Origin: an uncultured Cohaesibacter sp.
GTDB lineage: Bacteria; Pseudomonadota; Alphaproteobacteria; Rhizobiales; Cohaesibacteraceae
Direction of reading: 5' to 3'
Length of the DNA: 64,000 bases
Assembly: GCF_963664735.1 (NCBI RefSeq)
Contig: NZ_OY761553.1
Coordinates: 2,743,303 to 2,807,302, forward strand
Shown: piece by piece, positions 1-64,000 of the stretch
How the letters are laid out: every line of letters starts with the position of its first letter
How positions within the stretch are numbered: position 1 is the first letter of the stretch
Notes under the pieces: generated by a model
Databases searched by the model: none
What the model was told of the DNA's origin: nothing
The model's input: only the letters and a program-made list of their open reading frames with translations
Program-made: the position numbers and the translations under genes

Positions 1-689
1 AATGGGTCATCGAGGATGATTTTGTTTCCGGCCGTCCAGACTGGAACCTTGCAGGAGCAACCTTTACCAAGAATGTTCTGCCATACGAGAATATGAAGCT
101 GCGCATGCTCAATGGCTCCCACTCTTTCCTTGCCTATCTTGGATATCTGGGCGGATACGAAACCATAGCCGATACAATGGGCGATGCCGCCTACAAGAAA
201 GCAGCTCATGATCTGATGATGCTGGAACAGGCTCCCACGCTGGAAGCGCCTGAAGGGGTTGACCTCAGCGAGTATGCCGATGCCCTGATCGGGCGCTATT
301 GCAATCCGAATATTCGTCATCGCACATGGCAGATCGCCATGGATGGAAGCCAGAAGCTGCCGCAGCGTGCGCTGGAGTCCATCGCCTACCACCTCAAGGC
401 CGGAACACCTTATCCTCGCCTAGCCATGCTGGTTGCGGGGTGGATGATCTATGTGAGCGGCACAGATCTGAACGGCGAGCCAATCGACGTCAGAGATCCG
501 TTGGCAGACAAGCTGAAAGACCTAGCGAACGGCAATGCGGTCGAGACAATCGTAACCGGTCTGATGCAACGCTCCGGCGTTTTCCCAGCGGAACTGGCCT
601 TGAGCGCACCGCTCAAATCTGAAATCGAGAAAGCCTATAAGGCAATTCGCGAAAAAGGCGTCAAACAAGCTGTCGCCGAGTTGAGCTAG
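1..689 (+). CDS. Mannitol dehydrogenase / fructuronate reductase family protein, C-terminal part
   Basis: The frame is already open at base 3 and runs to a TAG at 687-689, so the N-terminal NAD-binding half lies outside the window. The visible part is the C-terminal domain of the polyol dehydrogenase family (mannitol 2-dehydrogenase, fructuronate reductase UxuB, tagaturonate-type enzymes), which interconverts a sugar alcohol or aldonate and its keto form with NAD(P)H. The family catalytic signature K-x4-N-x2-H is visible as KLRMLNGSH around bases 93-119, followed by the usual SFLAYLGYLGG. The exact substrate cannot be chosen from this half alone. A strong terminator follows within 20 bases, so this is the last gene of its operon. 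Confidence 0.85.
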   Translation, partial: WVIEDDFVSGRPDWNLAGATFTKNVLPYENMKLRMLNGSHSFLAYLGYLGGYETIADTMGDAAYKKAAHDLMMLEQAPTLEAPEGVDLSEYADALIGRYCNPNIRHRTWQIAMDGSQKLPQRALESIAYHLKAGTPYPRLAMLVAGWMIYVSGTDLNGEPIDVRDPLADKLKDLANGNAVETIVTGLMQRSGVFPAELALSAPLKSEIEKAYKAIREKGVKQAVAELS

Positions 690-708
690 AAGGGTGTTCC
701 ATCTCATT

Positions 709-739
709 AAAAAGGCCCGGACAAGCACCGGGCCTTTTT
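709..739. terminator. Bidirectional intrinsic terminator
   Basis: A perfect 12-base stem (aaaaaggcccgg / ccgggccttttt) with a 7-base loop and an A tract on one side and T tract on the other. It sits between the rightward dehydrogenase and the leftward phosphatase gene and can serve both. Confidence 0.9.
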
Positions 740-781
740 AATAGACCATTCAGCCTTCAAAACTCTTGCGCAAGAAAACAC

Positions 782-1333
782 CTAGCGTCGGGGCGTTAAT
801 TCGTGGGCCAAACCGGTCCAGTGAAAAAAGAGCGGCGTGGCATTAGGAGCCGAAGGAGCATCATCACTAAAACCGGACAGCACCATCGTCGCGCGAATAA
901 CCCCTGCGTGGCAGACAAAAACCGGCAAGCAGTCATCGTCCACTTTGGCACAGCATTCGCTGATGGCTTTGTGGACTCTGAGTAACAGCTCTTCCCACTT
1001 ATCGCCGTCCTTGGGCTCTGCATAGCGCGATGGCAGATCCTTGACCAAGTGCCCTTCATATTCGCCCCAGTTTCTCTCTCGCAAGTCATCATGAATTTCA
1101 TAAGATCGCCCCGGAAATGCCAGTTTACAGGTATCCTGCGCTCTTGTTTTGGGGCTGACAAAAAGCACGGTCTTTTGCTCCCATGACAGATGAGAAAGCT
1201 TGGCGGCCTGCTCTCGTCCCAATTCCGACAAGGGTACATCGGTTGCTCCGGCAACAATGGCGTCTCTATTGGCCGTGGTCTGGCCATGACGGATCATGCA
1301 AAAGGTTCTTTTGGGCAACGGGGGAAAGGACAT
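782..1333 (-). CDS. Histidine phosphatase family protein (phosphoglycerate mutase-like)
   Basis: Cytosolic enzyme of the histidine phosphatase superfamily, which removes phosphate through a phospho-histidine intermediate. The N-terminal RHGQT motif carries the nucleophile (about residue 15 from the chosen start), and the second catalytic histidine is in CHAGVIRA near the C-terminus. The frame stays open further upstream, but the start MSFPPLPKRTF places RHG at the position usual for the family; the upstream extension has no domain and its start is weaker. At about 183 residues it matches the small SixA/CobC-like members. No neighbour reveals the substrate: cobalamin, sugar-phosphate or protein dephosphorylation all remain possible. 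It converges on the terminator at 709-739. Confidence 0.8.
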   Translation of the reverse strand: MSFPPLPKRTFCMIRHGQTTANRDAIVAGATDVPLSELGREQAAKLSHLSWEQKTVLFVSPKTRAQDTCKLAFPGRSYEIHDDLRERNWGEYEGHLVKDLPSRYAEPKDGDKWEELLLRVHKAISECCAKVDDDCLPVFVCHAGVIRATMVLSGFSDDAPSAPNATPLFFHWTGLAHELTPRR

Positions 1334-1559
1334 TTGAAACGCTTTCAGTGGGTTCTGGCGGCTCGAAAAAAGAGCAAGCAACATGATTTTTTGGCCCCTT
1401 GCGTAGGGTTTTAGCATCCAAAGGGGCTCGGGCGGCGGGGTTTTGGGGATGGTCTACCGCTCAACGGGATATTTGTCCAGACAGCAAGAGTTTGAGCTAC
1501 GCCAAGATCAAAATGACGCATTTTGGGGGTATTTATCAAATGGCAACGAAGAACAATGC

Positions 1560-2144
1560 CTAGATATGGGCTTGGTTTACCAGATCAATATGAGCCTTGA
1601 CGGCCAGATTCACTTCAACTGCCGAAAATCCGATATCCTGCATAAAGCCAAAACCGAACGACAATGCCAGGATTGTAACTGCGAGCTGCTCCACGTCAGC
1701 GGCCTTGGACAATTCTCCAGCGTCCTGTGCCGATTTAAGCAATTCGACATATCTGAGTTTACTGGTCTCCATAATCTTCATGAGAACAGTTTGCATGGTC
1801 TCGCTCATGCGAGACGCATCGAGCAAATCCTTATAAAGCTTGGAAAATGCCTCTCTGACCTCTAATCCGGCACTTCCTCCCAAAGAAGCCAATAATAGTG
1901 AAAGAGGTGATGAAGTTTTGATTTGACGAAGCAAATCAACCTTCATACGGTCCCATAAGCACAAGAATGCCTCTGCGCGTAAAGCATCTGCAGAGTCAAA
2001 ATGATGATGGATTTGACCCGGAGAAGATGCCGTAACTTTTGCAACATTTCTTACAGTTGCTGCAGCCAACCCTTGGTGTTGAATAACATCAATGGCGGCT
2101 TCGACAATCTCGGAGCGTCTTTGCTCTTTAGGTAGGTAGGACAT
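1560..2144 (-). CDS. TetR/AcrR family transcriptional repressor, divergent from RND efflux genes
   Basis: DNA-binding repressor of the TetR family. Residues 1-55 form the N-terminal helix-turn-helix region (RRSEIVEAAIDVIQHQG, then the recognition helix in SSPGQIHHHFDSADAL), and the rest is a helical ligand-binding domain. The ATG at 2144 is preceded by GGAA seven bases upstream; an in-frame TTG four codons earlier is the less likely start. The gene is divergent from the membrane-fusion protein and RND pump genes at 2383-6651, the classical acrR-acrAB layout, so it most likely represses that pump and itself. A near-perfect palindrome in the shared promoter region (2251-2266) is the candidate operator. 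The inducer is unknown. Confidence 0.85.
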   Translation of the reverse strand: MSYLPKEQRRSEIVEAAIDVIQHQGLAAATVRNVAKVTASSPGQIHHHFDSADALRAEAFLCLWDRMKVDLLRQIKTSSPLSLLLASLGGSAGLEVREAFSKLYKDLLDASRMSETMQTVLMKIMETSKLRYVELLKSAQDAGELSKAADVEQLAVTILALSFGFGFMQDIGFSAVEVNLAVKAHIDLVNQAHI

Positions 2145-2250
2145 TGTATTTTCCAAAGCGACACATTACCCAATCCCCTTAAAAAGGGAATCGAGGCATT
2201 TGTTAAATAGTTCGCTGTAAAAATAAAATCAAACTGGACACTGGATCAAT

Positions 2251-2266
2251 TTGGACATATGTACAA
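2251..2266. promoter_or_regulatory. Candidate TetR operator for the efflux operon
   Basis: A 16-base imperfect palindrome, TTGGACATATGTACAA, with 14 of 16 positions self-complementary. It lies between the divergent tetR (start 2144) and the membrane-fusion gene (start 2383). Position and symmetry fit a TetR dimer site; binding is inferred. Confidence 0.45.
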
Positions 2267-2382
2267 CATCCGAACTGCCTGAGTATTCTGGCTTTGATCT
2301 GTGTTTAACCGTCATTCATATATCCTGCGGCACATATTGCGGTGGGAGTTCGATCCCTTTAAAGAGAATAGTGGAAGGCAAT

Positions 2383-3519
2383 ATGACCCATTCTTCCAGA
2401 AAACCCTTTCTAGTCTTTGCGATGGGCCTTGTATCCGGCCTTCTTTTCGCACCTGTCAGCAGCATGGCTCAGGGCGCAGGCCGTCCCCCAGCGATGGTTA
2501 CGACACAGGAAATCAAACCGACAACAGTAACCATTACTGACGAACTACCGGGACGTGTTTCCGCTTATCGAACAGTGGATATCCGCCCACAAGTTGGCGG
2601 TATTCTGGAAAAACGCCTGTTTGAGCAAGGCGCGAACGTGAAAGAAGGACAACCGCTTTTCAAGATCGCCTCCGAGACTTACGAAGCTCAGGTAGAAAAT
2701 GCAAAGGCTTCCTTGACCAGCGCAGAAGCCGCGCTTGATCTGGCCAATATCCAACTTGAACGCACCAAACAGCTGTTCGAGAAAAAAACGGCCAGCCAGC
2801 AAACCTATGACAGCGCTCAGGCCGAAGCCAAAAGCGCTCAGGCAAGCGTGGCTGCTGCGAAAGCCACTTTGAAAGCACAACAAATCAATCTGGATCACAC
2901 AACGGTTCGCTCTCCAATCACCGGCCGTATCGGCGCATCATTGGTCAGTGAAGGGACGCTTGTTTCAGCCAGCCAATCTCAGGCTTTGGCCACGGTCCAG
3001 CAAATCGACAAGGTTTATGTTGACCTTCGCAGATCCGCTCTGGATCTGAAAAAGATGCAAAAGATGGCAAATCTTGCTCCAGACGATTCAGCGATGGAAA
3101 TTCTGGATGCTGATGGTGAAGCTTATCAGCAAAGAGGCAAACCGCTGTTCACCGATTTGACCGTCGACGAAGCAACCGGTGACGTAACCGTGCGCGTTCT
3201 GGTCGACAATCCGGATCAAGAGATGCTGCCAGGCATGTATGTGCGCGCTCTTGTTCCTGTCAAAACCGTAGAAAATGCATTGCTCGTTCCGCAGCAAGCC
3301 ATCATCCGCGAGGCAACCGGCGGGGCTCGCGTGGTTGTAGTTGATGGCGAAGGCAAAGCCAATTTCAAGGAAGTTGTTCTCGGTGATCTGGTCAAGAGAA
3401 GCTACATCATTGCCGAAGGCCTCGAACCGAATGCCAATGTGATCATTCGCGGCCAGACGCGTGTTTCTCAGGACGGCACTCCGGTCCATGCGACACCTGC
3501 AGAACAGCCCAAACAATAA
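2383..3519 (+). CDS. RND efflux periplasmic adaptor (membrane-fusion protein, AcrA/MexA family)
   Basis: Periplasmic adaptor that links an inner-membrane RND pump to a TolC-type outer-membrane channel. The chosen ATG at 2383 has GGAAGG six bases upstream and starts a typical signal peptide (SRK, hydrophobic core, cleavage near SSMAQG); in-frame codons further upstream would destroy that. The order is signal peptide, lipoyl half (VDIRPQVGGILEKRLFEQGANVKEGQPLFKI), coiled-coil hairpin (repeats of ASLTSAEAALD and AEAKSAQASVAAAKA), second lipoyl half with SPITGRIG, then beta-barrel and membrane-proximal domains. There is no lipobox cysteine, unlike AcrA itself. It is followed after 12 bases by the pump gene, so the two form one operon. 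No outer-membrane channel gene is linked. Confidence 0.93.
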   Translation: MTHSSRKPFLVFAMGLVSGLLFAPVSSMAQGAGRPPAMVTTQEIKPTTVTITDELPGRVSAYRTVDIRPQVGGILEKRLFEQGANVKEGQPLFKIASETYEAQVENAKASLTSAEAALDLANIQLERTKQLFEKKTASQQTYDSAQAEAKSAQASVAAAKATLKAQQINLDHTTVRSPITGRIGASLVSEGTLVSASQSQALATVQQIDKVYVDLRRSALDLKKMQKMANLAPDDSAMEILDADGEAYQQRGKPLFTDLTVDEATGDVTVRVLVDNPDQEMLPGMYVRALVPVKTVENALLVPQQAIIREATGGARVVVVDGEGKANFKEVVLGDLVKRSYIIAEGLEPNANVIIRGQTRVSQDGTPVHATPAEQPKQ

Positions 3520-3531
3520 CGGGGATTTCTG

Positions 3532-6500
3532 ATGCCTAGTTTTTTCATCGATAGACCCGTTTTTGCATGGGTCATAGCGATCTTTATCGTGCTTGGAGGG
3601 CTGCTGACCCTATCCATGCTTCCAGTCACGCGCTATCCCGATATTGCTCCTCCCAGCGTATCCATTCGTGCTACCTATCCTGGCGCGTCTCCGGAAGTGG
3701 TCAATGACAGCGTCGTCAGTATCATCGAACCGGAATTGTCCGGCGTCAAGCATCTGCTCTATTTCGAATCCACTGCCAACTCTTCTGGTTCCGCCACCAT
3801 TACGGCAACCTTTGAATCAGGGACCGATCCGGAACTGGCGCAGGTCGATGTGCAGAACAAGATCAAGTCCATCGAACCCAGATTGCCCGATTCCGTTCAG
3901 CAAACGGGCCTGACCATCGAATCCTCCTCTTCGAGTTTCCTGATGGTCGTTGCCCTGACCTCACCGGACGGCACCCTGTCCGCTCTTGATCTGGGCGACT
4001 TTATGGAGCGCAATCTGGTCCAGCCGCTCAACCGGGTGGCCGGGGTTGGTCGCGTGCAGTCTTTCGTATCGAAAAAGGCAATGCGCATCTGGGTCGATCC
4101 GCACAAGCTGCTATCCTATTCGCTCTCTGTGTCTGACGTCACAAGCGCCATTTCAGCGCAGAATGTGCAGATTTCTCCGGGCCGCGTTGGTGCCGAACCG
4201 ACCGTGGAAGGCCAGAGGGTTGGCATTCCACTGACGGTGGAAGGCCAGCTCAGCACGCCGGAGGAGTTCGAGAATATTGTCCTCCAATCGGATCAGGACG
4301 GCTCCAAGCTGACGCTGGGCGATGTTGCCCGTGTTGAGGTGGGAGCAGAAACCTATGCCTTTGTTTCGCGCATTAACGGTGCGCCATCGGCGGCCGCGGC
4401 CATTCAGCTGGCACCGGGTGCGAACGCCATGCGCGTATCGCAAGCGGTCAAGGATCGCATGACGGATCTGGCAAGTTCAATGCCCAAAGGCATGGAATGG
4501 TCGGTGCCCTATGACACGTCACCGTTTGTTGCTGTCTCGATCGAAAAGGTGGTCCACACCCTGATTGAAGCCATGGTTCTGGTGTTCCTGGTGATGCTGC
4601 TGTTCTTGCAGAAGATCCGCTACACCCTCATCCCGGCAATCGTCGCCCCCATTGCCTTGGCCGGTACGCTTGTGGTGATGTATGCCGCAGGCTTTTCCAT
4701 CAACGTTCTGACCATGTTCGGCATGGTGCTGGCCATCGGTATCATCGTGGATGATGCCATCGTTGTGGTCGAGAATGTGGAGCGCATCATGGCGACCGAG
4801 GGACTGCCGCCCAAGGAGGCAACCCGCAAGGCCATGAAACAGATCACCAGCGCCGTTATCGGCATCACGCTGGTGCTCACGGCGGTGTTCATTCCCATGG
4901 GCATGCAGTCCGGCGCGGTTGGCGAGATCTATCGCCAGTTCACCATGTCGATGGCCGTTTCCATCCTGTTCTCGGCCTTCCTTGCGCTATCCATGACACC
5001 GGCCCTTTGCGCCACACTGCTCAAGCCGATCGATCCGGATCATCATGCCTCCAAGGGAGGCTTCTTTGGCTGGTTCAACCGTGGTCTTGATGGCGTGACC
5101 AATGTCTATGTGCGCATGGTTGCGGTTTTTGCCCGCAGGATCGCAGTCATGGCGGTGCTGTATCTGGCGATCGTTTCCGGGCTTGGCTACAGCTTCATCA
5201 AGCTGCCGACCTCCTTCCTGCCGGTGGAAGATCAGGGATCCTTCATTACCCTCTTCAGTCTGCCTTCGGAAGCAACGCAGGAACGAACCAAAGAAATCGT
5301 TTCCATGTATGAAAACCACGCCCATACCCGTCCGGCAACCAAGGACATCTTTGCGGTGGTGGGCTTCAGCTTCAGCGGCATGGGAGCAAACACAGCCCTG
5401 TCCTTCACCACCCTGAAAGACTGGTCCGAGCGTGATACTGCGGCATCAGATGAGGCCAATGCAGCCAACAGAACCATGTTCGCAGCACCGGAAGGCCAGA
5501 TCTACAGCATCTTGCCGCCGTCCATTCCTTCGCTGGGTACGTCATCGGGCTTTGCCATGCGTCTGCAGGATCGTGCCGGTCTTGGCAATGAAGCATTGCT
5601 CAATGCACGCAACCAGCTATTGGGAATGGCGTCCCAGAGTCCGTTGCTGACGGGTGTCCGTCCTGATGGTCTGCCGCAAGGCTCCAGCATCAGGCTGGTT
5701 ATCGACCGTCAGAAGGCAGAATTTCTTGGCGTGCCCTTCTCATCCATCGCCTCGACCCTGTCGTCGGCCATGGGATCGAACTATGTCAATGACTATAGCT
5801 ATCAGGGCCAGTTGCGCCGTGTGACCGTTCAGGCAGATGCGCCATTCCGCATGCAGATCGAGGATGTGCTCAAACTCAATGTGCCAAGCTCCACCGGAGC
5901 CATGGTCGAGCTGTCCGAGGTCGTCAAGCCGGACTGGGAAGAAAGCCCGTTGCAGTTGGTTCGTTATAATGGACTGCCTGCAGAACGCATCAGCGGCAGC
6001 GCCGCTCCGGGCGTCTCTGCCGGTGAAGCCATGGCTGAAATGGAACGTCTGGCATCGCAGTTGCCGGAAGGTTTCGGCATCGAGTGGACAGGACAGTCCT
6101 TGCAGGAGAAAAACACGAATGCGCAAACGCCAATGCTGTTGGCCTTGTCCATGCTCGTTGTCTTCCTCGTGCTGGCAGCTCTTTATGAAAGCTGGTCAAT
6201 TCCCTTCTCGGTTCTGCTGGTCATTCCGCTTGGTGTAATCGGGGCCGTTCTGTCGGTCTATGTGCGCGGATTGGAGAATGACGTGTTCTTCAAGGTCGGG
6301 CTGATTACGATCATCGGTCTTTCTGCAAAGAACGCCATTCTGATTGTCGAGTTTGCCCGCGCATTGCACGATGAAGGCCACAGCTTGCTTGAGGCGGTGA
6401 AGGAAGCCGCCCGGTTGCGTATGCGACCGATCCTGATGACCTCCCTTGCCTTCACATTGGGTGTGGTTCCGCTGATGCTCTCACACGGAGCAAGTGCAGA

Positions 6501-6651
6501 AACCCAGCACGCAATTGGTACAGGCGTGTTCGGCGGCATGATCACGGCGACATTCCTGGGATTGCTGTTTGTGCCTGCTTTCTTTGTCTTTGTGGTTCGC
6601 GTCGCCAACCTGTTCAGAGGCAAAAAGAAAGATGAGGCTGCGTCTGCCTGA
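3532..6651 (+). CDS. RND multidrug efflux pump, inner-membrane subunit (HAE1/AcrB family)
   Basis: Proton-driven trimeric exporter of hydrophobic compounds in the inner membrane. At 1039 residues it has the usual AcrB length. The N-terminus MPSFFIDRPVFAWVIAI is the first membrane segment typical of HAE1 pumps. The proton-relay aspartates are present in TM4 (LAIGIIVDDAIVVVENV) and the lysine in TM10 (GLSAKNAILIVEFAR). Two large periplasmic loops follow TM1 and TM7 as usual. It is the second gene of the operon begun at 2383 and ends in front of a terminator. Substrate range cannot be predicted; regulation is likely through the divergent TetR. Confidence 0.95.
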   Translation: MPSFFIDRPVFAWVIAIFIVLGGLLTLSMLPVTRYPDIAPPSVSIRATYPGASPEVVNDSVVSIIEPELSGVKHLLYFESTANSSGSATITATFESGTDPELAQVDVQNKIKSIEPRLPDSVQQTGLTIESSSSSFLMVVALTSPDGTLSALDLGDFMERNLVQPLNRVAGVGRVQSFVSKKAMRIWVDPHKLLSYSLSVSDVTSAISAQNVQISPGRVGAEPTVEGQRVGIPLTVEGQLSTPEEFENIVLQSDQDGSKLTLGDVARVEVGAETYAFVSRINGAPSAAAAIQLAPGANAMRVSQAVKDRMTDLASSMPKGMEWSVPYDTSPFVAVSIEKVVHTLIEAMVLVFLVMLLFLQKIRYTLIPAIVAPIALAGTLVVMYAAGFSINVLTMFGMVLAIGIIVDDAIVVVENVERIMATEGLPPKEATRKAMKQITSAVIGITLVLTAVFIPMGMQSGAVGEIYRQFTMSMAVSILFSAFLALSMTPALCATLLKPIDPDHHASKGGFFGWFNRGLDGVTNVYVRMVAVFARRIAVMAVLYLAIVSGLGYSFIKLPTSFLPVEDQGSFITLFSLPSEATQERTKEIVSMYENHAHTRPATKDIFAVVGFSFSGMGANTALSFTTLKDWSERDTAASDEANAANRTMFAAPEGQIYSILPPSIPSLGTSSGFAMRLQDRAGLGNEALLNARNQLLGMASQSPLLTGVRPDGLPQGSSIRLVIDRQKAEFLGVPFSSIASTLSSAMGSNYVNDYSYQGQLRRVTVQADAPFRMQIEDVLKLNVPSSTGAMVELSEVVKPDWEESPLQLVRYNGLPAERISGSAAPGVSAGEAMAEMERLASQLPEGFGIEWTGQSLQEKNTNAQTPMLLALSMLVVFLVLAALYESWSIPFSVLLVIPLGVIGAVLSVYVRGLENDVFFKVGLITIIGLSAKNAILIVEFARALHDEGHSLLEAVKEAARLRMRPILMTSLAFTLGVVPLMLSHGASAETQHAIGTGVFGGMITATFLGLLFVPAFFVFVVRVANLFRGKKKDEAASA

Positions 6652-6685
6652 AAAGGCAAACTATAGTCAAATTGCAAGGAACAAT

Positions 6686-6724
6686 AACGGGCTTCGCTCA
6701 TTAAACGAGTGGAGCCCGTTTTTT
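6686..6724 (+). terminator. Intrinsic terminator of the first RND operon
   Basis: Inverted repeat aacgggct / agcccgtt with an inner cgctc/gagtg stem, followed by a run of six T. It lies 35 bases after the pump stop codon. Confidence 0.88.
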
Positions 6725-6853
6725 ATCCAGAAGCCCAGTCATATTGCTCGCCCTTTTGAGCAACAATGCTATTGTTTGGTTGATTGCCAGATTCCACTGT
6801 GGTTTTCTTTAACTGTTTGAGTAGCCAATTCATTTTGAAAGAGGTTTGTAACC

Positions 6854-8122
6854 GTGTCTCGCAGCCTGTTCTCTATCGCTTCGCTTCTGCTTGGATCTGC
6901 CTTCCTGTTTTTTGCAGGTGGGCTGACTGGAGTGCTGTTGCCTGTCCGGGGCGGTATAGAAGGCTTTTCCAGCTTTAACCTTGGCTTGCTTGGTACGGGA
7001 TGGGCGGTTGGTTATGTATCCGGTTGTCTGATGGTGCCGCAAATGGTGTCTCGTGCGGGACATATTCGCGCCTTCAGCGTGATGGCGGCCATGGCCTGCA
7101 TTTCGGTGCTGATGTCCTCTCTCTTCGTCTTCCCATATGCATGGATCATTTTGCGTGCGTTGGCAGGGTTTGCCTTTGCGGGTGCGGCGATGATTGTTGA
7201 GGGTTGGCTGGTCGAGCGTTCTGACCCTAACAGTCGGGGCATGATTTTTGGCACCTACACAATGGTCAACCTGTTTTCCAGTACGGCAGGACAGATGGTC
7301 ATTGCCATCGGTGCACCGGAGACCTTCCAGCTTTTCACGGTGGCTGCCATTTTCTACGTTATTGCCCTTCTACCGACAGCGCTCACCAAATCCCAGGCTC
7401 CCGCTCCTCTGGCGCGCGCCCAGCTTGACGTCACTCGGCTTTGGAAAAATTCGCCAGTTGCAGTTGTTGCCGTTTTGCTGACGGGCATTTCCAACGGCAG
7501 CTTCGGCACTCTTGTCGCGGTATATGGTCACGACATCGGGCTTACAGTCACAGGAGTGGCCTTCTTCGTCAGTGCTTCGATTCTGGCTGGGGCGGCGGCT
7601 CAGATTCCGATCGGTTTTCTTTCTGACCTGATTGATCGACGTATGGTCGTTATCATCATTGCACTGGTCGCCATTGGGTCGGATAGCATGTTCGTAACCC
7701 ATGCGCCGACAACAACCTCGCTGGCAATTATCTATTCAGCGGTATTCGGAGCGGCGGTCTATTCATTCTACCCGGTCCTCGTGGCTCACGCCAACGACCA
7801 TGCGGACCCGTCGGAGGGATTGCAAACCAGCAGTGGCTTGCTGTTGCTCATGGGGTGCGGCACGATGATTGGTCCTTTGCTTGGCGGTGTTCTGATGTCC
7901 GTGCAGGGACCAAGGGGCCTGTTCGTATCCACGACCATAGCCCACATCGGTATCCTGATTTTCACCATCTGGCGCATGACACAACGCGATGCTGTCGAAA
8001 GCACCGACAAAGGCCAGTTTGTGCCCATCTCACCGATGCGAACACGCACGCCGCAAACCATCGTCTTGTCTGACAGTGACATCACAGAAGAAGGCTGGTT
8101 TGATGAAGATGACGGCCAATAA
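6854..8122 (+). CDS. Major facilitator superfamily transporter (YcaD-like)
   Basis: Inner-membrane transporter of about 422 residues with twelve predicted hydrophobic segments. The start is a GTG at 6854 with AAAGAGG nine bases upstream. The segment GAAMIVEGWLVERSDPNSRGMIFGTYTMVN, between the early helices, resembles the YcaD-like MFS group, whose substrates are largely unknown. The C-terminal tail after the last helix is hydrophilic and ends in an acidic stretch (EEGWFDEDDGQ). It stands alone behind the terminator at 6686-6724, and the next gene is convergent. A role in drug or metabolite export is possible, but nothing in the sequence fixes the substrate. Confidence 0.82.
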   Translation: MSRSLFSIASLLLGSAFLFFAGGLTGVLLPVRGGIEGFSSFNLGLLGTGWAVGYVSGCLMVPQMVSRAGHIRAFSVMAAMACISVLMSSLFVFPYAWIILRALAGFAFAGAAMIVEGWLVERSDPNSRGMIFGTYTMVNLFSSTAGQMVIAIGAPETFQLFTVAAIFYVIALLPTALTKSQAPAPLARAQLDVTRLWKNSPVAVVAVLLTGISNGSFGTLVAVYGHDIGLTVTGVAFFVSASILAGAAAQIPIGFLSDLIDRRMVVIIIALVAIGSDSMFVTHAPTTTSLAIIYSAVFGAAVYSFYPVLVAHANDHADPSEGLQTSSGLLLLMGCGTMIGPLLGGVLMSVQGPRGLFVSTTIAHIGILIFTIWRMTQRDAVESTDKGQFVPISPMRTRTPQTIVLSDSDITEEGWFDEDDGQ

Positions 8123-8208
8123 AGCGGACACGAGAATTCAGGCTTGCAGATTTTAATCCGCTTGACACAACCAGTGCCAGGAAGCGATGAGGTAAGCCTG
8201 TTCGACGA

Positions 8209-9003
8209 TCAATCCTTTGCCGCAGGCACTTCGAGGAAGCGGTAACTCTCGCCTCGAAGGTGAATTGCGGTGAGTGCGTTACCATAGACAGCACCGGTAT
8301 CGATACCGATACGCCCCGGCCCAATTTCCGGTTTGTTAAACGGTGTATGACCGTGAATGATCAGCCGATCAGACGCAGGTTCTTCAACCAGAAACTGGTC
8401 TCGGCTCCACATCAAGTCTCGCACGGTTTGCTCCTGCATCGGTGTGTCATGGCGTAGCCCCGCGTGCACAATGTGGGCTTTCGGCATGGTCAGAGCAGCA
8501 GGCAATCCTGCTATAAACGCCATATGCTCGGCAGGTATCCGCTCTGCAAGCCAGCGAAAAAGGGCGCTCTCGGGCAGCCCGGTTCTTCTGAAATCCTCAA
8601 GATCGATGCCATATGAGGCGAGCGTTGCCAAACCGCCCCACCCTATCCACGGGCTGGAAAGGCTGGGCTGCATCAAAAATTCGCTATAGGTCAAATCGTG
8701 GTTTCCGCAAAGAACGAGACGTTCGACATTTTGCGGCAATGGCGCATGAAGGCAATGATCAATGACACCTTTGGAATCTGGCCCTCTATCTACCAAGTCT
8801 CCGACATAGACGATGAGAGCCGGACTGGCACGCTCTTCAACTTCGGCAAAGATCTGCTCTTCGAGCAGGAGCAACAAATCGAGGCAACCATGAATATCGC
8901 CGATTGCATATACATCTTCCGGCTGGACATCCAAGACCCAACGCGGACGCCCCCCGGTTCCCTGCATGAGATTTGTGGCGCTTTGCATTATTCCCGAAGA
9001 CAT
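8209..9003 (-). CDS. Metallophosphoesterase (PPP-type serine/threonine phosphatase or ApaH-like)
   Basis: Cytosolic dinuclear-metal phosphatase of the calcineurin-like fold. All signature motifs are in order: GDIHG (about residue 35), GDLVDRGP, GNHDLTY, HAG in the middle and HGHT near the C-terminus. These bind two metals and the phosphate. The 264-residue length fits bacterial PrpA/PphA protein phosphatases and diadenosine tetraphosphatases, and the two cannot be told apart here. The start at 9003 has only a weak ribosome site, and an in-frame ATG five codons downstream is an alternative. It is convergent with the MFS gene and divergent from the ABC importer. Confidence 0.85.
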   Translation of the reverse strand: MSSGIMQSATNLMQGTGGRPRWVLDVQPEDVYAIGDIHGCLDLLLLLEEQIFAEVEERASPALIVYVGDLVDRGPDSKGVIDHCLHAPLPQNVERLVLCGNHDLTYSEFLMQPSLSSPWIGWGGLATLASYGIDLEDFRRTGLPESALFRWLAERIPAEHMAFIAGLPAALTMPKAHIVHAGLRHDTPMQEQTVRDLMWSRDQFLVEEPASDRLIIHGHTPFNKPEIGPGRIGIDTGAVYGNALTAIHLRGESYRFLEVPAAKD

Positions 9004-9138
9004 CAGCTCAACAATTCCATTTTTATCTGGCTCCTAATCGGGCCACTATGCCTTGCTGAATGAAGGGCGTAAAGGCCTTAAAAGTAATGGTCTAAAAATG
9101 CGGATCTACCATAGGTTTCCTTACTCGCGCGTCTCCGA

Positions 9139-9167
9139 TTGACATCAAAGCTTCACATAACTGTCAT
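9139..9167 (+). promoter_or_regulatory. Sigma-70-type promoter of the ABC importer operon
   Basis: A perfect -35 TTGACA at 9139-9144, a 17-base spacer and TGTCAT at 9162-9167 as the -10, about 67 bases before the ATP-binding protein gene. The -10 matches the consensus at only four of six positions. Confidence 0.4.
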
Positions 9168-9233
9168 ATAGAACGCCTATAGACCCCCATAGATTTTATG
9201 ACGACTTCTTTCTTCCAGTAAAAGTCCCTTCCC

Positions 9234-10301
9234 ATGACCAATTCCAAAACCTCAGCCCTGTCAATTCATTCTGTTTCAATGAGTTATGGCAGCAACAGGG
9301 TGTTGGATGATATCAATGTCAGCCTATCTCAAGGCGAAGTCTTGGGACTTTTGGGGCCTTCGGGCTGTGGCAAGACAACTCTGTTGCGTCTGGTCTCCGG
9401 CTTGCTTCTGCCCGATGAAGGCGAGATTGAAATTGCTGGCCGTCTTGTTGCCGCTCCCACCAAATCGATTGCCTTGCCTCCTGAACAACGGGGGCTGGGC
9501 ATGGTATTTCAGGACTATGCTCTGTGGCCTCATATGTCGGTTGCAAGAAATGTTGCCTTTCCGCTGGAAATGCAGCGCGTATCCGGGGCGGCGTGCAAGG
9601 AGCGCGTCATGAAGGCTCTGGAGAAGGTCGGTTTGTCTGCAATGGCAGATCGTCGCCCATCCGATCTTTCGGGCGGACAGCAACAACGCGTGGCAATCGC
9701 CCGTGCGATTGTTGCCGAACCGCCTTTGGTCCTGTTTGACGAACCACTATCGAACCTTGATCGTGAATTGCGTGAAAGCATGGTCGAGGAGCTGAGCGAT
9801 CTCGTCGCTGAACTCAAGCTAAGCGCGGTTTACGTCACCCATGATCATGCCGAAGCGCTGACCTTGGCCAACCATGTGGCCGTTATGCAGGGTGGCAATA
9901 TCGTGCAACTTTCCGCACCGGACGCTCTTGTTGATCAGCCAGCAAGCCCTGCTGTTGCCGAATTCCTCCGCCTGGGCTGCATACTGCCCGCACAGCGCCG
10001 CGACAATGGCTGGCATATTGAAGGGACGAGCATTGCTCTACCTCAAGGCCCCCAGTCAGCAGACAAAGCCCAACTGCTTTTGCCGGAGCGCGCTGTTCGC
10101 ATCGGCAATCAAGGTCCTGTCATTTTCAGCACCGAGGTTATTCGCGCACAAACGCGCAGTACCGGATTCGCCCTGACCCTACGCATTGCAGGGACTGATC
10201 ACCTCATTCGCCTTGTCGGACCAAGCCCCGTCAAGGCTGGAAGCAATCTTGAAATTTCCTATTCACCCGAAGATCTGCGCTGGTTTCCAGCCAAAGCCTA
10301 A
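9234..10301 (+). CDS. ABC importer ATP-binding protein (FbpC/AfuC family)
   Basis: Cytosolic ATPase that powers the importer formed with the next two genes. Walker A GPSGCGKT is at residues 41-48, the Q-loop is in [12 protein letters not shown], the signature LSGGQ is at 145-149, Walker B LVLFDEP at 165-171 and the switch histidine in [10 protein letters not shown]. The ~120-residue C-terminal tail looks like the TOBE-type regulatory domain of the ferric-iron/polyamine/sulfate group. It is followed after 19 bases by the binding-protein gene. Family members carry Fe(III), hexose phosphates or aminoethylphosphonate, so the substrate has to be read from the binding protein and stays open. Confidence 0.9.
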
Positions 10302-10320
10302 ACCTTTAGGGAGCATATTC

Positions 10321-11253
10321 ATGCGTCGTATTTCTCTTGCACTTGTTCTTGGCCTTTTGGCCTCAACCGCCGCCCATGCAGACATCACGGTCTATTCTGC
10401 TGGCCCCGGTGCCCTTATCAAAAATCTTGCTAAAGGCTTCACCGCCAAAACCGGCATCAAGGCAAACATCTTTCAGGCAACCACCGGCAAGGTAATGGCT
10501 CGCCTTGAAGCCGAAAGCTCCAACCCGGTTGCCGACGTTGTCGTTTCCGCCTCTTGGGGCACGGCAACCGATTTCGCAGCAAAGGGTCTGCTTTTGCCTT
10601 ATGAGAGCCCGAACGCGAAGACTGTTCCAGACTTCCTGAAAATGGAAGGCGCAGTTGCTCAGGGTGTAGCGGGCATCTGTATTGCCTACAACACCAAGTC
10701 CGGTCTACCTGTGCCTAAAGACTGGTCCGACCTGACCAAGCCTGACTATAAAGACATGGTCACCCTGCCGGATCCGGCAGCTTCCGGCGGCACCTATTCA
10801 CTGGTTGCAGCTTTCGCAGCGAACGACATGACCGATGTCCTTCAAGGCCTCAAGAACAATGGCGCCATTGTAGCCGGTGCCAACAAAGCGGCTCTTAACC
10901 CTGTTCTCCAAGGCGCAAAAGCTGACGTTTTCGCCGCTGTTGACTACATCACCATGGGCGCAAAAGCCAAAGGTGAAAGCGTGGATATCGTGTTCCCCGA
11001 AAGCGGCACCGTTGTTGCGCCTCGCCCGATCATGATCCTGAAATCTTCCAAACAGCAGGAAGAAGCCAAGAAATTCATCGATTATGTGCTTTCTCCTGAA
11101 GGTCAGAATGAAGTCGCCAAGGTCTTTTTGATGCCATCTCGCACAGACATCAAGGTTGACCGTCCTCTGATCGGTGATCTGAAGCTTCTGTCGGTTGCAA
11201 AAGCGCCTGCACGTGACGAAGTTCTGGCCGGTTTCAAGAAGATCTTCAACTAA
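10321..11253 (+). CDS. Periplasmic substrate-binding protein of an Fbp/Afu-type ABC importer
   Basis: Periplasmic receptor of the importer. The ATG at 10321 has AGGGAG seven bases upstream and begins a clean signal peptide (MRRISLALVLGLLASTAAHA, cleavage before DITVYS). The mature protein starts as a type II periplasmic-binding fold (ITVYSAGPGALIKNLAKGF) and has the TTGKVMARLEAE motif found in many extracellular solute-binding proteins annotated as ferric-iron carriers. The tyrosine pair that binds iron in classical FbpA is not obvious, so a phosphorylated or phosphonate ligand is a real alternative. The stop codon overlaps the permease start by one base (TAATG), indicating translational coupling. 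Confidence 0.85.
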   Translation: MRRISLALVLGLLASTAAHADITVYSAGPGALIKNLAKGFTAKTGIKANIFQATTGKVMARLEAESSNPVADVVVSASWGTATDFAAKGLLLPYESPNAKTVPDFLKMEGAVAQGVAGICIAYNTKSGLPVPKDWSDLTKPDYKDMVTLPDPAASGGTYSLVAAFAANDMTDVLQGLKNNGAIVAGANKAALNPVLQGAKADVFAAVDYITMGAKAKGESVDIVFPESGTVVAPRPIMILKSSKQQEEAKKFIDYVLSPEGQNEVAKVFLMPSRTDIKVDRPLIGDLKLLSVAKAPARDEVLAGFKKIFN

Positions 11254-12953
11254 TGGCACAAGCAACGGCGACAGGCGCACAAGGCAGCGCTTTACTCAAG
11301 TGGATCGCCACCTTCGGGTTGCTGCTCGTCGTTGCGATTCCCTGCCTGTTCATCATCATTCAGGCAATCTTCCCCGAATTCGGGAGCGGCTCATTTGCCG
11401 CCCCCTTTTCTTCCTTTTTCAAAACCCTTGATGATCCGGCTCTGTTGAGTTTGGCCCGCAACACTTTATTGATGGGGGTCGGCACCGTTTTTTGCGCCGC
11501 TATTCTGGCTGTTCCAATTGCCGCTTTACGGGCACTGTTCAGAGTTCCCGGAGCTCTTGTCTGGGACACGCTGCTGCTCGTCCCCTTCATGATCCCGCCC
11601 TATATCGCGGCGTTGGGATGGATCATGACCTTGCAGCCTCGCGGCTATATGGAGCAATTGACGGGTCTTAATCTGTCAGGCCTCTTGTTTTCCATACCCG
11701 GTATCATGATCATCATGGGGCTCAACACTTTTTCGGTGGTCTATTTTGTGCTTTCACGCACCTTCGAGACCATTGGCGCCCGCTACAGCGATGTCGGCCG
11801 CGTTTTCGGTGCCGGACAATGGCGCTCCTTCTGGCGCATCACCTTTCCGCTGGCCATGCCCGGCCTTGCCGCGAGCCTGTTGCTTGTGTTCGCGATGGCA
11901 ATTGAGGAATATGGCACCCCGGCAGCTCTTGGCCGCAGGATCGGCTTTGAAGTGCTGGTGACCGGTATTGAAAATCGCATTTCCGAATGGCCGATTGATC
12001 TGCCCGGTTCGGCAACACTCTCATTGGTGCTGGTCTGCATGGCGCTGATGGCTTTCATGATCCAGCGCTGGCTCTTGACCCGCCGCGACTATCGCATTGT
12101 TGGCGGCAAACCACAGGCCAGCGACAAGAGGCCGCTTGGAATCTGGGCTGTGCCGGTCGCGCTCTGGTTTGGCCTTATTTCATTTCTGGCCACAGGATTG
12201 CCGATCTTGGCCATTCTGGCGACAGCCCTTTCTCGCACCATTTCCGGTGGTCTTACTCCCGGAAATATGGGGCTGGATAATTTCAGGGAAATGCTGGAAG
12301 CTGGCGGCGACGGGCTCATTGCCCTTGGCAACTCGCTAACGCTGGGCGTGACAACGGCGCTTCTTGCCGGGCTTTTGGGAGCCATTACCGCTTACGCCGT
12401 GGTCAAAGGCCGAGGCCGCTTTCGCATTGTGCTTGATGCCCTTTCCATCACGCCCAACTCCCTGCCCGGAGTCGTTGTCGCTGTGGGGATCATTCTGGCC
12501 TGGAACCAGCCATGGCTGCCGATCACGCCTTACAACACGCCTTTCATCCTGCTGCTCGCCTATGTTTGCATCCTGCTACCGCAACCGGTTCGCTATGCCA
12601 CCGCGTCTCTGCACCAGCTGGGCGACAGCCTTGAATCGGCGGCTCGGGTTTGTGGGTCCGGGCCCTTGCGTGCTTTCATCCGGATCGTCTTTCCGCTAAT
12701 CCTTCCGAGCATGATCACCGCCATGATCCTCGTTTTTGCGGTGGCTTCACGCGAATTGGTGGCTTCGTTGCTTGTAGCGCCGGTCGGGTTTCAAACCATC
12801 GCGGTTTATATCTGGACACAGTTTGATCAGGGGTCTGCGGGTCTTGGCATGGCAATGGCCTTTTGCGCCATCATGATTACCACCTTGATCCCGCTTGGGC
12901 TCATCACCCTGCTGCGGTGGATTTCCAAAGGTCAGGTGGCCGGGCTCAACTAA
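11253..12953 (+). CDS. ABC importer permease with two fused membrane domains (FbpB/AfuB type)
   Basis: Inner-membrane permease of 566 residues, the length of FbpB-type proteins in which two BPD_transp_1 domains are fused. Each half has its own coupling (EAA) loop: one in the region GARYSDVGRVFGAGQWRSFWRITFPLAMPG and one in QLGDSLESAARVCGSGPLRAFIRIVFPLILPS. These contact the ATPase encoded upstream. The gene starts inside the stop codon of the binding-protein gene. It ends the operon; no clear terminator was seen in the 147 bases before the convergent TRAP genes. Confidence 0.92.
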   Translation: MAQATATGAQGSALLKWIATFGLLLVVAIPCLFIIIQAIFPEFGSGSFAAPFSSFFKTLDDPALLSLARNTLLMGVGTVFCAAILAVPIAALRALFRVPGALVWDTLLLVPFMIPPYIAALGWIMTLQPRGYMEQLTGLNLSGLLFSIPGIMIIMGLNTFSVVYFVLSRTFETIGARYSDVGRVFGAGQWRSFWRITFPLAMPGLAASLLLVFAMAIEEYGTPAALGRRIGFEVLVTGIENRISEWPIDLPGSATLSLVLVCMALMAFMIQRWLLTRRDYRIVGGKPQASDKRPLGIWAVPVALWFGLISFLATGLPILAILATALSRTISGGLTPGNMGLDNFREMLEAGGDGLIALGNSLTLGVTTALLAGLLGAITAYAVVKGRGRFRIVLDALSITPNSLPGVVVAVGIILAWNQPWLPITPYNTPFILLLAYVCILLPQPVRYATASLHQLGDSLESAARVCGSGPLRAFIRIVFPLILPSMITAMILVFAVASRELVASLLVAPVGFQTIAVYIWTQFDQGSAGLGMAMAFCAIMITTLIPLGLITLLRWISKGQVAGLN

Positions 12954-13100
12954 TGCCCTAAGGAACGCCATTTACTTTGGCCTTGGCTTCCTTTTGAGCA
13001 AGCGGCAACCACAAAAAGCCCCGGGAGCTTTCGCCCTCGAGGCCACTCTTTCAGTCAAGTGAAATGGCAATGCCTGCTATTCCCTCTTTGCCTTTATGAT

Positions 13101-14378
13101 CTACCCCATCAGGAGAGCGGGTAGCCATGTGCTCAGAACCGGGAAGAGGCAGAGCAGCAGAACGACAAGGAAGTTCGCCAGCAAGAATGGCAAAGCCCCG
13201 CGGAACACGGACAAAATGCTCTCGCCAGAAACACTGGCACAGACATTAAGACACATGCCAACTGGTGGCGTAACCAACCCTACGGCAAGACCGGAAATCA
13301 GCACCGCACCAAACTGGATGGGCGAAACCCCGAGCATTTTCAGGGCAGGCAGGAAGACCGGGGTCAGCAGCAGAATCGCCGGGCTGACATCAACAAAGAA
13401 GCCGATCAGCAGAATGACCACAGCAACAGCAAGCATCGCGGTTGTCGGGCCGAGCTGCAGCTGGACGAACAACATGCCGATCATCTGCGTGACATGCTCA
13501 AGCGCCAAAATCCAGGTAAAGACGCCGGAGAAGGCAATGATAATCATGACATTGGCCGAACTGAGAATGGCTTCGCCAAACAGCTTTGGCAGATCCCTGA
13601 AGGTCAGCCCGCGATAAACGAACAGCCCCACAAGCAACGCATAGAGCGCGCCAACCGCTGCGGATTCCGTTGCCGTGGCGATCCCTGTTACCACAGAGCC
13701 AACCACAATAAGCGGCATCAGCAAAGCTGGCAGGCCTTCCATGGTGCTGCGCAGCACCTTGACAGGGGCCAGATCCACCTCTTCACGCGGGAACTTGTTT
13801 TTATGGGCAATCACCAGAACGATGCCGAGCATCAGCACGCCAACCATGACGCCTGCGATAAGACTGCCAAGGAACAGACGCCCCACCGACTCGGACGCAG
13901 CGAAGGCATAAATGACCATAGGGATGGACGGCGGAATGATCATGCCCATCGTTGAGGAAGCCGCGATCAGGCCCGTTGCCGTGCGCACCGGATAGCCCTT
14001 GTTCTTCATGGCCGGGATCATCACCTGGCCGATGGACGCAGCATCGGAAACTGAAGAGCCGGAGATGCCGCCAAAGACCATCGCCGTTAAAACAGAGACC
14101 AGACCAAGCCCGCCTCTGAGCCGCCCAACGAACAGCATGCAGAAATCGATCAGGCGACCGGTCAGCCCACCATGGTTCATCAGATGGCCCATGACAATGA
14201 AAAGGGGAAGCGAGAGCATGACCGAGCTGTTCATGCCCGCATAGACACGAGCAGGCAGAACGGCGATCAGATCCGGTTGATAAACGAGAAAATAGAGAAG
14301 CCCTGACAATCCCATCGAATAAGCGATGGGAACACCGATGAGCATAAACAGAACGAGGCTGCCAATAAGCAAGAGCAT
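13101..14378 (-). CDS. dctM: TRAP transporter large permease (DctM)
   Basis: Large inner-membrane subunit of a tripartite ATP-independent periplasmic transporter, which uses the sodium gradient to import organic anions. At 425 residues with about twelve hydrophobic segments it has the standard length. Family blocks are clear: SLPLFIVMGHLMNHGG, MVFGGISGSSVSDAASIGQVMIPAMKNKGYP and the PPVGMCLNV segment near the C-terminus. It lies 14 bases after dctQ in a dctP-dctQ-dctM operon read leftward. The substrate is set by the binding protein. Confidence 0.95.
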   Translation of the reverse strand: MLLLIGSLVLFMLIGVPIAYSMGLSGLLYFLVYQPDLIAVLPARVYAGMNSSVMLSLPLFIVMGHLMNHGGLTGRLIDFCMLFVGRLRGGLGLVSVLTAMVFGGISGSSVSDAASIGQVMIPAMKNKGYPVRTATGLIAASSTMGMIIPPSIPMVIYAFAASESVGRLFLGSLIAGVMVGVLMLGIVLVIAHKNKFPREEVDLAPVKVLRSTMEGLPALLMPLIVVGSVVTGIATATESAAVGALYALLVGLFVYRGLTFRDLPKLFGEAILSSANVMIIIAFSGVFTWILALEHVTQMIGMLFVQLQLGPTTAMLAVAVVILLIGFFVDVSPAILLLTPVFLPALKMLGVSPIQFGAVLISGLAVGLVTPPVGMCLNVCASVSGESILSVFRGALPFLLANFLVVLLLCLFPVLSTWLPALLMG

Positions 14379-14392
14379 GGCGTGTTACACCG

Positions 14393-14911
14393 CTAGTTAG
14401 AGGTTTCAGGAGTTGGCGTCATGACAAGCGAGATCAGACGCGTGATACAAAACAGAATGGCAAAGGCGCAGCCGATAGGAATGGCCACTTCGATCAACCC
14501 TTCCGCAATATGCAGAACAGGGTCTTCGCTGTTTCCAACCACCGCGATCCATTGGGTGCTGAAATAGAGCAGCATCGCATTCAGTATTCCGATGAGAATA
14601 AGATTGATGCCTTCAAGCCAGATTTTTACGCCGGCAGGCAAACTGTCGATCAAGGCGTCGATGCGGATATGCTTGCCCCGAGCGATGTCCACTGCGGCTC
14701 CGAGCGCGGTGGTATAAATGAACATCATCACCGTTGCTTCGCTGCCGCCCACAATCGTTGTGTTGAAGCCATAGCGCATGATCACCAAAATGACGATGAG
14801 GACAAAAATCAGGCCAAAGAGAGCCGTCAATAGCCATGTCAATAATTGCATCAGCAGTTTTTCAATAAAAACAACAGGATGCACCTGATAGGCAGGAGCA
14901 GGACCGGACAT
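14393..14911 (-). CDS. dctQ: TRAP transporter small permease (DctQ)
   Basis: Small membrane subunit with four hydrophobic segments that joins DctM in the TRAP complex. The ATG at 14911 (MSGPAPAYQ) is the best start; an in-frame TTG/ATG further upstream would run through the hairpin at 14948-14980. The typical DctQ stretch ARGKHIRIDALIDSLPAG between TM2 and TM3 is present. It sits between dctP and dctM in the same orientation. Confidence 0.9.
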   Translation of the reverse strand: MSGPAPAYQVHPVVFIEKLLMQLLTWLLTALFGLIFVLIVILVIMRYGFNTTIVGGSEATVMMFIYTTALGAAVDIARGKHIRIDALIDSLPAGVKIWLEGINLILIGILNAMLLYFSTQWIAVVGNSEDPVLHIAEGLIEVAIPIGCAFAILFCITRLISLVMTPTPETSN

Positions 14912-14947
14912 ATCAATGCTTTCAGATGGTTTGAGTGGTCTCTGGCA

Positions 14948-14980
14948 GCTTCCGGAATGAACCAATGTCATTCCGGAAGC
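14948..14980. promoter_or_regulatory. Intercistronic hairpin between dctP and dctQ
   Basis: A perfect 11-base inverted repeat (gcttccggaat / attccggaagc) with an 11-base loop, starting 20 bases after the dctP stop codon and ending 37 bases before the dctQ start. There is no T tract, so it is not a simple terminator. In binding-protein operons such a stem often protects the upstream message and raises binding-protein levels; that role is inferred here. Confidence 0.6.
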
Positions 14981-14999
14981 CAAATCTTGGGACGGTCAG

Positions 15000-15986
15000 T
15001 TATTTACCGGCTTCGATAGCCTGGTTGACCTCTTCTTCAGAGAATGTGCCGTTCTGGATGTAGAAGTCCCAGACTGGGCGTACTTTTTCAACGAATTTGG
15101 CGCGGTTTTCTGCCGAAATCTCATTCACTTCCAGCTTGTCGCTGAGGAATTTGAGATAGTCTGCTTCAGATGCCAGCCAATGCTCGTCGCTCCATGCCAT
15201 GGCTTCCTTGCTGACCTTGTCGAAAATTGCTTTCAGGTCGTCAGGCAGGTTCTCATACCATTTCAGATTCACGAAAAGGGGATCTGGATGAATCTGGTAG
15301 TTCAGCAGGGAGAGATATTTCTGGGCTTCGTAGAATTTCATCACAGAGATGTTGCTCGGTGGGTTTTCCTGTCCATCAGCAACGCCCATTTTCAAGGCCA
15401 TATAGACTTCGCCATAAGGGATGGAAGTCGGGCTGGCGCCCAATGCTTCAAAGGTCTTGATGATTGTTTCGATGCCCGGCGTGCGGATTTTGAGGCCTTC
15501 AACATCTTCAGGCGCATTGATGGCGTGTTTGTTGTTGGTCACAACGCGGAAACCACCAGCAACGCCGGTTGCCGGAATATAATATCCGTTTGATTTGGCG
15601 GCGTCAGCAATGTGGGTGCCGAAATCACTGCGCATGGCTTTCAGCACAGCGTCGGTGCTGTCATAAAGGAATGGCAGGGTATAGATCAGGAATTTCTTGT
15701 TAGCCTTTGTGAATGCGCCACCACGGGTCCCCTGAACGGTGCCCATCTTGACCATATCCATGACTTCCGGTTCGCTGCCGAGCTGGCTGCCCGAAAAGAT
15801 TTCAACGGAAATACGTCCCTTAGTTTCCTTTTCAAGCTCGTCCTTGAAGAAGAGCATCGATTTGTGACGAACAGAACTGTCCGGCTGAGAATGCGCAAAT
15901 TTGAAATTGAAGTCTGATGCCATGACCGGGAATGCAAGCCCGATCCCGACGGCCATGATTGCAAGTTTTGCAAGTGCCTTTTTCAT
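15000..15986 (-). CDS. dctP: TRAP transporter substrate-binding protein (DctP)
   Basis: Periplasmic solute receptor, first gene of the TRAP operon. The ATG at 15986 has GGGAGG upstream and starts a signal peptide (MKKALAKLAIMAVGIGLAFP, cleavage near VMA-SDF). The mature start FNFKFAHSQPDSSVRHKSMLFFKDELEKET and the ligand-binding block EGLKIRTPGIETIIKTFEALGASPTSIPYGEVYMAL, with the conserved arginine that pairs with a carboxylate, are typical of DctP. The motif GVADGQENPPSNI follows. The ligand is therefore probably a carboxylic acid, not further defined. Confidence 0.93.
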   Translation of the reverse strand: MKKALAKLAIMAVGIGLAFPVMASDFNFKFAHSQPDSSVRHKSMLFFKDELEKETKGRISVEIFSGSQLGSEPEVMDMVKMGTVQGTRGGAFTKANKKFLIYTLPFLYDSTDAVLKAMRSDFGTHIADAAKSNGYYIPATGVAGGFRVVTNNKHAINAPEDVEGLKIRTPGIETIIKTFEALGASPTSIPYGEVYMALKMGVADGQENPPSNISVMKFYEAQKYLSLLNYQIHPDPLFVNLKWYENLPDDLKAIFDKVSKEAMAWSDEHWLASEADYLKFLSDKLEVNEISAENRAKFVEKVRPVWDFYIQNGTFSEEEVNQAIEAGK

Positions 15987-16040
15987 GAATGCCTCCCTAT
16001 TGAAAACCGCTCTTTCCGACAGAACGGCGAAACGGTGCAT

Positions 16041-16556
16041 TCCTCACCGCCTCTTTCTCCTCGCTTGAGCAAACCACTCATTCACATGTTTCGGCCTGCT
16101 CTGTCCTTCGTTCAGGCGAGCGTTCGAGCTTTTCCGTCACCGGAGGAGCCAACAAACGCGCACAAGTTTCTATCAGGATGATCCCCCGATATTTGGCTGG
16201 TGCCTGTTCATTCGCTCCAGAGGGCCAAACGCCCCCCAACAGACGGGCAGGCAATATGCCCGCGAGAACAAGCAAGAAGCATGGATGGTCTCCAGTCATC
16301 CATACCGCGAAACAGCACGTCCCTAGAACACTACTTACCGGTAGTTTTTGTCAATAATCAAGTATTGCATTTACCTCAATTGCGACAACGCGACGCATCA
16401 AGCTGTGAACGAACGGATTGGTGAAGGCATAAGTTTTTCAGAAAAACTCATAATATTAGAAGGTTAACTCGATTTTTGTACAAATAATTCGTACATTTCC
16501 CTTGCACTTTGGATCAAATCTTCGGATATTGACAACTTGAGAGAAGTGCCTATCAT
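16041..16556. promoter_or_regulatory. Intergenic control region between dctP and the integrase-like/TetR gene
   Basis: This noncoding stretch separates the divergent TRAP operon and regulator gene. Two symmetric sequences stand out: a perfect 8-base palindrome TACCGGTA at 16336-16343 and a TGTAC-N9-GTACA inverted repeat at 16477-16495. Both have the size of dimeric repressor sites. No gene of convincing quality lies here. Confidence 0.4.
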
Positions 16557-16604
16557 CCATACTGGCAAATCAAAAAATCCATACTTTGGAAGGAGTTCCA
16601 TACT
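16557..16604 (+). repeat. Three direct TCCATACT repeats just upstream of a regulator gene
   Basis: CCATACT occurs at 16557-16563, 16579-16585 and 16598-16604, each preceded by T, with start-to-start distances of 22 and 19 bases, close to two helical turns. They end 24 bases before the regulator's start codon. Direct rather than inverted arrangement is unlike ordinary TetR operators. They may be sites for the protein's extra N-terminal domain. Confidence 0.5.
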
Positions 16605-16627
16605 TCTTTTAAAGATCTGAGGCAGAA

Positions 16628-17617
16628 ATGGCGAAGCTTCCAAAAAATGTTCGAATTGGGCGGAGTGGCCGGATTGGCATTCTCAAAAAGGTTCCAAGAG
16701 ACCTTTGGGAGCATCCACAATATCGCAATCGCTCGAAGGTGATCGAACGCTCAACCGGAGCTATCAATGTACGGGAAGGCGTCAGAATTGCGCGGGCAAT
16801 GCTGGATGATCTGGAACAGGAGTTCACCTCGGCCCGAACCGAATTGCAAGATATCAGCAATAGCACAAAGGCGTCTCGAGGCGTAGCCACCGAAACACCT
16901 TCTCAGGCTTCACAGCAGGCAGAGGCGGATGGTGCAAGCAAAACCCTGCCGAGCGAGCACTCCATACCACAGAGCCCCTTGATCGAGGAACGCCCCTCTC
17001 CCCGCCGAAGAGAAGCCGAGATTACCCGCCGGGATATTCTGGATGCGGCGATGGAGGAATTTGCCGCGAAAGGACTCAGCGGTGCGCGCGTTGATGCCAT
17101 TGCCGCCAGAACTCGCACCACAAAACCGATGATCTATTACCATTTTGGCAGCAAGGAAAAGCTCTATGCTGCCGTCATGGAAGAAGCTTATGGTGGCGTT
17201 CGTAGCAAGGAGCAGGGTCTTCATCTGGACGAATTACCCACCGAGGAGGCCATGCGGCGCCTCGTTGAAGTCACCTTCGACCACCATGCCGAACATCCAG
17301 AATATGTGCGGCTGGTGACGGTGGAAAATATCGAAATGGGACGGCACATCACCGGCCGGAAGAGCCTTATCGAGCGCAACGCCATCGCCATTGAAACCGT
17401 CAGGGAACTGCTGGAGCGCGGGGCCAAGGAAGGCATTTTCCGCTCAGACATAAACCCTTGGCATTTGCATTTCCTGATTTCGTCCTTCTGTTTCATGCGC
17501 GTTTCCAACCGTTATTCTTGGCGGGCCGTATTTGATATGGACCTATGGGATGAAGAGGACGTGCAGGCACAAAGGGAGATGATCGTCGAAGCGATCCTTC
17601 GTTATGTGAAGCCCTGA
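16628..17617 (+). CDS. TetR family regulator with an integrase-arm-like N-terminal domain
   Basis: A 329-residue two-domain regulator. Residues 1-75 (MAKLPKNVRIGRSGRI..., KKVPRDLWEHPQYRN, then RSTGAINVREGVRIARAMLDDLEQEF) resemble the small N-terminal domain of some tyrosine recombinases, with its 'VPxDL...' and 'T.d..EA...A' pattern. Residues 76-128 are a low-complexity linker. Residues 132-180 form a canonical TetR helix-turn-helix (ITRRDILDAAMEEFAAKG ... TTKPMIYYHFGSKEKLYAAV), followed by a helical ligand domain. ATG 16628 has GAGG five bases upstream. It is divergent from the TRAP operon, which it may control. The integrase resemblance is pattern recognition, not a database hit. Confidence 0.75.
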   Translation: MAKLPKNVRIGRSGRIGILKKVPRDLWEHPQYRNRSKVIERSTGAINVREGVRIARAMLDDLEQEFTSARTELQDISNSTKASRGVATETPSQASQQAEADGASKTLPSEHSIPQSPLIEERPSPRRREAEITRRDILDAAMEEFAAKGLSGARVDAIAARTRTTKPMIYYHFGSKEKLYAAVMEEAYGGVRSKEQGLHLDELPTEEAMRRLVEVTFDHHAEHPEYVRLVTVENIEMGRHITGRKSLIERNAIAIETVRELLERGAKEGIFRSDINPWHLHFLISSFCFMRVSNRYSWRAVFDMDLWDEEDVQAQREMIVEAILRYVKP

Positions 17618-17873
17618 TCCACACGACCGTTATCTTCAACCTTTATCTTCAGTCCTTCGCGCTCAATTTACCGAACATACCGCGTTATTCGCTTTTGTTC
17701 TGCGCTCTGTTGCGAATCTCGCCCCCCCCAGAGCGACAGCCCAAGCAATAATCCATTTTATTTAGAACATTTCATTGATAGTTATTCTATACAATCTCCA
17801 TTTTATTGAATAAAAAAATCCGCCATATTGGTCTCAACACAAACCGGCAACAACAAAAAGACGGAACGAGACC

Positions 17874-18440
17874 ATGAAAAACATTTTGACCCTTTCAACA
17901 GCGGCACTGGCCCTGATCGGTACTTTTGCATCTTCAGCTCTGGCTGCAGACAACGCCAAGCCAGTAACCGAGGCCCTTAAAGAGCTTTCCCACTATCAGG
18001 GTGAAGAAGCACGCATTGCAAAAAATCTGAACACCTTTGATACGCTCGACTTTGAAGTTTTCTCAGGCCAGAAATGGGATCGCCTTCATGAAAGCCACGC
18101 CAAAGACATTGTCGTTCATTGGCCAGACGGCCATACCGCAACAGGTATCGACCAACATATCGAAGACCTGAAAGCCTTCTTCATTTTCGCACCAGACACC
18201 AAGATCGACAAGCATCCGGTCCGTATCGGTCAAGGCGAATGGACCGGCGTCGTTGGCGAAATCGCAGGCACCTTTACTGAGCCCATGCCGATCGGCGGAG
18301 GCAAATTCATCGAGCCAACAGGCAAAGCCTACAAGCTGACCATGGCAACCATTGGCCATTGGACCAAAGATGGCGTCATGGATGAAGAATATCTCTTCTG
18401 GGACAACGACGCCTTCTACAAGCAAATCGGCCTGCGCTAA
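17874..18440 (+). CDS. Secreted SnoaL/ester-cyclase-like protein
   Basis: A 188-residue protein with a signal peptide (MKNILTLSTAALALIGTFASSALA, cleavage before ADN). The mature part looks like the NTF2-like SnoaL fold: helix around FDTLDFEVFSGQKWDRLHESHAKDIVVHWPDG, then ATGIDQHIEDLKAFFIFAPDTKID and a C-terminal sheet with GHWTKDGVMDEEYLFWDNDAFYKQIGL. Proteins of this type bind small hydrophobic molecules or act as cyclases, but many have no known reaction. It is followed by a DoxX gene 119 bases downstream, with a hairpin between, so the two are probably co-transcribed. Periplasmic location is inferred from the signal peptide. Confidence 0.75.
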   Translation: MKNILTLSTAALALIGTFASSALAADNAKPVTEALKELSHYQGEEARIAKNLNTFDTLDFEVFSGQKWDRLHESHAKDIVVHWPDGHTATGIDQHIEDLKAFFIFAPDTKIDKHPVRIGQGEWTGVVGEIAGTFTEPMPIGGGKFIEPTGKAYKLTMATIGHWTKDGVMDEEYLFWDNDAFYKQIGLR

Positions 18441-18459
18441 GCGGCCACGGCGATCCAAA

Positions 18460-18486
18460 GTGGGCTTTCCGAAACGGGAAGCCCAC
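18460..18486. promoter_or_regulatory. Intercistronic hairpin between the SnoaL-like and doxX genes
   Basis: Inverted repeat gtgggctt / aagcccac around a short inner loop, 20 bases after the stop codon and without a T tract. It may stabilise the upstream message or attenuate doxX. Confidence 0.45.
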
Positions 18487-18559
18487 ACGCAATTCCAAAG
18501 AACCACACCGAATATGAACCCTGTGCAAAGACTGCACACGAAACAGTTGGAACACTCTC

Positions 18560-18979
18560 ATGATCGATAATCACACAGCACCCTATGCAGCTTTCATTCT
18601 CCGCGTCGCTTCCGGCGCTTTGCTTCTCGCCCATGGCTTGATGAAGATTTTCATTTTCACCATTCCGGGAACAGTCGGCTTCTTTGAAAGCCTGGGTTAC
18701 CCGGGCGTCTTTGCCTATCTGACCATTTTTGCTGAAGTCGTTGGTGGTCTTGCACTCATTCTGGGTGTCGCAACCCGCGCCGTTGCCATTCTCACCTTGC
18801 CTCCACTGCTCGGCGCACTGCTTGTGCACTCAGCCAATGGTTGGGTCTTTTCCAGTCAGGGCGGTGGATGGGAGTTTCCTCTCTTCTGGGCGCTCACAAA
18901 CGTAGCCATCGCGCTGCTCGGCACCGGAGCCTTTGGCTTGCGCCTGCCTGTCGGCCAGAAACTCGCATGGGCTCAGTAA
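18560..18979 (+). CDS. DoxX family membrane protein
   Basis: A 139-residue inner-membrane protein with four hydrophobic segments and the DoxX family pattern: AAFILRVASGALLLAHGLMKI in the first helix, then GYPGVFAYLTIFAEVVGGLALILG and VATRAVAILTLPPLLGALLVH. DoxX relatives are linked to thiosulfate oxidation or to membrane redox complexes with thiol partners, but most have no assigned role. It follows the secreted SnoaL-like gene and precedes a strong terminator, so the pair forms a small operon. Confidence 0.85.
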   Translation: MIDNHTAPYAAFILRVASGALLLAHGLMKIFIFTIPGTVGFFESLGYPGVFAYLTIFAEVVGGLALILGVATRAVAILTLPPLLGALLVHSANGWVFSSQGGGWEFPLFWALTNVAIALLGTGAFGLRLPVGQKLAWAQ

Positions 18980-19032
18980 TCTGACAGATTTCAGAAAAGC
19001 AAAAACAATTCCATAAGCCCTAGTGGAACTTT

Positions 19033-19066
19033 AAGCGGTGACCTCCCAGAGAGGCACCGCTTTTTC
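19033..19066 (+). terminator. Intrinsic terminator after doxX
   Basis: Two stacked stems, aagcggtg/caccgctt and cctc/gagg, with a five-base loop and a T-rich tail. It lies 54 bases after the doxX stop codon. Confidence 0.88.
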
Positions 19067-19226
19067 TTTGCCTATAGCAAAGCCCCGCGCTCTCCTTGAG
19101 GGCTTGCAGCCTGCTGGCAGCGGCTTGCCATGGCTCTAAAAGACAATTTGCCACAGGTGCACATGTTGGACAGGGACAAAGAGACCCTTATGGACTCTTG
19201 ACGGAATGCATCCGGTGTTGATACTC

Positions 19227-19244
19227 GCGACGTTATAACATTTC
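19227..19244. promoter_or_regulatory. Zur-like operator upstream of the CobW/ZigA gene
   Basis: The sequence GCGACGTTATAACATTTC is centred on the perfect palindrome GTTATAAC and its right half fits published alphaproteobacterial Zur sites of the GTTATAACAT type. It ends 13 bases before the start codon of a zinc-chaperone-like GTPase gene, exactly where a zinc-responsive repressor would block transcription. Confidence 0.5.
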
Positions 19245-19257
19245 ACGCGGAATATAG

Positions 19258-20499
19258 ATGTTTAGACTACGTAAAACTGACAAGAGATTGCCCGTCACCG
19301 TGCTTTCCGGCTTTCTGGGTGCAGGCAAGACAACACTGCTAAATCATGTGCTTAATAACCGCGAAGGGCGTCGAGTCGCGGTAATCGTCAACGACATGAG
19401 CGAAGTGAATATCGACGCAGATCTGGTTCGTGAAGAATCCGTCCTTGATCAATCCAAGGAAAAGCTCGTTGAAATGAGCAACGGATGCATCTGCTGCACA
19501 TTGCGCGATGATCTTCTGCTCAAGGTCAGGCAACTGGCCGAAGAAGGCCGCTTTGATTATTTGCTCGTTGAAAGCACTGGCGTCTCCGAGCCGCTACCGG
19601 TTGCAACGACCTTTGAATATCGTGACGAGGAGGGGCGAAGCCTGAATGATGTCGCCAGGCTCGACACGATGGTAACGGTGATCGATACGATCCACTTGCT
19701 GAAGGATTTCGAGTCCAAGGATTTCCTGACCGATAGAGAAGACCTTGCGCGCGATGTGGAAGATCATGACGAAAGGACACTGGCAGATCTGCTGGTCGAT
19801 CAAATCGAGTTTGCCGATATCATTATTCTCAACAAGGTTTCCGGTGCGACCACAGAGCAGCTGGAAGCGGCACGCGCCATTGTTCACGGCCTCAATCCGG
19901 ACGCCCGCCTGATCGAAACCGATTATGGTGCGGTTGATACCAACGCCATATTCCATACCGGTCTCTTCGACTTCAAACGTGCGCATCAGCATCCGAAATG
20001 GTATAAAGAACTCAACGGCTTCGCCGACCATATGCCCGAAGACACCGAGTTTGGCATTACCAGTTTTGTCTGGACGGCACGCCGCCCGCTGCTCCCTGAG
20101 AAATTCTACGAATTCACTCAAACGCCGCTGCCGGGGGTGATCCGCGCCAAGGGGCATTTCTGGCTGGCAACACGCCACCATATTGTCGGAGAGTATAGCT
20201 TGGCAGGTTCTATTGTCAGAACCACTCCACTCGGTTACTGGTGGGCGTCGGTTTCTCAAGATCGCTGGCCGAAAGATCGTGCCACACGCAAGCAACTCAA
20301 AGCCGTTCTCGACCCGGTTTATGGGGACAGACGCCAGCAGATCGTCTTCATCGGTATGATGGGCGAAATGAACAAGGACCGCATCTGCTCAATGCTGGAC
20401 CGAGCCTTGGCAGAGCCGATCCGCGGCGAAACATTTGACCCGTCCATATATGACGGGCTATCCGATCCATTCCCGGCATGGGAACAGTCCGAAGGCTGA
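19258..20499 (+). CDS. CobW/COG0523 GTPase, putative zinc chaperone (ZigA-like)
   Basis: Cytosolic G3E-family GTPase of 413 residues that delivers a metal, in this subgroup usually zinc, to client enzymes. Walker [10 protein letters not shown] is at residues 18-26, the metal-binding CICC motif (CxCC) at 77-80, switch region VESTG just after, and the guanine-specificity motif appears as NKVS near residue 187. The C-terminal CobW_C domain includes [16 protein letters not shown]. The Zur-like box directly upstream supports expression under zinc starvation and hence the ZigA-type role; a cobalamin role is not supported by any neighbour. It is convergent with the gntR gene. Confidence 0.85.
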
Positions 20500-20535
20500 A
20501 AGCTTTTGGACTGGCCTGAAAATAAAATGCGTCAA

Positions 20536-20556
20536 ACTCTGGGATTACCCCAGAGT
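20536..20556. terminator. Hairpin between the convergent cobW and gntR genes
   Basis: ACTCTGGG / CCCAGAGT stem with a five-base loop, overlapping the last codons of gntR. The leftward side is T-rich. It could end both convergent transcripts. Confidence 0.5.
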
Positions 20557-21264
20557 CAAGCTGTTGTTCGCGCGTTTGTCTGCTGAAATATAGGATTGGA
20601 TCTGACGCACGATCTGGTCAGCATGCTTGGCCGCGAGTTGATCCGCCAGTTCCAGATCCCGCGCAATAATCGCCTTTATCATTTCCTCATGCTCATCCAC
20701 GTAAAGATGCGGAATTTCGTCATTGTAGGATTGATAGTAAAGCCGCAGAATGCGTCGTCCTTCATCCAACAATCGCGTAAAGAGGGAAATGTAATAAGGA
20801 TTGCGCCCAGCATTGGCGACAGCCAAATGAAACTCGCGGTTTGTCGCGATCATTTCGAAAACGTCGCGCGTCTCTACCGATTTGGCATAGGCCTCTTTCC
20901 AGTGATTAATGCCCTCCAGATCCCCTTCTTCATAGTTGGCTGCGGCCAGTCTGGTTGTCACCCTGTACATCAGGGTAAGAGCATCGAAGAATTGGGAGAG
21001 ATTGAGAAAATCGATATTGGAAACAATCGTGGCGCGGTTTGGCAAGGTTGTGATCAACCCTTCTGCGGCCAAACGAACCAGAGCCTCGCGGATCGGCGTG
21101 CGCGACATGGAAAAGCGGGCCGCCAATTGCAATTCGTCGATTGGGCTACCCGGCGCGATCTTCAGCTCGATGATTTCCCGGTGCAGTGTCTTGTAGACAT
21201 GACCGACGCCAGCTCCTCTTTTGAAGGCCCCTTTGGAAGTTTTTTTCTCTTTGGTTTCAGTCAT
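20545..21264 (-). CDS. GntR (FadR-type) regulator of the hydroxyproline cluster
   Basis: Transcription factor of the GntR family with an FCD ligand domain. The winged helix is visible at residues 23-75 (VYKTLHREIIELKIAPGSPIDELQLAARFSMSRTPIREALVRLAAEGLI), with the diagnostic SRTPIREAL helix. The C-terminal all-helical domain carries metal-binding-type residues in REFHLAVANAGRN and YVDEHEEMIKAI. It is divergent from the hydroxyproline epimerase gene, and a near-identical 21-base sequence lies in that promoter region and again at 24974-24994. It most likely senses a pathway intermediate and represses the cluster. Confidence 0.88.
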   Translation of the reverse strand: MTETKEKKTSKGAFKRGAGVGHVYKTLHREIIELKIAPGSPIDELQLAARFSMSRTPIREALVRLAAEGLITTLPNRATIVSNIDFLNLSQFFDALTLMYRVTTRLAAANYEEGDLEGINHWKEAYAKSVETRDVFEMIATNREFHLAVANAGRNPYYISLFTRLLDEGRRILRLYYQSYNDEIPHLYVDEHEEMIKAIIARDLELADQLAAKHADQIVRQIQSYISADKRANNSLTLG

Positions 21265-21333
21265 AGTCTTGATGCCCAACCGTGTTGCGATGGATCTTTT
21301 TAGCGAATATCTTGAAAGTCATGAAGCAAATGT

Positions 21334-21354
21334 TTGTATTTTAATTGTCGACAT
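21334..21354. promoter_or_regulatory. Candidate GntR operator, copy 1
   Basis: Read on the minus strand this is ATGTCGACAATTAAAATACA plus a final A. It differs at one of 21 positions from the element at 24974-24994, and 15 of 21 positions match the one at 27274-27294. It lies between gntR and the epimerase gene. Binding by GntR is inferred from position and recurrence. Confidence 0.6.
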
Positions 21355-21421
21355 ATTAGTGTGTCAATGCAGTTAGCAACAAGGATAGGTGCATAGCACG
21401 ACACCTGAGCAGAGTTACCCA

Positions 21422-22423
21422 ATGAAAAATCATACATTTCAATGCATTGACGGTCATACTTGTGGCAATCCAGTACGCCTTGTTGCCGGAGGAGCGCCAC
21501 AGCTCGAAGGCAACAACATGATCGAGAAGCGAGCATATTTTCTCGCAAACTATGACTGGATTCGCACAGGACTGATGTTTGAGCCTCGCGGACACGACAT
21601 GATGTCCGGATCGATTCTCTATCCGCCAACCCGAGAAGACTGCGATGTTGCCGTTCTTTTCATCGAAACGTCGGGTTGTCTGCCCATGTGCGGCCATGGC
21701 ACTATCGGCACCGTTACCATGGCTATCGAAAACGGTCTGGTAACGCCAAAAGAGCCCGGCAAGCTGCGCCTTGATACGCCGGCAGGACTGGTAACCGTCG
21801 AATATCGTCAGGAGGGCCGCTTTGTCGAAGAAGTGCGCCTGACCAATGTACCGGCGTTCCTTTATGCCGAAGACATGACGGCTGAAGTGGAAGGGCTTGG
21901 CGAGGTGCATGTAGATGTCGCCTATGGCGGTAATTTCTACGCCATTGTCGAGCCGCAGGACTGCTACAAGGACATGGCCGACTATTCAGCCGGTGAGCTG
22001 GTCGGCTTCTCCCCCAAACTCCGCGCAGCGCTCAATGCCAAATATAAATTCGAGCATCCGGAAAATCCGGCGATCAACGGCCTTAGCCATATTCTTTGGA
22101 CGGGTGCCCCGAAAGACCCTGAAGCAACGGCGCGCAATGCGGTCTTCTATGGCGAAAAAGCCATCGACCGCTCCCCTTGCGGCACGGGCACATCTGCCCG
22201 CATGGCCCATTGGGTCGCCAAGGGCAGGTTGAAGGTCGGTGACGATTTCATTCATGAAAGCATCATAGGCAGCCTTTTCAAGGGAAGGGTAGAAGCTGCG
22301 GCCAAGGTTGGTGACAAGGATGCCATCATTCCGTCAATCGGCGGTTGGGCTCGCCAGACCGGCTTCAACACCATTTTCATTGACGAGCGCGATCCTTATG
22401 CGCATGGCTTCACCGTGCTATAG
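21422..22423 (+). CDS. 4-hydroxyproline 2-epimerase (proline racemase family)
   Basis: Cytosolic cofactor-independent enzyme of 333 residues that converts trans-4-hydroxy-L-proline to cis-4-hydroxy-D-proline, the first step of hydroxyproline catabolism. Two catalytic cysteines are present: Cys90 in SGCLPMCGHGTIG and Cys253 in DRSPCGTGTSA. The second rules out the trans-3-hydroxyproline dehydratase branch, which has threonine there. True proline racemase activity cannot be excluded by sequence alone, but the neighbours supply every later step of the hydroxyproline route. ATG 21422 is chosen over an in-frame codon 33 bases earlier because homologues begin near the ...FQCIDGHTCGNPVR block. Confidence 0.88.
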   Translation: MKNHTFQCIDGHTCGNPVRLVAGGAPQLEGNNMIEKRAYFLANYDWIRTGLMFEPRGHDMMSGSILYPPTREDCDVAVLFIETSGCLPMCGHGTIGTVTMAIENGLVTPKEPGKLRLDTPAGLVTVEYRQEGRFVEEVRLTNVPAFLYAEDMTAEVEGLGEVHVDVAYGGNFYAIVEPQDCYKDMADYSAGELVGFSPKLRAALNAKYKFEHPENPAINGLSHILWTGAPKDPEATARNAVFYGEKAIDRSPCGTGTSARMAHWVAKGRLKVGDDFIHESIIGSLFKGRVEAAAKVGDKDAIIPSIGGWARQTGFNTIFIDERDPYAHGFTVL

Positions 22424-22452
22424 GGCCAACCGGCTCAATAAAAAGCCTATCG

Positions 22453-22483
22453 GCGCGGGAGTCGGGCTCCCGCGCTTTTGTTT
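22453..22483. terminator. Terminator between epimerase and iminopeptidase genes
   Basis: Nine-base perfect stem gcgcgggag / ctcccgcgc with a five-base loop and TTTTGTTT tail. It serves the rightward epimerase gene and lies at the stop codon of the convergent peptidase gene. Confidence 0.88.
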
Positions 22484-23756
22484 ATTCGGTGCCAGACACC
22501 ATCGCCATCAGGCGCTCCAGAACACGAGGATCCTGACGCAATCCGTCATGCTCATATTCGTTGGTTACCCATGGCTTGAGGTTTCCGACCCGGCCCGCGG
22601 TTTGCAATGACAGGCCGGCATCGACATACATATCGTCGAAATAGACCGCCGCTGCGACAGGCACTTCATTGGCAGCAAGACGCGCCGCATCATAGAGCCG
22701 TCCCTCCAGTGGCATGCGATGCAGCGCTTCTGCGGCATGCCGGAACGGTTTGAGGGCATGGATTTCCTCAAACATCCATGGGAACATCATTTCGCCGGTA
22801 AAGAGCAAAGGCCGATGGGCTTCAGCAAAGGCCGGATGCTTTTCGCGTTCCCTTTGCGCCGCCCAATTGGATGCCCTGCCATCCTGCCCATAAATCGCTT
22901 CCTGCAACACGCTAAATAGAGGATTGGTCGAAAATCCCGTTTCAACCATGACGCTATGAAGGAAGCTCTCTGTGAGATCTCCATTTTCATCAAGCGCTTC
23001 GTCCAAAATCCAGTGCACCGATTCATAACCCGGCTTCATGCCGAAGGCCATGCCAAGGGTTTGCAAGCGATGGATGGTGAGTCGGTCCTCGTCTGGCAAC
23101 CGAACATCGGTGTTACCCAGAATGTCCGCGACACGGGCCACCAATGCCTTGTCTGCTTCATATCTGGCATAATAGTGACGGTTCTTTTCTGCCACGCGCG
23201 GGAAGGTCCGCTCATAGACATCCTCAGCGCAGGCATTAAGGCCAGCCAACCCGCCCGTGACATAGCAGGCGTTGAGCGCCTCGGGGGCCATGGAGAGATA
23301 ACAAAGGGTCAGAAAGCCGCCATAGCTCTGGCCAAGGGTTGACCATTTCCGGCCGCCGTAGACGCTTTTGCGCAAATGCTCGCAATCACGAATAATGCTG
23401 TCCGCACGGAAGCACGAGAGAAACTGTGCCCCCTCCTCGGCTGAAGAAAAGCGCTGCATGTGGCGCCCTTCCACGGCGCTTGAACGCCCCGTTCCACGCT
23501 GATCGAGCAAGATAACGCGGAATGTCTTGAGCGCTGTTTTCAGCCAGACAGGGCCGCCACCTTGCGGTCTTGGCCCCTTGCCGCCAGGGCCGCCTTGCAA
23601 AAAGACCAACAGCGGCAGGTCCTCATCCTTGCGAACAGGATCCACCACTTCACGGGCAAACAGAGTCAGGCTTTCGCCTTCAGCTTTGTTCCAGTCAAGA
23701 GGCACCGGCACCGTGACGTCCTTATAAGCGATGCCGGGGAATGTAACATAACTCAT
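22482..23756 (-). CDS. Proline iminopeptidase-like alpha/beta hydrolase (family S33)
   Basis: Cytosolic serine peptidase of 424 residues that removes N-terminal proline, and probably hydroxyproline, from short peptides. The oxyanion motif QGGPGG is at residues 54-59, the DQRGTGRS block at 85-92 and the nucleophile Ser144 in LGQSYGG. The catalytic Asp and His are likely in the YFDDMYVD and NEYEHDGLRQDP blocks near the C-terminus. The ATG at 23756 has AAGGAG seven bases upstream, better than the in-frame TTG before it. It shares orientation with the Xaa-Pro peptidase gene 37 bases upstream, forming a proline-peptide operon inside the hydroxyproline cluster. Confidence 0.88.
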   Translation of the reverse strand: MSYVTFPGIAYKDVTVPVPLDWNKAEGESLTLFAREVVDPVRKDEDLPLLVFLQGGPGGKGPRPQGGGPVWLKTALKTFRVILLDQRGTGRSSAVEGRHMQRFSSAEEGAQFLSCFRADSIIRDCEHLRKSVYGGRKWSTLGQSYGGFLTLCYLSMAPEALNACYVTGGLAGLNACAEDVYERTFPRVAEKNRHYYARYEADKALVARVADILGNTDVRLPDEDRLTIHRLQTLGMAFGMKPGYESVHWILDEALDENGDLTESFLHSVMVETGFSTNPLFSVLQEAIYGQDGRASNWAAQREREKHPAFAEAHRPLLFTGEMMFPWMFEEIHALKPFRHAAEALHRMPLEGRLYDAARLAANEVPVAAAVYFDDMYVDAGLSLQTAGRVGNLKPWVTNEYEHDGLRQDPRVLERLMAMVSGTE

Positions 23757-23793
23757 GGCACTCTCCTTCAAGAGCGAGAAGAGGGGCAGCCCC

Positions 23794-24921
23794 TCATTTC
23801 GCCGAGATCAGATCTCGCGGTTTATCGGACAGGATTTCCGGCCCGTTTTCGCGCAGGATGACAATGTCTTCAAGACGCACCCCAAACTCACCAGCAAGAT
23901 AAACCCCCGGCTCGATGGAGAAAACCATGCCTTCTTCCAGAATTGTCTCGGAGCTTGCGGACATATAGGGATGTTCATGCACATCGATGCCCAACCCATG
24001 GCCGGTGCGATGCAGGAATTTGTCACCATAGCCCGCCTTGGCAATGGCTGAACGTGCGGCATCATCTACAGCGCTGGCCTTTACACCCGGTTTGGCGGCT
24101 GAGAGCGCTGCCTTGACCGCACTTTCCACGATGACGGCAATCTCCTCATAGCCGTCCGGTTTTGCGCCGAAATAGCCCGAGCGGGTCATGTCACTGGGGT
24201 AGCCATTCTTGCGGCAGCCCAAATCAATCATCAGCGGCATGCCTTCTTCGAGCTTTGTTTCTCCGCTGTCATGATGTGGGAACGCTCCGTTTTTGCCAAA
24301 GCAAACGCTGGCAAATTCGGTTGTTGCTCCGTGGCTGGCGAAAAAGTCGTCGATGAACTTCACCACTTCAAGCTCGGTCATTCCCACTTTGAGATGTTTG
24401 TATGCCGCAGTGACACAAGCGTCCGTCAGGACTGCATTTTCCTTGAGCTGCGCATATTCGACTTCGTCCTTACGACAGCGCAGATAGCCCAACGTCTCAC
24501 CAAGGAACTGGCGTTTTGCCTCTGGTAAAGCATCAAGCAGTAGCAGTGCAAAATCTGCGCGCATGGCTTCATCGACAGCCACCGAAACACCACTTTTCTT
24601 CAAACCAAACTCTGTCAGCATCTGGTCCAGAGCAGCCTGCGGACCATCGGCATCAACCCAGCAGAAGAAAGGCAAATCAGTGTGTTGGCGTACGCTATCC
24701 TGATTGAGCGCAGGCATAAGAAAGGCTGCATCCTTTTGTGAGACCAGCACCATGACCGGACGTTCATCACCATGGGCAGAAACGCCAGCCAACCAGGCCA
24801 TGTTCGAGGTCGGACCGACAGCTACCAGATCCACGCCAACTTCGGCCATACGGCTTCTTAGTCGTGTCAGGCGGGATGCATATAAATTTTTCGTTGTTTC
24901 ATTCATCAGGGGAAGCTCCAT
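23794..24921 (-). CDS. Xaa-Pro aminopeptidase / dipeptidase (M24B family)
   Basis: Dinuclear metallopeptidase of 375 residues that splits the bond before proline in Xaa-Pro peptides. The N-terminal creatinase domain (YASRLTRLRSRMAEVGVDLVAVGPTSNMAWLAGV) precedes the pita-bread catalytic domain. Metal ligands are recognisable in MIDLGCRKNGYPSDMTRSGYF, HRTGHGLGIDVHEHPY, SIEPGVY and VRLEDIV. The ATG at 24921 has AGGA four bases upstream; a second ATG at 24906 with GGAG nine bases upstream is equally possible. It forms an operon with the iminopeptidase, and a candidate GntR site lies 53 bases upstream of its start. Together the two enzymes release Pro/Hyp from collagen-type peptides. Confidence 0.9.
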   Translation of the reverse strand: MELPLMNETTKNLYASRLTRLRSRMAEVGVDLVAVGPTSNMAWLAGVSAHGDERPVMVLVSQKDAAFLMPALNQDSVRQHTDLPFFCWVDADGPQAALDQMLTEFGLKKSGVSVAVDEAMRADFALLLLDALPEAKRQFLGETLGYLRCRKDEVEYAQLKENAVLTDACVTAAYKHLKVGMTELEVVKFIDDFFASHGATTEFASVCFGKNGAFPHHDSGETKLEEGMPLMIDLGCRKNGYPSDMTRSGYFGAKPDGYEEIAVIVESAVKAALSAAKPGVKASAVDDAARSAIAKAGYGDKFLHRTGHGLGIDVHEHPYMSASSETILEEGMVFSIEPGVYLAGEFGVRLEDIVILRENGPEILSDKPRDLISAK

Positions 24922-24973
24922 AGTGTCCTACTATCAACAGACAGCAAAAAAGGCGTGCCTTTCTCAACATTTC

Positions 24974-24994
24974 ATGTCGACAAATAAAATACAA
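24974..24994. promoter_or_regulatory. Candidate GntR operator, copy 2
   Basis: ATGTCGACAAATAAAATACA plus a final A, differing at one of 21 positions from the minus-strand copy at 21334-21354. It lies between the divergent Xaa-Pro peptidase and DapA-family genes and could control both. Confidence 0.6.
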
Positions 24995-25083
24995 CTGTTA
25001 TTGTCATTGCATAACATAGATCTTTCTATCCACCCCGAAAAGGCGGGACCGGTCGGGAAATGGATATTTCTTGGGAGAAATAC

Positions 25084-26046
25084 ATGGACTCCACTATTTT
25101 CACATGCTGCATGCCCGCTTTGATGACGCCATGCAAAGAAGACCGCACCCCCGATTTTGACGCTCTGGTCAAACAGGGCAAGGAAATGATCGAGGCCGGA
25201 ATGGGCGCAGTCGTCTATTGCGGCTCCATGGGCGACTGGCCTTTGCTGACCGATGCAGAACGCATGAAAGGCGTTGAAGCTCTGGTTGATGCTGGCCTGC
25301 CCGTCGTGGCCGGGCTTGGTGCCATGAACACAAAAATGGCCGCCGCACATGCAGCTCATGCGCAGAAAGTCGGTGCCAAAGGCTTGATGATTATTCCACG
25401 CCAGCTCTCCCGCACCTCTGTTGCGTCGGCTCAGAAAGCCCATTTCGAAGCCGTGCTCTCAGCTGCCCCCGACCTGCCCGGCGTCATCTACAACAGCCCT
25501 TACTATGGCTTTTTCACCCGTGCTGATCTTTTCTTCGAGCTGCGCAAAATCCACCCGAACCTCGTTGGCTTCAAGGAATTTGGCGGCGTGGCTGCCCTCT
25601 CCTATGCAGCAGAAAATATGACAAGCAGTGACAGCGACGACGCACTTTTGATGGTCGGTGTCGATACCGCAGTTTATCACGGCTATGTCAACTGCGGTGC
25701 TCAGGGAGCGATCACCGGCATCGGCAACATCCTGGCCAAAGAAGTTTTGCTGATGATCGCACTGTGCAAGGCCGCTGTGAAAGGCGATCTGGAAGCACGC
25801 CGTCTGGCTCTGGAACTTGAAGCAGCCCTTGCTGTTCTGTCCAAATTCGACGAAATGCCGGATCTGGTCCTGAGCTTCAAATATATGATGGTTCTGCGTG
25901 GCAAGACAGAATACACGCATAACTTCAACGCTACAGACGAACTGACGGAAAGCCAAAAGGGCTTCATTGCAACACAGCTCAAGCTGTTTGACGATTGGTT
26001 CGCAAATTGGAGCAAGCAGTCTTCACTCGCTCCATTCCTTGGGTAA
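25084..26046 (+). CDS. DapA-family lyase, probable 1-pyrroline-4-hydroxy-2-carboxylate deaminase
   Basis: Cytosolic TIM-barrel enzyme of 320 residues in the dihydrodipicolinate synthase / N-acetylneuraminate lyase family. The Schiff-base lysine is Lys164 in LVGFKEFGG and the catalytic tyrosine Tyr136 in GVIYNSPYY. In hydroxyproline catabolism this family deaminates and opens 1-pyrroline-4-hydroxy-2-carboxylate to 2-oxoglutarate semialdehyde, the substrate of the dehydrogenase encoded at 27331. That role is inferred from the cluster; sequence alone cannot separate it from other DapA-fold aldolases. ATG 25084 is preferred over an in-frame ATG at 25060 because GGGAG lies six bases upstream. Confidence 0.82.
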   Translation: MDSTIFTCCMPALMTPCKEDRTPDFDALVKQGKEMIEAGMGAVVYCGSMGDWPLLTDAERMKGVEALVDAGLPVVAGLGAMNTKMAAAHAAHAQKVGAKGLMIIPRQLSRTSVASAQKAHFEAVLSAAPDLPGVIYNSPYYGFFTRADLFFELRKIHPNLVGFKEFGGVAALSYAAENMTSSDSDDALLMVGVDTAVYHGYVNCGAQGAITGIGNILAKEVLLMIALCKAAVKGDLEARRLALELEAALAVLSKFDEMPDLVLSFKYMMVLRGKTEYTHNFNATDELTESQKGFIATQLKLFDDWFANWSKQSSLAPFLG

Positions 26047-26075
26047 GTTCACTTTCTCCTTGCCCAGTTCCCCCC

Positions 26076-26115
26076 AACGGGGCCTCTTGCCACAGGCAGG
26101 ATGGCCCCGTTTTTT
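26076..26115. terminator. Bidirectional terminator between convergent genes
   Basis: Nine-base stem aacggggcc / ggccccgtt followed by six T, placed between the DapA-family gene and the stop of the convergent Ldh2-family gene. Confidence 0.88.
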
Positions 26116-26120
26116 ATGCC

Positions 26121-27158
26121 TTAAAGGCTAACGGCATCAAGACCATCTTTTTCAAAACGAACCAGCAAAGCCTGTTGCTTTTCATCGAGCATAATGCCTT
26201 CGGCCAGAGTTTCCTTGCGTGCAGAGAAGCGTCGCTGGGAAGGCAGACGTGCGCCCTGTCCGGCGATGGCATCAAGCATCATTTCAGCCCGATCAAACGG
26301 GTTCACATTGCGGCCTGCAGCAAATTTGACCGGATCCAGCGCCAGAATAAGCTCGCCGTGATGCGGCGCGAGCGTTGTGGTTCCCAAGGCTTCCAGCGCT
26401 TCCGGGCTTGTAAGGTCGCCAATCATGGCCCCGGCAAGCAGCTCGATCATGGTAGAAATGGCAGAACCTTTGTGCGCGCCAAATGGCAACATGGAACCTT
26501 CCAGAACAGCAGCAGGCTCTGTGCTGGCATTGCCGTCCTTGTCGATGCCCCAGCCTTCAGGCAATTGCTTGCCCGCCCGATTGTAAAGCTCGATTTCACC
26601 ACGGGCAGCCATGCTGGTGGCAAAGTCGAACACGTACGGGTCTTTTTGAGGCCTTGGCCAGCCGAATGCCAGCGGATTGGTGCCCAGTAATGGCGCATTG
26701 CCGCCAAACGGCGCTACGGTTGCATAGCTGGGGCACATGGCCAAACCAGCCAAACCATTTTCTGCGATGGCCTCGGTTTCATGCCAGAGCGCGGAGAAAT
26801 GCGTGCAATCCTGAATGACCATCGCGGCAAGGCCGAATTCCTTGGCTTTTTCTACCAGCATTGGCAAGCCAAAATAGAAGGCCGGATTCGAAAAGCCCAT
26901 CTTCGCGTCAATCTTGACAATTGCACCCTCGCTGGACATCAGCTCAGGCTTTACGTCCGGTTTGACCTGTCCAGCCTTGATAGTGCGCAGGCAGCCTTCG
27001 ATTCGATAAAGCCCATGTGCCGCACAATGGTCTCGTTCCCCGGCGACAATGACATGGGCGAGGCAATCTGCAACATCGGACAAAGCACCGACCTTTTGGA
27101 AAATCTTGGAGACGCGTTGTTCCAACGCTTCAATTGTTACCTTTTCTATTTGCGACAT
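26121..27158 (-). CDS. Ldh2/malate-dehydrogenase-like oxidoreductase, possible 1-pyrroline-2-carboxylate reductase
   Basis: NAD(P)H-dependent enzyme of 345 residues in the Ldh2 family (malate/ureidoglycolate/sulfolactate dehydrogenases and delta-1-pyrroline-2-carboxylate reductase). Typical blocks are AHGLYRIEGCLRTIKAG near the N-terminus, MVIQDCTHFSALWHETEAIAENGL in the middle, LLGTNPLAFGWPRP and FDFATSMAARGEIELY, and the glycine-rich LPFGAHKGSAISTMIELL. In proline and hydroxyproline clusters this family reduces pyrroline-2-carboxylate to proline, which would let trans-3-hydroxyproline or D-proline carbon enter; the exact reaction here is inferred. ATG 27158 has GAGG seven bases upstream. 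It is divergent from the aldehyde dehydrogenase gene. Confidence 0.78.
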   Translation of the reverse strand: MSQIEKVTIEALEQRVSKIFQKVGALSDVADCLAHVIVAGERDHCAAHGLYRIEGCLRTIKAGQVKPDVKPELMSSEGAIVKIDAKMGFSNPAFYFGLPMLVEKAKEFGLAAMVIQDCTHFSALWHETEAIAENGLAGLAMCPSYATVAPFGGNAPLLGTNPLAFGWPRPQKDPYVFDFATSMAARGEIELYNRAGKQLPEGWGIDKDGNASTEPAAVLEGSMLPFGAHKGSAISTMIELLAGAMIGDLTSPEALEALGTTTLAPHHGELILALDPVKFAAGRNVNPFDRAEMMLDAIAGQGARLPSQRRFSARKETLAEGIMLDEKQQALLVRFEKDGLDAVSL

Positions 27159-27273
27159 GCTGTCCTCGTATATTGCAATATGATGATTTCGTGCTTTCAA
27201 TAGCGATTAAATCGCGACAAATTGTGGTTCCCGAGCTTATCGGGGAATCCTTCGGTTGCCAAATGCATACAAA

Positions 27274-27294
27274 TTGTATTATCTGTGTCGTCAG
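27274..27294. promoter_or_regulatory. Candidate GntR operator, copy 3 (diverged)
   Basis: TTGTATTATCTGTGTCGTCA plus G. It shares 15 of 21 positions with 21334-21354 in the same orientation, keeping TTGTATT and TGTCGnCA. A near-perfect ATACAAATTGTAT palindrome overlaps it at 27268-27280. It lies 36 bases before the aldehyde dehydrogenase start. Confidence 0.4.
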
Positions 27295-27330
27295 AACTTC
27301 AAGTCTTTCCTGCAGCAAAAGGATTTTCCC

Positions 27331-28848
27331 ATGAGCTATACACCACATGGCAGCCATCTGATCGCGGGTGAGAAGGTCAAAAGTAATGAGATTTTCTCCT
27401 CGGCTCCAGTTTCCGGGCCCGCACACGACTTTTCAAAGGGCACACCAGACCTTGTAGCAAAGGCATGTGAAGCTGCGGAAGAGGCTTTCTGGTCATATGG
27501 CTATTCCTCAAGAGAAGAACGTGCTGCCTTTCTGGAATGCATCGCCGATGAAATCGAAGCACGCGCCGCAGAAATTACCGAAACCGGCAATCTGGAAACA
27601 GGCCTGCCGACGGGCCGCCTTGAGGGTGAACGAGGCCGCACGACAGGCCAGTTGCGCATGTTTGCCAATCACATTCGCGCCGGAGAGTATCTTGACCGTC
27701 GACTGACAGAAGCCCTGCCCGACCGCAAGCCTCTCGCCCGCCCTGACCTGCGCCTCATGCAGCGCCCGATCGGGCCGGTTGCCGTGTTCGGCGCATCTAA
27801 CTTCCCCCTTGCTTTCTCCGTTGCTGGTGGTGACACCGCAGCCGCGCTGGCTGCTGGTTGCCCGGTCGTTGTCAAAGGCCATAGCGCCCATCCGGGCACT
27901 GGCGAGATTGTCGGCGATGCTGTGGTCGCTGCGGTCAAGAAATGCGGCATTCATCCCGGGGTCTTCAGTCTTGTGCAAGGTGGCGGACGTGAAGTTGGCA
28001 CCACCCTTGTGCAGCATCCTTTGATCAAGGCCGTCGGCTTTACCGGCTCTTTCTGGGGCGGAAAGGCGCTGTTTGATCTTTGCGTTTCACGCCCTGAGCC
28101 GATCCCGTTCTTCGGCGAGCTGGGCTCGGTCAACCCGATGTTCGTTTTGCCTGAAGCCGTCAAGGCGCGCGGAGAAGAGTTGGGCAAGGGCTGGGCTGGC
28201 TCCCTTTCCGTTGGCGCCGGGCAGTTCTGTACCAACCCCGGCCTTGCCATCATTCTGGAAGAACAGGCCGACGCCTTTGGCAAAGCCACCGTTGAAGGGC
28301 TCAAAGCCGTAGGGGAGCAGGTTATGCTCACCTCTCACATGGCAGATACCTATCGCAAGGGCGTCGCCGCCGTTGCTTCGGAAACCGGTGTTCGCGAATT
28401 GCTCACCTCCATGTGTGACATGCGCAACGCCACGCCGAACCTGTTTGTTGTTTCCGGCGCGGATTGGCTCGCCAACAAGGTTCTCAAAGAAGAAGTCTTC
28501 GGCCCGATGGGCATTATCGTCACTGCCAAGAACGCGGACGAGATGCTTACCATCGCCAAGAGTTTTGACGGTCAGTTGACTGCGACCATTCTTATGGATG
28601 ATGCAGACAAGCCGCTCGTTGGCAAGTTGCTGCCTATTCTGGAACGCAAGGCCGGTCGCATTCTGGCCAACGCCTTCCCGACGGGTGTCGAGGTTTGCGA
28701 TTCCATGGTTCATGGCGGGCCTTTCCCGGCTTCGACCAACTTTGGAGCAACATCGGTTGGCACCATGTCAATCCGGCGCTTCTTACGGCCGGTTTGTTAT
28801 CAAGACATTCCATTTGATGTTCTTCCTGAGGACGCCAAAGATATGTAA
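27331..28848 (+). CDS. 2-oxoglutarate semialdehyde dehydrogenase (NADP+, ALDH superfamily)
   Basis: Cytosolic enzyme of 505 residues that oxidises 2-oxoglutarate semialdehyde to 2-oxoglutarate, the last step of hydroxyproline catabolism. The cofactor region PVAVFGASNFPLAFSVAGGDTAAALAAGCPVVVKGHSAHPGT is characteristic of the ketoglutarate-semialdehyde branch rather than generic aldehyde dehydrogenases. Catalytic Glu263 (FGELGS) and Cys300 (GAGQFCTNPG) are present. ATG 27331 has AAAAGGA eight bases upstream, and an in-frame earlier start would add a segment without family similarity. It is followed after a hairpin by the D-amino-acid oxidoreductase gene. Confidence 0.88.
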   Translation: MSYTPHGSHLIAGEKVKSNEIFSSAPVSGPAHDFSKGTPDLVAKACEAAEEAFWSYGYSSREERAAFLECIADEIEARAAEITETGNLETGLPTGRLEGERGRTTGQLRMFANHIRAGEYLDRRLTEALPDRKPLARPDLRLMQRPIGPVAVFGASNFPLAFSVAGGDTAAALAAGCPVVVKGHSAHPGTGEIVGDAVVAAVKKCGIHPGVFSLVQGGGREVGTTLVQHPLIKAVGFTGSFWGGKALFDLCVSRPEPIPFFGELGSVNPMFVLPEAVKARGEELGKGWAGSLSVGAGQFCTNPGLAIILEEQADAFGKATVEGLKAVGEQVMLTSHMADTYRKGVAAVASETGVRELLTSMCDMRNATPNLFVVSGADWLANKVLKEEVFGPMGIIVTAKNADEMLTIAKSFDGQLTATILMDDADKPLVGKLLPILERKAGRILANAFPTGVEVCDSMVHGGPFPASTNFGATSVGTMSIRRFLRPVCYQDIPFDVLPEDAKDM

Positions 28849-28853
28849 CATTG

Positions 28854-28884
28854 CAAGGGGTCGGCCATAGTTTCCGACCCCTTG
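28854..28884 (+). terminator. Hairpin after the semialdehyde dehydrogenase gene
   Basis: Perfect 11-base stem caaggggtcgg / ccgaccccttg, loop of nine, T-rich tail. It lies only six bases after the stop codon, so it may terminate most transcription before the next gene or act as an attenuator. Confidence 0.75.
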
Positions 28885-28958
28885 TTCCTTTCCTTTGCTT
28901 ATAATCTGTCCCGCCGAGATTGCCTCTTTTGCCGGAAAATTGATTTAGGAGTATTGCT

Positions 28959-30203
28959 GTGTCATATGATGTTATCGTTTTGGGAGCCGGCATTGTTGGC
29001 GTCAGTACAGCCCTGCATTTGCAGGAACGTGGCCTGAAGGTCGCCATTCTCGACCGGCAAGCGCCGGGCCTTGAAGCCTCTTACGGTAACGCCGGGATCA
29101 TTGAAAAAGACGGCCATGTGCCGCTTGTAATCCCGAGCGAGTTGGTGCCGCTGATGAAATATGGCAGCAACACTCAGGTGTCGATGCATTATCACCCAAC
29201 AATGATGCCACGTCTGGCACCTTGGCTTTTCGCCATGTGGCGGCTTTCTACACCGTTCGGCATTTCGTCTTATGCACGTCGTGTCACGCCTTTGCGTCAG
29301 GTCTCGGCAACCGAGCATTATCATTTCGCTCAGGATGCTGGCATCATGGATAAATTCCGCGACACCGGCTGGATCAACCTCTATCACAGCGCGAAAAGCT
29401 TCGAGTCCACCGCAAGAACCCTCGGCTATGCCGATGAATTCGGTGTGGAATATGACGTTGTCGGCAAAAGAGAGCTGGAAGCTCTGGAGCCTTCGTTCCA
29501 CTTTTCCGATCAGGACAAGGCCATCCACTGGAAGGGCTGCGTTTCTGTGTCGTCTCCGGGCGGCGTGACTGAGGCTTATGCCAATATGTTCAAGGGCCGT
29601 GGCGGCGCATTGCTTTTAGGTGACGCACGAAGCCTCAAACAGGAAAATGGCGGCTGGACCGTCACCTCTCAGGACGGGCCGGTTTCCGCCCCCAAGGTCG
29701 TCGTTGCCCTTGGAGCATGGAGCATGGATGTACTCAAGCCTTTCGGTTACAAATTCCCGCTTGAAGTCAAACGCGGCTATCATCAGCATTTTGCCAGCAA
29801 CAATGGCGCAAGCATGAACCGCCCCGTGGTTGACGAGGATATCGGCTTCCTTTTGACCCCTATGGAAGATGGTATTCGCTTGACCAGCGGCATCGAGTTT
29901 GGCCCCCGTGACGGACGCAAGACACCGGTTCAGGTGAAAAAAGCCACAAAGTGGGCCAAGAAGTTGTATCCGATCGGGAAACCGGTTGAAGACGAGCCAT
30001 GGATGGGTTTCCGTCCCTGCTTCCCGGATAGTCTGCCGCTGATCGAAAAATCACGCCAGCATGAAGGCATGTATTTCAACTTCGGTCACGGTCATATGGG
30101 CTTTGCAGTCGGGCCAATCACCGGCAAGATGACCGCTGATCTGATCTCCGGCCAAGAGCCTTGTCTAAGTGTTGGAGGCTTTTCGTCTCGGCGCTTTTTC
30201 TAA
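28959..30203 (+). CDS. FAD-dependent D-amino-acid dehydrogenase, probable D-hydroxyproline dehydrogenase
   Basis: DadA-like flavoprotein of 414 residues. It begins with the FAD-binding GxGxxG (VIVLGAGIVGVSTALHLQERG, residues 5-25), and the DAO fold runs to a C-terminal GHGHMGFAVGPITGKMTADL block. In this pathway the enzyme oxidises cis-4-hydroxy-D-proline, made by the epimerase, to 1-pyrroline-4-hydroxy-2-carboxylate, passing electrons to a quinone or other acceptor. The start is GTG 28959 with AGGAG seven bases upstream. The specific substrate is inferred from the cluster. A strong bidirectional terminator follows. Confidence 0.83.
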   Translation: MSYDVIVLGAGIVGVSTALHLQERGLKVAILDRQAPGLEASYGNAGIIEKDGHVPLVIPSELVPLMKYGSNTQVSMHYHPTMMPRLAPWLFAMWRLSTPFGISSYARRVTPLRQVSATEHYHFAQDAGIMDKFRDTGWINLYHSAKSFESTARTLGYADEFGVEYDVVGKRELEALEPSFHFSDQDKAIHWKGCVSVSSPGGVTEAYANMFKGRGGALLLGDARSLKQENGGWTVTSQDGPVSAPKVVVALGAWSMDVLKPFGYKFPLEVKRGYHQHFASNNGASMNRPVVDEDIGFLLTPMEDGIRLTSGIEFGPRDGRKTPVQVKKATKWAKKLYPIGKPVEDEPWMGFRPCFPDSLPLIEKSRQHEGMYFNFGHGHMGFAVGPITGKMTADLISGQEPCLSVGGFSSRRFF

Positions 30204-30242
30204 AAATTCTCGCGCCGTTACGGCGCTTTGGTGGGCACATGC

Positions 30243-30284
30243 AAAACGCCTCGTGGATTTATTTCCACGAGGCGTTTTAATTTT
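30243..30284. terminator. Strong bidirectional terminator between the hydroxyproline and flagellar blocks
   Basis: A 15-base perfect stem aaaacgcctcgtgga / tccacgaggcgtttt, loop of six, flanked by A and T tracts. It ends both the rightward oxidoreductase gene and the leftward flgL transcript. Confidence 0.92.
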
Positions 30285-30342
30285 CTAACAGCAAGAAAGG
30301 AACCAACGCAACACCACAGAAACCTAAGCTCCTAACGGCACA

Positions 30343-31239
30343 TCATCTGAGATATTCAGCCAAGTTCAAATTCAAAATCTTGCTCAGTGCAGAATAGCTT
30401 GCCTCCAGTTGTGTTTCATACGAGGTGGCTAAAACAGTGGCCTCGGCAACATCGATGGACGTTTTCTCGGTAGCAAGATTTTCGATATCAGTTATGAAAT
30501 CTTCCTCATTTTGAATGTAGCTTTGCAACCGGCTTGAGGTATTCCCTGCTTTACTCATATCGGCGATTAGACTGTCTTGAGCGCTCACGAGCAGGGCATC
30601 CACATCGTCCAATTCGCTGGTATCTACCAGATTGCCATCCGCGACATAGGAAAGTGCCCTAAAAGCCTCTTCGATTCCGTCAAGTGTTGCAGTCATTCCG
30701 TAATCGACCTGTTGACCATTCTCCAGCCTGATTGTCTGGGTATAGTTGTCACCCTGATAATAGGATGTATCGACGGTTACCAGATCAGCTGCTGAATAAG
30801 CTGTCAGATCAACCGGCGCCGTGTCTGTCATGCTACCGGAAAAGAGATATCGGCCTTGAAACTGGGTGTTGATCATCAACTGCAAGTCTTCAAGCGCTTC
30901 GCGAGCATTGGTTTGAAGAGTTCCCAATTCATCCGCTGAGCGCGTACCAGACACGGCGCTGCGGGCATTGGTCAAAACATCGACCATATCCTGCAGGACG
31001 GACGCAGCCGTATCTGAGCGCGAGATGACGGTTGTCGCCGCCGAAATATTAGCCTCGGCACGGGTTATGGAAACGCTGAAGTCGAGCACAGTACTCGCAT
31101 TAGAACCTAGCCCTCCATAATCAGTACTGATCAGGCCTGTCGCCTGCTGAGCCTGCACTTCGGCCAGCTTTGCCTGCCTCGACATCGTTTGCTGGAGCAA
31201 GGACGACGTTGTGTGAAATGTTGCTACGCGCATTGCCAT
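30343..31239 (-). CDS. flgL: Flagellar hook-associated protein 3, FlgL
   Basis: Junction protein between hook and filament, exported by the flagellar type III apparatus. The N-terminus MAMRVATFHTTSSLLQQTMSRQAKLAEVQAQQATG and the C-terminal coiled segment (TEKTSIDVAEATVLATSYETQLEASYSALSKILNLNLAEYLR) are flagellin-like heptad regions, and the short variable centre (298 residues in all) fits FlgL rather than flagellin. It lies eight bases after flgK in the same orientation. Confidence 0.9.
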   Translation of the reverse strand: MAMRVATFHTTSSLLQQTMSRQAKLAEVQAQQATGLISTDYGGLGSNASTVLDFSVSITRAEANISAATTVISRSDTAASVLQDMVDVLTNARSAVSGTRSADELGTLQTNAREALEDLQLMINTQFQGRYLFSGSMTDTAPVDLTAYSAADLVTVDTSYYQGDNYTQTIRLENGQQVDYGMTATLDGIEEAFRALSYVADGNLVDTSELDDVDALLVSAQDSLIADMSKAGNTSSRLQSYIQNEEDFITDIENLATEKTSIDVAEATVLATSYETQLEASYSALSKILNLNLAEYLR

Positions 31240-31247
31240 GCTGTCAC

Positions 31248-32606
31248 CTACGATACTGCAGCCTTCAGGTCATCAAACATGTCCTGCAAGGTACTCAAAA
31301 TGGTGGAAGCCAGAGAATAGAGCTGCTCCAGCTCCGACAGACGCTCCGTTTCTTCATCAACATTGACGCCATATGCCGACGATATTGCGTCTACGGCACC
31401 GGTCAAATTCGTCTCTGCAGACGTCAATGCTGTAGAAGCACTGCTTGAATCTGATACGGCCGCAGAGAGAATTTCTGTCGCATATTCGGCAAAAGTGCGG
31501 TTACCAGCAGAAAGGTTGCCTGCTGCGGCAAAATTCGTATCACCCTGCAAGGCATCCAGCAGATTGTTGATTGTCGTTGCACCATTGCCAGCACCCAAAA
31601 GGGTCGTCGGATCAGCCTGCACGGAAGCCTCAACGGTGATGTCCCCGGCGCTCGTACCCGTCAGGATGTCACCACTCAACCCAGCAACGCCATTGAGGGT
31701 CGTGATCATGGTCGTTGCCAGCTCATCAAGGGCATCCTGATATTCTGGCAAAGTCGTATCGCGCAACTCAAGCAGAGAGCCGATCTTGGCGTCACGCCCT
31801 GCAAGGCGCTCTGTTATATCCGAGCCGTTGACCAAAACAGTTGTCTGGCCTTCTGCATCCTGCCCCGTGGACAACAGATGTACCTTTGCGCCGGCAAGAA
31901 TTTGCCCCGTAGCGGTGTAAACCTTTGTCGAGCCATCGTCTGAGGGAAATGTCTTGACCTCGATAAGCTCGGACAACCCTGCCAAGGCGGTGTTCATCTG
32001 ATCGTCCAGATTGGCAGTGCTGTTACCGGCGGCCTTTTCAGAGCGGATCATTTCATTGAGGTTGTCGATGGTCTTAAGATATTCATTCGCCTCAGCGACG
32101 CTGTCTTGAATTTGGCTGTCGGCAGTATCGACCAACCCTTGCAAATCAGAGGCTGTATCCCGGATCTGGCTGGTCAGATCTTCCAGCGCCGTGACTGCGT
32201 TGTTTGCAAGCGTCGTACTCTCTGGCGTCGTTGCCAGTTCGGTCAACGCCTCTTCGAAATCGGCGATGGCTGAGGCAAGAGACGTGCCGTCGCCAGTTTT
32301 ATCTGAAAGACTCCCCAGCATGGATTGAAGGTTGTTCAAATATTCTGCATCAATTGAAGCAGCAGACGCTCTGGAAGTGGCTTCAAACAAGTCGGTCACG
32401 AGGTACTGACTGACGGCGGATGATACATTATCAACAGAAACACCCCCGCCCACTCCGTCAAAGACACGGGAGCTAGCGGAGGCAGATTTCGTTGTATATC
32501 CATCGGTATCAGCATTGGCGATGTTATTTGCTGTAACAGATACCTGAACTTGCGTTGCTCCCAGAGAGCTCGTAGCAACATAACGAGCAACATTCAGCGA
32601 AGTCAT
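31248..32606 (-). CDS. flgK: Flagellar hook-associated protein 1, FlgK
   Basis: Hook-filament junction protein of 452 residues. The N-terminal rod/hook signature is clear (TQVQVSVTANNIANADTDGYTTKSASASSRV), followed by a long helical segment (LNNLQSMLGSLSDKTGDGTSLASAIADFEEALTELATTPES), a central variable region and a C-terminal helical segment (ETERLSELEQLYSLASTILSTLQDMFDDLKAAV). It is the usual partner of FlgL and is transcribed with it. The 117-base gap before it has no CCKG-N16-CGTT motif. Confidence 0.92.
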   Translation of the reverse strand: MTSLNVARYVATSSLGATQVQVSVTANNIANADTDGYTTKSASASSRVFDGVGGGVSVDNVSSAVSQYLVTDLFEATSRASAASIDAEYLNNLQSMLGSLSDKTGDGTSLASAIADFEEALTELATTPESTTLANNAVTALEDLTSQIRDTASDLQGLVDTADSQIQDSVAEANEYLKTIDNLNEMIRSEKAAGNSTANLDDQMNTALAGLSELIEVKTFPSDDGSTKVYTATGQILAGAKVHLLSTGQDAEGQTTVLVNGSDITERLAGRDAKIGSLLELRDTTLPEYQDALDELATTMITTLNGVAGLSGDILTGTSAGDITVEASVQADPTTLLGAGNGATTINNLLDALQGDTNFAAAGNLSAGNRTFAEYATEILSAAVSDSSSASTALTSAETNLTGAVDAISSAYGVNVDEETERLSELEQLYSLASTILSTLQDMFDDLKAAVS

Positions 32607-32723
32607 TGGTTTCCCTCGTCAATCTTTCTCTCTTCTGCGCAGTGAGAGCCGAAAGATCGTGTTAAGTGTGCGTGTTACCATATCCTCATCAATAGCAGTT
32701 CGGTCTTTCAAGAAGCAGACAAC

Positions 32724-33209
32724 TCAGGCCTTCCAGCTTCCTTTTAGCGATGTGGCTTGTGGTGTGCTGACTGCGCTTTGCCCAGAGGAGCCATAGGACG
32801 AGAGTGCTTTGGCACCCTGATTGTCCCGGATAGCCCGCATAATGGCATTGATGCGCCGTTCGTTAGCGTTCATCGCGCGGTTTAGCTGACTTGCATTTTC
32901 CATGAAGGACTGAGCGAGAATCTGAACGCGATCTTGCAGCTTGTTAAATTTCTCATCTGAGGCATAGAGAAAGATTTCTCGTTCTTCTTTGAAGCGCGCA
33001 AAGAAGGTATCGAACTCTGTCGTCAACTTCTGTTTACGGACAAGCAGATCGTCAAGCGATGTTGGACGGCCGCTTTCCAAGCGCTGATTTTCCTCGCCAG
33101 CGATGCGAATAAGTTCATCAGCCACTTCAATCGCTGCATCAATAGCATTCTCGATACGTTTGATATCGCGCTCGGAATGGACCAGTTCTGAATTGGGGTT
33201 AGAGTTCAT
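32724..33209 (-). CDS. FlgN-like flagellar export chaperone (putative)
   Basis: A 161-residue, strongly helical and charged cytosolic protein with coiled-coil character through about residue 115 (DIKRIENAIDAAIEVADELIRIAGEENQRLESG ... LLVRKQKLTTEFDTFFARFKEEREIFLYASDEKFNKLQDRVQILAQSF). Its size, helix content and place directly upstream of flgK fit FlgN, the chaperone for FlgK and FlgL. Sequence similarity to classical FlgN is too weak to name it firmly. The C-terminal 40 residues are low-complexity and end in SLKGSWKA. Confidence 0.6.
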   Translation of the reverse strand: MNSNPNSELVHSERDIKRIENAIDAAIEVADELIRIAGEENQRLESGRPTSLDDLLVRKQKLTTEFDTFFARFKEEREIFLYASDEKFNKLQDRVQILAQSFMENASQLNRAMNANERRINAIMRAIRDNQGAKALSSYGSSGQSAVSTPQATSLKGSWKA

Positions 33210-33212
33210 GGT

Positions 33213-33476
33213 TCATCCTTCGTACTTGTTCGATTTGCGAAACTGGTTCAAATGTGAATAGGCGGAAACGACCTGGTTCGCCTTTGTTTTGCGAGACCGC
33301 TTTTTCTTGATGCCAACTTGCTCGCTACGCATGTGTGTCAGCAGGTCCTTAAGAGAATTTCTGGCGACCAAAAGCAGAAGTTTGCCAGACTCAGGGTCTG
33401 GCTCTCTTTCGTAGCGCCGGATTTCCGCCTTGATGCGCCTGAGCTCTGCTTTGCAATTGGCCAGATCATCCACCAT
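33213..33476 (-). CDS. Small basic protein between flgE and the flgN-like gene
   Basis: An 87-residue protein I do not recognise. The first 33 residues form a charged helix (DDLANCKAELRRIKAEIRRYEREPDPESG), then LLLLVARNSLKDLLTHMRSEQVG and a very basic tail (KKKRSRKTKANQV). It lies five bases after flgE's stop codon and three bases before the flgN-like gene, so it is certainly within the same transcript and probably real. A role in flagellar export or assembly is plausible from context only. Confidence 0.6.
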   Translation of the reverse strand: MVDDLANCKAELRRIKAEIRRYEREPDPESGKLLLLVARNSLKDLLTHMRSEQVGIKKKRSRKTKANQVVSAYSHLNQFRKSNKYEG

Positions 33477-33481
33477 CTAGA

Positions 33482-34741
33482 TCACCGTACGGCCTGCAGG
33501 AGGCTGTCAAACATGTCGCCAGCGGTGGAGATGATCTGAGAAGCTGATGAGTAGGCCTGTTGAGCTGCCAGCATGCTTGCGAACTCGGTGCTGGTGTCTA
33601 CCGTGCTGGATTCCAGCGACTTGCTGGCGATGCTGCCTGATCCATTACCTGCAGTGTGCAAGGTAGCGTTGCCCGAATAGTTCGAGATGGTGTAGATGCC
33701 GTCGCCTTCTTCATTCAGACCGTCGGAGTTCACAAAAGTTGCAATCGGGATCTGGTAGATCTTGCGTGTTTCGCCATTGGAGAATGTCGCAACAACCGAG
33801 CCGTCAGTTTCAATCTCAACATCATCAACCGTACCGAAAGCGCGCCCATCCACAGTGATGGTTTTTACGTTGATTTCTGCATCAGTCACATCGTTGGACG
33901 AATATTGCACGAGGCCATCGCTGCCATTGGCTGTGCCCATGTCCAGATTGATGGTCGAGGCTGCGGCACCGGTGTTCCAGGTGATGGCCAAAGTATTGGG
34001 GGTAGCTGAAGCAAGAGATCCATCATTGTTGAATGTGACTACGATCGGGTTTGCCGCATTTGGTGCGGTCACGGAACCTGTCGTCGATGATGTGTCAGCG
34101 GAGACCGGATCATCATATGTAATCTCCCATTGATTCTCGGCCGTCTTTTCATAAGTCGCGGTGATGGTGCTCGCGGTTCCAAGAGAGTCATAAATTTCAA
34201 AGCTGGATTCAAAAGTTGTCCCCACGGCAACATCTGCAGGTACAGTCGCCTGAATGGCAACATTCGTAGTCGCTTTGGCAGAACTCTGGATAGAGGTCAG
34301 ATCAATCTTGTCCAGATTCACGCTGCTTGCACCACCGGCAACCTTGCCATCTTCGTCGGTTGCCCAACCAAGAAGATAATAGTCACCGTTGGTCAGATAG
34401 CCTTCATCATCGACGGAGAATTCACCGTTACGCGTGTAATAACGAGAAGAAGAGTCGCCATCTTCAGCAACGACAAAGTAGCCGTCCCCTTGAATGGCCA
34501 TGTTGGTAGAAATTGCAGAGTCGACAACCAGGCCCTGAGCCGTGTTGTTCGTTGTGTTGCTTGCATGAACACCACCGCTTCTGGTGCTGCCTGAGCCTGC
34601 GACGAGATCGGAAAAACTCGTCTTGGATGCTTTGTAGGCCGTGGTATCCGAGTTTGCCAAGTTGTTTGAAACATTGGACAACGCCTGTGACTGCGCTGAT
34701 AATCCAGTAATCGCAGCGTTTGTTGCACCCATCAAGCTCAT
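33482..34741 (-). CDS. flgE: Flagellar hook protein FlgE
   Basis: Building block of the flagellar hook, 419 residues. The N-terminal rod signature (LMGATNAAITGLSAQSQALSNVSNNLANSDTTAYKASKTSFSDLV) and the C-terminal SLESSTVDTSTEFASMLAAQQAYSSASQIISTAGDMFDSLLQAVR are diagnostic of hook/rod proteins; the ANSDTTAYKA block fits FlgE. AGGAG lies eight bases before ATG 34741. The gene follows flgD by 99 bases in the same orientation, the standard order, because FlgD caps the growing hook. Confidence 0.92.
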   Translation of the reverse strand: MSLMGATNAAITGLSAQSQALSNVSNNLANSDTTAYKASKTSFSDLVAGSGSTRSGGVHASNTTNNTAQGLVVDSAISTNMAIQGDGYFVVAEDGDSSSRYYTRNGEFSVDDEGYLTNGDYYLLGWATDEDGKVAGGASSVNLDKIDLTSIQSSAKATTNVAIQATVPADVAVGTTFESSFEIYDSLGTASTITATYEKTAENQWEITYDDPVSADTSSTTGSVTAPNAANPIVVTFNNDGSLASATPNTLAITWNTGAAASTINLDMGTANGSDGLVQYSSNDVTDAEINVKTITVDGRAFGTVDDVEIETDGSVVATFSNGETRKIYQIPIATFVNSDGLNEEGDGIYTISNYSGNATLHTAGNGSGSIASKSLESSTVDTSTEFASMLAAQQAYSSASQIISTAGDMFDSLLQAVR

Positions 34742-34840
34742 TTTACTCTCCTACATATGCGCCACACGTGATGTCTGTTGAATGCATGGCAAGATTGATT
34801 GGAATTCAGTATCCTAGCCGCCGAAAAGCGTGCTGCTCTT

Positions 34841-35503
34841 TCACGACGAGCTGATCGCCGTGATGTCATCCATTGTGAAGCCGACATCACCGATCAGCAG
34901 GTACGTGTCGCCTGTAGAGGAATCGATGCCCGTCACTTTGCCTGTAACCGTGGTGCTTGTATCCACGGCCTTGCCATCGGCATCGGTTGCTTTTACGGAA
35001 AGGGTGTAGATGCCACCATCATCAAGCTGGGCTCCTGCGCTTGTCACGCCATCCCAGTTGACCGCATATGTCCCTTCTGCGGTCTCGCCTTCTGTGGTGT
35101 AGACTGCGTTGCCATCTTCATCGAGAATCGAGATTTCTACGGTCTCAGCATCGCTATCGAGGCTGTAGCTCCACTTAGCCGCGCCGTCCTGAAGCGTTGA
35201 GGTGTCACCAGCCACCGATACGGTTTGACCTATGTAGCCGAGCCCGTTTGAGGCGATCATCATATCCAGAGAAGAAAGAATGCTGTCCAGATTCTGAGCG
35301 TTCGCAACCTGCTGATCATAGGTTGAAAGCTGAACCATCTGATTGAGGAATTCTGTCGTATCCGTTGGATCTGTGGGATTCTGGTTCTGCAGCTGCTGGA
35401 CCATCAACTGCAGAAATTCGGAAGTGTCCAGCCCGAGGGCATTGCTCGACGTTGTTGTTGTTGTCGTGCTTGCAGTTGATGAGGCCAGTGCGGATACAGT
35501 CAT
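34841..35503 (-). CDS. flgD: Flagellar hook-capping protein FlgD
   Basis: Scaffold that caps the hook while FlgE polymerises, 220 residues. The conserved N-terminus LDTSEFLQLMVQQLQNQNPTDPTDTTEFLNQMVQLSTYDQQVANAQNLDSILSSL is typical, followed by the FlgD Ig-like domain (AKWSYSLDSDAETVEISILDEDGNAVY) with the short TYAVNWDG turn. ATG 35503 is chosen over an in-frame GTG three codons upstream; neither has a strong ribosome site. A CCTG-N16-CGTT promoter-like sequence lies 81 bases upstream. Confidence 0.9.
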   Translation of the reverse strand: MTVSALASSTASTTTTTTSSNALGLDTSEFLQLMVQQLQNQNPTDPTDTTEFLNQMVQLSTYDQQVANAQNLDSILSSLDMMIASNGLGYIGQTVSVAGDTSTLQDGAAKWSYSLDSDAETVEISILDEDGNAVYTTEGETAEGTYAVNWDGVTSAGAQLDDGGIYTLSVKATDADGKAVDTSTTVTGKVTGIDSSTGDTYLLIGDVGFTMDDITAISSS

Positions 35504-35583
35504 GGCTTTCACTCGCGCGTTTTAAGAAAACATGAGATAAAGGCACGCATTTCTAGCTTTGCCTTCATCCCTCTTATTTCTGA

Positions 35584-35607
35584 AACGGAGCCCCGAGCGA
35601 AATCAGG
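35584..35607 (-). promoter_or_regulatory. ECF-type promoter motif upstream of flgD
   Basis: On the minus strand CCTG-N16-CGTT, 81 bases before the flgD start. The same geometry occurs before five other genes of the flagellar block, and with a 17-base spacer before flagellin 1. The rest of the 402-base gap is AT-rich and holds no gene. Confidence 0.6.
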
Positions 35608-35660
35608 CGAATTTATTTCATTTTTATTTAGGAAAAAATTGCCCTATACTTATTTCCTCT

Positions 35661-35680
35661 AGGAATAATTTGCCTAGTAA
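35661..35680. promoter_or_regulatory. Shared upstream element, flgD copy
   Basis: AGGAATAATTTGCCTAGTAA matches 18 of 20 bases at 47539-47558 upstream of the sigma-factor gene. Both copies lie 54-66 bases upstream of a CCTG-N16-CGTT motif, a typical activator position. Confidence 0.5.
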
Positions 35681-35905
35681 TATTTATACTTAAATTCAAA
35701 AAGTATTTAAACAATTTAATTTTTAATGTAATCTTTATAAATCCAAAAAAAACCAGTCTACAATTTTAGGAATATGGAATTTATACTCAAAAAAGAAGGC
35801 AAAAAAATACAAAGCAGCATTTATTACTTGATCACATCTTGATAAGCAAGCATGGGACAATCGTTGAAGCGTGCATGTGAAAATTGACTGAAAAAGGAGG
35901 AAACT

Positions 35906-36151
35906 CTACTTTTTCACTTTACTCATGATGCGATTGACAAGAGAAGCTGGCGCTTTTGGAGCTGGAGAAGCCTTAGCCAGTTTAGAGATGCCTTGCATGA
36001 AGCGCAAACTATTCTGCGCTTCATCGGAAACACTTAGGAGAGCAAGAGCATCCGCCTTGCTCTCTGTTGGCCAACGATCTAAATCCGACCCATAGTGATC
36101 CAGCAACTCCTCGAACTGCTCAATCGACATAGAATGGTCAGATTTGGCCAT
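35906..36151 (-). CDS. Small acidic protein of the 'HYGxDxxRWP' type, possibly sigma-factor associated
   Basis: An 81-residue soluble protein. The segment EQFEELLDHYGSDLDRWPTESKADALALLSVSDEAQNSL matches a pattern (YGxDxxRWPxxExxxAxALL..SxEA) that I know from small alphaproteobacterial proteins often encoded next to ECF sigma-factor genes. Here an ECF gene does exist in the same block but 10.6 kb away, with fliS, fliD and five flagellins between. No function is proven; an anti-sigma or sigma-modulating role is only a suggestion. It lies between fliS and flgD in the same orientation. Confidence 0.6.
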   Translation of the reverse strand: MAKSDHSMSIEQFEELLDHYGSDLDRWPTESKADALALLSVSDEAQNSLRFMQGISKLAKASPAPKAPASLVNRIMSKVKK

Positions 36152-36205
36152 GATTGTCCTATCCCAGACCGGACAGCCATGGCATTACACAGGACTGTCA
36201 GGGCG

Positions 36206-36658
36206 TTATACCGCTTCAGCGGTAACTGCTTGGTCTTCCTGATCTAGAATCCCACCCATTACGGTGTCAATGCTTCGTTGCGGCATTTTTGCCAATTCTG
36301 CCCACGCGTTGCGGAATTCCAGAATTCCACTGGCCAAAGTAGCATATCTTTGGATTGCGTCATCACGTCCATAGGCATTATGGAGCGCAAAAATGTTAGC
36401 GGTATACATATCGATAAACTGTTGCCCCATCTTGGGATCTGGCTCAAGGCTCACATTCTGGCGCAGGCCACTCAAAATCTTGGACGCATGCACTACGCGA
36501 CTGAAGGCGCTTTCGAACTCCTTGCGCTTCAGGTAATAGGCCGTCAGAACAATTGCATTGAGAGCCTCATCCAATAGCATGGCAACAGCTTTGACAGGAG
36601 GCACAGCAATATTTGCCGTACGATAGGCGTTCACAGCGCGGCTTTGCGCGTAATTCAT
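36206..36658 (-). CDS. fliS: Flagellin export chaperone FliS
   Basis: Cytosolic chaperone that keeps flagellin monomeric before export, 150 residues from the ATG at 36658, which has GGGAG nine bases upstream. The FliS pattern is clear: AYRTANIAVPPVKAVAMLLDEALNAIVLTAYYLKRKEFESAFSRVVHASKILSGLRQNV, then the dimerising helices and ILEFRNAWAELAKMP. The frame is open further upstream into fliD, but that extension has no family similarity. It starts one base after fliD's stop codon, the usual fliD-fliS arrangement. Confidence 0.88.
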   Translation of the reverse strand: MNYAQSRAVNAYRTANIAVPPVKAVAMLLDEALNAIVLTAYYLKRKEFESAFSRVVHASKILSGLRQNVSLEPDPKMGQQFIDMYTANIFALHNAYGRDDAIQRYATLASGILEFRNAWAELAKMPQRSIDTVMGGILDQEDQAVTAEAV

Positions 36659-36659
36659 A

Positions 36660-38405
36660 TTAATTGTCTCCCGTGTTGAGAATTGCTTCCAAATAGTCCA
36701 GCGAACTCTGAGCCGCTTCGATCGCCGCCTGGTAAGACGCATAAAGAGTTGTCAGGCGCTCTTCATAGGCATCAACCGTGTCCATGAAGTCGTTATATTC
36801 GGTTTCGTAGTCTTCGTTTTGCTCAGTCAGAGTTGCAATCTTGTCGGTGAGAAGACCATCGTCTTCATCCGTATATTTGTTCAGTGTCTGAAAGAGCTGT
36901 TCAGCGATACCTGCAGTACTTGTAAAGGTGATGGTCGCATCTTCACTGCCGGTATAAACAAAAGTGATGCCTTCATATTCGGAGCCTGCGACACCGACGA
37001 TACGAGAACCATCAACTTCAAACAGGTCGCTCTTGCCGTCTGCTGTTACGCTGGCCAGATTGCCATCTGCATCAACAGTAATGTTCAGCTCCAGTTCGGA
37101 AGGCATATTGGAATTGCGTCTTAAAACCGCAAGGCTAGACGAGCTGGTCTCATACTGGAAATTGAGTACATCCTCAATCTCGTCCACGTCGTTCAGAAGC
37201 GCATCATTCAGCTCGTCTTCGTCGAGTTCGAGATAGTTATTCTCGTCATATGACAAGCCGAGAAGCGACATGCTGTTGCTGTCAATAACCGACGAAAGAG
37301 CACTGGCGACATCCGTATTCGCGCTGCGCAGCAAGTTATCACCGAACAGGACTGCATCACTGGAAACCGAGCCGCTGGCGTCAATTTCCTGCTGCGAGAT
37401 CGCCCATTCTCGATAAGCATTGTAAGAATCAACAAGCGAGACGACCGCATCTTTGATATTGGAGAGAGACTGACCAATCTCCACGGCAATTGATTCACCC
37501 GTGCCTGTCGTCTGATAAAGCGAGAAGGTAACACCTTCGACGACATCATCAATGGTATTGCTGTCCCGCGTAACCTCCACGCCATCGACAGAGAAAATGG
37601 CGACTTGAGACGACTGCAGCTCGTTCTTGTAGGAACCATCGGTATCCGTAAGCCCAAGGGCTTGTCCGATGTCGTCACCTTCCACCGTGGTCATTTCGAT
37701 GTCTGCACCAGTCCCACCGGTGAGCACCAGACGATAGTCACTATCATTAACAGCAACAACGGTTGCCGTAACACCCGTGTAACCGGTCTTAGTGTTGATC
37801 TCGTCAGCGACTTCGGCAAGGCTCATGGTCTCATCTATTTCGACCTGAAGAAGCGTTGCGTCTTCATCACCATCATCATTGGTCGGAATATCTGCCCCTG
37901 CCATAGCCAGAGAAAAAGTTCCCGTGTAACCAAGAGCATCATATTTGCTCTCTTGCGTTTCACTGGCAACTTTCTGAGCAGTCGCAAGCTGATCGATGGT
38001 CAACTCATAAGTCTGAATCGCGACCCCCGCCTCAGCGGTTACCACCAGAGAGTTTTCAGCATCAGCACCGCCAAGACCTGTCAAATAGGCCTCACGGGAG
38101 GAGAAAACATCGTCTTTTTGGGTAAGGGATTCTGAAACGCCAGTTATCTGTTCTACGGAATCGAGCAAATCTCCAAGCAGATCCTGCATCGATGAGTAAG
38201 CATCGATCTCGGTCTCGTTCTGGGTCATTTTTGCTTCGATGCGATCTGCAGGTAGCTGTTTCTGCAATACAGCAGCTTCGATCAAAGCATCCCAGTCGAT
38301 ATCGGAATTCGAACTGACGTTTTTCGTATAGGCAGATGACAAGCTGGATGAAGACGTGGTTGTGGACGTCGTCGCACTGCTATCGCTGGAACTAACACTC
38401 GTCAT
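36660..38405 (-). CDS. fliD: Flagellar filament cap protein FliD (HAP2)
   Basis: Filament cap that folds flagellin at the tip, 581 residues. The N-terminal FliD_N pattern is present (DIDWDALIEAAVLQKQLPADRIEAKMTQNETEIDAYSSMQDLLGDLLDSVEQI) and the C-terminal coiled coil (EQNEDYETEYNDFMDTVDAYEERLTTLYASYQAAIEAAQSSLDYLEAILNTGDN) matches FliD_C. The first 30 residues are Ser/Thr-rich and disordered, as in export signals. Overall composition is very acidic. It lies downstream of flagellin 1 with a hairpin between. Confidence 0.88.
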   Translation of the reverse strand: MTSVSSSDSSATTSTTTSSSSLSSAYTKNVSSNSDIDWDALIEAAVLQKQLPADRIEAKMTQNETEIDAYSSMQDLLGDLLDSVEQITGVSESLTQKDDVFSSREAYLTGLGGADAENSLVVTAEAGVAIQTYELTIDQLATAQKVASETQESKYDALGYTGTFSLAMAGADIPTNDDGDEDATLLQVEIDETMSLAEVADEINTKTGYTGVTATVVAVNDSDYRLVLTGGTGADIEMTTVEGDDIGQALGLTDTDGSYKNELQSSQVAIFSVDGVEVTRDSNTIDDVVEGVTFSLYQTTGTGESIAVEIGQSLSNIKDAVVSLVDSYNAYREWAISQQEIDASGSVSSDAVLFGDNLLRSANTDVASALSSVIDSNSMSLLGLSYDENNYLELDEDELNDALLNDVDEIEDVLNFQYETSSSSLAVLRRNSNMPSELELNITVDADGNLASVTADGKSDLFEVDGSRIVGVAGSEYEGITFVYTGSEDATITFTSTAGIAEQLFQTLNKYTDEDDGLLTDKIATLTEQNEDYETEYNDFMDTVDAYEERLTTLYASYQAAIEAAQSSLDYLEAILNTGDN

Positions 38406-38431
38406 TCGCCAAACTCCTATTTAATATATAC

Positions 38432-38463
38432 GGATGGGCGAGCCGGTTCAGGCGCGCCCATCC
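38432..38463 (-). terminator. Hairpin between flagellin 1 and fliD
   Basis: Nine-base perfect stem ggatgggcg / cgcccatcc, 10 bases after the flagellin 1 stop codon and 26 before fliD. The leftward side is followed by A/T-rich sequence without a pure T run, so it may reduce rather than stop read-through from the highly expressed flagellin gene. Confidence 0.6.
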
Positions 38464-38473
38464 AATATTTATT

Positions 38474-39697
38474 TTATTGGATCAGTCGGAGCAGGTTTTG
38501 CGGCATCTGGTTAGCCTGAGAAGCGGCGGCAACAGCGGCCTGAACCTTCACAGTGGAAGAAGACAGGCTTGCCTGTTCCTTGGCAATATCCACGTCAGCG
38601 ATAGCAGACTTGGCCGCTTCAAGGTTTTCCACGCTGGTGTCGATCTGAGCCGAACGGAACTCGAACCGGGACATGGAAGCACCCATTTCAGCACGAGCAT
38701 CCGAAATGTTGTTAATCGCCACATCAAGAACAGAAAGCGCTTCTGCCGCACCATCTTTGGTCGAAACATCTAGCTTGGCAATGTTAAGAGAAGAGGTATC
38801 CAACGACTTGATGGACAGATTGATGGTATCCGCAGAGGTGGACCCAACAACGATATCCGCACCCGTCGTAGAAACTTCCGTTGTTGTGCCAGTGCCACTA
38901 CCGGCAACAAGCCCCATGGCCGTTACAAGAGCGGCACCATCGCCTGTGGTCGAAATATTCGAGATGCTGACTTTATTGTTTTCACCTTTGAGCAAAGAAG
39001 TGAACTCGATCTCACCAGTACCACTAACCTTTGCTGCGGAGACCGTATAGTCACCGCTATCTTTCAAAGCAGCATTGATAGCATCCACCAGATCGTCCGT
39101 ATCCATCGCAGTGGTGCTCCCACCGCTTTCAGCACTGGTAATGGTAATCTTCGTGTTGTTGACAGAGAAGGTAGCTGTTGCATCTTCTGTCTGGCTCGTA
39201 GCTACGGCATAGTCCGTCGCGGCAGTCGAACTGTGATAAGTAGCTTTTGTTTCGGTATCATCGTAAGAGAAGTCACTGGAGCCATCAAGCAAGCTCTGGC
39301 CGTTGTAACGGGTGGATTCAGTGATGCCGTCAATTTCTTCCTTAAGCTGGGAGAATTCAGCGTTGATGTAGGTACGCTCTGTGTCGGTCACAGTACCGGA
39401 CGCAGACTGGGACGCAAGCGTCTTCATGCGCTCGACGATATCGGCAATGTTGGATGCGCCACCGTCGGCGGTCTGCAAAACGGAAATACCGTGGGAGGCG
39501 TTGGTAGATGCCTGTTCCAGCGCGGCAACGTCTGTTCCGATTTTGGTGGAAATTGCGAGACCGGCAGCATCATCAGATGCTTTGTTAATGTTGGAACCAC
39601 TGGCCAGTTTTGCCAGAGAGTTGGTCTGCTCGCCTGAGTTTCTATTCAAAAAGCGAACTGCAGTGTTGGCTGCAGTATTGGTGGAAATTACGGGCAT
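38474..39697 (-). CDS. Flagellin 1 of five
   Basis: Filament subunit, 407 residues, exported without a signal peptide. Conserved D0/D1 N-terminus (MPVISTNTAANTAVRFLNRN ... DDAAGLAISTKIGTDVAALEQASTNASHGISVLQTADGG) to about residue 147, a variable centre (about 148-315) and a conserved C-terminus ending SQANQMPQNLLRLIQ. Outside the centre it is almost identical to flagellin 2 and clearly different from flagellins 3-4 (NASHGISVLQT versus NSSHAVSVLNT). Upstream it has its own promoter-like motif and a 5'-UTR stem. Confidence 0.95.
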   Translation of the reverse strand: MPVISTNTAANTAVRFLNRNSGEQTNSLAKLASGSNINKASDDAAGLAISTKIGTDVAALEQASTNASHGISVLQTADGGASNIADIVERMKTLASQSASGTVTDTERTYINAEFSQLKEEIDGITESTRYNGQSLLDGSSDFSYDDTETKATYHSSTAATDYAVATSQTEDATATFSVNNTKITITSAESGGSTTAMDTDDLVDAINAALKDSGDYTVSAAKVSGTGEIEFTSLLKGENNKVSISNISTTGDGAALVTAMGLVAGSGTGTTTEVSTTGADIVVGSTSADTINLSIKSLDTSSLNIAKLDVSTKDGAAEALSVLDVAINNISDARAEMGASMSRFEFRSAQIDTSVENLEAAKSAIADVDIAKEQASLSSSTVKVQAAVAAASQANQMPQNLLRLIQ

Positions 39698-39748
39698 TGT
39701 CGAACTCCTGAACTAAGCAATAGCCACGCTACTGATACTAAACTCGTT

Positions 39749-39766
39749 GACGCTTTTACGCGCGTC
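39749..39766 (-). promoter_or_regulatory. 5'-UTR stem-loop of flagellin 1
   Basis: GACGC / GCGTC stem around an eight-base loop, 52 bases before the start codon. It is repeated at 41533-41550 before flagellin 2. In other alphaproteobacteria FlbT binds flagellin leader RNA, so this is a candidate site of that control. Confidence 0.45.
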
Positions 39767-39776
39767 TTACTTATAC

Positions 39777-39801
39777 AACGGGATGAGACAGCAAATTCAG
39801 G
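39777..39801 (-). promoter_or_regulatory. ECF-type promoter motif of flagellin 1
   Basis: Minus strand CCTG-N17-CGTT, 80 bases before the start; the spacer is one base longer than in the other copies. A further shared 20-base stretch (CAACTCATTGATATtATTAA, 39818-39837) recurs at 41602-41621 before flagellin 2. The rest of the 527-base gap is AT-rich and without genes, apart from the flagellin 2 terminator. Confidence 0.5.
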
Positions 39802-40142
39802 CGGTGTAAAATTTAGTCAACTCATTGATATTATTAACATTCGATAAAGAAAATTTTACTCGCCCTTAGAGGCGTTAGTATTTAGGCGCGAAATCTCTAG
39901 TCTTTTTCGTCAAATCCTTAACAAAAAGATCGAATATTTCTCCATTATTTCCTAAAATAAACTTCGTAAAGCTGAGTATTATTGTTAATTTAAAGTTAAA
40001 ATATCCATTTGTCCAAGACTTACATTAATTCAAAAGAAACATTTCTTAACACTTTATAAAGGCAGTTTTTGCGCCATCTGGCTCCAGCAGGAACTTACTC
40101 TTGGCCTCGAGAATGACCAGCGCCCCCCCCTCAAAAACGACA

Positions 40143-40188
40143 AAACCGCAGCCAGAGCTTACCTGAAAGCTCCAACTGCGGCTCTAAT
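40143..40188 (-). terminator. Terminator of flagellin 2
   Basis: Stem ccgcagttggagctt / aagctctggctgcgg (two internal mismatches) followed on the minus strand by TTTT, 37 bases after the flagellin 2 stop codon. Confidence 0.8.
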
Positions 40189-40224
40189 TCATGACGGACC
40201 TGATTTGGTCCTATAGCCTCAGAC

Positions 40225-41481
40225 CTACTGGATCAGTCTGAGCAGGTTCTGTGGCATCTGGTTGGCTTGAGAGGCGGCGGCAACAGCGGCCTGAACCTTC
40301 ACAGTGGAAGAAGACAGGCTTGCCTGTTCCTTGGCGATGTCCACGTCAGCGATAGCAGACTTGGCAGCTTCAAGGTTTTCCACGCTGGTGTCGATCTGAG
40401 CCGAACGGAATTCGAACCGGGACATGGAAGCACCCATCTGAGCGCGGGCTTCGGAGATATCATCAATAGCTACATCAAGAACCGAGAGCGCTTTTGCTGC
40501 GCCGTCCTTGGTGGAGACATCAAGATCATCGATATGCAATTCCGATGTTGAAAGCTCTGCGATCGACATATTGATGGTATCTGCTGCCGTGGAACCAACC
40601 ACGATGTCAGCACCAGTCGTCGAAGCTGCTGTGGTAGTACCGGTAGCGGAGGCTGATCCTGCCGTTTTGGTCGCAGTCAGACCAAGCGCCGTAATCAAAG
40701 CGGCCTGCTCAGTAGAATTGCCAGACTCACCTTGAATGTCCGAGACTGTAATTGTGGCATTCTCGCCAGTTTTCACGGATGTGAATTCCAGGCCACTATT
40801 ATCCTTTGCAGAAAGAGTGTAGTCGCCGTTTTCCTCTAACTGATCCTGTACTTGCTTCAAAAGATCAGCCGCAGACAATCCAGTCGTATGTCCTTTATCA
40901 ACCATTGCAGAAGTGATAGTCACTTTTGTATTGTTGATGCGGAAGGACACGGAGACGTCTTCCGTGGTCGTATCGTCTGTCGTATTTGCGGCATAGGCCG
41001 CCATGGCGGTACCAATATTCAATGTTGCAGAAGTATTAGTATCATCGTTTGAGAAGTCACTGGAGCCATCAAGCAAGCTCTGGCCGTTGTAACGGGTGGA
41101 TTCAGTGATGCCGTCGATTTCTTCCTTCAACTGGGAGAATTCTGCGTTGATGTAGGTACGTTCCGTGTCGGTCACGGTACCAGATGCGGACTGAGAGGCC
41201 AGCGTCTTCATACGCTCGACGATGTCGGCAATGTTGGATGCACCACCGTCGGCGGTCTGCAAAACGGAAATACCGTGGGAGGCGTTGGTAGATGCCTGTT
41301 CCAGCGCGGCAACGTCTGTGCCGATTTTGGTGGAAATTGCCAGACCGGCAGCATCATCAGATGCTTTGTTAATGTTGGAACCACTGGCCAGTTTTGCCAG
41401 AGAGTTGGTCTGGTCACCAGAGTTTCTATTCAAAAAGCGAACTGCGGTGTTGGCCGCAGTGTTGGTGGAAATGACGGGCAT
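40225..41481 (-). CDS. Flagellin 2 of five
   Basis: Filament subunit, 418 residues. D0/D1 ends nearly identical to flagellin 1. Its centre (TTDDTTTEDVSVSFRINNTK ... SAADLLKQVQDQLEENGDYTLSAKDNSGLEFTSVKTGENATITVSDIQGESGNSTEQAALITALGLTATKTAGS) is instead shared with flagellin 4, showing exchange of the central block between genes. Own promoter motif at 41561-41584 and terminator at 40143-40188. Confidence 0.95.
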   Translation of the reverse strand: MPVISTNTAANTAVRFLNRNSGDQTNSLAKLASGSNINKASDDAAGLAISTKIGTDVAALEQASTNASHGISVLQTADGGASNIADIVERMKTLASQSASGTVTDTERTYINAEFSQLKEEIDGITESTRYNGQSLLDGSSDFSNDDTNTSATLNIGTAMAAYAANTTDDTTTEDVSVSFRINNTKVTITSAMVDKGHTTGLSAADLLKQVQDQLEENGDYTLSAKDNSGLEFTSVKTGENATITVSDIQGESGNSTEQAALITALGLTATKTAGSASATGTTTAASTTGADIVVGSTAADTINMSIAELSTSELHIDDLDVSTKDGAAKALSVLDVAIDDISEARAQMGASMSRFEFRSAQIDTSVENLEAAKSAIADVDIAKEQASLSSSTVKVQAAVAAASQANQMPQNLLRLIQ

Positions 41482-41560
41482 AGTCGAACTCCTGAACTAA
41501 ACGATAGCCACGCTACTGTTACTGAACTCATTGACGCTTTTACGCGCGTCTTACTTATAC

Positions 41561-41584
41561 AACGGGGTGAAACGCGAAAACCGG
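41561..41584 (-). promoter_or_regulatory. ECF-type promoter motif of flagellin 2
   Basis: Minus strand CCGG-N16-CGTT, 80 bases before the start. A GACGC/GCGTC leader stem lies at 41533-41550. The remaining part of the 503-base gap is AT-rich and shows no gene. Confidence 0.6.
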
Positions 41585-41913
41585 TCGCACTTCATATCGT
41601 CCAACTCATTGATATGATTAATTTTTAGTGAAAGAATTTCAGAGGCGGGTTTTCATCGTTAGGATTTACCGCCCGTAATTCCTTTGCTTTTGGCAGCAAA
41701 GATTAACAAACGGACTGATAATTTCGACAAATTCTTTAAAAACAGGAATAAATCAACCAAGCTTCATCGTTAATAGAGCGTTAAAAGATTTCGCAAAAAT
41801 GCAGCATTTGCAGGGCGTATCAGCTCTAGGTAATAGTTTGTAAAGCATAACACTCAAGTGCTTTAAGCGAAGAAAATGCTCCCGCCCGCCCTGCCTGATC
41901 TCGGTCAAATACA

Positions 41914-41960
41914 AAAAATCGCAGCCGGAGCATCCAAAAAGAAGCTCCAACTGCGATTTC
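41914..41960 (-). terminator. Terminator of flagellin 3
   Basis: Stem aaatcgcagccggagc / gctccaactgcgattt, 24 bases after the flagellin 3 stop codon, with a T-rich exit on the minus strand. Confidence 0.8.
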
Positions 41961-41984
41961 AAATCACGTCAGCTTATGGCAATA

Positions 41985-43220
41985 TTACTGCATCAGCTTG
42001 AGCAAGTTCTGCGGCATCTGGTTAGCCTGAGAGGCGGCAGCAACAGCGGCCTGAACCTTCACGCTTGAAGAAGACAGGCTGGCCTGTTCCTTGGCGATAT
42101 CCACGTCAGCGATAGCTGACTTGGCGGCATCAAGGTTTTCCACGCTGGTGTCGATCTGCGAAGAACGGAACTCAAACCGAGACATTTGAGCACCAAGGTC
42201 TGCACGGGCTTCAGAGATATAGTCAATCGCAATATCGAGGATAGAAAGCGCTTTTGCCGCACCGTCTCCATCAGAGACATCAAGATTGTTGATACCCAAG
42301 GCTTTGGTTGTTAGCGAGTCAACCGAGAGATTAATGGTATCCGCTGCGGTGGAGCCAACAACGATATTGGCTCCGGTATCATCACTCGCGGTGGTCGTAC
42401 CCGTTGCTTCAGTATCCCCCGTTAAATTCAGGGCTGAGATCAAAGCTGCGGTTTGTGTACTATCACCACTTTCTGCTTGAATATGGGAAATTGTTAGGCG
42501 CGCATTTTCGCCCGTCTTAACAGATGTAAACTGCAAACCCGTATTATCTGCCGCAGTGACAGTGTAATCCCCTTTTTCAATAAGCTGATCTTGCACCTGC
42601 TGCAATATTGCCGCGGCATCAAGGGCTGTTGACGCAGTGCCTGCAGCATCAACGGCAGATGTGATTGTAATTTTTGTATTGTTAATACGGAATGACACAA
42701 CAGTATCAGTAGTAGTCGCGCCGCTAGCATAGCCGGCGCCCAAAGCGGCACCCGCCTGCAGCACAGCAGCTGCATCGGTATCTTCCACTGCGAAGTCACT
42801 GGAGCCATCCAGAAGGCCCTGCCCGTTATAGCGAGTGGATTCGGTGATGCCGTCAATTTCTTCCTTCAGCTGCTGAAATTCAGCGTTGATGTAGGAACGC
42901 TCTGTGTCGGTCACCGTACCGGATGCGGACTGGGAGGCCAGTGTCTTCATACGCTGTACGATGTCGGCGATGTTGGATGCGCCACCGTCGGCGGTGTTGA
43001 GCACCGAAACAGCATGCGAGGAGTTGGTCGATGCCTGCTCCAGCGCAGCGACGTCCGTTCCGATTTTAGTCGCGATAGCCAAGCCAGCAGCATCGTCGGA
43101 TGCCTTGTTAATGTTGGACCCACTGGCCAGTTTTGCCAGAGAGTTAGACTGGTCGTCTGAGTTTCTGTTCAAAAAACGCACTGCAGTGTTTGCAGCTGTG
43201 TTGGTAGAGATTACTGGCAT
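41985..43220 (-). CDS. Flagellin 3 of five
   Basis: Filament subunit, 411 residues. The D0/D1 ends form a second subtype with flagellin 4 (RNSDDQSNSLAKLASG, NSSHAVSVLNTADGG, LSVDSLTTKALGINNLDVS, YISEARADLGAQ, ending MPQNLLKLMQ). Its centre (LQAGAALGAGYASGATTTDTVVSFRINNTK and following) is its own. The upstream 320 bases are duplicated before flagellin 4. Confidence 0.95.
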   Translation of the reverse strand: MPVISTNTAANTAVRFLNRNSDDQSNSLAKLASGSNINKASDDAAGLAIATKIGTDVAALEQASTNSSHAVSVLNTADGGASNIADIVQRMKTLASQSASGTVTDTERSYINAEFQQLKEEIDGITESTRYNGQGLLDGSSDFAVEDTDAAAVLQAGAALGAGYASGATTTDTVVSFRINNTKITITSAVDAAGTASTALDAAAILQQVQDQLIEKGDYTVTAADNTGLQFTSVKTGENARLTISHIQAESGDSTQTAALISALNLTGDTEATGTTTASDDTGANIVVGSTAADTINLSVDSLTTKALGINNLDVSDGDGAAKALSILDIAIDYISEARADLGAQMSRFEFRSSQIDTSVENLDAAKSAIADVDIAKEQASLSSSSVKVQAAVAAASQANQMPQNLLKLMQ

Positions 43221-43545
43221 GGTAGCTTCCTAACTCGAAAAATTGGCTCCACTTTACAGTGCCAAAAAGTGCGTTACTTCACGCGTTATTATTATAACGA
43301 GCTAGAATCGCGAAACCGGTCGATAATTATTTTACTATATTTTTTAACCACTTAAACCTTTGTTAACCATAAGATCGTATCGGCAAATCAGCTGTAAAAG
43401 GGGAAAAGCAAGCATTTCCGCCATTTTTGGCATTTTTGGCGGAAATTTTATAGTTAACCAATGTTTAACAAAGAATAAATTTATGGTTAATACGACGTTA
43501 TTTAATTTCATATTGCCTTGCAAGATGCGAAAACTTACCCCTTAA
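43221..43545. repeat. Flagellin upstream duplication, copy A
   Basis: This stretch upstream of flagellin 3 is closely similar to 44932-45256 upstream of flagellin 4: same ribosome site, leader stem GCGT/ACGC, promoter motif, the ttttttaaccacttaaacct block and a later taacaaagaataaatttatg block. A short divergent part in the middle (about 43384-43440) differs. Together with the coding similarity it marks a tandem gene duplication. Confidence 0.85.
43296..43319 (-). promoter_or_regulatory. ECF-type promoter motif of flagellin 3
   Basis: Minus strand CCGG-N16-CGTT followed by ATAATA, 76 bases before the start. Confidence 0.6.
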
Positions 43546-43576
43546 AATTCACATAAAGTAATCGTGCCACAGTACA

Positions 43577-43622
43577 CAAAAAAGGCTCCACCCCTTTGCA
43601 AAAGACCAGGTAGAGCCTTTGG
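43577..43622 (-). terminator. Terminator of flagellin 4
   Basis: Stem aaaggctccacc / ggtagagccttt, 52 bases after the flagellin 4 stop codon, with a T run on the leftward exit. Confidence 0.8.
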
Positions 43623-43674
43623 CTGCGCATCAATCCTATCGACGCGCAGCATCAATTAACGAGCCGACTATTCG

Positions 43675-44931
43675 TTACTGCATCAGCTTGAGCAGGTTCT
43701 GCGGCATCTGGTTAGCCTGAGAGGCGGCAGCAACAGCGGCCTGAACCTTCACGCTTGAAGAAGACAGGCTGGCCTGTTCCTTGGCGATATCCACGTCAGC
43801 GATAGCCGACTTGGCGGCATCAAGGTTTTCCACGCTGGTGTCGATCTGAGAAGACCGGAACTCAAACCGAGACATTTGGGCACCAAGGTCAGCGCGGGCT
43901 TCAGAGATATAGTCGATCGCAATATCAAGAAGAGAAAGAGCCTCTGCTGCTCCGTCCTTGGTGGAAACGTCAAGATTGTTGATCCCCAAGGCCTTGGTTG
44001 TTAGCGAATCCACGGAGAGATTGATGGTATCCGCTGCGGTGGAACCAACAACGATATTAGCACCGGTATCATCATTAGCAGTGGTCGTACCCGATGCTTC
44101 TGCAGAACCTGTGGTTTTGGTAGCCGTCAAGCCGAGTGCCGTTATCAAAGCGGCCTGCTCAGTAGAATCGCCAGACTCACCTTGAATGTCCGAGACTGTA
44201 ATTGTGGCATTCTCGCCCGTTTTCACGGATGTGAATTCCAAGCCACCATTATCTTTGACCGTCAGAGTATAGTCGCCGTTGTCCTTTAACTGATCTTTAA
44301 CTTGCGTCAAAAGTTCAGCTGCAGTCATTCCTGTCGTATGTCCTTGACCAACCATCTCAGAAGTGACAGTTATTTTTGTATTGTTGACACGGAAGGATAC
44401 AGAGACATCTTCTGTAGTTGTGTCATCCGTGTTATTTGCAGCATAGGCCGCCATAGCGGTGCCTGTATTAAGCACAGCAGCTGCATTGGTGTCCTCCACG
44501 GCAAAGTCACTGGAGCCATCCAGAAGGCCCTGACCGTTATAGCGGGTGGATTCTGTGATGCCGTCAATTTCTTCCTGCAGCTGCGCAAATTCAGCGTTGA
44601 TGTAGGAACGTTCTGTGTCGGTCACCGTACCGGATGCAGACTGGGATGCCAGTGTCTTCATACGCTGCACAATGTCGGCAATGTTGGAGGCGCCACCGTC
44701 GGCGGTGTTGAGCACCGAAACAGCGTGTGAGGAGTTGGTCGATGCCTGCTCCAGCGCCGCGACGTCCGTTCCGATTTTGGTCGAGATGGCGAGTCCGGCA
44801 GCATCGTCAGACGCCTTGTTGATGTTGGATCCACTGGCCAACTTAGCGAGGGAGTTGGACTGGTCACTAGAGTTTCTATTCAAAAAACGCACTGCAGTGT
44901 TTGCAGCTGTGTTGGTAGAGATTACTGGCAT
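43675..44931 (-). CDS. Flagellin 4 of five (mosaic)
   Basis: Filament subunit, 418 residues. Its N- and C-terminal parts are those of flagellin 3, but the centre (NNTDDTTTEDVSVSFRVNNTKITVTSEMV ... DYTLTVKDNGGLEFTSVKTGENATITVSDIQGESGDSTEQAALITALGLTATKTTGS) follows flagellin 2. At DNA level 44150-44285 is nearly identical to 40700-40830. This is a clear recombinant or gene-conversion product. Intact frame, own promoter and terminator. Confidence 0.95.
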   Translation of the reverse strand: MPVISTNTAANTAVRFLNRNSSDQSNSLAKLASGSNINKASDDAAGLAISTKIGTDVAALEQASTNSSHAVSVLNTADGGASNIADIVQRMKTLASQSASGTVTDTERSYINAEFAQLQEEIDGITESTRYNGQGLLDGSSDFAVEDTNAAAVLNTGTAMAAYAANNTDDTTTEDVSVSFRVNNTKITVTSEMVGQGHTTGMTAAELLTQVKDQLKDNGDYTLTVKDNGGLEFTSVKTGENATITVSDIQGESGDSTEQAALITALGLTATKTTGSAEASGTTTANDDTGANIVVGSTAADTINLSVDSLTTKALGINNLDVSTKDGAAEALSLLDIAIDYISEARADLGAQMSRFEFRSSQIDTSVENLDAAKSAIADVDIAKEQASLSSSSVKVQAAVAAASQANQMPQNLLKLMQ

Positions 44932-45256
44932 GGTAGCTTCCTAACTCGATAAAAATGGCTCCACTTTACAGTGCCAAAAAGTGCGTTACTTCACGCGTTA
45001 TTCTTATAACGAGCTAGAATCTAAAAACCGGTCGATAATTATTTTACTATATTTTTTAACCACTTAAACCTTTATTAACTATAAGATCGTATCGCCACCC
45101 CACCCCACAACTTCCTTAAAACGCAGATTTTAGCCAAAGTTTGCAAAATGTACTGAAAATTTATGATTAACTAATACTTAACAAAGAATAAATTTATGGT
45201 TAACACGGCGTTATTTAATTTCTTACTGCCTCGCAAGCTGCGAAAGCTTACCAGAA
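44932..45256. repeat. Flagellin upstream duplication, copy B
   Basis: Second copy of the upstream region described at 43221-43545. The two differ by scattered substitutions and a divergent middle part. The remaining bases up to 45392 hold only the flagellin 5 terminator candidate. Confidence 0.85.
45008..45031 (-). promoter_or_regulatory. ECF-type promoter motif of flagellin 4
   Basis: Minus strand CCGG-N16-CGTT followed by ATAAG, 77 bases before the start. Confidence 0.6.
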
Positions 45257-45311
45257 GAAATTCACAGCAAGTATTCAGAATATGACAACGAGCACGGCTC
45301 TTGCTCCTCCC

Positions 45312-45337
45312 CAAAAGGACAACGAGCAGCCTTGTCC
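45312..45337 (-). terminator. Weak terminator candidate after flagellin 5
   Basis: Short GGACAA / TTGTCC stem followed on the minus strand by TTTT, 56 bases after the stop codon. Weaker than the terminators of the other flagellin genes. Confidence 0.4.
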
Positions 45338-45392
45338 GTTGGCCGAAGCCAATCGACCGACAATATGATGCATCCGGAAACTGGTGTTGAAA

Positions 45393-46607
45393 TTACTGCA
45401 GCAGCTTTAGCAAATACTGGGGTACTTTGTTTGCCTGCGCAACGGCGGCGGCGGCAGCCTGAACGCGCACAGACTCCGACGACATTTTCGCCATTTCCTT
45501 AGCTACGTCCACATCGGTTATCGCAGATCTTGCAGCTTCGAGACTCTCAATGCTGGTATGGAGCTGCTGTGCGCGAAACTCAAATCGCGACATCGTGCCC
45601 CCCAGCTCCGACCGGGCGTTTGCAACCGACCCTATCGCCAGATCCAACAGTGAAAAGGCTTTGGCTGCACCGTCTTGAGTGGAAAGATCCAAGCCAGAAA
45701 GCCCCAATGCGGAGCTCGAGAGAGACTGAATAGAAATGTTGATGGTATCGGTGCCGTTGGCTCCAACCATCACATCTGCCCCGGAGGAAATCGCCGGAAC
45801 TGACATGCCTCGCTCACTCACATCACTCCCCGCAGAAAGCCCCATCACTGCAAGCAGCCCACTGTCTCCGGAGATATCGGTGATATCGAGCGACGCCATG
45901 TCGCCGGTCTCAGCGCTTGTAAGCTGTAGGTTCCCCGCATCATCAACAGAGGCCGTAACAGTGTAATCACCCTGCTCCTGCAGTGAAGCGTTGATCGCTG
46001 AAGCCAGATCTTGGGCTGACATCGCCGCCGTGCTAGTTCCATCACTTTTGCTTATAACCGTTACCTTGGTGCCATTAATGGAGAAGCTCGCGTTTGCGTC
46101 TTTAGTTGAAGCCGCTGCGCTGTAGCCACCCGCAACACCGCTACTAAAGACCGCGGCAGTCTCAACCGTATCATTGGAGTAGTCACTTGAGCCGTCAAGC
46201 AAGCTCACGCCATTGTATCGTGTGCCAGAGCTAACGCTGTCAATTTCCTGCAGAAGGGCGGCAAATTCGGTTTGGATATCGCTACGCTCATCATCGGTCA
46301 CCGTGCCTGATGCTGCTTGCGAGGATAAGGTTTTCATCCGCTCAAGGATTTCTGAAATAGTTGAAGCGCCGCCATCTGCAGTCTGCAGCAGAGCCAGACT
46401 GTTAGATGCGTTTACAGACGCCTGTTCAAGGGTAGCCAGATCCGAAGACATACCCGTCGAAATGGCGAGGCCCGCCGGATCATCCGACGCTTTACCGATG
46501 CGCGATCCGCTCGATAGTTTTGAAATGGAATCCGAGAGCCGGTTTGACGACTTGTTCAAATATCGCACAGCTGTGTTAGCGGCAATATTTGTGGAAATTA
46601 CTGGCAT
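45393..46607 (-). CDS. Flagellin 5 of five (divergent)
   Basis: Filament subunit, 404 residues from ATG 46607, which has AGGAG eight bases upstream; the in-frame extension before it is not conserved. It keeps the MPVISTNxAANTAVR start but differs throughout (YLNKSSNRLSDSISKLSSGSRIGKASDDPAGLAISTGM) and ends NKVPQYLLKLLQ instead of NQMPQNLL. It is therefore an older paralogue outside the gene-conversion group. It lies directly downstream of the sigma-factor gene; its promoter sits in the 124-base gap. Confidence 0.93.
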   Translation of the reverse strand: MPVISTNIAANTAVRYLNKSSNRLSDSISKLSSGSRIGKASDDPAGLAISTGMSSDLATLEQASVNASNSLALLQTADGGASTISEILERMKTLSSQAASGTVTDDERSDIQTEFAALLQEIDSVSSGTRYNGVSLLDGSSDYSNDTVETAAVFSSGVAGGYSAAASTKDANASFSINGTKVTVISKSDGTSTAAMSAQDLASAINASLQEQGDYTVTASVDDAGNLQLTSAETGDMASLDITDISGDSGLLAVMGLSAGSDVSERGMSVPAISSGADVMVGANGTDTINISIQSLSSSALGLSGLDLSTQDGAAKAFSLLDLAIGSVANARSELGGTMSRFEFRAQQLHTSIESLEAARSAITDVDVAKEMAKMSSESVRVQAAAAAVAQANKVPQYLLKLLQ

Positions 46608-46677
46608 ACTCAAACTCCTCGTTACCGACAACAGGCACGCTTGCGAGTGAATTTCAAGCTAAGCACCTACAGTCTCT

Positions 46678-46701
46678 AACGGGAGGAGCGCGTAAAACCG
46701 G
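46678..46701 (-). promoter_or_regulatory. ECF-type promoter motif of flagellin 5
   Basis: Minus strand CCGG-N16-CGTT, 71 bases before the start. Confidence 0.6.
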
Positions 46702-46731
46702 GCGAATTTAAATGGAAATGCGAAAGTTTGC

Positions 46732-47388
46732 TTAAGGTTGGGTAAACAGGGAAAGAATATCTGCACTGTGGGCCTTGAGCAACTGGCGCAGCTTTTGCCG
46801 CCCGCGTTTGAGCAGGGATTCGACGGCCGAAACGCTTGTTTCCATAATCTCAGCTATTTCGCTGTTGCTCATATTTTCATTGTAGGAGAAGACGATTGCA
46901 ATGCGCTGCTGATCAGGCAACTGCGCGACCGCATCTTCGAGCAGGTCAATCGCTTCTTGCATTTCAAGAATGGCAGACTGGTTGGAGCTATCGTCTTTGA
47001 CATCTGGCAGAACATCCATTGCCGATGCTCTATTCTTGCGAAGAAGGTCAATGCAGCGATTGGTGACAACCTTAAACAACCAAGTCGAGAACTTTGCTCT
47101 TCCAGATTTCCATTCACCCCGGCGGGTCCAAACCTGCAAGAAAGCGTCTTGCAACACATCCTCAGCTTCAGGTCCGTCTTGAAGAATACGAAAAGCCACG
47201 GCATAGCCGCGATCAATGTGCCTCTCAACGAGCAACTGAAAAGCTTCCTCCTGACCGAGAGCGATAAGACCAAGCAATTCGTCATCACTGAGCGCAACCA
47301 AATCGCGCGCCTGCAACAGTTGGGTTTTAGCCGGAACTGACTCAGGTGTATTCGATTGTGAAACAGTTAGCACAGTTGCATTCTTCAT
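46732..47388 (-). CDS. ECF-type sigma-70 family RNA polymerase sigma factor
   Basis: Alternative sigma factor of 218 residues with only regions 2 and 4. Region 2 is seen in FQLLVERHIDRGYAVAFRILQDGPEAEDVLQDAFLQVWTRRGEW and KFSTWLFKVVTNRCIDLLRKNR (core binding and -10 recognition), region 4 in LPDQQRIAIVFSYNENMSNSEIAEIMETSVSAVESLLKRGRQKLRQLL (-35 recognition). A ~40-residue N-terminal extension precedes region 2. No anti-sigma gene is adjacent. It is the first gene of the leftward flagellar block, and its own upstream region carries the same CCTG-N16-CGTT motif as the flagellin genes, suggesting autoregulation and control of the filament genes. This is not a FliA-type sigma-28, which would have region 3. 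Confidence 0.9.
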   Translation of the reverse strand: MKNATVLTVSQSNTPESVPAKTQLLQARDLVALSDDELLGLIALGQEEAFQLLVERHIDRGYAVAFRILQDGPEAEDVLQDAFLQVWTRRGEWKSGRAKFSTWLFKVVTNRCIDLLRKNRASAMDVLPDVKDDSSNQSAILEMQEAIDLLEDAVAQLPDQQRIAIVFSYNENMSNSEIAEIMETSVSAVESLLKRGRQKLRQLLKAHSADILSLFTQP

Positions 47389-47449
47389 TGTTCAGTCCAT
47401 CAACGTTCTAGGCTAAGAAGGCACCTCACAAAATTCTTCCTACTAATAA

Positions 47450-47473
47450 AACGTTGTACCGAACTCTTTCAGG
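47450..47473 (-). promoter_or_regulatory. ECF-type promoter motif of the sigma-factor gene
   Basis: Minus strand CCTG-N16-CGTT followed by TTATTAG, 62 bases before the start codon. Confidence 0.55.
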
Positions 47474-47538
47474 CGTGTAACTATAAGTTTTTTTTCGGTA
47501 TATTTCTGACTTTTTCTAGGAAAAATCTGCATCCAGCA

Positions 47539-47558
47539 AGGAATCTTTTGCCTAGTAA
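47539..47558. promoter_or_regulatory. Shared upstream element, sigma-factor copy
   Basis: AGGAATCTTTTGCCTAGTAA, 18 of 20 bases identical to 35661-35680 upstream of flgD and in the same orientation relative to the gene. Confidence 0.5.
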
Positions 47559-47559
47559 A

Positions 47560-48060
47560 AAGTGATAATATCTATTCTTCTGTATACTTAAGAAATAATA
47601 TTGCTATTTTATGTATTTTTAATATATTTATATTGATTAATATTATATAAATTATTTATTATGCAATATTAATCAAAAAATTAAATTTATTACTTAATTT
47701 TATATTTTAATTTTTTTTCAATTTTACAATAATTTATCAAATCAATTATATAATTACTATACATACAATATTATTATAATATTATTTTTAATAATAATAT
47801 TTTATTTTAATTTAAACCATCACGTTATATTTTTATATAAATCATTTTACTGAAACATATTAACAATTTTAATTGAAAATTATTTTTGAATGTTCAGTCT
47901 TCCTAATTCAATTAGGAAAATGTTAAACTATCTTACTAATTCGTTAACAAGACGCAATTTTAGCGAAAAACTACATTTGTATAATGACAGACAAAATTAG
48001 AAATATTTATATATTTCTGAACACAATTCCAGACATTTTTTCGGCCCGTTCTAGTCCAGT
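47560..48060. other. Extremely AT-rich noncoding stretch
   Basis: The stretch 47641-47820 contains only four or five G/C per 60 bases, about 92% A+T, against a roughly 52-55% GC surrounding. No credible reading frame exists on either strand. It may be a curved or nucleoid-protein-bound upstream region of the sigma-factor gene, or a scar of transfer. Confidence 0.8.
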
Positions 48061-48102
48061 TTCTACACAGAATATTTGAATTTCTAATACCGAAAATTGC
48101 AG

Positions 48103-48177
48103 ATGAGCCGCTGGCGACTCACGAATGATTCGCCTATTCCATGAAGCGAATCATTCGTGAGTCCAACAGTGGCTCAT
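48103..48177. repeat. Long imperfect palindrome
   Basis: Inner arms of 18 perfectly complementary bases (48116-48133 and 48146-48163) around a 12-base loop, enclosed by outer arms of 11 bases with one mismatch (48103-48113 and 48167-48177). There is no T tract. It lies 227 bases beyond the stop of the second RND operon. A further smaller stem (ggcccgcga/tcgcgagcc) is at 48316-48340. It could be an RNA end structure or a relic of a mobile element; no transposase gene is present. Confidence 0.75.
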
Positions 48178-48403
48178 GGGAGAGGCCACCGACAGTGGCG
48201 CACTATCTCGCGCTCCAGTCTGTGAAACAAATATGGATTTCGGACAGATATACTCCCATCTAAACTCTCTGATTTCTGCCATTTTCAACCGGGTCTTGCT
48301 ATATAAATCAACGAATGGCCCGCGAGAGTATCGCGAGCCATCGCTATCGAACGGTCTAGGGTTGGTATCCCCCCTGACCATAAATAATTAGTGGTTCTTT
48401 GCG

Positions 48404-51400
48404 CTAAGCAACAATGTCCCCTTCATTCTTAATCCCAAACAAACGACGAACAATCACATAGAGCACAGGCACCATCACAATACCGATAAAGGTGGAAGCA
48501 ATCATGCCGCCAATGACGCCGATACCGATGGCATTTTGCGCGTTGGCGCCAGCACCGGTGGCCACAGCCAAGGGCAGGACGCCCAGAATGAAGGTAAGCG
48601 CCGTCATCATAATTGGTCTTAGTCGCTGCAAAGAGGCCTCAACAGCCGCATCAACCAAGTCATGCCCTTGTTTGAATAGGGTTTCGGCAAATTCAACGAT
48701 CAGAATAGCGTTTCGGGCAGCAAGGCCTATCGTGGTCAAGATACCAACCTTGAAGTAAACATCATTGGACTGACCAAACAGCCAAGCAGCCAACAAGGCG
48801 CCAAAGATCCCCACCGGAACGACAAGCATCACCGAGATCGGAATCGACCAGCTCTCATAAAGCGCAGCCAAGGCCAGGAAGACAATCAGGAAGGACAGGG
48901 CATAAAGCATTGGCGCTTGCTGACCAGACTGACGCTCCTGATAACTCAACCCGGTCCATTCGACCCCGAAACCACTCGGTAACTGCTCAGCGAGCTCTTC
49001 CATCGCTTCCATCGCCTGACCCGAGCTGGTGTTTGCTCCTGCCGAGCCATCAATCTGGATCGCAGGGGATCCGTCATAGCGAGCAAGGCTCGGAGAAACA
49101 GGCTCCCACTTGGTCGTGATAAAGGCGCTGAACGGCACCATTTCGCTGGAGCTGTTGCTAATGTACCATTTGCCAATGTCTTCGGGCTGCATGCGATACT
49201 CCGCCTGCCCCTGGACGATAACAGGCCGCAGGTTGCCGTTGAGGTCGAAGTCATTGACATCCTTACCTGTGAAGATGATCGACAGCATGGAGTTTATGCT
49301 GCTCAGAGACACACCCAAGCTCTCCGCCTTGGGTTGATCAATCAGAATACGCAATGCACTTTCATCTTCGTTATCCGAAGAACGAATATTTTGCACACGG
49401 CTATCCTTTTTCGCCAAGGCGACCAGTTGATCTGCTGCATCTGACAATTCTTCATGGTCGGCACCGTTGCGTGAAACCAGATACATGGAGAAACCGCCCG
49501 ATCTGCCAAGCCCCATAATGGCAGGAGGCTGCATGACATAAATCTGGGCCTGTCGGCTGGAGGCAAAATGCATATTGATGCGCAGGGCAACCTGTGAGGC
49601 ATCCAATCTGGCGTCTTCACGCTGATCAAAATCCTTGAGCTTGATGAACATCATGGCCTGGTTGGAACCCGAACCGCCAAAGCTGAAGCCCAGCGCGGCA
49701 AAGGTTGCGTCAATGGCATCCCCTTCCTCACCCAATAGATAGGATTCGACTTCCTCAACAACCTGTTTGGTCTGCTTGTAGGTTGAGCCCTCCGGCAACT
49801 TGATCTGGCTCATCAACATGCCTTGGTCTTCAGTCGGCAAGAAAGAAGAATTCATGCGTTCATAAACGAGCCAAGCTCCTCCGGTCACCAAGACGAGCAC
49901 CAGCAACATTGTGAAAGGAGCTTTCAGAATGAAACGGACAACGGAACCGTAGGAGCTGGAAAGATAATCAAAACCTCTATTGAACCAACGAGCGGGAGCG
50001 ATTTCCTTACCGGTTGATTTCTTGCGTAGAAAACGAGCACAAAGCGCCGGAGACAATGTGATAGCCACGAACAGGGAAAGAACCATGGCGGCAATCATCG
50101 TGACAGAGAACTGGCGATAGATCACACCCGTTGACCCACCGAAAAAGGCCATGGGCAAGAACACGGCCGACAGAACAACGACGATACCGATCAAAGCACT
50201 CGTAATCTGTCCCATGCTGCGTCTGGTCGCCTCCATAGGCCCCACGCCTTCATCATGCATCAGACGATCCACGTTCTCCACGACAACGATCGCATCGTCC
50301 ACCAGCAGGCCAATGGCAAGCACCATGGCAAACATCGTCAGCGTGTTAATGGTAAAGCCAGTCACCGCCAATACGGCCAGAGTTCCCAAAAGCACAACAG
50401 GAACAGCGATAAGCGGCACAAAGGTCGCCCGCAACGACTGCAAGAAGATGAGCAGAACGAGCACCACCAGCACGACGGCCTCGCCGAGGGTGTGATAAAC
50501 TTTGTTGATAGAGAGCTCAACAAAGGGAGACGTGTCATAGGCGTAACGCACCTCGACCCCTTCGGGCAGCGAGCCCTTCAGCTTGTCCATGGTGGCACGA
50601 ACGGCAGCCGACGTGTCCACAGCGTTGGCACCTGTCGCCAGATTTATGCCGAAGCCAGCTGCATTAAGTCCCTTAAACAGCGAGTTTGAGCCATAATCTT
50701 CCTGACCGATTTCAACCTTGGCCACATCTCCCAAATAGACGGAACCACCACTATCGTTGGTCTTGAGCAGGATCTGCTTGAAGTCATCAACGGTTTTAAG
50801 CTGGCTTTGAGCCGTCAGGTTGGCTGTGAACTGCTGCCCTCCCACGGTGGGCTGCGACCCCAGTGAACCAACGGATACTGTCGTGTTCTGCGCCTGTACA
50901 GCGGTTACCACATCACTTGGTGTGAGCTGATAACGGTTCAATGACATAGGATCGAGCCAAATACGCATGGCGTAGCCAGAACCGAAGGAGTTGATCCCGC
51001 CAACGCCTTCCGTGCGCTGAACAGGGTCTTCCACCACCTCTTCAAGCAGGTTGCCAAGCTCCAGCGTGGAGTGCTTTCCATCGGTTGAGACCAAGGCGCC
51101 AACCAGCAGAATGGAATCGTTGGAGCGCCTGAGGGTAATTCCCGCATCCACAACCGCATCGGGCAACTGACTTTCAATCTGACCAATTTTGGTCTGCACG
51201 TCATTCTGTGCCGTTACAGGGTCAACCGCGCCGTCGAACACCAACTCGAGCGAAGCACGCCCCTCACTCGAATTCGAAATGGTATAAAGAACCCCGTCCA
51301 GATCAGTGAGGCTATCTTCGATAACCTTGGTAACCGAGTTTTCGACCGCTTCGGCTGTCGCGCCCTTATAGGTCGCGGAAATCCGGATTGTTGTTGGGGC

Positions 51401-51514
51401 GATATCTGGATATTGGGCCACTGGCAATGTCGTAATGGACCACACGCCCGCGAGCATCGTAACAATAGCGAGCACCCAGGCAAAAACCGGGCGATCAATG
51501 AAAAAGGATCCCAT
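48404..51514 (-). CDS. RND multidrug efflux pump, inner-membrane subunit, second system
   Basis: HAE1-type proton-driven exporter of 1036 residues. N-terminus MGSFFIDRPVFAWVLAIVTM and the TM4 aspartate pair (LAIGLLVDDAIVVVENVDRL) are standard. In TM10 the usual lysine of the proton relay is arginine (GLAARNAILIVEFAETL instead of SAKNA as in the pump at 3532). It follows the adaptor gene by five bases, so the two form one operon; no outer-membrane channel gene is linked. The MarR gene upstream is the likely regulator. Confidence 0.94.
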   Translation of the reverse strand: MGSFFIDRPVFAWVLAIVTMLAGVWSITTLPVAQYPDIAPTTIRISATYKGATAEAVENSVTKVIEDSLTDLDGVLYTISNSSEGRASLELVFDGAVDPVTAQNDVQTKIGQIESQLPDAVVDAGITLRRSNDSILLVGALVSTDGKHSTLELGNLLEEVVEDPVQRTEGVGGINSFGSGYAMRIWLDPMSLNRYQLTPSDVVTAVQAQNTTVSVGSLGSQPTVGGQQFTANLTAQSQLKTVDDFKQILLKTNDSGGSVYLGDVAKVEIGQEDYGSNSLFKGLNAAGFGINLATGANAVDTSAAVRATMDKLKGSLPEGVEVRYAYDTSPFVELSINKVYHTLGEAVVLVVLVLLIFLQSLRATFVPLIAVPVVLLGTLAVLAVTGFTINTLTMFAMVLAIGLLVDDAIVVVENVDRLMHDEGVGPMEATRRSMGQITSALIGIVVVLSAVFLPMAFFGGSTGVIYRQFSVTMIAAMVLSLFVAITLSPALCARFLRKKSTGKEIAPARWFNRGFDYLSSSYGSVVRFILKAPFTMLLVLVLVTGGAWLVYERMNSSFLPTEDQGMLMSQIKLPEGSTYKQTKQVVEEVESYLLGEEGDAIDATFAALGFSFGGSGSNQAMMFIKLKDFDQREDARLDASQVALRINMHFASSRQAQIYVMQPPAIMGLGRSGGFSMYLVSRNGADHEELSDAADQLVALAKKDSRVQNIRSSDNEDESALRILIDQPKAESLGVSLSSINSMLSIIFTGKDVNDFDLNGNLRPVIVQGQAEYRMQPEDIGKWYISNSSSEMVPFSAFITTKWEPVSPSLARYDGSPAIQIDGSAGANTSSGQAMEAMEELAEQLPSGFGVEWTGLSYQERQSGQQAPMLYALSFLIVFLALAALYESWSIPISVMLVVPVGIFGALLAAWLFGQSNDVYFKVGILTTIGLAARNAILIVEFAETLFKQGHDLVDAAVEASLQRLRPIMMTALTFILGVLPLAVATGAGANAQNAIGIGVIGGMIASTFIGIVMVPVLYVIVRRLFGIKNEGDIVA

Positions 51515-51519
51515 ATCGC

Positions 51520-52752
51520 CTACTCCTTCGTGTCCGCATCGGCGGACTCAGCGGTATCGGCGGAGGCTTTCACTTCCTTGATTACACCATCGACAAACGC
51601 AACAGGAACAGGTTTGATTTCGCCGCCTTCCTTTAGATTACGAATGTTGTCGACGATGATCTTGTCGCCAGCCACAACGCCACCGGTCACAATCCAGTTG
51701 TTCTGGTGAGATCCGATTTCCTCAAGCTTTGCGACAGCAATCTTGCCATCCTTGGCCAAATATGCAGTCAGGCTGCCGTCGCTCGCTCGCTGGGTGGCTC
51801 CTTGCGGCACCAGAATGGCTTTCGATGTGCCCAGAGTCGCATCCACGCGTAAAAACTGCCCCGGGATAACCAAGCGCTTTGGATTTTCAAATTCCATGCG
51901 CAAAGCAACGGTTCCTGTCGTGGTGGAAACAGAGGTCCCGGGCGAACGCAAAATACCTTCCCCATCCAATGTCTCACCGGTTTCAAGCTGCAGCTTAAGG
52001 CTTAGCTTATCGGCGCGTGTCAGGTAGCCACTATCGACAAGATTACGAATGGAGAGCATACGAACGCTTGATTCCTGAACGTCGACATAAATCGGATTAA
52101 GCCTTGTTACGGTCGTCAAAGCTGTCGTCTGATTGGAGGTCACAATAGACCCGACCGAGACATCCGCGACGTCTGGAATACCCGAAATCGGGCTCCGAAT
52201 TTCAGTCCAGTCAAGATTGAGCTTGGCAGTACGCAAAGCAGCATTAGCTGTTTTCAGTGAGGCTTCAGCTTTGTGCAAACTGACTTCGGCATCCTTCACA
52301 TCAGCTGAGGAAATGCCGGTTCCCTCAATTTTCTTATAGCGTTCAAGTGTTATCTGCGCCCCTTCCAGGGTTGCTTCAGCACTGGCAACGTCAGCTTCTG
52401 CAGACTGCACAGACGCTTCGTAGGTTTCGTTGTCGATACGGAAAAGCAGATCTCCAACTTTGACTGGACGGCCCGGCTCATAAGCAATTTCCGAGATGAC
52501 GCCGTTTACGCGAGGTCTGATATCGACCTGCTCATAGGCCACTGCTCGTCCGGGAAGGGTCACTTCGTAGGGCACGTCGGATTGCTCCAGCGTGATGACA
52601 CCAACAGTGAGAGGCCCTTGAGCCATTCCACCCATAGAGCCTCCGGGGGCGGGCTGTGCCAATGCAAGCGCAGGGGTCAGTAGCCCGAGAAGCAAGGCCA
52701 AGGTTGGTGATAGCCTGTGCTTGCGAAGCATGCTTTTTCGTGAGCGCGTCAT
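51520..52752 (-). CDS. RND efflux periplasmic adaptor, second system
   Basis: Membrane-fusion protein of 410 residues with a signal peptide (KHRLSPTLALLLGLLTPALALAQ). Domains follow the AcrA order: lipoyl half (VDIRPRVNGVISEIAYEPGRPVKVGDLLFRIDNETYEA), coiled coil (ADVASAEATLEGAQITLERYKKI ... SLHKAEASLKTANAALRTAKLNL), second lipoyl half with RSPISGIPDVADVSVG, and beta-barrel. It ends with a short Ala/Asp/Glu-rich tail. The start at 52752 has AAGAGA upstream; a later ATG at 52731 is possible. Divergent from marR with a perfect palindrome between. Confidence 0.92.
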   Translation of the reverse strand: MTRSRKSMLRKHRLSPTLALLLGLLTPALALAQPAPGGSMGGMAQGPLTVGVITLEQSDVPYEVTLPGRAVAYEQVDIRPRVNGVISEIAYEPGRPVKVGDLLFRIDNETYEASVQSAEADVASAEATLEGAQITLERYKKIEGTGISSADVKDAEVSLHKAEASLKTANAALRTAKLNLDWTEIRSPISGIPDVADVSVGSIVTSNQTTALTTVTRLNPIYVDVQESSVRMLSIRNLVDSGYLTRADKLSLKLQLETGETLDGEGILRSPGTSVSTTTGTVALRMEFENPKRLVIPGQFLRVDATLGTSKAILVPQGATQRASDGSLTAYLAKDGKIAVAKLEEIGSHQNNWIVTGGVVAGDKIIVDNIRNLKEGGEIKPVPVAFVDGVIKEVKASADTAESADADTKE

Positions 52753-52829
52753 GTCTATATCTCTTATTTTTCAACTAGCGAGCTGGTTATTGAACTTCAT
52801 CGTTGCCAACGGAGGGTTAACAATGCATT

Positions 52830-52849
52830 TTATCTTTCCAGAAAGATAA
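52830..52849. promoter_or_regulatory. Candidate MarR operator
   Basis: Perfect palindrome TTATCTTTC-CA-GAAAGATAA with nine-base arms, in the 111-base gap between the divergent adaptor and marR genes and 14 bases before the marR start. Size and symmetry fit a MarR dimer. Confidence 0.65.
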
Positions 52850-52863
52850 GTAGGTATTTTGGC

Positions 52864-53373
52864 ATGAATGTGGAAGAGAAAAGTCGGCAGATTCGTGAAA
52901 ACTGGCCAGAGGCCATAACGCCTTTCACGCAGAGCGCTGCACTGGTTCAACAGCTCTCATCCATCCTGCAGGAAACGGCAAAAGCGCTACTAAAGTTCCA
53001 CGACCTCACTTATATGGAGTTCGATGTCTTGGCTGCTTTGCGGTCTCATGAGGCGGAAAAGTCCATGACGCCTACGGAACTCTACAGCGCCCTCCTGATT
53101 TCTTCTGGAGGTTTGACAAAGGTCCTTAACTCTCTGGAAAACAAGTCTTTTATCGTAAGAACCTCATCCGGTGAAGACGCACGACAAAAGCCTGTTCAAC
53201 TCACCAGCACAGGCCGGGAAAAGCTCGCCATTGTTATGCCGGAAATCGCTGCGAACGCAAAAAAGCTCCTGCAAAAAGGGTTTTCTAGCGAGCAGGAGGC
53301 CGAAGCTTTCACCCAAATGCTCAAGCATATTATCACGGCAGCCGAGCAAGAAATTGACCGCAAAGGCGCGTAA
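52864..53373 (+). CDS. MarR family transcriptional regulator
   Basis: Winged-helix repressor of 169 residues. The DNA-binding core spans about residues 55-125: LTYMEFDVLAALRSHEAEKSMTPTELYSALLISSGGLTKVLNSLENKSFIVRTSSGEDARQKPVQLTSTGREKL, with the wing in SSGEDARQKPVQLT. Flanking helices make the dimer. Divergent from the second RND operon and next to a perfect palindrome, so autoregulation and control of the pump are likely. No good ribosome site is visible. The inducer is unknown. Confidence 0.9.
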   Translation: MNVEEKSRQIRENWPEAITPFTQSAALVQQLSSILQETAKALLKFHDLTYMEFDVLAALRSHEAEKSMTPTELYSALLISSGGLTKVLNSLENKSFIVRTSSGEDARQKPVQLTSTGREKLAIVMPEIAANAKKLLQKGFSSEQEAEAFTQMLKHIITAAEQEIDRKGA

Positions 53374-53489
53374 ATCCGCTCAGATTATAGTGAAAATTAC
53401 TTATTTTTTCCCACAGATATCGTGTAACTGACTGTCGCAGCCTGTCTGACCAGACATATTTTAATGTGTTCTGTGCAAACCTGCACAAG

Positions 53490-53519
53490 AAAAACCCCGC
53501 AAGACTTTCTCTCGCGGGG
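53490..53519 (-). terminator. Terminator of the pyruvate/NADP redox operon
   Basis: Stem ccccgc / gcgggg with an inner AGA/TCT pairing, followed on the minus strand by five T, 30 bases after the stop codon of the NfnAB-like gene. Confidence 0.88.
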
Positions 53520-53549
53520 CCGATGTTCACTAAAACTTTTCTGAACGGA

Positions 53550-56315
53550 TCAGTTGAGTTTGTGTTTCTCCATGCTCTGCTGCTCCTGAGCCTTGAACTG
53601 GCCGAAGCGCGGCAGGAATTTATCCCATTCAACGATATGGGCGTTGAATTCCGGCCCGTCGATGCAGGCATGCTGACGGATGGTTTTGCCATCTTTGAGA
53701 ACAGGAACCATGCAAGCACCACACATGCCCGTCGCATCCACCATTATGGAGTTGAGGCTGACCACGGTTGGTACTTCATACGGTTTGGTCAGATCGCTGA
53801 CGGCACGCATCATCATCGGAGGCCCAACGGAGACCACTTCCGCAATCTTGCGATTTTTGGAAGATTTGCCATCCTTGAGCATGTCTTCGAGAGGATTGGT
53901 CACGAAGCCCTTGATGCCAAAGGTGCCATCGTTGGAACAATAGATGACATCAAGCATATCGCCATATTTGGCCTTCAGCAGACCCATGCGCTCGTCGTCG
54001 CCGGTCCAGAACAGATGATCAGCCGAACGGAAACCGATAATCATGGTGACATGGTTTCCGATTTCCAGATGAGCCTTTGCAATCGGATAGATTGCGGGCA
54101 GGCCAACACCACCGGCAGTGAAGACGACGGTTTCTTTTTCCGGATCGAACTTTCTGACGTCACTTGGTTCACCAAGTGGGCCAGCGATACCGGCAAAGGA
54201 GTCGCCTTCGCTCATCTTGTTCATCATCTTGGTCGAGGTACCCATGCCCTGAATGACCAGATCGATGGTTCCGTTTTCCTTGTTCCAGTCAGCCAGAGTA
54301 AGCGGAATAAGTTCGCCGTCCTGAGTTGCCAGAACACGGACAAACTGACCGGCCCGAGCGGACTGGGCAATCACTGGTGCGCGGATTGTCATTTCAACAA
54401 TGCCTGCAGCCAGATCGGTGTGTTTGAGAACCGTATGTTCCGCCAGACCAAGGCTAGTGAAATGTTCAGCTCTCTTGACCCTGTCAGCAATTTCGCTGGA
54501 AGCCAGATCGATGGATCCAAGGATCTGACGGGCAGCAGCCTGACCATCACCAGCGGCAAGGATCGCCGTGGAACCGCCGCGAGCAGCGTCACCACCGGTA
54601 TAGATGCCGTCGATGGAGGTTTGCTGGCTGTCCTTGCCAACATTGATCGTACCCCATTTGCTGACCTCGAGCTTAGGCTCGGAGGACGGAATGATCGGGT
54701 TCGATTTGTTGCCAAGGGCCATAATGACCAGATCGGCAGGCATTTCGATAACCTCGCCAGTTGCCCGAGGACGACGACGTCCCGATGCATCCGGCTCACC
54801 CAATTCGTTTACATCCACAACAGCGTGGGTGACAAAGTGGGTGTGGTGATCGCCAACGAACTCTTTCGGTCCGCGCAATTCAGCCAACTGAATGCCTTCT
54901 TCCAATGCATGTTCGAGTTCTTCAACACGAGCAGGCATTTCCGACTGGGTACGACGGTAAACAATGGTCACGTTGCCGCCGAGGCGTTTTGCCGTACGGG
55001 CTGCGTCCATTGCGGTGTTGCCACCACCAATCACGAGAACATTCTTGTCCTTGACTTCAGGAAGCGGGGTTTCATAAGCCGGATCGCGACCACGCATCAG
55101 GTTGACGCGTGTCAGGAATTCGTTGGCCGACATGACACCGAGCAATTCTTCACCCGGAACATTCATGAAGGTTGGCAGACCGGCACCAGACCCGACGAAG
55201 ATTTTCCAGAAGCCTGCGGCTTTCAGATCTTCAAGGGTTGCGGATTTACCAACAACGAAGTTCTTGACGAAACGACCGCCCAAGGCGTCAATCTTGGCAA
55301 CTACGTCATCGATCAGCGAGTTTGGCAGACGGAATTCAGGAATACCGTAGCGCAGCACGCCGCCCAATTCATGAAATGCTTCAAAGACCGTTACCGGGAA
55401 GCCCTCTACAGCCAGAAGGTAGGCGTTGATGAGACCCGAAGGACCGGAGCCAACCACTGCAATAGGTGGTTTCTCGGCCTTTTGCCAAGGGCTGACGATG
55501 CCTGCAAAGCGAGCCAGCTGATCAGGATTGGCAGCCTTTTCATGCTCTGGCAGGAACCATTCCAGCTGCCCGATCTCGATCGGACGGTTGGTATGTTTAC
55601 AAACACCCTGACACTGATGCTCTTGCGGGCAAACACGGCCGGTAACGTTTGGCAGCGGGTTGCAGCTTTCGATCAGTTCCAGAGCTTTGCGGATCTTGCC
55701 TTTTGCCAGCAGATCGATCATTTCCGGAATATGGATCTTGACCGGACAGCCACCAATCTTCTTGGCTTCCTCGTCCTTGGTGCGCTGGATGATCTTACCC
55801 AACTCACAAGGTTTGTCTTCGCACTGCTTGTCGCGCAGCACTTCGAGCCAGACAATCAGTTCCACTTCGCGCAAGGAGAAGCCGAGCGTCTGATAGCCAA
55901 GATAACCCTGGTTCACCAACTCGAAGTCCTTTGAGCGATCTTCGGGTGTGCGAATGTAAGGTGGAATATAGCTATCTTCCGGCCACCCTTTCGAGAGGTC
56001 CTTGAACATCGGATAGCGGTCGGACATGTAGACATCAAGCGCGGTGATGAATTTGCGTTTGAAGCGAAGCGGCAGGCTCCACAGGAAACGCTGGATCAAG
56101 GTGCTCATGTCATCATTTTTCAGCAAAAGGCCCCAGAGCGTCTTGATGAATTTTTCGCTCAGTTCTTCTTGCTGGAACTCCCAGGCCATGGCCTGGGCTC
56201 CGTCCGCTATGAAGACATTCCGCAGGGACCTGGGGTCCGCTGCGAGATGCTTTTTCAGAACATCTATTTGATGATCAAACAGATTGTCCTGCTTTACTGC
56301 AGTATCAACGGTCAT
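53550..56315 (-). CDS. Fused NfnAB-like ferredoxin:NADP+ oxidoreductase (GltD-type plus SudB/FNR-type)
   Basis: Cytosolic flavo-iron-sulfur protein of 921 residues. Residues 1-160 are an extra N-terminal helical region. Next come the GltD/NfnB half, with cysteines at 165, 170, 190, 218, 229, 235 and 239, the FAD site (VVGSGPSGL, 288-296) and an NADPH site (VLVIGGGNTAMDAARTAKRLGG), and then a ferredoxin-NADP reductase/NfnA half with GPLGEP, FTAGGVGLPAIYPIA and the 2Fe-2S-type GMCGACMVP near residue 860. The two halves are separate subunits in Thermotoga NfnAB. The first cysteine set is spaced unusually (C-x4-C-x19-CP). ATG 56315 overlaps the nifJ stop (ATGA). Likely moves electrons from reduced ferredoxin to NADP. 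Confidence 0.85.
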   Translation of the reverse strand: MTVDTAVKQDNLFDHQIDVLKKHLAADPRSLRNVFIADGAQAMAWEFQQEELSEKFIKTLWGLLLKNDDMSTLIQRFLWSLPLRFKRKFITALDVYMSDRYPMFKDLSKGWPEDSYIPPYIRTPEDRSKDFELVNQGYLGYQTLGFSLREVELIVWLEVLRDKQCEDKPCELGKIIQRTKDEEAKKIGGCPVKIHIPEMIDLLAKGKIRKALELIESCNPLPNVTGRVCPQEHQCQGVCKHTNRPIEIGQLEWFLPEHEKAANPDQLARFAGIVSPWQKAEKPPIAVVGSGPSGLINAYLLAVEGFPVTVFEAFHELGGVLRYGIPEFRLPNSLIDDVVAKIDALGGRFVKNFVVGKSATLEDLKAAGFWKIFVGSGAGLPTFMNVPGEELLGVMSANEFLTRVNLMRGRDPAYETPLPEVKDKNVLVIGGGNTAMDAARTAKRLGGNVTIVYRRTQSEMPARVEELEHALEEGIQLAELRGPKEFVGDHHTHFVTHAVVDVNELGEPDASGRRRPRATGEVIEMPADLVIMALGNKSNPIIPSSEPKLEVSKWGTINVGKDSQQTSIDGIYTGGDAARGGSTAILAAGDGQAAARQILGSIDLASSEIADRVKRAEHFTSLGLAEHTVLKHTDLAAGIVEMTIRAPVIAQSARAGQFVRVLATQDGELIPLTLADWNKENGTIDLVIQGMGTSTKMMNKMSEGDSFAGIAGPLGEPSDVRKFDPEKETVVFTAGGVGLPAIYPIAKAHLEIGNHVTMIIGFRSADHLFWTGDDERMGLLKAKYGDMLDVIYCSNDGTFGIKGFVTNPLEDMLKDGKSSKNRKIAEVVSVGPPMMMRAVSDLTKPYEVPTVVSLNSIMVDATGMCGACMVPVLKDGKTIRQHACIDGPEFNAHIVEWDKFLPRFGQFKAQEQQSMEKHKLN

Positions 56316-59300
56316 CTTACGATCTCCGCGTTGCATTTGGCCGCAACCTTCATGATGCGAGATTTCAGATCCTGCGTAACGTCGACTGATTCCAAAGCGC
56401 CTGGAATGGTATGTGCCACTTCCATGACAGACCCATTTTCAACAACCTTGGTCAGTTCGAACAGTTCAGGAACTTCCTGATAGCAGGCCTTGCAGTTGGT
56501 GCAGAGCGAGATATCTTCGTCATGAATATGCGGCAGGCTTGCGCCCCCGGCAGCAGGAGCAGCGGCACCGTTGGCAGCAGCGCCAGCAGATGCTGTTCCG
56601 CCAAGGCCAAGAACCGCCGGTGAAGCAGACATGGATGCCATTTCAGCCATGCCGGCTGCGATGCTGTCCATGGAAAGTTCGCTCGCTTCGAGCGCTGCTT
56701 GATATTTCTGCTCCAGAGCAGCCAACTCTTTGCGATGTTCTGCATCGAGTTTTGCAGCAGACTGACCGGCAAGATGCTGAAGAGTGCGCCAGTTGTGGCG
56801 GCGTTCTTCAACCAGATGCACGATCATGGCACCAACTTCCAGCTTGACCAATTCGCGCTTAGAATTGGTCTTCAGGATATATGGAACCTTGCGGCCACGC
56901 TCTACGGCTGGCATGTCGATATATTCATGCAGCGCAACAGCGTCCACTTCACCCTTGATCGGACGGAACTGCTTTTTGAAGCGAACTTCGTCATAAGCAT
57001 AATCGGCCGGGGTAAGAGGCATATCCATCAATTTAAGCTGGCCATCTTCCATGTAGGAGATGGTCTGCATGGCCCAGTCTTTATCAAGAGCCGGGTTGCC
57101 TTCGATGTTGAAGCGTTCTTCAAGGGTTTCGCCAGCATTCGGGTCATGCACGAAGAGCGGGCTGACGCGTGCTTCAACAGCCAGTTTGGACCGGCGGTTT
57201 GCAGCGTCGTCTGCAATGCCGTGTTCACCCTGACACGGGGTGTAAACGTCAAGCAGTGCTGGTGAAGAAGAATGCTTGAGGTAAGCCATCACATTCTTGA
57301 GGAAGTGACCCGGGAATGAAGTCGCACTCTGCACCACGAATACTTTCGGGTGGAAGCTTGCGATCAGACCCAATTCCTTGCGGTCTTCCACTTTACCAGG
57401 GTTTGCCTTGCCGAAGCGAGCCAAGTCACTGTCCTGACCGGACAGAGAAGCCGTAGAGGCCTGACCACCAGTGTTGGAATAAACGCCGGAGTTGAGCACC
57501 ATCACCTTGACTGGCGTGTTACTTGCCAGCAAGCGAGACAGGGCACCAAAGCCGATATCATAAGCAGCACCGTCACCGGAGATGTTCATGAAGGTTGGCA
57601 GCAAGTCACGTTCTGCAGTCGAGAAGTTATGCCATTCGAAGTTGGCAAGGAATGCCCCGTCCGTTGCCGGATCGTAAGCGTTGGCCAGTTCGAGTTTGGC
57701 AAGACGCATAGCCTTGAAGTCAACTGCGGCCTGAGCCGTGGTGCCTTCAAAGATACCCTTGATAACAGCAGGACCATCGTGGAACAGGCTGTTGACCCAT
57801 GGGTCATTGTAAGGGTTGAACGGGAAGGTGGAAGCATAAACCGAGCTACAACCCGTTGCGTTGGCAACAACCAACGGAGACTGACCATTGCCGGTCGGGC
57901 CGCCTTCAAGATTGAAGAGGCGTTTCTCGAGCACTTTGAGAGCACCGGAAATACGGGCTTCGCGGTCAATGTCGCCTTTGACTTCTTCAAGTTTGATGGT
58001 CAAACCGTTGACCAGTTCTTCCAGCTCACGAATGTGTGCCTTTTTGCGACGGTCATGGATTGCATGGGTAGCAGAGACGACCTGACGGATTGCCGTAACC
58101 TCGCCACAACCGCGACAAGCACCGTGACCACCGGTGGTGGAATAGTAGTTGGCACGATCCAGCATCATGCGTTTGATTTCGCTATCGCCTTCAAAAGCAG
58201 GCTCGACGAAACGCGCTGGTGTGTTCGGGGTTTTGGAAAGGAAGTTGAACTTGGCCTGCAAGTCATGCAGCAGATCAGCATCCTGATTGGTTGCAACCAG
58301 AGCGCCCGGTCCGCAGATCTCAACGCATTCCAGACAGCCGGTGCATTTCCATGGGTCGATTGCCACAGCAAACAGACCACCCTGACCGGTATGTTCCTGT
58401 TCCATTGCGTCGAAGAAAGGACGGGTCTTGGCAACAGGCAGAACTGCAACAGCTTCAACGATGCGGTCCAGATTGCCTTTGACAACAGCGCTTTCAACAT
58501 AGAGTTCATTGACCGCTTCAGCCACAAGCTTGGCAAAGCTTGGTGCATCATCCAGAGCGTTATATTTGCCGCGAACAGCTTCACCGATAGTGCGGACATA
58601 TTCACGAATGACTTCGCGCTGTTTTTCCGGCATATCGATTTCTTTTGCCGCAGCCATCAGCAGAGCGTCAATGTCGAAGACGGTCGGCGGGATGGCAGCG
58701 TCCGGGCAGACCATGGAGCAATCCAGGCAGCCGGTACATTTTTCTGGGTCAAAGACCGGGACTTCACGACGGAAGAGGCCCTTGTCCTTGGCAGCGGCAG
58801 ACCCGGCAGGCATGAACATGCCAGAACCTGGCAGAACCGGAGCTTCACCGATGGCGCCTTCGCGGAACGGAGCGGCAACGGTTTCTTCATAATAGAGGCT
58901 GTCGAACAGACCTTCTGGAGAAGATTCCTCGGCAATGCGGCACATATTGGAAGAGATCGACGGGCTGAAGGCAGGAACCGGATCGCCAGCAGCATCCACT
59001 TCCACGAATTCAGGAGCGGAATAGTCGACAACGATCGTTTCTTCAACACCATCGCGGATAACCGCCATGTTGCCTTCAACAACAGCTTCACCCTTGGTGC
59101 CGAATTTGTAGTTAATCTGACTGCGGATCTTTTCGATCACAGCTTCACGATCAGCACCTTCGGTAACACGTCCGACGTGGCCACAAACAGCACCGATGAA
59201 GGCAATGCCCATCATGCGGGTTTGCAGAGCGGCAACAGGCGCATGTTTCTTGGCAATGGCAAAGCCGTCAACCACGAGGAACTTGATCTTCCGGTCACGG

Positions 59301-61288
59301 ATGGTTTTGCGCATGGCAGCCGGCAGCTCTTTCCAGACTTCAAGCGGAGAAAGGTTGGACTGCAGGATGAAGGTGCCACCCTCGACAAGGCCACGCAGCG
59401 GGTTGCTGTGAGCAAAGACCTTGTGGTCAGGAGAAACAACCACTTCCACATCTTCAAGGTCGGCGTTGGTGATCAACACCGGCTCAGGAGAGAGCGTGAT
59501 ATAGTAGTTGGTCGGTGCGCCGGATTTTTCCGAGCCATATTTCGGTGCAGACTTCGAATAAAGGTGCAGCGCGTTGGCCAGAATGTCGGTGAGCAGCTTG
59601 CCGGTTGCGATGGTACCGTAACCGCCAACCGAGTGGAAGCGGATGCGCAATGCTCCGTCTGGCAGAAGGCTCGGGTTCGGCTTGGTTTCCAGAGCCATCA
59701 GTTCGGTTTCCGGATAGGCAGCTTTCAACTTGGCCTGCAGCTCAGCCATGAGCGGGCTTGCATCCTTGGAGAAGAACTGGCTTCCAAGATAAACGAATGG
59801 CTGGCAAGCGCCTTCCATATTTTCAAATGCAGCAACCAGATGGCGAGGCTGCAAGTCGTGAGCACCAAGACCGAAGATCGCGGTGGTCAGCTTCGGCAGT
59901 TCGGTCAGGGAAGGCATATCCGGATAACGATCACCGGACGCATTTTCCATGCCCTTCAAGAGAGCTTCCTTGACAAATGCAGTCAGTGCAGTGTTGTCGG
60001 AACGTTCAAGAATGGTAACAGCTTTTTTGCCTTTGACCGCTTCAATGAACTCGGCATCAGGGAATGGCTGCAGCATCTTGATGGAAACAACGCCAACCTT
60101 TTTGCCCTGACGACGCAGGTAAGCAGCAACAGCCTGCGCATCGTCTGTAACAGACCCCAAACCGACAACAACGGTTTCAGCATCTTCACATTCGAAGCAT
60201 TTCACCGGAGAATAGCTACGGCCGGTAAGAGCGGAATATTCAGCCATTGCTTCACGAACGAAGCGAGGCACATCGCGCACGAAGTGGGTGCGATGGTCAA
60301 CGGCACCGGCCTGGAAGTCCGGCTGGTTCTGCACACCACCCGTAAGACCCGGATTGTTGATGTCCACCTGAGCGGGAACACGCTGGCGGGAGCCTTTCTG
60401 GAAGGAGTTGGCCCACTGACGAGCCCACTGTTTGTGCAGCTCGGCTGGCAACAGATCAAGGGTTTTGGCAACCAACTCGCCAGCGTTGTCTTGCTCAACA
60501 GCATCAGCGTTGTCATCAAGGAAAGCAACGAGTTTGGCGTAAGCGTCCTGTTCCATGTCCGCACTGTGGCGACCAAGATAGCGTTTCAGCTGGAAGACAC
60601 GACCCTTTGCACCATAAAGCATTTCCTGAGCAATGGTCGGGCACATGATGCGGCCTTCAGGATCGCCAATGAATTCGCGCAGCAGATCATCTTCCGGCAT
60701 CAGAACTTCGCTCATCATGTGCGAAGTAACAAAGCCGTCCATGCCGTTGGCAACAGGAATCATCGACATAGCGCTGACCTTGTAGGAGATCGCAGCAAGG
60801 TCGGCAGCTTCCTGAGGATTGGAACCGAACAGAATTGTGTAGCCAGAAGGCAGCAACGCATAAATGTCATCGTGGCCAGCCATCACGTTCAGTGAGTGGC
60901 GAGACACGGAACGGGCAGCAACCTGCATGACAAAACCGCCGACCTTTTTGCCGACAGTTACATAATGGGATTCAATGCCGTAAAGAACGCCCTGGCTCGA
61001 AGACGCGTTGGACACATATTGTCCGCCTGTCAGCGCAGCACCGAGCGCGCCAGACTGTGCGGAGTGTTCGCCTTCAGGTTCGAAGAAGAAGGGATGGCGC
61101 CCCCAGACGTTAAGCCCGCCGCCAGCTCTGAAAGCTTCGTAGATTTCGGCGATTTCGGTCGAAGGCGTAATCGGATAACCGATAACACCACCGCAAACCT
61201 GTCCCATCACTTTGGCAACGGCACCGTTGCCGTTGATTACCGTAGATTTGCCGGGAAACGCCGGTGTTTTTGGAAGTTGTTTGTTCAT
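56312..61288 (-). CDS. nifJ: Pyruvate:ferredoxin (flavodoxin) oxidoreductase, long form with C-terminal ferredoxin domain
   Basis: Oxidative decarboxylation of pyruvate to acetyl-CoA and CO2 with electrons passed to iron-sulfur clusters. Domains: pyrimidine-binding (VMGQVCGGVIGYPITPSTEIAEIYEAF), transketolase-like and gamma domain (RFHSVGGYGTIATGK), two 4Fe-4S motifs (CTGCLDCSMVCP at ~845-858 and CTGCLECVEICG at ~980-993), the proximal CRGCGE (~1052) and TPP site (SGDGAAYDIGFG ~1235). At 1658 residues it is about 450 longer than typical NifJ: a long C-terminal extension includes an Ala/Gly-rich linker (~1560-1585) and a ferredoxin-like CTNCKACYQEVPE (~1594). ATG 61288 has GGAG just upstream. 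Overlaps the nfn gene by four bases. Confidence 0.93.
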   Translation of the reverse strand: MNKQLPKTPAFPGKSTVINGNGAVAKVMGQVCGGVIGYPITPSTEIAEIYEAFRAGGGLNVWGRHPFFFEPEGEHSAQSGALGAALTGGQYVSNASSSQGVLYGIESHYVTVGKKVGGFVMQVAARSVSRHSLNVMAGHDDIYALLPSGYTILFGSNPQEAADLAAISYKVSAMSMIPVANGMDGFVTSHMMSEVLMPEDDLLREFIGDPEGRIMCPTIAQEMLYGAKGRVFQLKRYLGRHSADMEQDAYAKLVAFLDDNADAVEQDNAGELVAKTLDLLPAELHKQWARQWANSFQKGSRQRVPAQVDINNPGLTGGVQNQPDFQAGAVDHRTHFVRDVPRFVREAMAEYSALTGRSYSPVKCFECEDAETVVVGLGSVTDDAQAVAAYLRRQGKKVGVVSIKMLQPFPDAEFIEAVKGKKAVTILERSDNTALTAFVKEALLKGMENASGDRYPDMPSLTELPKLTTAIFGLGAHDLQPRHLVAAFENMEGACQPFVYLGSQFFSKDASPLMAELQAKLKAAYPETELMALETKPNPSLLPDGALRIRFHSVGGYGTIATGKLLTDILANALHLYSKSAPKYGSEKSGAPTNYYITLSPEPVLITNADLEDVEVVVSPDHKVFAHSNPLRGLVEGGTFILQSNLSPLEVWKELPAAMRKTIRDRKIKFLVVDGFAIAKKHAPVAALQTRMMGIAFIGAVCGHVGRVTEGADREAVIEKIRSQINYKFGTKGEAVVEGNMAVIRDGVEETIVVDYSAPEFVEVDAAGDPVPAFSPSISSNMCRIAEESSPEGLFDSLYYEETVAAPFREGAIGEAPVLPGSGMFMPAGSAAAKDKGLFRREVPVFDPEKCTGCLDCSMVCPDAAIPPTVFDIDALLMAAAKEIDMPEKQREVIREYVRTIGEAVRGKYNALDDAPSFAKLVAEAVNELYVESAVVKGNLDRIVEAVAVLPVAKTRPFFDAMEQEHTGQGGLFAVAIDPWKCTGCLECVEICGPGALVATNQDADLLHDLQAKFNFLSKTPNTPARFVEPAFEGDSEIKRMMLDRANYYSTTGGHGACRGCGEVTAIRQVVSATHAIHDRRKKAHIRELEELVNGLTIKLEEVKGDIDREARISGALKVLEKRLFNLEGGPTGNGQSPLVVANATGCSSVYASTFPFNPYNDPWVNSLFHDGPAVIKGIFEGTTAQAAVDFKAMRLAKLELANAYDPATDGAFLANFEWHNFSTAERDLLPTFMNISGDGAAYDIGFGALSRLLASNTPVKVMVLNSGVYSNTGGQASTASLSGQDSDLARFGKANPGKVEDRKELGLIASFHPKVFVVQSATSFPGHFLKNVMAYLKHSSSPALLDVYTPCQGEHGIADDAANRRSKLAVEARVSPLFVHDPNAGETLEERFNIEGNPALDKDWAMQTISYMEDGQLKLMDMPLTPADYAYDEVRFKKQFRPIKGEVDAVALHEYIDMPAVERGRKVPYILKTNSKRELVKLEVGAMIVHLVEERRHNWRTLQHLAGQSAAKLDAEHRKELAALEQKYQAALEASELSMDSIAAGMAEMASMSASPAVLGLGGTASAGAAANGAAAPAAGGASLPHIHDEDISLCTNCKACYQEVPELFELTKVVENGSVMEVAHTIPGALESVDVTQDLKSRIMKVAAKCNAEIVR

Positions 61289-62420
61289 ATTCTCCACCCA
61301 ATTACAGCAGGCCAATCATTCTTCATTCTCAGTCTGCCGAAATGAAATAAAGTGCTCAAAGAATTGCTTACAGCTCAATCCCGGAGACGAAGAAACTGGC
61401 CTCGGGTCCTCAGATATCTATAGCTGTAAGAAGCAGTCGCGTGGTCAAAATGGTCATGTGGGCCACACTAAAAGCCCCGAAAAAGTACCATCTATGGGTC
61501 ATATTTTTCGATACTTTAGTGTCATAACCGTTAGTCTATTCCGGCGCTGGCAGCGTTGATTTGCATCAACGACGTGAAAACCGGTCTGATCGCAATCGGA
61601 ATATAATTCATATCTCGGGAGCAAAGCCATCGGTTTTAGCATACCCCTTAGCCATTGATTTATTTATTAAAAGACAGGAAACCTGCCCATACTCCCCACC
61701 CGCGCGATACGCCTTAAGATTAGGTTGTCGGCTTTTTTCTCGGCAGAATGGCTAATAAGGACGTGGAGAATTGATCGTTACAACGTAACCACAGCAGCGA
61801 GCTCGAAATTGAACCAGCTTCCGACTCGTTATGAGCGCCTGAAACACCCCATTTGCGAAATCCTCAAAATCGAGTTTTTGCTAAAGTCAGGCGATTCGGC
61901 AGCGGCGCATTTCAGCCAAACGAGGACAAAATGCATAAAGCAAGAGGTGAAAAGGGGAGTAAAGGCCAGCCTCGCACACGGTAGGCACACATATTATATG
62001 GGAAACACAAATCTGAAGTGCAGAGCAGCTCTTGAGATAATCCGAATAGCCACCTTCGCGTGAAGCGCGCCCGCCGATCATGCGCGTCAACATGCCTCAC
62101 AGGTTGCCTGTCGGTTAATATTCACAGGCCCGTAAATTTTGCATACCTAAAATTGCCGCTATGCAAACTACCTCTATCCACTTTGGTATAATGCGCGATT
62201 CCCGTCCATAAGGTGCGAATTATGGTGCCAACTAGCCTTTGGTCCAAATCTTTTAGGCCTTACCACCCTTTATCTCCTTAAAATAAATGAGTAATACTTC
62301 CGGCATTGAGGATTTTGTCATCGGGTGTCCGATCCATAATTTCCGGCGGGTGTTTACCCGTTCAACCTCAACCTTAACGCAGCGCTCAATCCGGGCGCTG
62401 CCTAGCATAGCGGTAATAAA
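61289..62420. other. Long intergenic region between nifJ and the carboxylase gene
   Basis: About 1.1 kb with only weak, unconvincing frames on both strands. It contains the FNR box at 61556-61569, the divergent promoters and a small AGCGC/GCGCT stem at 62383-62401 just before the carboxylase gene. Composition is somewhat lower in GC than the flanking genes. I see no tRNA or other RNA gene. Confidence 0.6.
61556..61569. promoter_or_regulatory. FNR/Anr/FixK-type operator upstream of nifJ
   Basis: TTGAT-TTGC-ATCAA is an exact match to the FNR consensus TTGAT-N4-ATCAA. On the minus strand TAGACT lies 13 bases further downstream of the box edge and could be the -10 of a class II FNR promoter, giving a leader of about 230 bases to nifJ. 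Anaerobic induction follows if this is used. Confidence 0.7.
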
Positions 62421-63974
62421 ATGGCGATTTCCAAAACTCTTTCTGATGAGTTGGAGAAACGGCGCAAAATCGCACTGGACGGTGGCGGCGCAAAGAAAGC
62501 TGAAGACAGGCATGCCAAAGGTCGCATGACCGCCCGTGAACGCCTTGATGGACTTTTCTCCAAAGGTACGTTCCAGGAATTCGGCTTGCATGCGCAGCAC
62601 AATACCCGTTATTTCGGTATGGCAGATAAATCCATACCGACTGACGGCGTTATTTGCGGCACAGGCTTTGTCGACGGTCGTCCAGTAGCAGCCTTTTCCC
62701 AGGATTTCGGCGTGGTCGGTGGTTCCTTGGGTGAGATTCACGCCAAGAAAATTTGTGCAGCCCTCGACCATGCTGTGAAAGCAGGTGTACCTGTTGTTGG
62801 CTTCAACGATTCAGGCGGAGCTCGTATTCAGGAGGGTGTTGGTGCCCTTTCCGGCTATGGTCAGGTATTCTATCGCAACGTTCAGCTCTCTGGCGTTGTT
62901 CCTCAGATCTCTGTTATTGCAGGCCCTTGCGCCGGTGGCGCAGCTTACAGCCCTGCTCTGACTGACTTCCTGATCATGACTCGCAAAAATGCGCAAATGT
63001 TCATCTGTGGACCAGAAGTCATTCGCGCCGTCACCGGTCAGGTGACAACAATGGATGAAATCGGTTCGGCTCAGGCACATGCCTCTGTTTCCGGTAACAT
63101 TCACTTCATTGCTGAAGATGATGCACACGCAGTGCAGATCGTTCACAAGCTGCTGTCATTCTTGCCAAGCAACAACATGATGGATCCTCCTCATCACATT
63201 GAGCCGGACCTGAAGATTGTTGATGACCCGGCACTGGATGAGCTTGTTCCAGAAGATTCAAAAACTCCATTCGACTGCCGTGAGGTTATCAAAAGCCTGG
63301 CTGACGAAGGTGACTTCCTTGAAATCATGGAACATTTTGCAGCTAACATCGTAATCGGCTTCGGTCGCATTGGCGGTATGGTTGTTGGTTTTGTTGCCAA
63401 CCAGCCTATCGTTAAGGCCGGTACGCTGGATATCGATGCCAGTGACAAGGCTGCACGCTTTGTTCGTTTCTGCAACGTCTACAATATTCCGATCGTAACC
63501 CTCGTCGACGTCCCAGGCTTCTTGCCAGGTGTCAACGAAGAACGTCGCGGTATTATCCGTCACGGCGCTAAAATGCTCTTCGCATACGCCTCCGCCACGG
63601 TTCCGAAAATCACGGTCATCATGCGTAAGGCCTATGGCGGCGCATATCTGGCTATGTGCTCGGAAGACATGGGCGCAGACCGCGTTATGGCATGGCCAAC
63701 AGCTGAAATTGCTGTGATGGGTGCAGAAGGTGCTGTCAACATCCTTTACCGCAAGGAACTGAAGGAAGCTGAAGACAAGGTTGCCAAATCCAAAGAACTT
63801 GCCGATGAATATCGCAAGGAATTTGCAACACCTTACCTCTCTGCTGGTAGACTGGCGATCCATGACATCATTCAACCGCGTGAGACAAAGAGTGCAATCG
63901 CTCTCTCCCTGCGTGGCCTGATGTCCAAGCGTGAAACCCGTCCGCCGAAGAAACACGGCAATATTCCACTCTGA
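62421..63974 (+). CDS. pccB: Propionyl-CoA carboxylase beta subunit (acyl-CoA carboxyltransferase)
   Basis: Carboxyltransferase subunit of 517 residues that moves carboxyl from biotin to propionyl-CoA, giving methylmalonyl-CoA. Typical blocks are RMTARERLDGLFSKGTFQEFG, FGVVGGSLGEIHAKKICAALDHAVKAGVPVVGFNDSGGARIQEGV, GPCAGGAAYSPALTDFLIM, FLPGVNEERRGIIRHGAKMLFAYA and MRKAYGGAYLAMCS. The family also includes methylmalonyl-CoA decarboxylase alpha subunits, so a sodium-pump decarboxylase is the alternative; the next gene, cut by the window end, would decide. Ribosome site is weak. Confidence 0.88.
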   Translation: MAISKTLSDELEKRRKIALDGGGAKKAEDRHAKGRMTARERLDGLFSKGTFQEFGLHAQHNTRYFGMADKSIPTDGVICGTGFVDGRPVAAFSQDFGVVGGSLGEIHAKKICAALDHAVKAGVPVVGFNDSGGARIQEGVGALSGYGQVFYRNVQLSGVVPQISVIAGPCAGGAAYSPALTDFLIMTRKNAQMFICGPEVIRAVTGQVTTMDEIGSAQAHASVSGNIHFIAEDDAHAVQIVHKLLSFLPSNNMMDPPHHIEPDLKIVDDPALDELVPEDSKTPFDCREVIKSLADEGDFLEIMEHFAANIVIGFGRIGGMVVGFVANQPIVKAGTLDIDASDKAARFVRFCNVYNIPIVTLVDVPGFLPGVNEERRGIIRHGAKMLFAYASATVPKITVIMRKAYGGAYLAMCSEDMGADRVMAWPTAEIAVMGAEGAVNILYRKELKEAEDKVAKSKELADEYRKEFATPYLSAGRLAIHDIIQPRETKSAIALSLRGLMSKRETRPPKKHGNIPL

Positions 63975-63990
63975 GCAAAGGATTATCTTG

Positions 63991-64000
63991 ATGCTCGAAA
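63991..64000 (+). CDS. Start of the next gene in the carboxylase operon (first codons only)
   Basis: ATG CTC GAA with AAAGGA seven bases upstream, 17 bases after the pccB stop codon. Only M-L-E is visible. A biotin carboxylase subunit (pccA) often follows pccB, but the sequence is too short to name it. Confidence 0.35.

Follow-up and report, generated by a model that had tools for sequence, protein, structure and literature searches.

How filament genes are timed in bacteria without sigma-28 is an open question in the Alphaproteobacteria. The closest described system is that of the sigma factor RpoE6 and its anti-sigma factor Asf6 in Azospirillum brasilense (PMC12826043; J Bacteriol, December 2025). 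In strain Sp7, the start of transcription of the flagellin gene fliC2 was determined by 5' RACE, and its promoter comprises the -35 element CGCCAG, 16 bases, and the -10 element CGTGAG; this promoter is inactive without either element, its activity is abolished in an rpoE6 mutant, and it is highly active in E. coli upon expression of RpoE6 (PMC12826043). Asf6 binds RpoE6 and restrains it; loss of Asf6 leads to more FliC2, and the filament of such cells probably consists of FliC2 almost entirely (PMC12826043). FliC2 is a minor flagellin whose loss caused no detected swimming defect, and RpoE6 also affects metabolism in A. brasilense (PMC12826043); hence, a purely flagellar role is not assured. 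As far as its authors are aware, RpoE6 is the first of the alternative sigma factors shown to regulate a flagellin in Alphaproteobacteria, and a sigma-first gene order is described for Bradyrhizobium, Rhodopseudomonas and Magnetospirillum (PMC12826043). That an ECF factor can control a flagellin, which an earlier note on the DNA studied here had considered new, was thus already published for RpoE6 and fliC2.

FliA and FlgM likewise pair a dedicated sigma factor with an anti-sigma factor for filament genes. In Caulobacter, the hierarchy formed by FlbD, FliX and sigma-54 links late flagellar genes to the early steps of assembly, as set out in the part of PMC3930126 used here. For the Rhizobiales, PMC6406911 describes, in the part considered, two flagellar systems, subpolar and lateral, and lists Cohaesibacter with both; the words FliD and sigma are absent from its main text.

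A Flagellar Cassette Headed by an ECF Sigma Factor Gene

The window, that is, the whole stretch of 64,000 nucleotides of a Cohaesibacter genome that was analyzed, contains the following genes:

46732..47388, minus strand: first gene of the block, encoding a 218-aa ECF sigma factor of the RpoE6 type (Pfam Sigma70_r2 3e-19, Sigma70_r4_2 2e-16; NCBIfam ECF families)
45393..46607, minus strand: flagellin 5, ATG at 46607 (Pfam Flagellin_N/C)
43675..44931, minus strand: flagellin 4 (Flagellin_N match, genome 2787811-2788224)
41985..43220, minus strand: flagellin 3 (Flagellin_N match, genome 2786100-2786513)
40225..41481, minus strand: flagellin 2 (Flagellin_N match, genome 2784361-2784774)
38474..39697, minus strand: flagellin 1 (Flagellin_N over cut-off; NCBIfam flagellin models below their cut-offs)
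36660..38405, minus strand: fliD, filament cap (Pfam FliD_N/FliD_C; sole FliD_C match of the genome)
36206..36742, minus strand: fliS, flagellin export chaperone (Pfam FliS 2.4e-11)
35906..36151, minus strand: asf, Asf6-type anti-sigma homologue, 81 aa (profile of cluster homologues against A. brasilense Asf6)
34841..35512, minus strand: flgD, hook cap (Pfam FlgD, FlgD_ig)
33482..34741, minus strand: flgE, hook protein, third FlgE of the genome (NCBIfam FlgE over cut-off)
32724..33209, minus strand: flgN-like chaperone gene (Pfam FlgN 29.7 bits, just below the cut-off of 30.5)
31248..32606, minus strand: flgK, hook-filament junction (Pfam FlgK_D1)
30343..31239, minus strand: flgL, hook-filament junction (Pfam Flagellin_N 1.5e-6, and position)

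The listed fliS frame overlaps the end of fliD, and the actual fliS start may be more internal.

That an ECF sigma factor gene heads the block, as previously noted, is borne out by the Pfam and NCBIfam ECF models, which recognize regions 2 and 4, and homologues of this gene stand first in the same cluster in relatives. The protein is 44% identical to Azospirillum RpoE6. In a tree of 57 rows, 22 non-flagellar rows lie on one side of a branch (100/96) and all flagellar rows on the opposite side; with the midpoint root used, the Azospirillum rows, RpoE6 included, join the non-flagellar side (96/93).

The asf product is a predicted anti-sigma factor of the Asf6 type. A profile built from the asf homologues of the cluster finds A. 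brasilense Asf6 with an E-value of 1.6e-22; no Pfam or NCBIfam family scored over its cut-off, and the best match by sequence among solved structures had an E-value of only 0.45. The predicted model of the protein is four-helical, and in a fold search anti-sigma chains rank first to third at non-significant E-values of 2.9 to 4.8 (RsiW and RseA being the best); RsiW, the first PDB match, has TM-scores of 0.62/0.70 at a non-significant E-value of 2.9. In contrast to Azospirillum, asf is distant from the sigma gene, at approximately 10.6 kb. The earlier note mentions neither the Asf6 homologue nor the inverted repeat, the surplus hook or the spacers that distinguish the classes.

Putative Promoters and Their Spacing

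The seven CCKG-N16/17-CGTT sites that had been reported before the sigma gene, the five flagellin genes and flgD were all found where the earlier note had placed them. Their position ahead of the start codons stands, at 61 to 79 bases from the end of CGTT rather than the 62 to 81 given before. The fuller motif is CGMCYG-N16/17-CGTT, with CGCCTG as the -35 consensus. Read in this way, the sigma and flgD sites retain the N16 spacer proposed for them, and all five flagellin sites carry N17, including those of flagellins 2 to 5, to which N16 had been assigned.

47447..47475, minus strand: sigma gene promoter, CGCCTG-N16-CGTTTTA (motif; N16 kept in relatives; autoregulation inferred)
46675..46704, minus strand: flagellin 5 promoter, CGCCCG-N17-CGTTAGA (motif)
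45005..45034, minus strand: flagellin 4 promoter, CGACCG-N17-CGTTATA (motif)
43293..43322, minus strand: flagellin 3 promoter, CGACCG-N17-CGTTATA (motif; near-duplicate of the flagellin 4 promoter, a dependence of which the earlier note had warned)
41558..41587, minus strand: flagellin 2 promoter, CGACCG-N17-CGTTGTA (motif)
39774..39803, minus strand: flagellin 1 promoter, CGCCTG-N17-CGTTGTA (motif)
35581..35609, minus strand: flgD promoter, CGCCTG-N16-CGTTTCA (motif; N16 kept in relatives)

Judging from the spacing, transcription from the flagellin 1 promoter probably extends through fliD, fliS and asf.

The motif stands at all seven predicted unit starts in the window. On both strands of the 64 kb, CCKG-N16/17-CGTT has 18 matches, seven of which are the promoter sites, and 0.97% of random 90-base stretches of the window contain a match; after dinucleotide shuffling of the upstream regions of all seven units, a mean of 0.029 of seven regions contained a match, with a maximum of two of seven (3000 trials; observed seven of seven). 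In the 4.94 Mb genome, the strict pattern CGMCYG-N16/17-CGTT-NNA, which was tuned on the seven window sites, has 17 matches, seven of them the cassette sites (reversed control 29+26). Each of the ten others falls within, or antisense to, an open frame of at least 100 aa; three of them, candidates for a wider regulon, are also 57, 68 and 234 bases upstream of another frame (genome 3070456, 470 and 372773). In the genome, the looser CCKG pattern occurs often (348+278; reversed control 526+494) and consequently carries little weight alone. The argument that these sites are promoters is one from their position and their conservation.

Conservation in Relatives

Two samples were considered, 80 named loci and a set of 14 relatives from the order (with the window: window-plus-14); 58 of the named loci are titled Bradyrhizobium, so that the counts are not independent. 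The earlier note had proposed to look for the motif before orthologous genes: in the named loci, it is found with N16 at 74/80 sigma and 70/76 flgD regions, and with N17 at 83/85 flagellin regions. The spacing to CGTT is fixed at 16 or 17, and other spacings are rare. Among 532 regions before the starts of fliD, fliS, asf, flgE, flgN, flgK and flgL in these relatives, a single N16/N17 match occurs. The strict motif is absent at six of 80 sigma, six of 76 flgD and two of 85 flagellin regions; these include all four flgD and three of the six sigma regions of Rhodopseudomonas. In the order relatives, N17 was present at only 14 of 19 flagellins. Gene order is conserved in 13 of the 14 order relatives and in 76 of the 80 named loci, the four exceptions being two contig ends (L063, L074) and two loci (L124, L129) without the flgD-flgL half in the 6-7 kb after asf. 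Two predicted promoter classes, N16 for sigma and flgD and N17 for the flagellins, are conserved across families.

The geometry in Azospirillum is similar, with different letters: the RpoE6 promoter reads CGCCAG-N16-CGTGAG, as compared with CGMCYG-N17-CGTT at the flagellins and CGCCTG-N16-CGTT at sigma and flgD of the window, and fliC2 and flgD carry CCAG-N16-CGTG in both A. brasilense and A. lipoferum. The sections of PMC12826043 used here report a single promoter for RpoE6, the one before fliC2, whereas in the window the sigma gene stands first with a putative promoter of its own, flgD has an N16 site, and each of the five flagellins an N17 site. One mapped promoter in one species may in this way be extended to a conserved regulon of three kinds of units with two promoter classes.

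Which Sigma Factor Uses the Sites?

The spacing and the CGTT of the -10 element fit the ECF-type promoter that had been proposed; the -35 element, CGCCTG, does not match the GGAAC quoted for EcfG in the earlier note. EcfG targets possess a GGAAC -35 element, and an EcfG reading of the sites was rejected on account of this difference. More broadly, these promoters might be used by a different ECF factor, for instance by EcfG, the sigma factor of the general stress response, with the local sigma gene a mere neighbor. The CGTT that, according to the earlier note, EcfG -10 elements also contain would suit such a proposal, and the local gene is the only ECF gene of the genome that was examined; yet the -35 element argues against it, as does the fact that the motif accompanies the sigma gene and precedes sigma itself in 74 of the 80 named loci, and that the Azospirillum relative drives fliC2 in E. 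coli. We regard this as very improbable.

Control by sigma-28 was rejected, as the 400 bases ahead of the frames contain no match to its pattern; furthermore, no protein of the genome exceeded the FliA_WhiG cut-off (best 107.3 bits against 189.6; window sigma factor 32.7 bits). The locus also departs from FliA/FlgM in that the factor is an ECF and not a sigma-28 protein, the promoter is another one, flgD-flgE belong to the predicted regulon, and only the extra cassette would be controlled.

Control by sigma-54 was rejected as well: its pattern matches only once anywhere in the window (32515, plus strand) and not before the flagellins or flgD, and none precedes sigma or flgD. A looser scan, flawed by its masking pattern, yielded a single match, which lies 299 bases ahead of the frame listed for flagellin 5.

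An Inverted Repeat at the N16 Promoters

Upstream of the sigma and flgD promoters, as distinct from the four Azospirillum promoters examined, the window contains an inverted repeat:

47538..47554, minus strand: inverted repeat TAGGCAAAAGATTCCTT, upstream of the sigma promoter
35659..35677, minus strand: inverted repeat CTAGGCAAATTATTCCTAG, upstream of the flgD promoter
35629..35646, minus strand: second copy of the inverted repeat, TAGGGCAATTTTTTCCTA, on the flgD side

In the named relatives, the repeat lies within 200 bases upstream of the -35 element at 72/74 sigma, 69/70 flgD and 1/83 flagellin promoters. An initial palindrome count, which covered 450 bases, gave matches before flagellins as well (46/85); at one of these (L043), the match falls within the leader and thus downstream of the promoter. 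Of the window-plus-14 loci, 12/13 sigma regions have the repeat and only 7/13 flgD regions do, and it was not found at the four Azospirillum promoters examined. Together with the cassette as a surplus hook-filament set, this repeat of the N16 class is what is new here.

The second flagellar cluster of the genome encodes FlbD (NCBIfam equivalog, 819.5 bits; cut-off 750). The sites of FlbD are termed ftr, and the inverted repeats before sigma and flgD may be such sites. In a scan of 204 kb of the same genome at 11 or more of 13 repeat positions, 13 strand hits were obtained versus six in the reversed control. The loose repeat occurs elsewhere too, e.g., eight bases before an flgF-like frame that belongs to the first (lateral-type) system. 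Given these other occurrences, the link to the second system is one of position and of an exact match before fliF, not of numbers.

The FlbD gene and the possible FlbD repeats are features shared with Caulobacter as described in the consulted part of PMC3930126; the flagellin promoters, in contrast, are of ECF type and lack the repeat. The FlbD gene and the repeats also lend some substance to the view that the CGTT sites are no ECF promoters, that FlbD and sigma-54 drive the flagellins and flgD as in Caulobacter, and that the motif is something else. We consider this very improbable in light of the single sigma-54 pattern match at 32515, the fixed spacing of 16 or 17, the mapped ECF promoter of the same geometry in Azospirillum, and the occurrence of the repeat at only one of 83 flagellin promoters.

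Control by the local ECF factor, which the earlier note had put forward, is supported: the spacing and position of the sites and their conservation between families fit it, and so do the ECF gene that heads the block and the promoter mapped in Azospirillum. From sequence and by analogy, the local ECF sigma factor thus very likely drives the flagellin, flgD and sigma promoters in Cohaesibacter.

A Surplus Hook-Filament Set

This genome encodes three FlgE, two FlgG and two FlhA proteins. The two FlhA and two FlgG accord with the subpolar and lateral systems of PMC6406911, as far as that source was consulted, and the cassette would add a third hook-filament set to the two described there. There are more copies of FlgE than of the rod protein FlgG in 20 of the 22 genomes with the sigma gene, versus one of ten flagellated genomes without it, a count that includes seven class genomes chosen for flagellar genes beside sigma; the exceptions are G116 (two FlgE, two FlgG), G241 (one of each) and the sigma-negative G082 (two tandem FlgE, one FlgG). 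FliD is present in 15/15 sigma-positive and 0/5 sigma-negative genomes, and in the genomes tested only in the cassette. Judged by its gene content, the cassette lacks basal-body genes and provides a surplus hook and filament, and the predicted regulon usually belongs to such a set. The sections of PMC12826043 used here mention flgE nine times and do not discuss a surplus hook.

We lean towards the view that the hook and filament of the cassette are alternative parts, built on a basal body shared with another flagellar system. The regulation might be as described and the cassette nevertheless supply minor parts that are mixed into the ordinary flagellum, or be a decaying duplicate, a proposal that competes with the appendage part only. 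It draws on the minor role of FliC2, whose loss left swimming without a detected defect (PMC12826043, as consulted), and on two Rhodopseudomonas loci from which the hook half is missing. We deem it rather unlikely, for the full set of FlgD, FlgE, FlgN, FlgK, FlgL, FliD and FliS is kept in order in 13/14 order relatives and 76/80 named loci, the cassette has its own regulator and conserved promoters, and the Azospirillum filament is probably nearly all FliC2 once Asf6 is lost (PMC12826043, likewise).

In the mechanism that we propose for the alternative outer flagellum, the RpoE6-type sigma factor would recognize CGMCYG-N16/17-CGTT and drive three kinds of units: its own gene, the flagellin units, and a hook/junction operon flgD-flgE-flgN-flgK-flgL. 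There would be five flagellin units, the last probably continuing into fliD-fliS-asf. The small Asf6-type protein encoded after fliS would restrain the sigma factor; once freed, the latter would direct synthesis of the hook, junction, cap and filament of the cassette, mounted on a basal body that a different system, possibly the subpolar system, supplies. That the scheme applies to Cohaesibacter, that sigma is autoregulated, which basal body takes part, what releases the sigma factor, and any action of FlbD at the repeats are points that we infer. A bolder and tentative version, possible rather than probable in our estimate, is that an ECF/anti-sigma pair swaps the whole outer flagellum on one basal body: FlbD, as regulator of subpolar assembly, would signal first at the sigma and hook promoters, the freed sigma factor would then fire the N17 flagellin promoters, and spacer class and repeat would encode the order of assembly. 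In eight genomes, two FlgE proteins occur with one FlgG and one FlhA over the cut-off, which makes one motor base with two interchangeable outer flagella a testable claim.

Predicted promoters of the flagellar cassette

The own genome is a single contig of 4.94 Mb, of which the window covers positions 2743303-2807302. On the minus strand of the window an ECF sigma gene is followed in order by flagellin genes 5 to 1, fliD, fliS, a small gene (asf), flgD, flgE, a flgN-like gene, flgK and flgL; this set is referred to here as the cassette. Two of its genes recur below:

46732-47388, minus strand, RpoE6-type ECF sigma gene (sigma)
35906-36151, minus strand, small gene asf, Asf6 homologue by profile search

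Flagellins 3 and 4 are, together with their upstream regions, near-duplicates (42000-45200). Upstream of the sigma gene lies a strongly AT-rich stretch (47480-48000), and genes for an RND efflux pump and adaptor are located immediately upstream (48404-52752).

The earlier note had proposed a shared promoter before sigma, the five flagellins and flgD. CCKG-N16/17-CGTT is indeed present at all seven sites, the end of CGTT lying 61-79 bases before the start codon, and in 3000 trials shuffled upstream regions gave a mean of 0.029 and a maximum of two matching regions, versus the seven observed. On the genome scale, the loose CCKG pattern proved too common to be distinctive (348 + 278 matches; reversed control 526 + 494), while the stricter CGMCYG-N16/17-CGTT-NNA, a pattern tuned on the seven sites themselves, yields 17 matches that include all seven (reversed control 29 + 26). 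The remaining ten lie within or antisense to open frames of at least 100 amino acids; for three of these, another frame also begins 57, 68 and 234 bases downstream.

The 5' leaders of flagellins 1-4 (39697-39776, 41481-41560, 43220-43295, 44931-45007) carry a predicted short hairpin right after the expected start (e.g., GACGC...GCGTC); one is often present in the leader folds of relatives as well. CtrA-like TTAA-N7-TTAA boxes occur in AT-rich DNA upstream of the same genes (39985, 41770, 43352, 43454, 45064, 45167).

Conservation of the cassette and of two promoter classes

Searched with the sigma protein at an E value of 1e-40 or better, 15 of 199 genomes of the order (own genome counted in) possess this sigma factor; of five other genomes of the genus, three have it. 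When genome contigs were scanned, 539 relatives were confirmed, the best 80 of which form the named set. By the sigma protein, the nearest named relatives are three species of Cohaesibacter (74-90% identity), and the own genome is assigned to this genus accordingly. Of 14 loci from same-order genomes, 13 conserve the order sigma, flagellin(s), fliD, fliS, asf, flgD, flgE, flgN, flgK, flgL; the exception, L044, lacks the hook half downstream and has a FlgE on the opposite side of sigma. In the named set, whose counts are not independent because 58 of the 80 loci are titled Bradyrhizobium, and which shares at least three loci with the order set, a flagellin follows sigma in 80/80 loci, fliD, fliS and asf are found in 79/80, and flgD in 76/80. 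Loci L063 and L074 are interrupted by contig ends, for L053, L054 and L061 the examined stretch runs out past flgE, and the flgD-flgL half was not found within 6-7 kb after asf in L124 and L129. Locus L106, titled Frankia sp. RB7, holds a Bradyrhizobium-like cassette; its label is probably wrong.

The motif recurs before the orthologous genes of relatives, where the earlier note had proposed to look for it. When CGMCYG-Nd-CGTT was scored in 300 bases upstream, the named set had 16-base spacers (N16) before sigma (74/80) and flgD (70/76) and 17-base spacers (N17) before flagellins (83/85); the opposite spacer was found before no sigma or flgD gene and before two flagellins. The window follows the same division (sigma and flgD N16; flagellins N17, 5/5), and the 14 order relatives gave N16 for sigma (12/14) and flgD (12/13), and for flagellins N17 in 14/19 and N16 in one. 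Control starts (fliD, fliS, asf, flgE, flgN, flgK, flgL) produced one N16/N17 match in 532 named regions. The picture does not change with the looser CC[CGT]G pattern, for which the controls reach at most 5/76 (flgE, N17). Among the regions lacking the strict pattern are all four Rhodopseudomonas flgD and three of six Rhodopseudomonas sigma regions.

An inverted repeat upstream of N16 promoters

The two classes also differ in an inverted repeat, GGCA-N5-[TA][TG]CC, sought within 200 bases upstream of the -35 element. Leaving out regions devoid of a strict promoter (6 sigma, 6 flgD, 2 flagellin), the repeat is present in the named loci before sigma in 72/74, flgD in 69/70 and flagellins in 1/83; other repeat spacings occur in at most seven regions of any class. 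In the window plus the 14 order relatives, the counts are 12/13, 7/13 and 1/19, and none of four Azospirillum promoters carries it.

Similar repeats are found in the second of two other flagellar systems of the own genome, 42 bases before fliF, 60 bases before a flgB-like frame (FlgB match 138.3 bits versus a cut-off of 142), 177 bases before flgI, and in the interval from flgF to fliL, with CtrA-like TTAA-N7-TTAA at the fliF, flgB and flgI sites. The loose repeat also appears elsewhere in the own-genome DNA scanned, including the region of the first, lateral-type system. The fliF operon of the second system includes flbD. In Caulobacter, FlbD is reported to act through ftr sites, to which it binds, repressing fliF and switching on genes of the middle and late classes (PMC3930126). 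The inverted repeat may be an ftr (FlbD) site.

A surplus hook and filament set

The own genome encodes two FlhA, two FlgG and three FlgE proteins (for FlgG and FlgE, a count by eye of the TIGR03506 matches). Of its two further flagellar systems (L021-L023; L136-L138), the one at 2.82-2.85 Mb bears FlaF and FlbT, and the one at 4.41-4.43 and 4.90-4.93 Mb bears FlbD; PMC6406911 lists subpolar and lateral systems for Cohaesibacter. FlgE exceeds FlgG in 20/22 sigma-positive genomes versus 1/10 sigma-negative flagellated ones, in a hand-chosen sample comprising all 15 sigma-positive order genomes, 13 sigma-negative genomes, and seven class genomes selected for flagellar genes beside sigma (from 29 top loci; 80/385 class genomes have a sigma match).

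FlgE/FlgG counts in the sampled genomes (G000, own genome)
Sigma-positive, 3/2: G000, G197, G149, G119, G143, G180
Sigma-positive, 2/1: G012, G087, G019, G065, G132, G154, G106, G070; G459, G235, G535
Sigma-positive, 3/1: G238, G249, G407
Sigma-positive, without excess: G116 (2/2), G241 (1/1)
Sigma-negative flagellated, 1/1: G084, G175, G044, G001, G010, G117, G210, G213
Sigma-negative flagellated, other: G035 (2/2), G082 (2/1, tandem FlgE)
Sigma-negative, no FlgE/FlgG match: G004, G015, G042

Exactly one FliD was found in each of the 15 sigma-positive order genomes, and in 0/5 sigma-negative genomes. In eight genomes, two FlgE go with a single FlgG and a single FlhA over the cut-off (G106 and G070 have an additional FlhA-like match under the cut-off); there, the cassette would be restricted to the single basal body, if it makes a flagellum at all. 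In searches of open-licence literature, which mostly lacks subscription papers, no listed paper named a surplus of hook genes controlled by an ECF factor.

The sigma factor and its putative anti-sigma partner

The window sigma contains Sigma70_r2 and Sigma70_r4_2 domains. An identity as FliA was rejected (32.7 bits versus a cut-off of 189.6), and no protein of the own genome exceeds this cut-off. A relative, Azospirillum brasilense RpoE6, has been published (PMC12826043), the one paper on this sigma listed in searches of open-licence literature. As reported there, fliC2 transcription starts 58 bases before the ATG, from a promoter with -35 CGCCAG and -10 CGTGAG separated by 16 bases. Constructs without either element are inactive, and the promoter is highly active in E. 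coli expressing RpoE6, its activity being abolished in an rpoE6 mutant. In plasmid records of A. brasilense and A. lipoferum, CCAG-N16-CGTG stands before both fliC2 and flgD; the available text of PMC12826043 contains no mention of the flgD site.

The same study describes Asf6 of A. brasilense, a protein of 98 amino acids that binds RpoE6; in its absence FliC2 is overproduced and probably makes up almost the whole filament (PMC12826043). A profile built from 94 cluster homologues matches A. brasilense Asf6 at 1.6e-22 among 228 sequences; judged by sequence, the window gene asf encodes an Asf6 homologue. Its protein reaches the cut-off of no Pfam or NCBIfam model. An AlphaFold model (28 sequences, mean pLDDT 80.9, pTM 0.59) has four helices, and RsiW and RseA head the solved folds in a fold search, with E values of 2.9 or worse.

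In the proposed model, a spare outer flagellum would be controlled by the sigma/anti-sigma pair. The two promoter classes, N16 with the repeat and N17 without it, suggest a two-step programme. Sigma and the hook units would be expressed in step one from N16 promoters with the inverted repeat, and the flagellins in step two from N17 promoters without it. Spacer length may act as a timing or strength device.

In a midpoint-rooted sigma tree of 57 rows, one side of a branch (100/96) is made up of the 22 rows that lack flagellar neighbours; the sigma-last rows do not stay together, and RpoE6 groups with the non-flagellar side, leaving the window sigma a candidate orthologue of RpoE6. Of 22 sister ECF loci with no flagellar neighbours in the examined stretch, 17 (L161, L164, L167-L171, L173-L175, L177, L178, L180-L184) carry an Asf-like open frame that adjoins or overlaps sigma, some with low scores, which suggests a wider, undescribed anti-sigma family. 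By eye, the Asf homologues of L064, L073, L077, L080, L081 and L132 have a C-terminal hydrophobic, possibly membrane-spanning stretch that is absent from the window copy.
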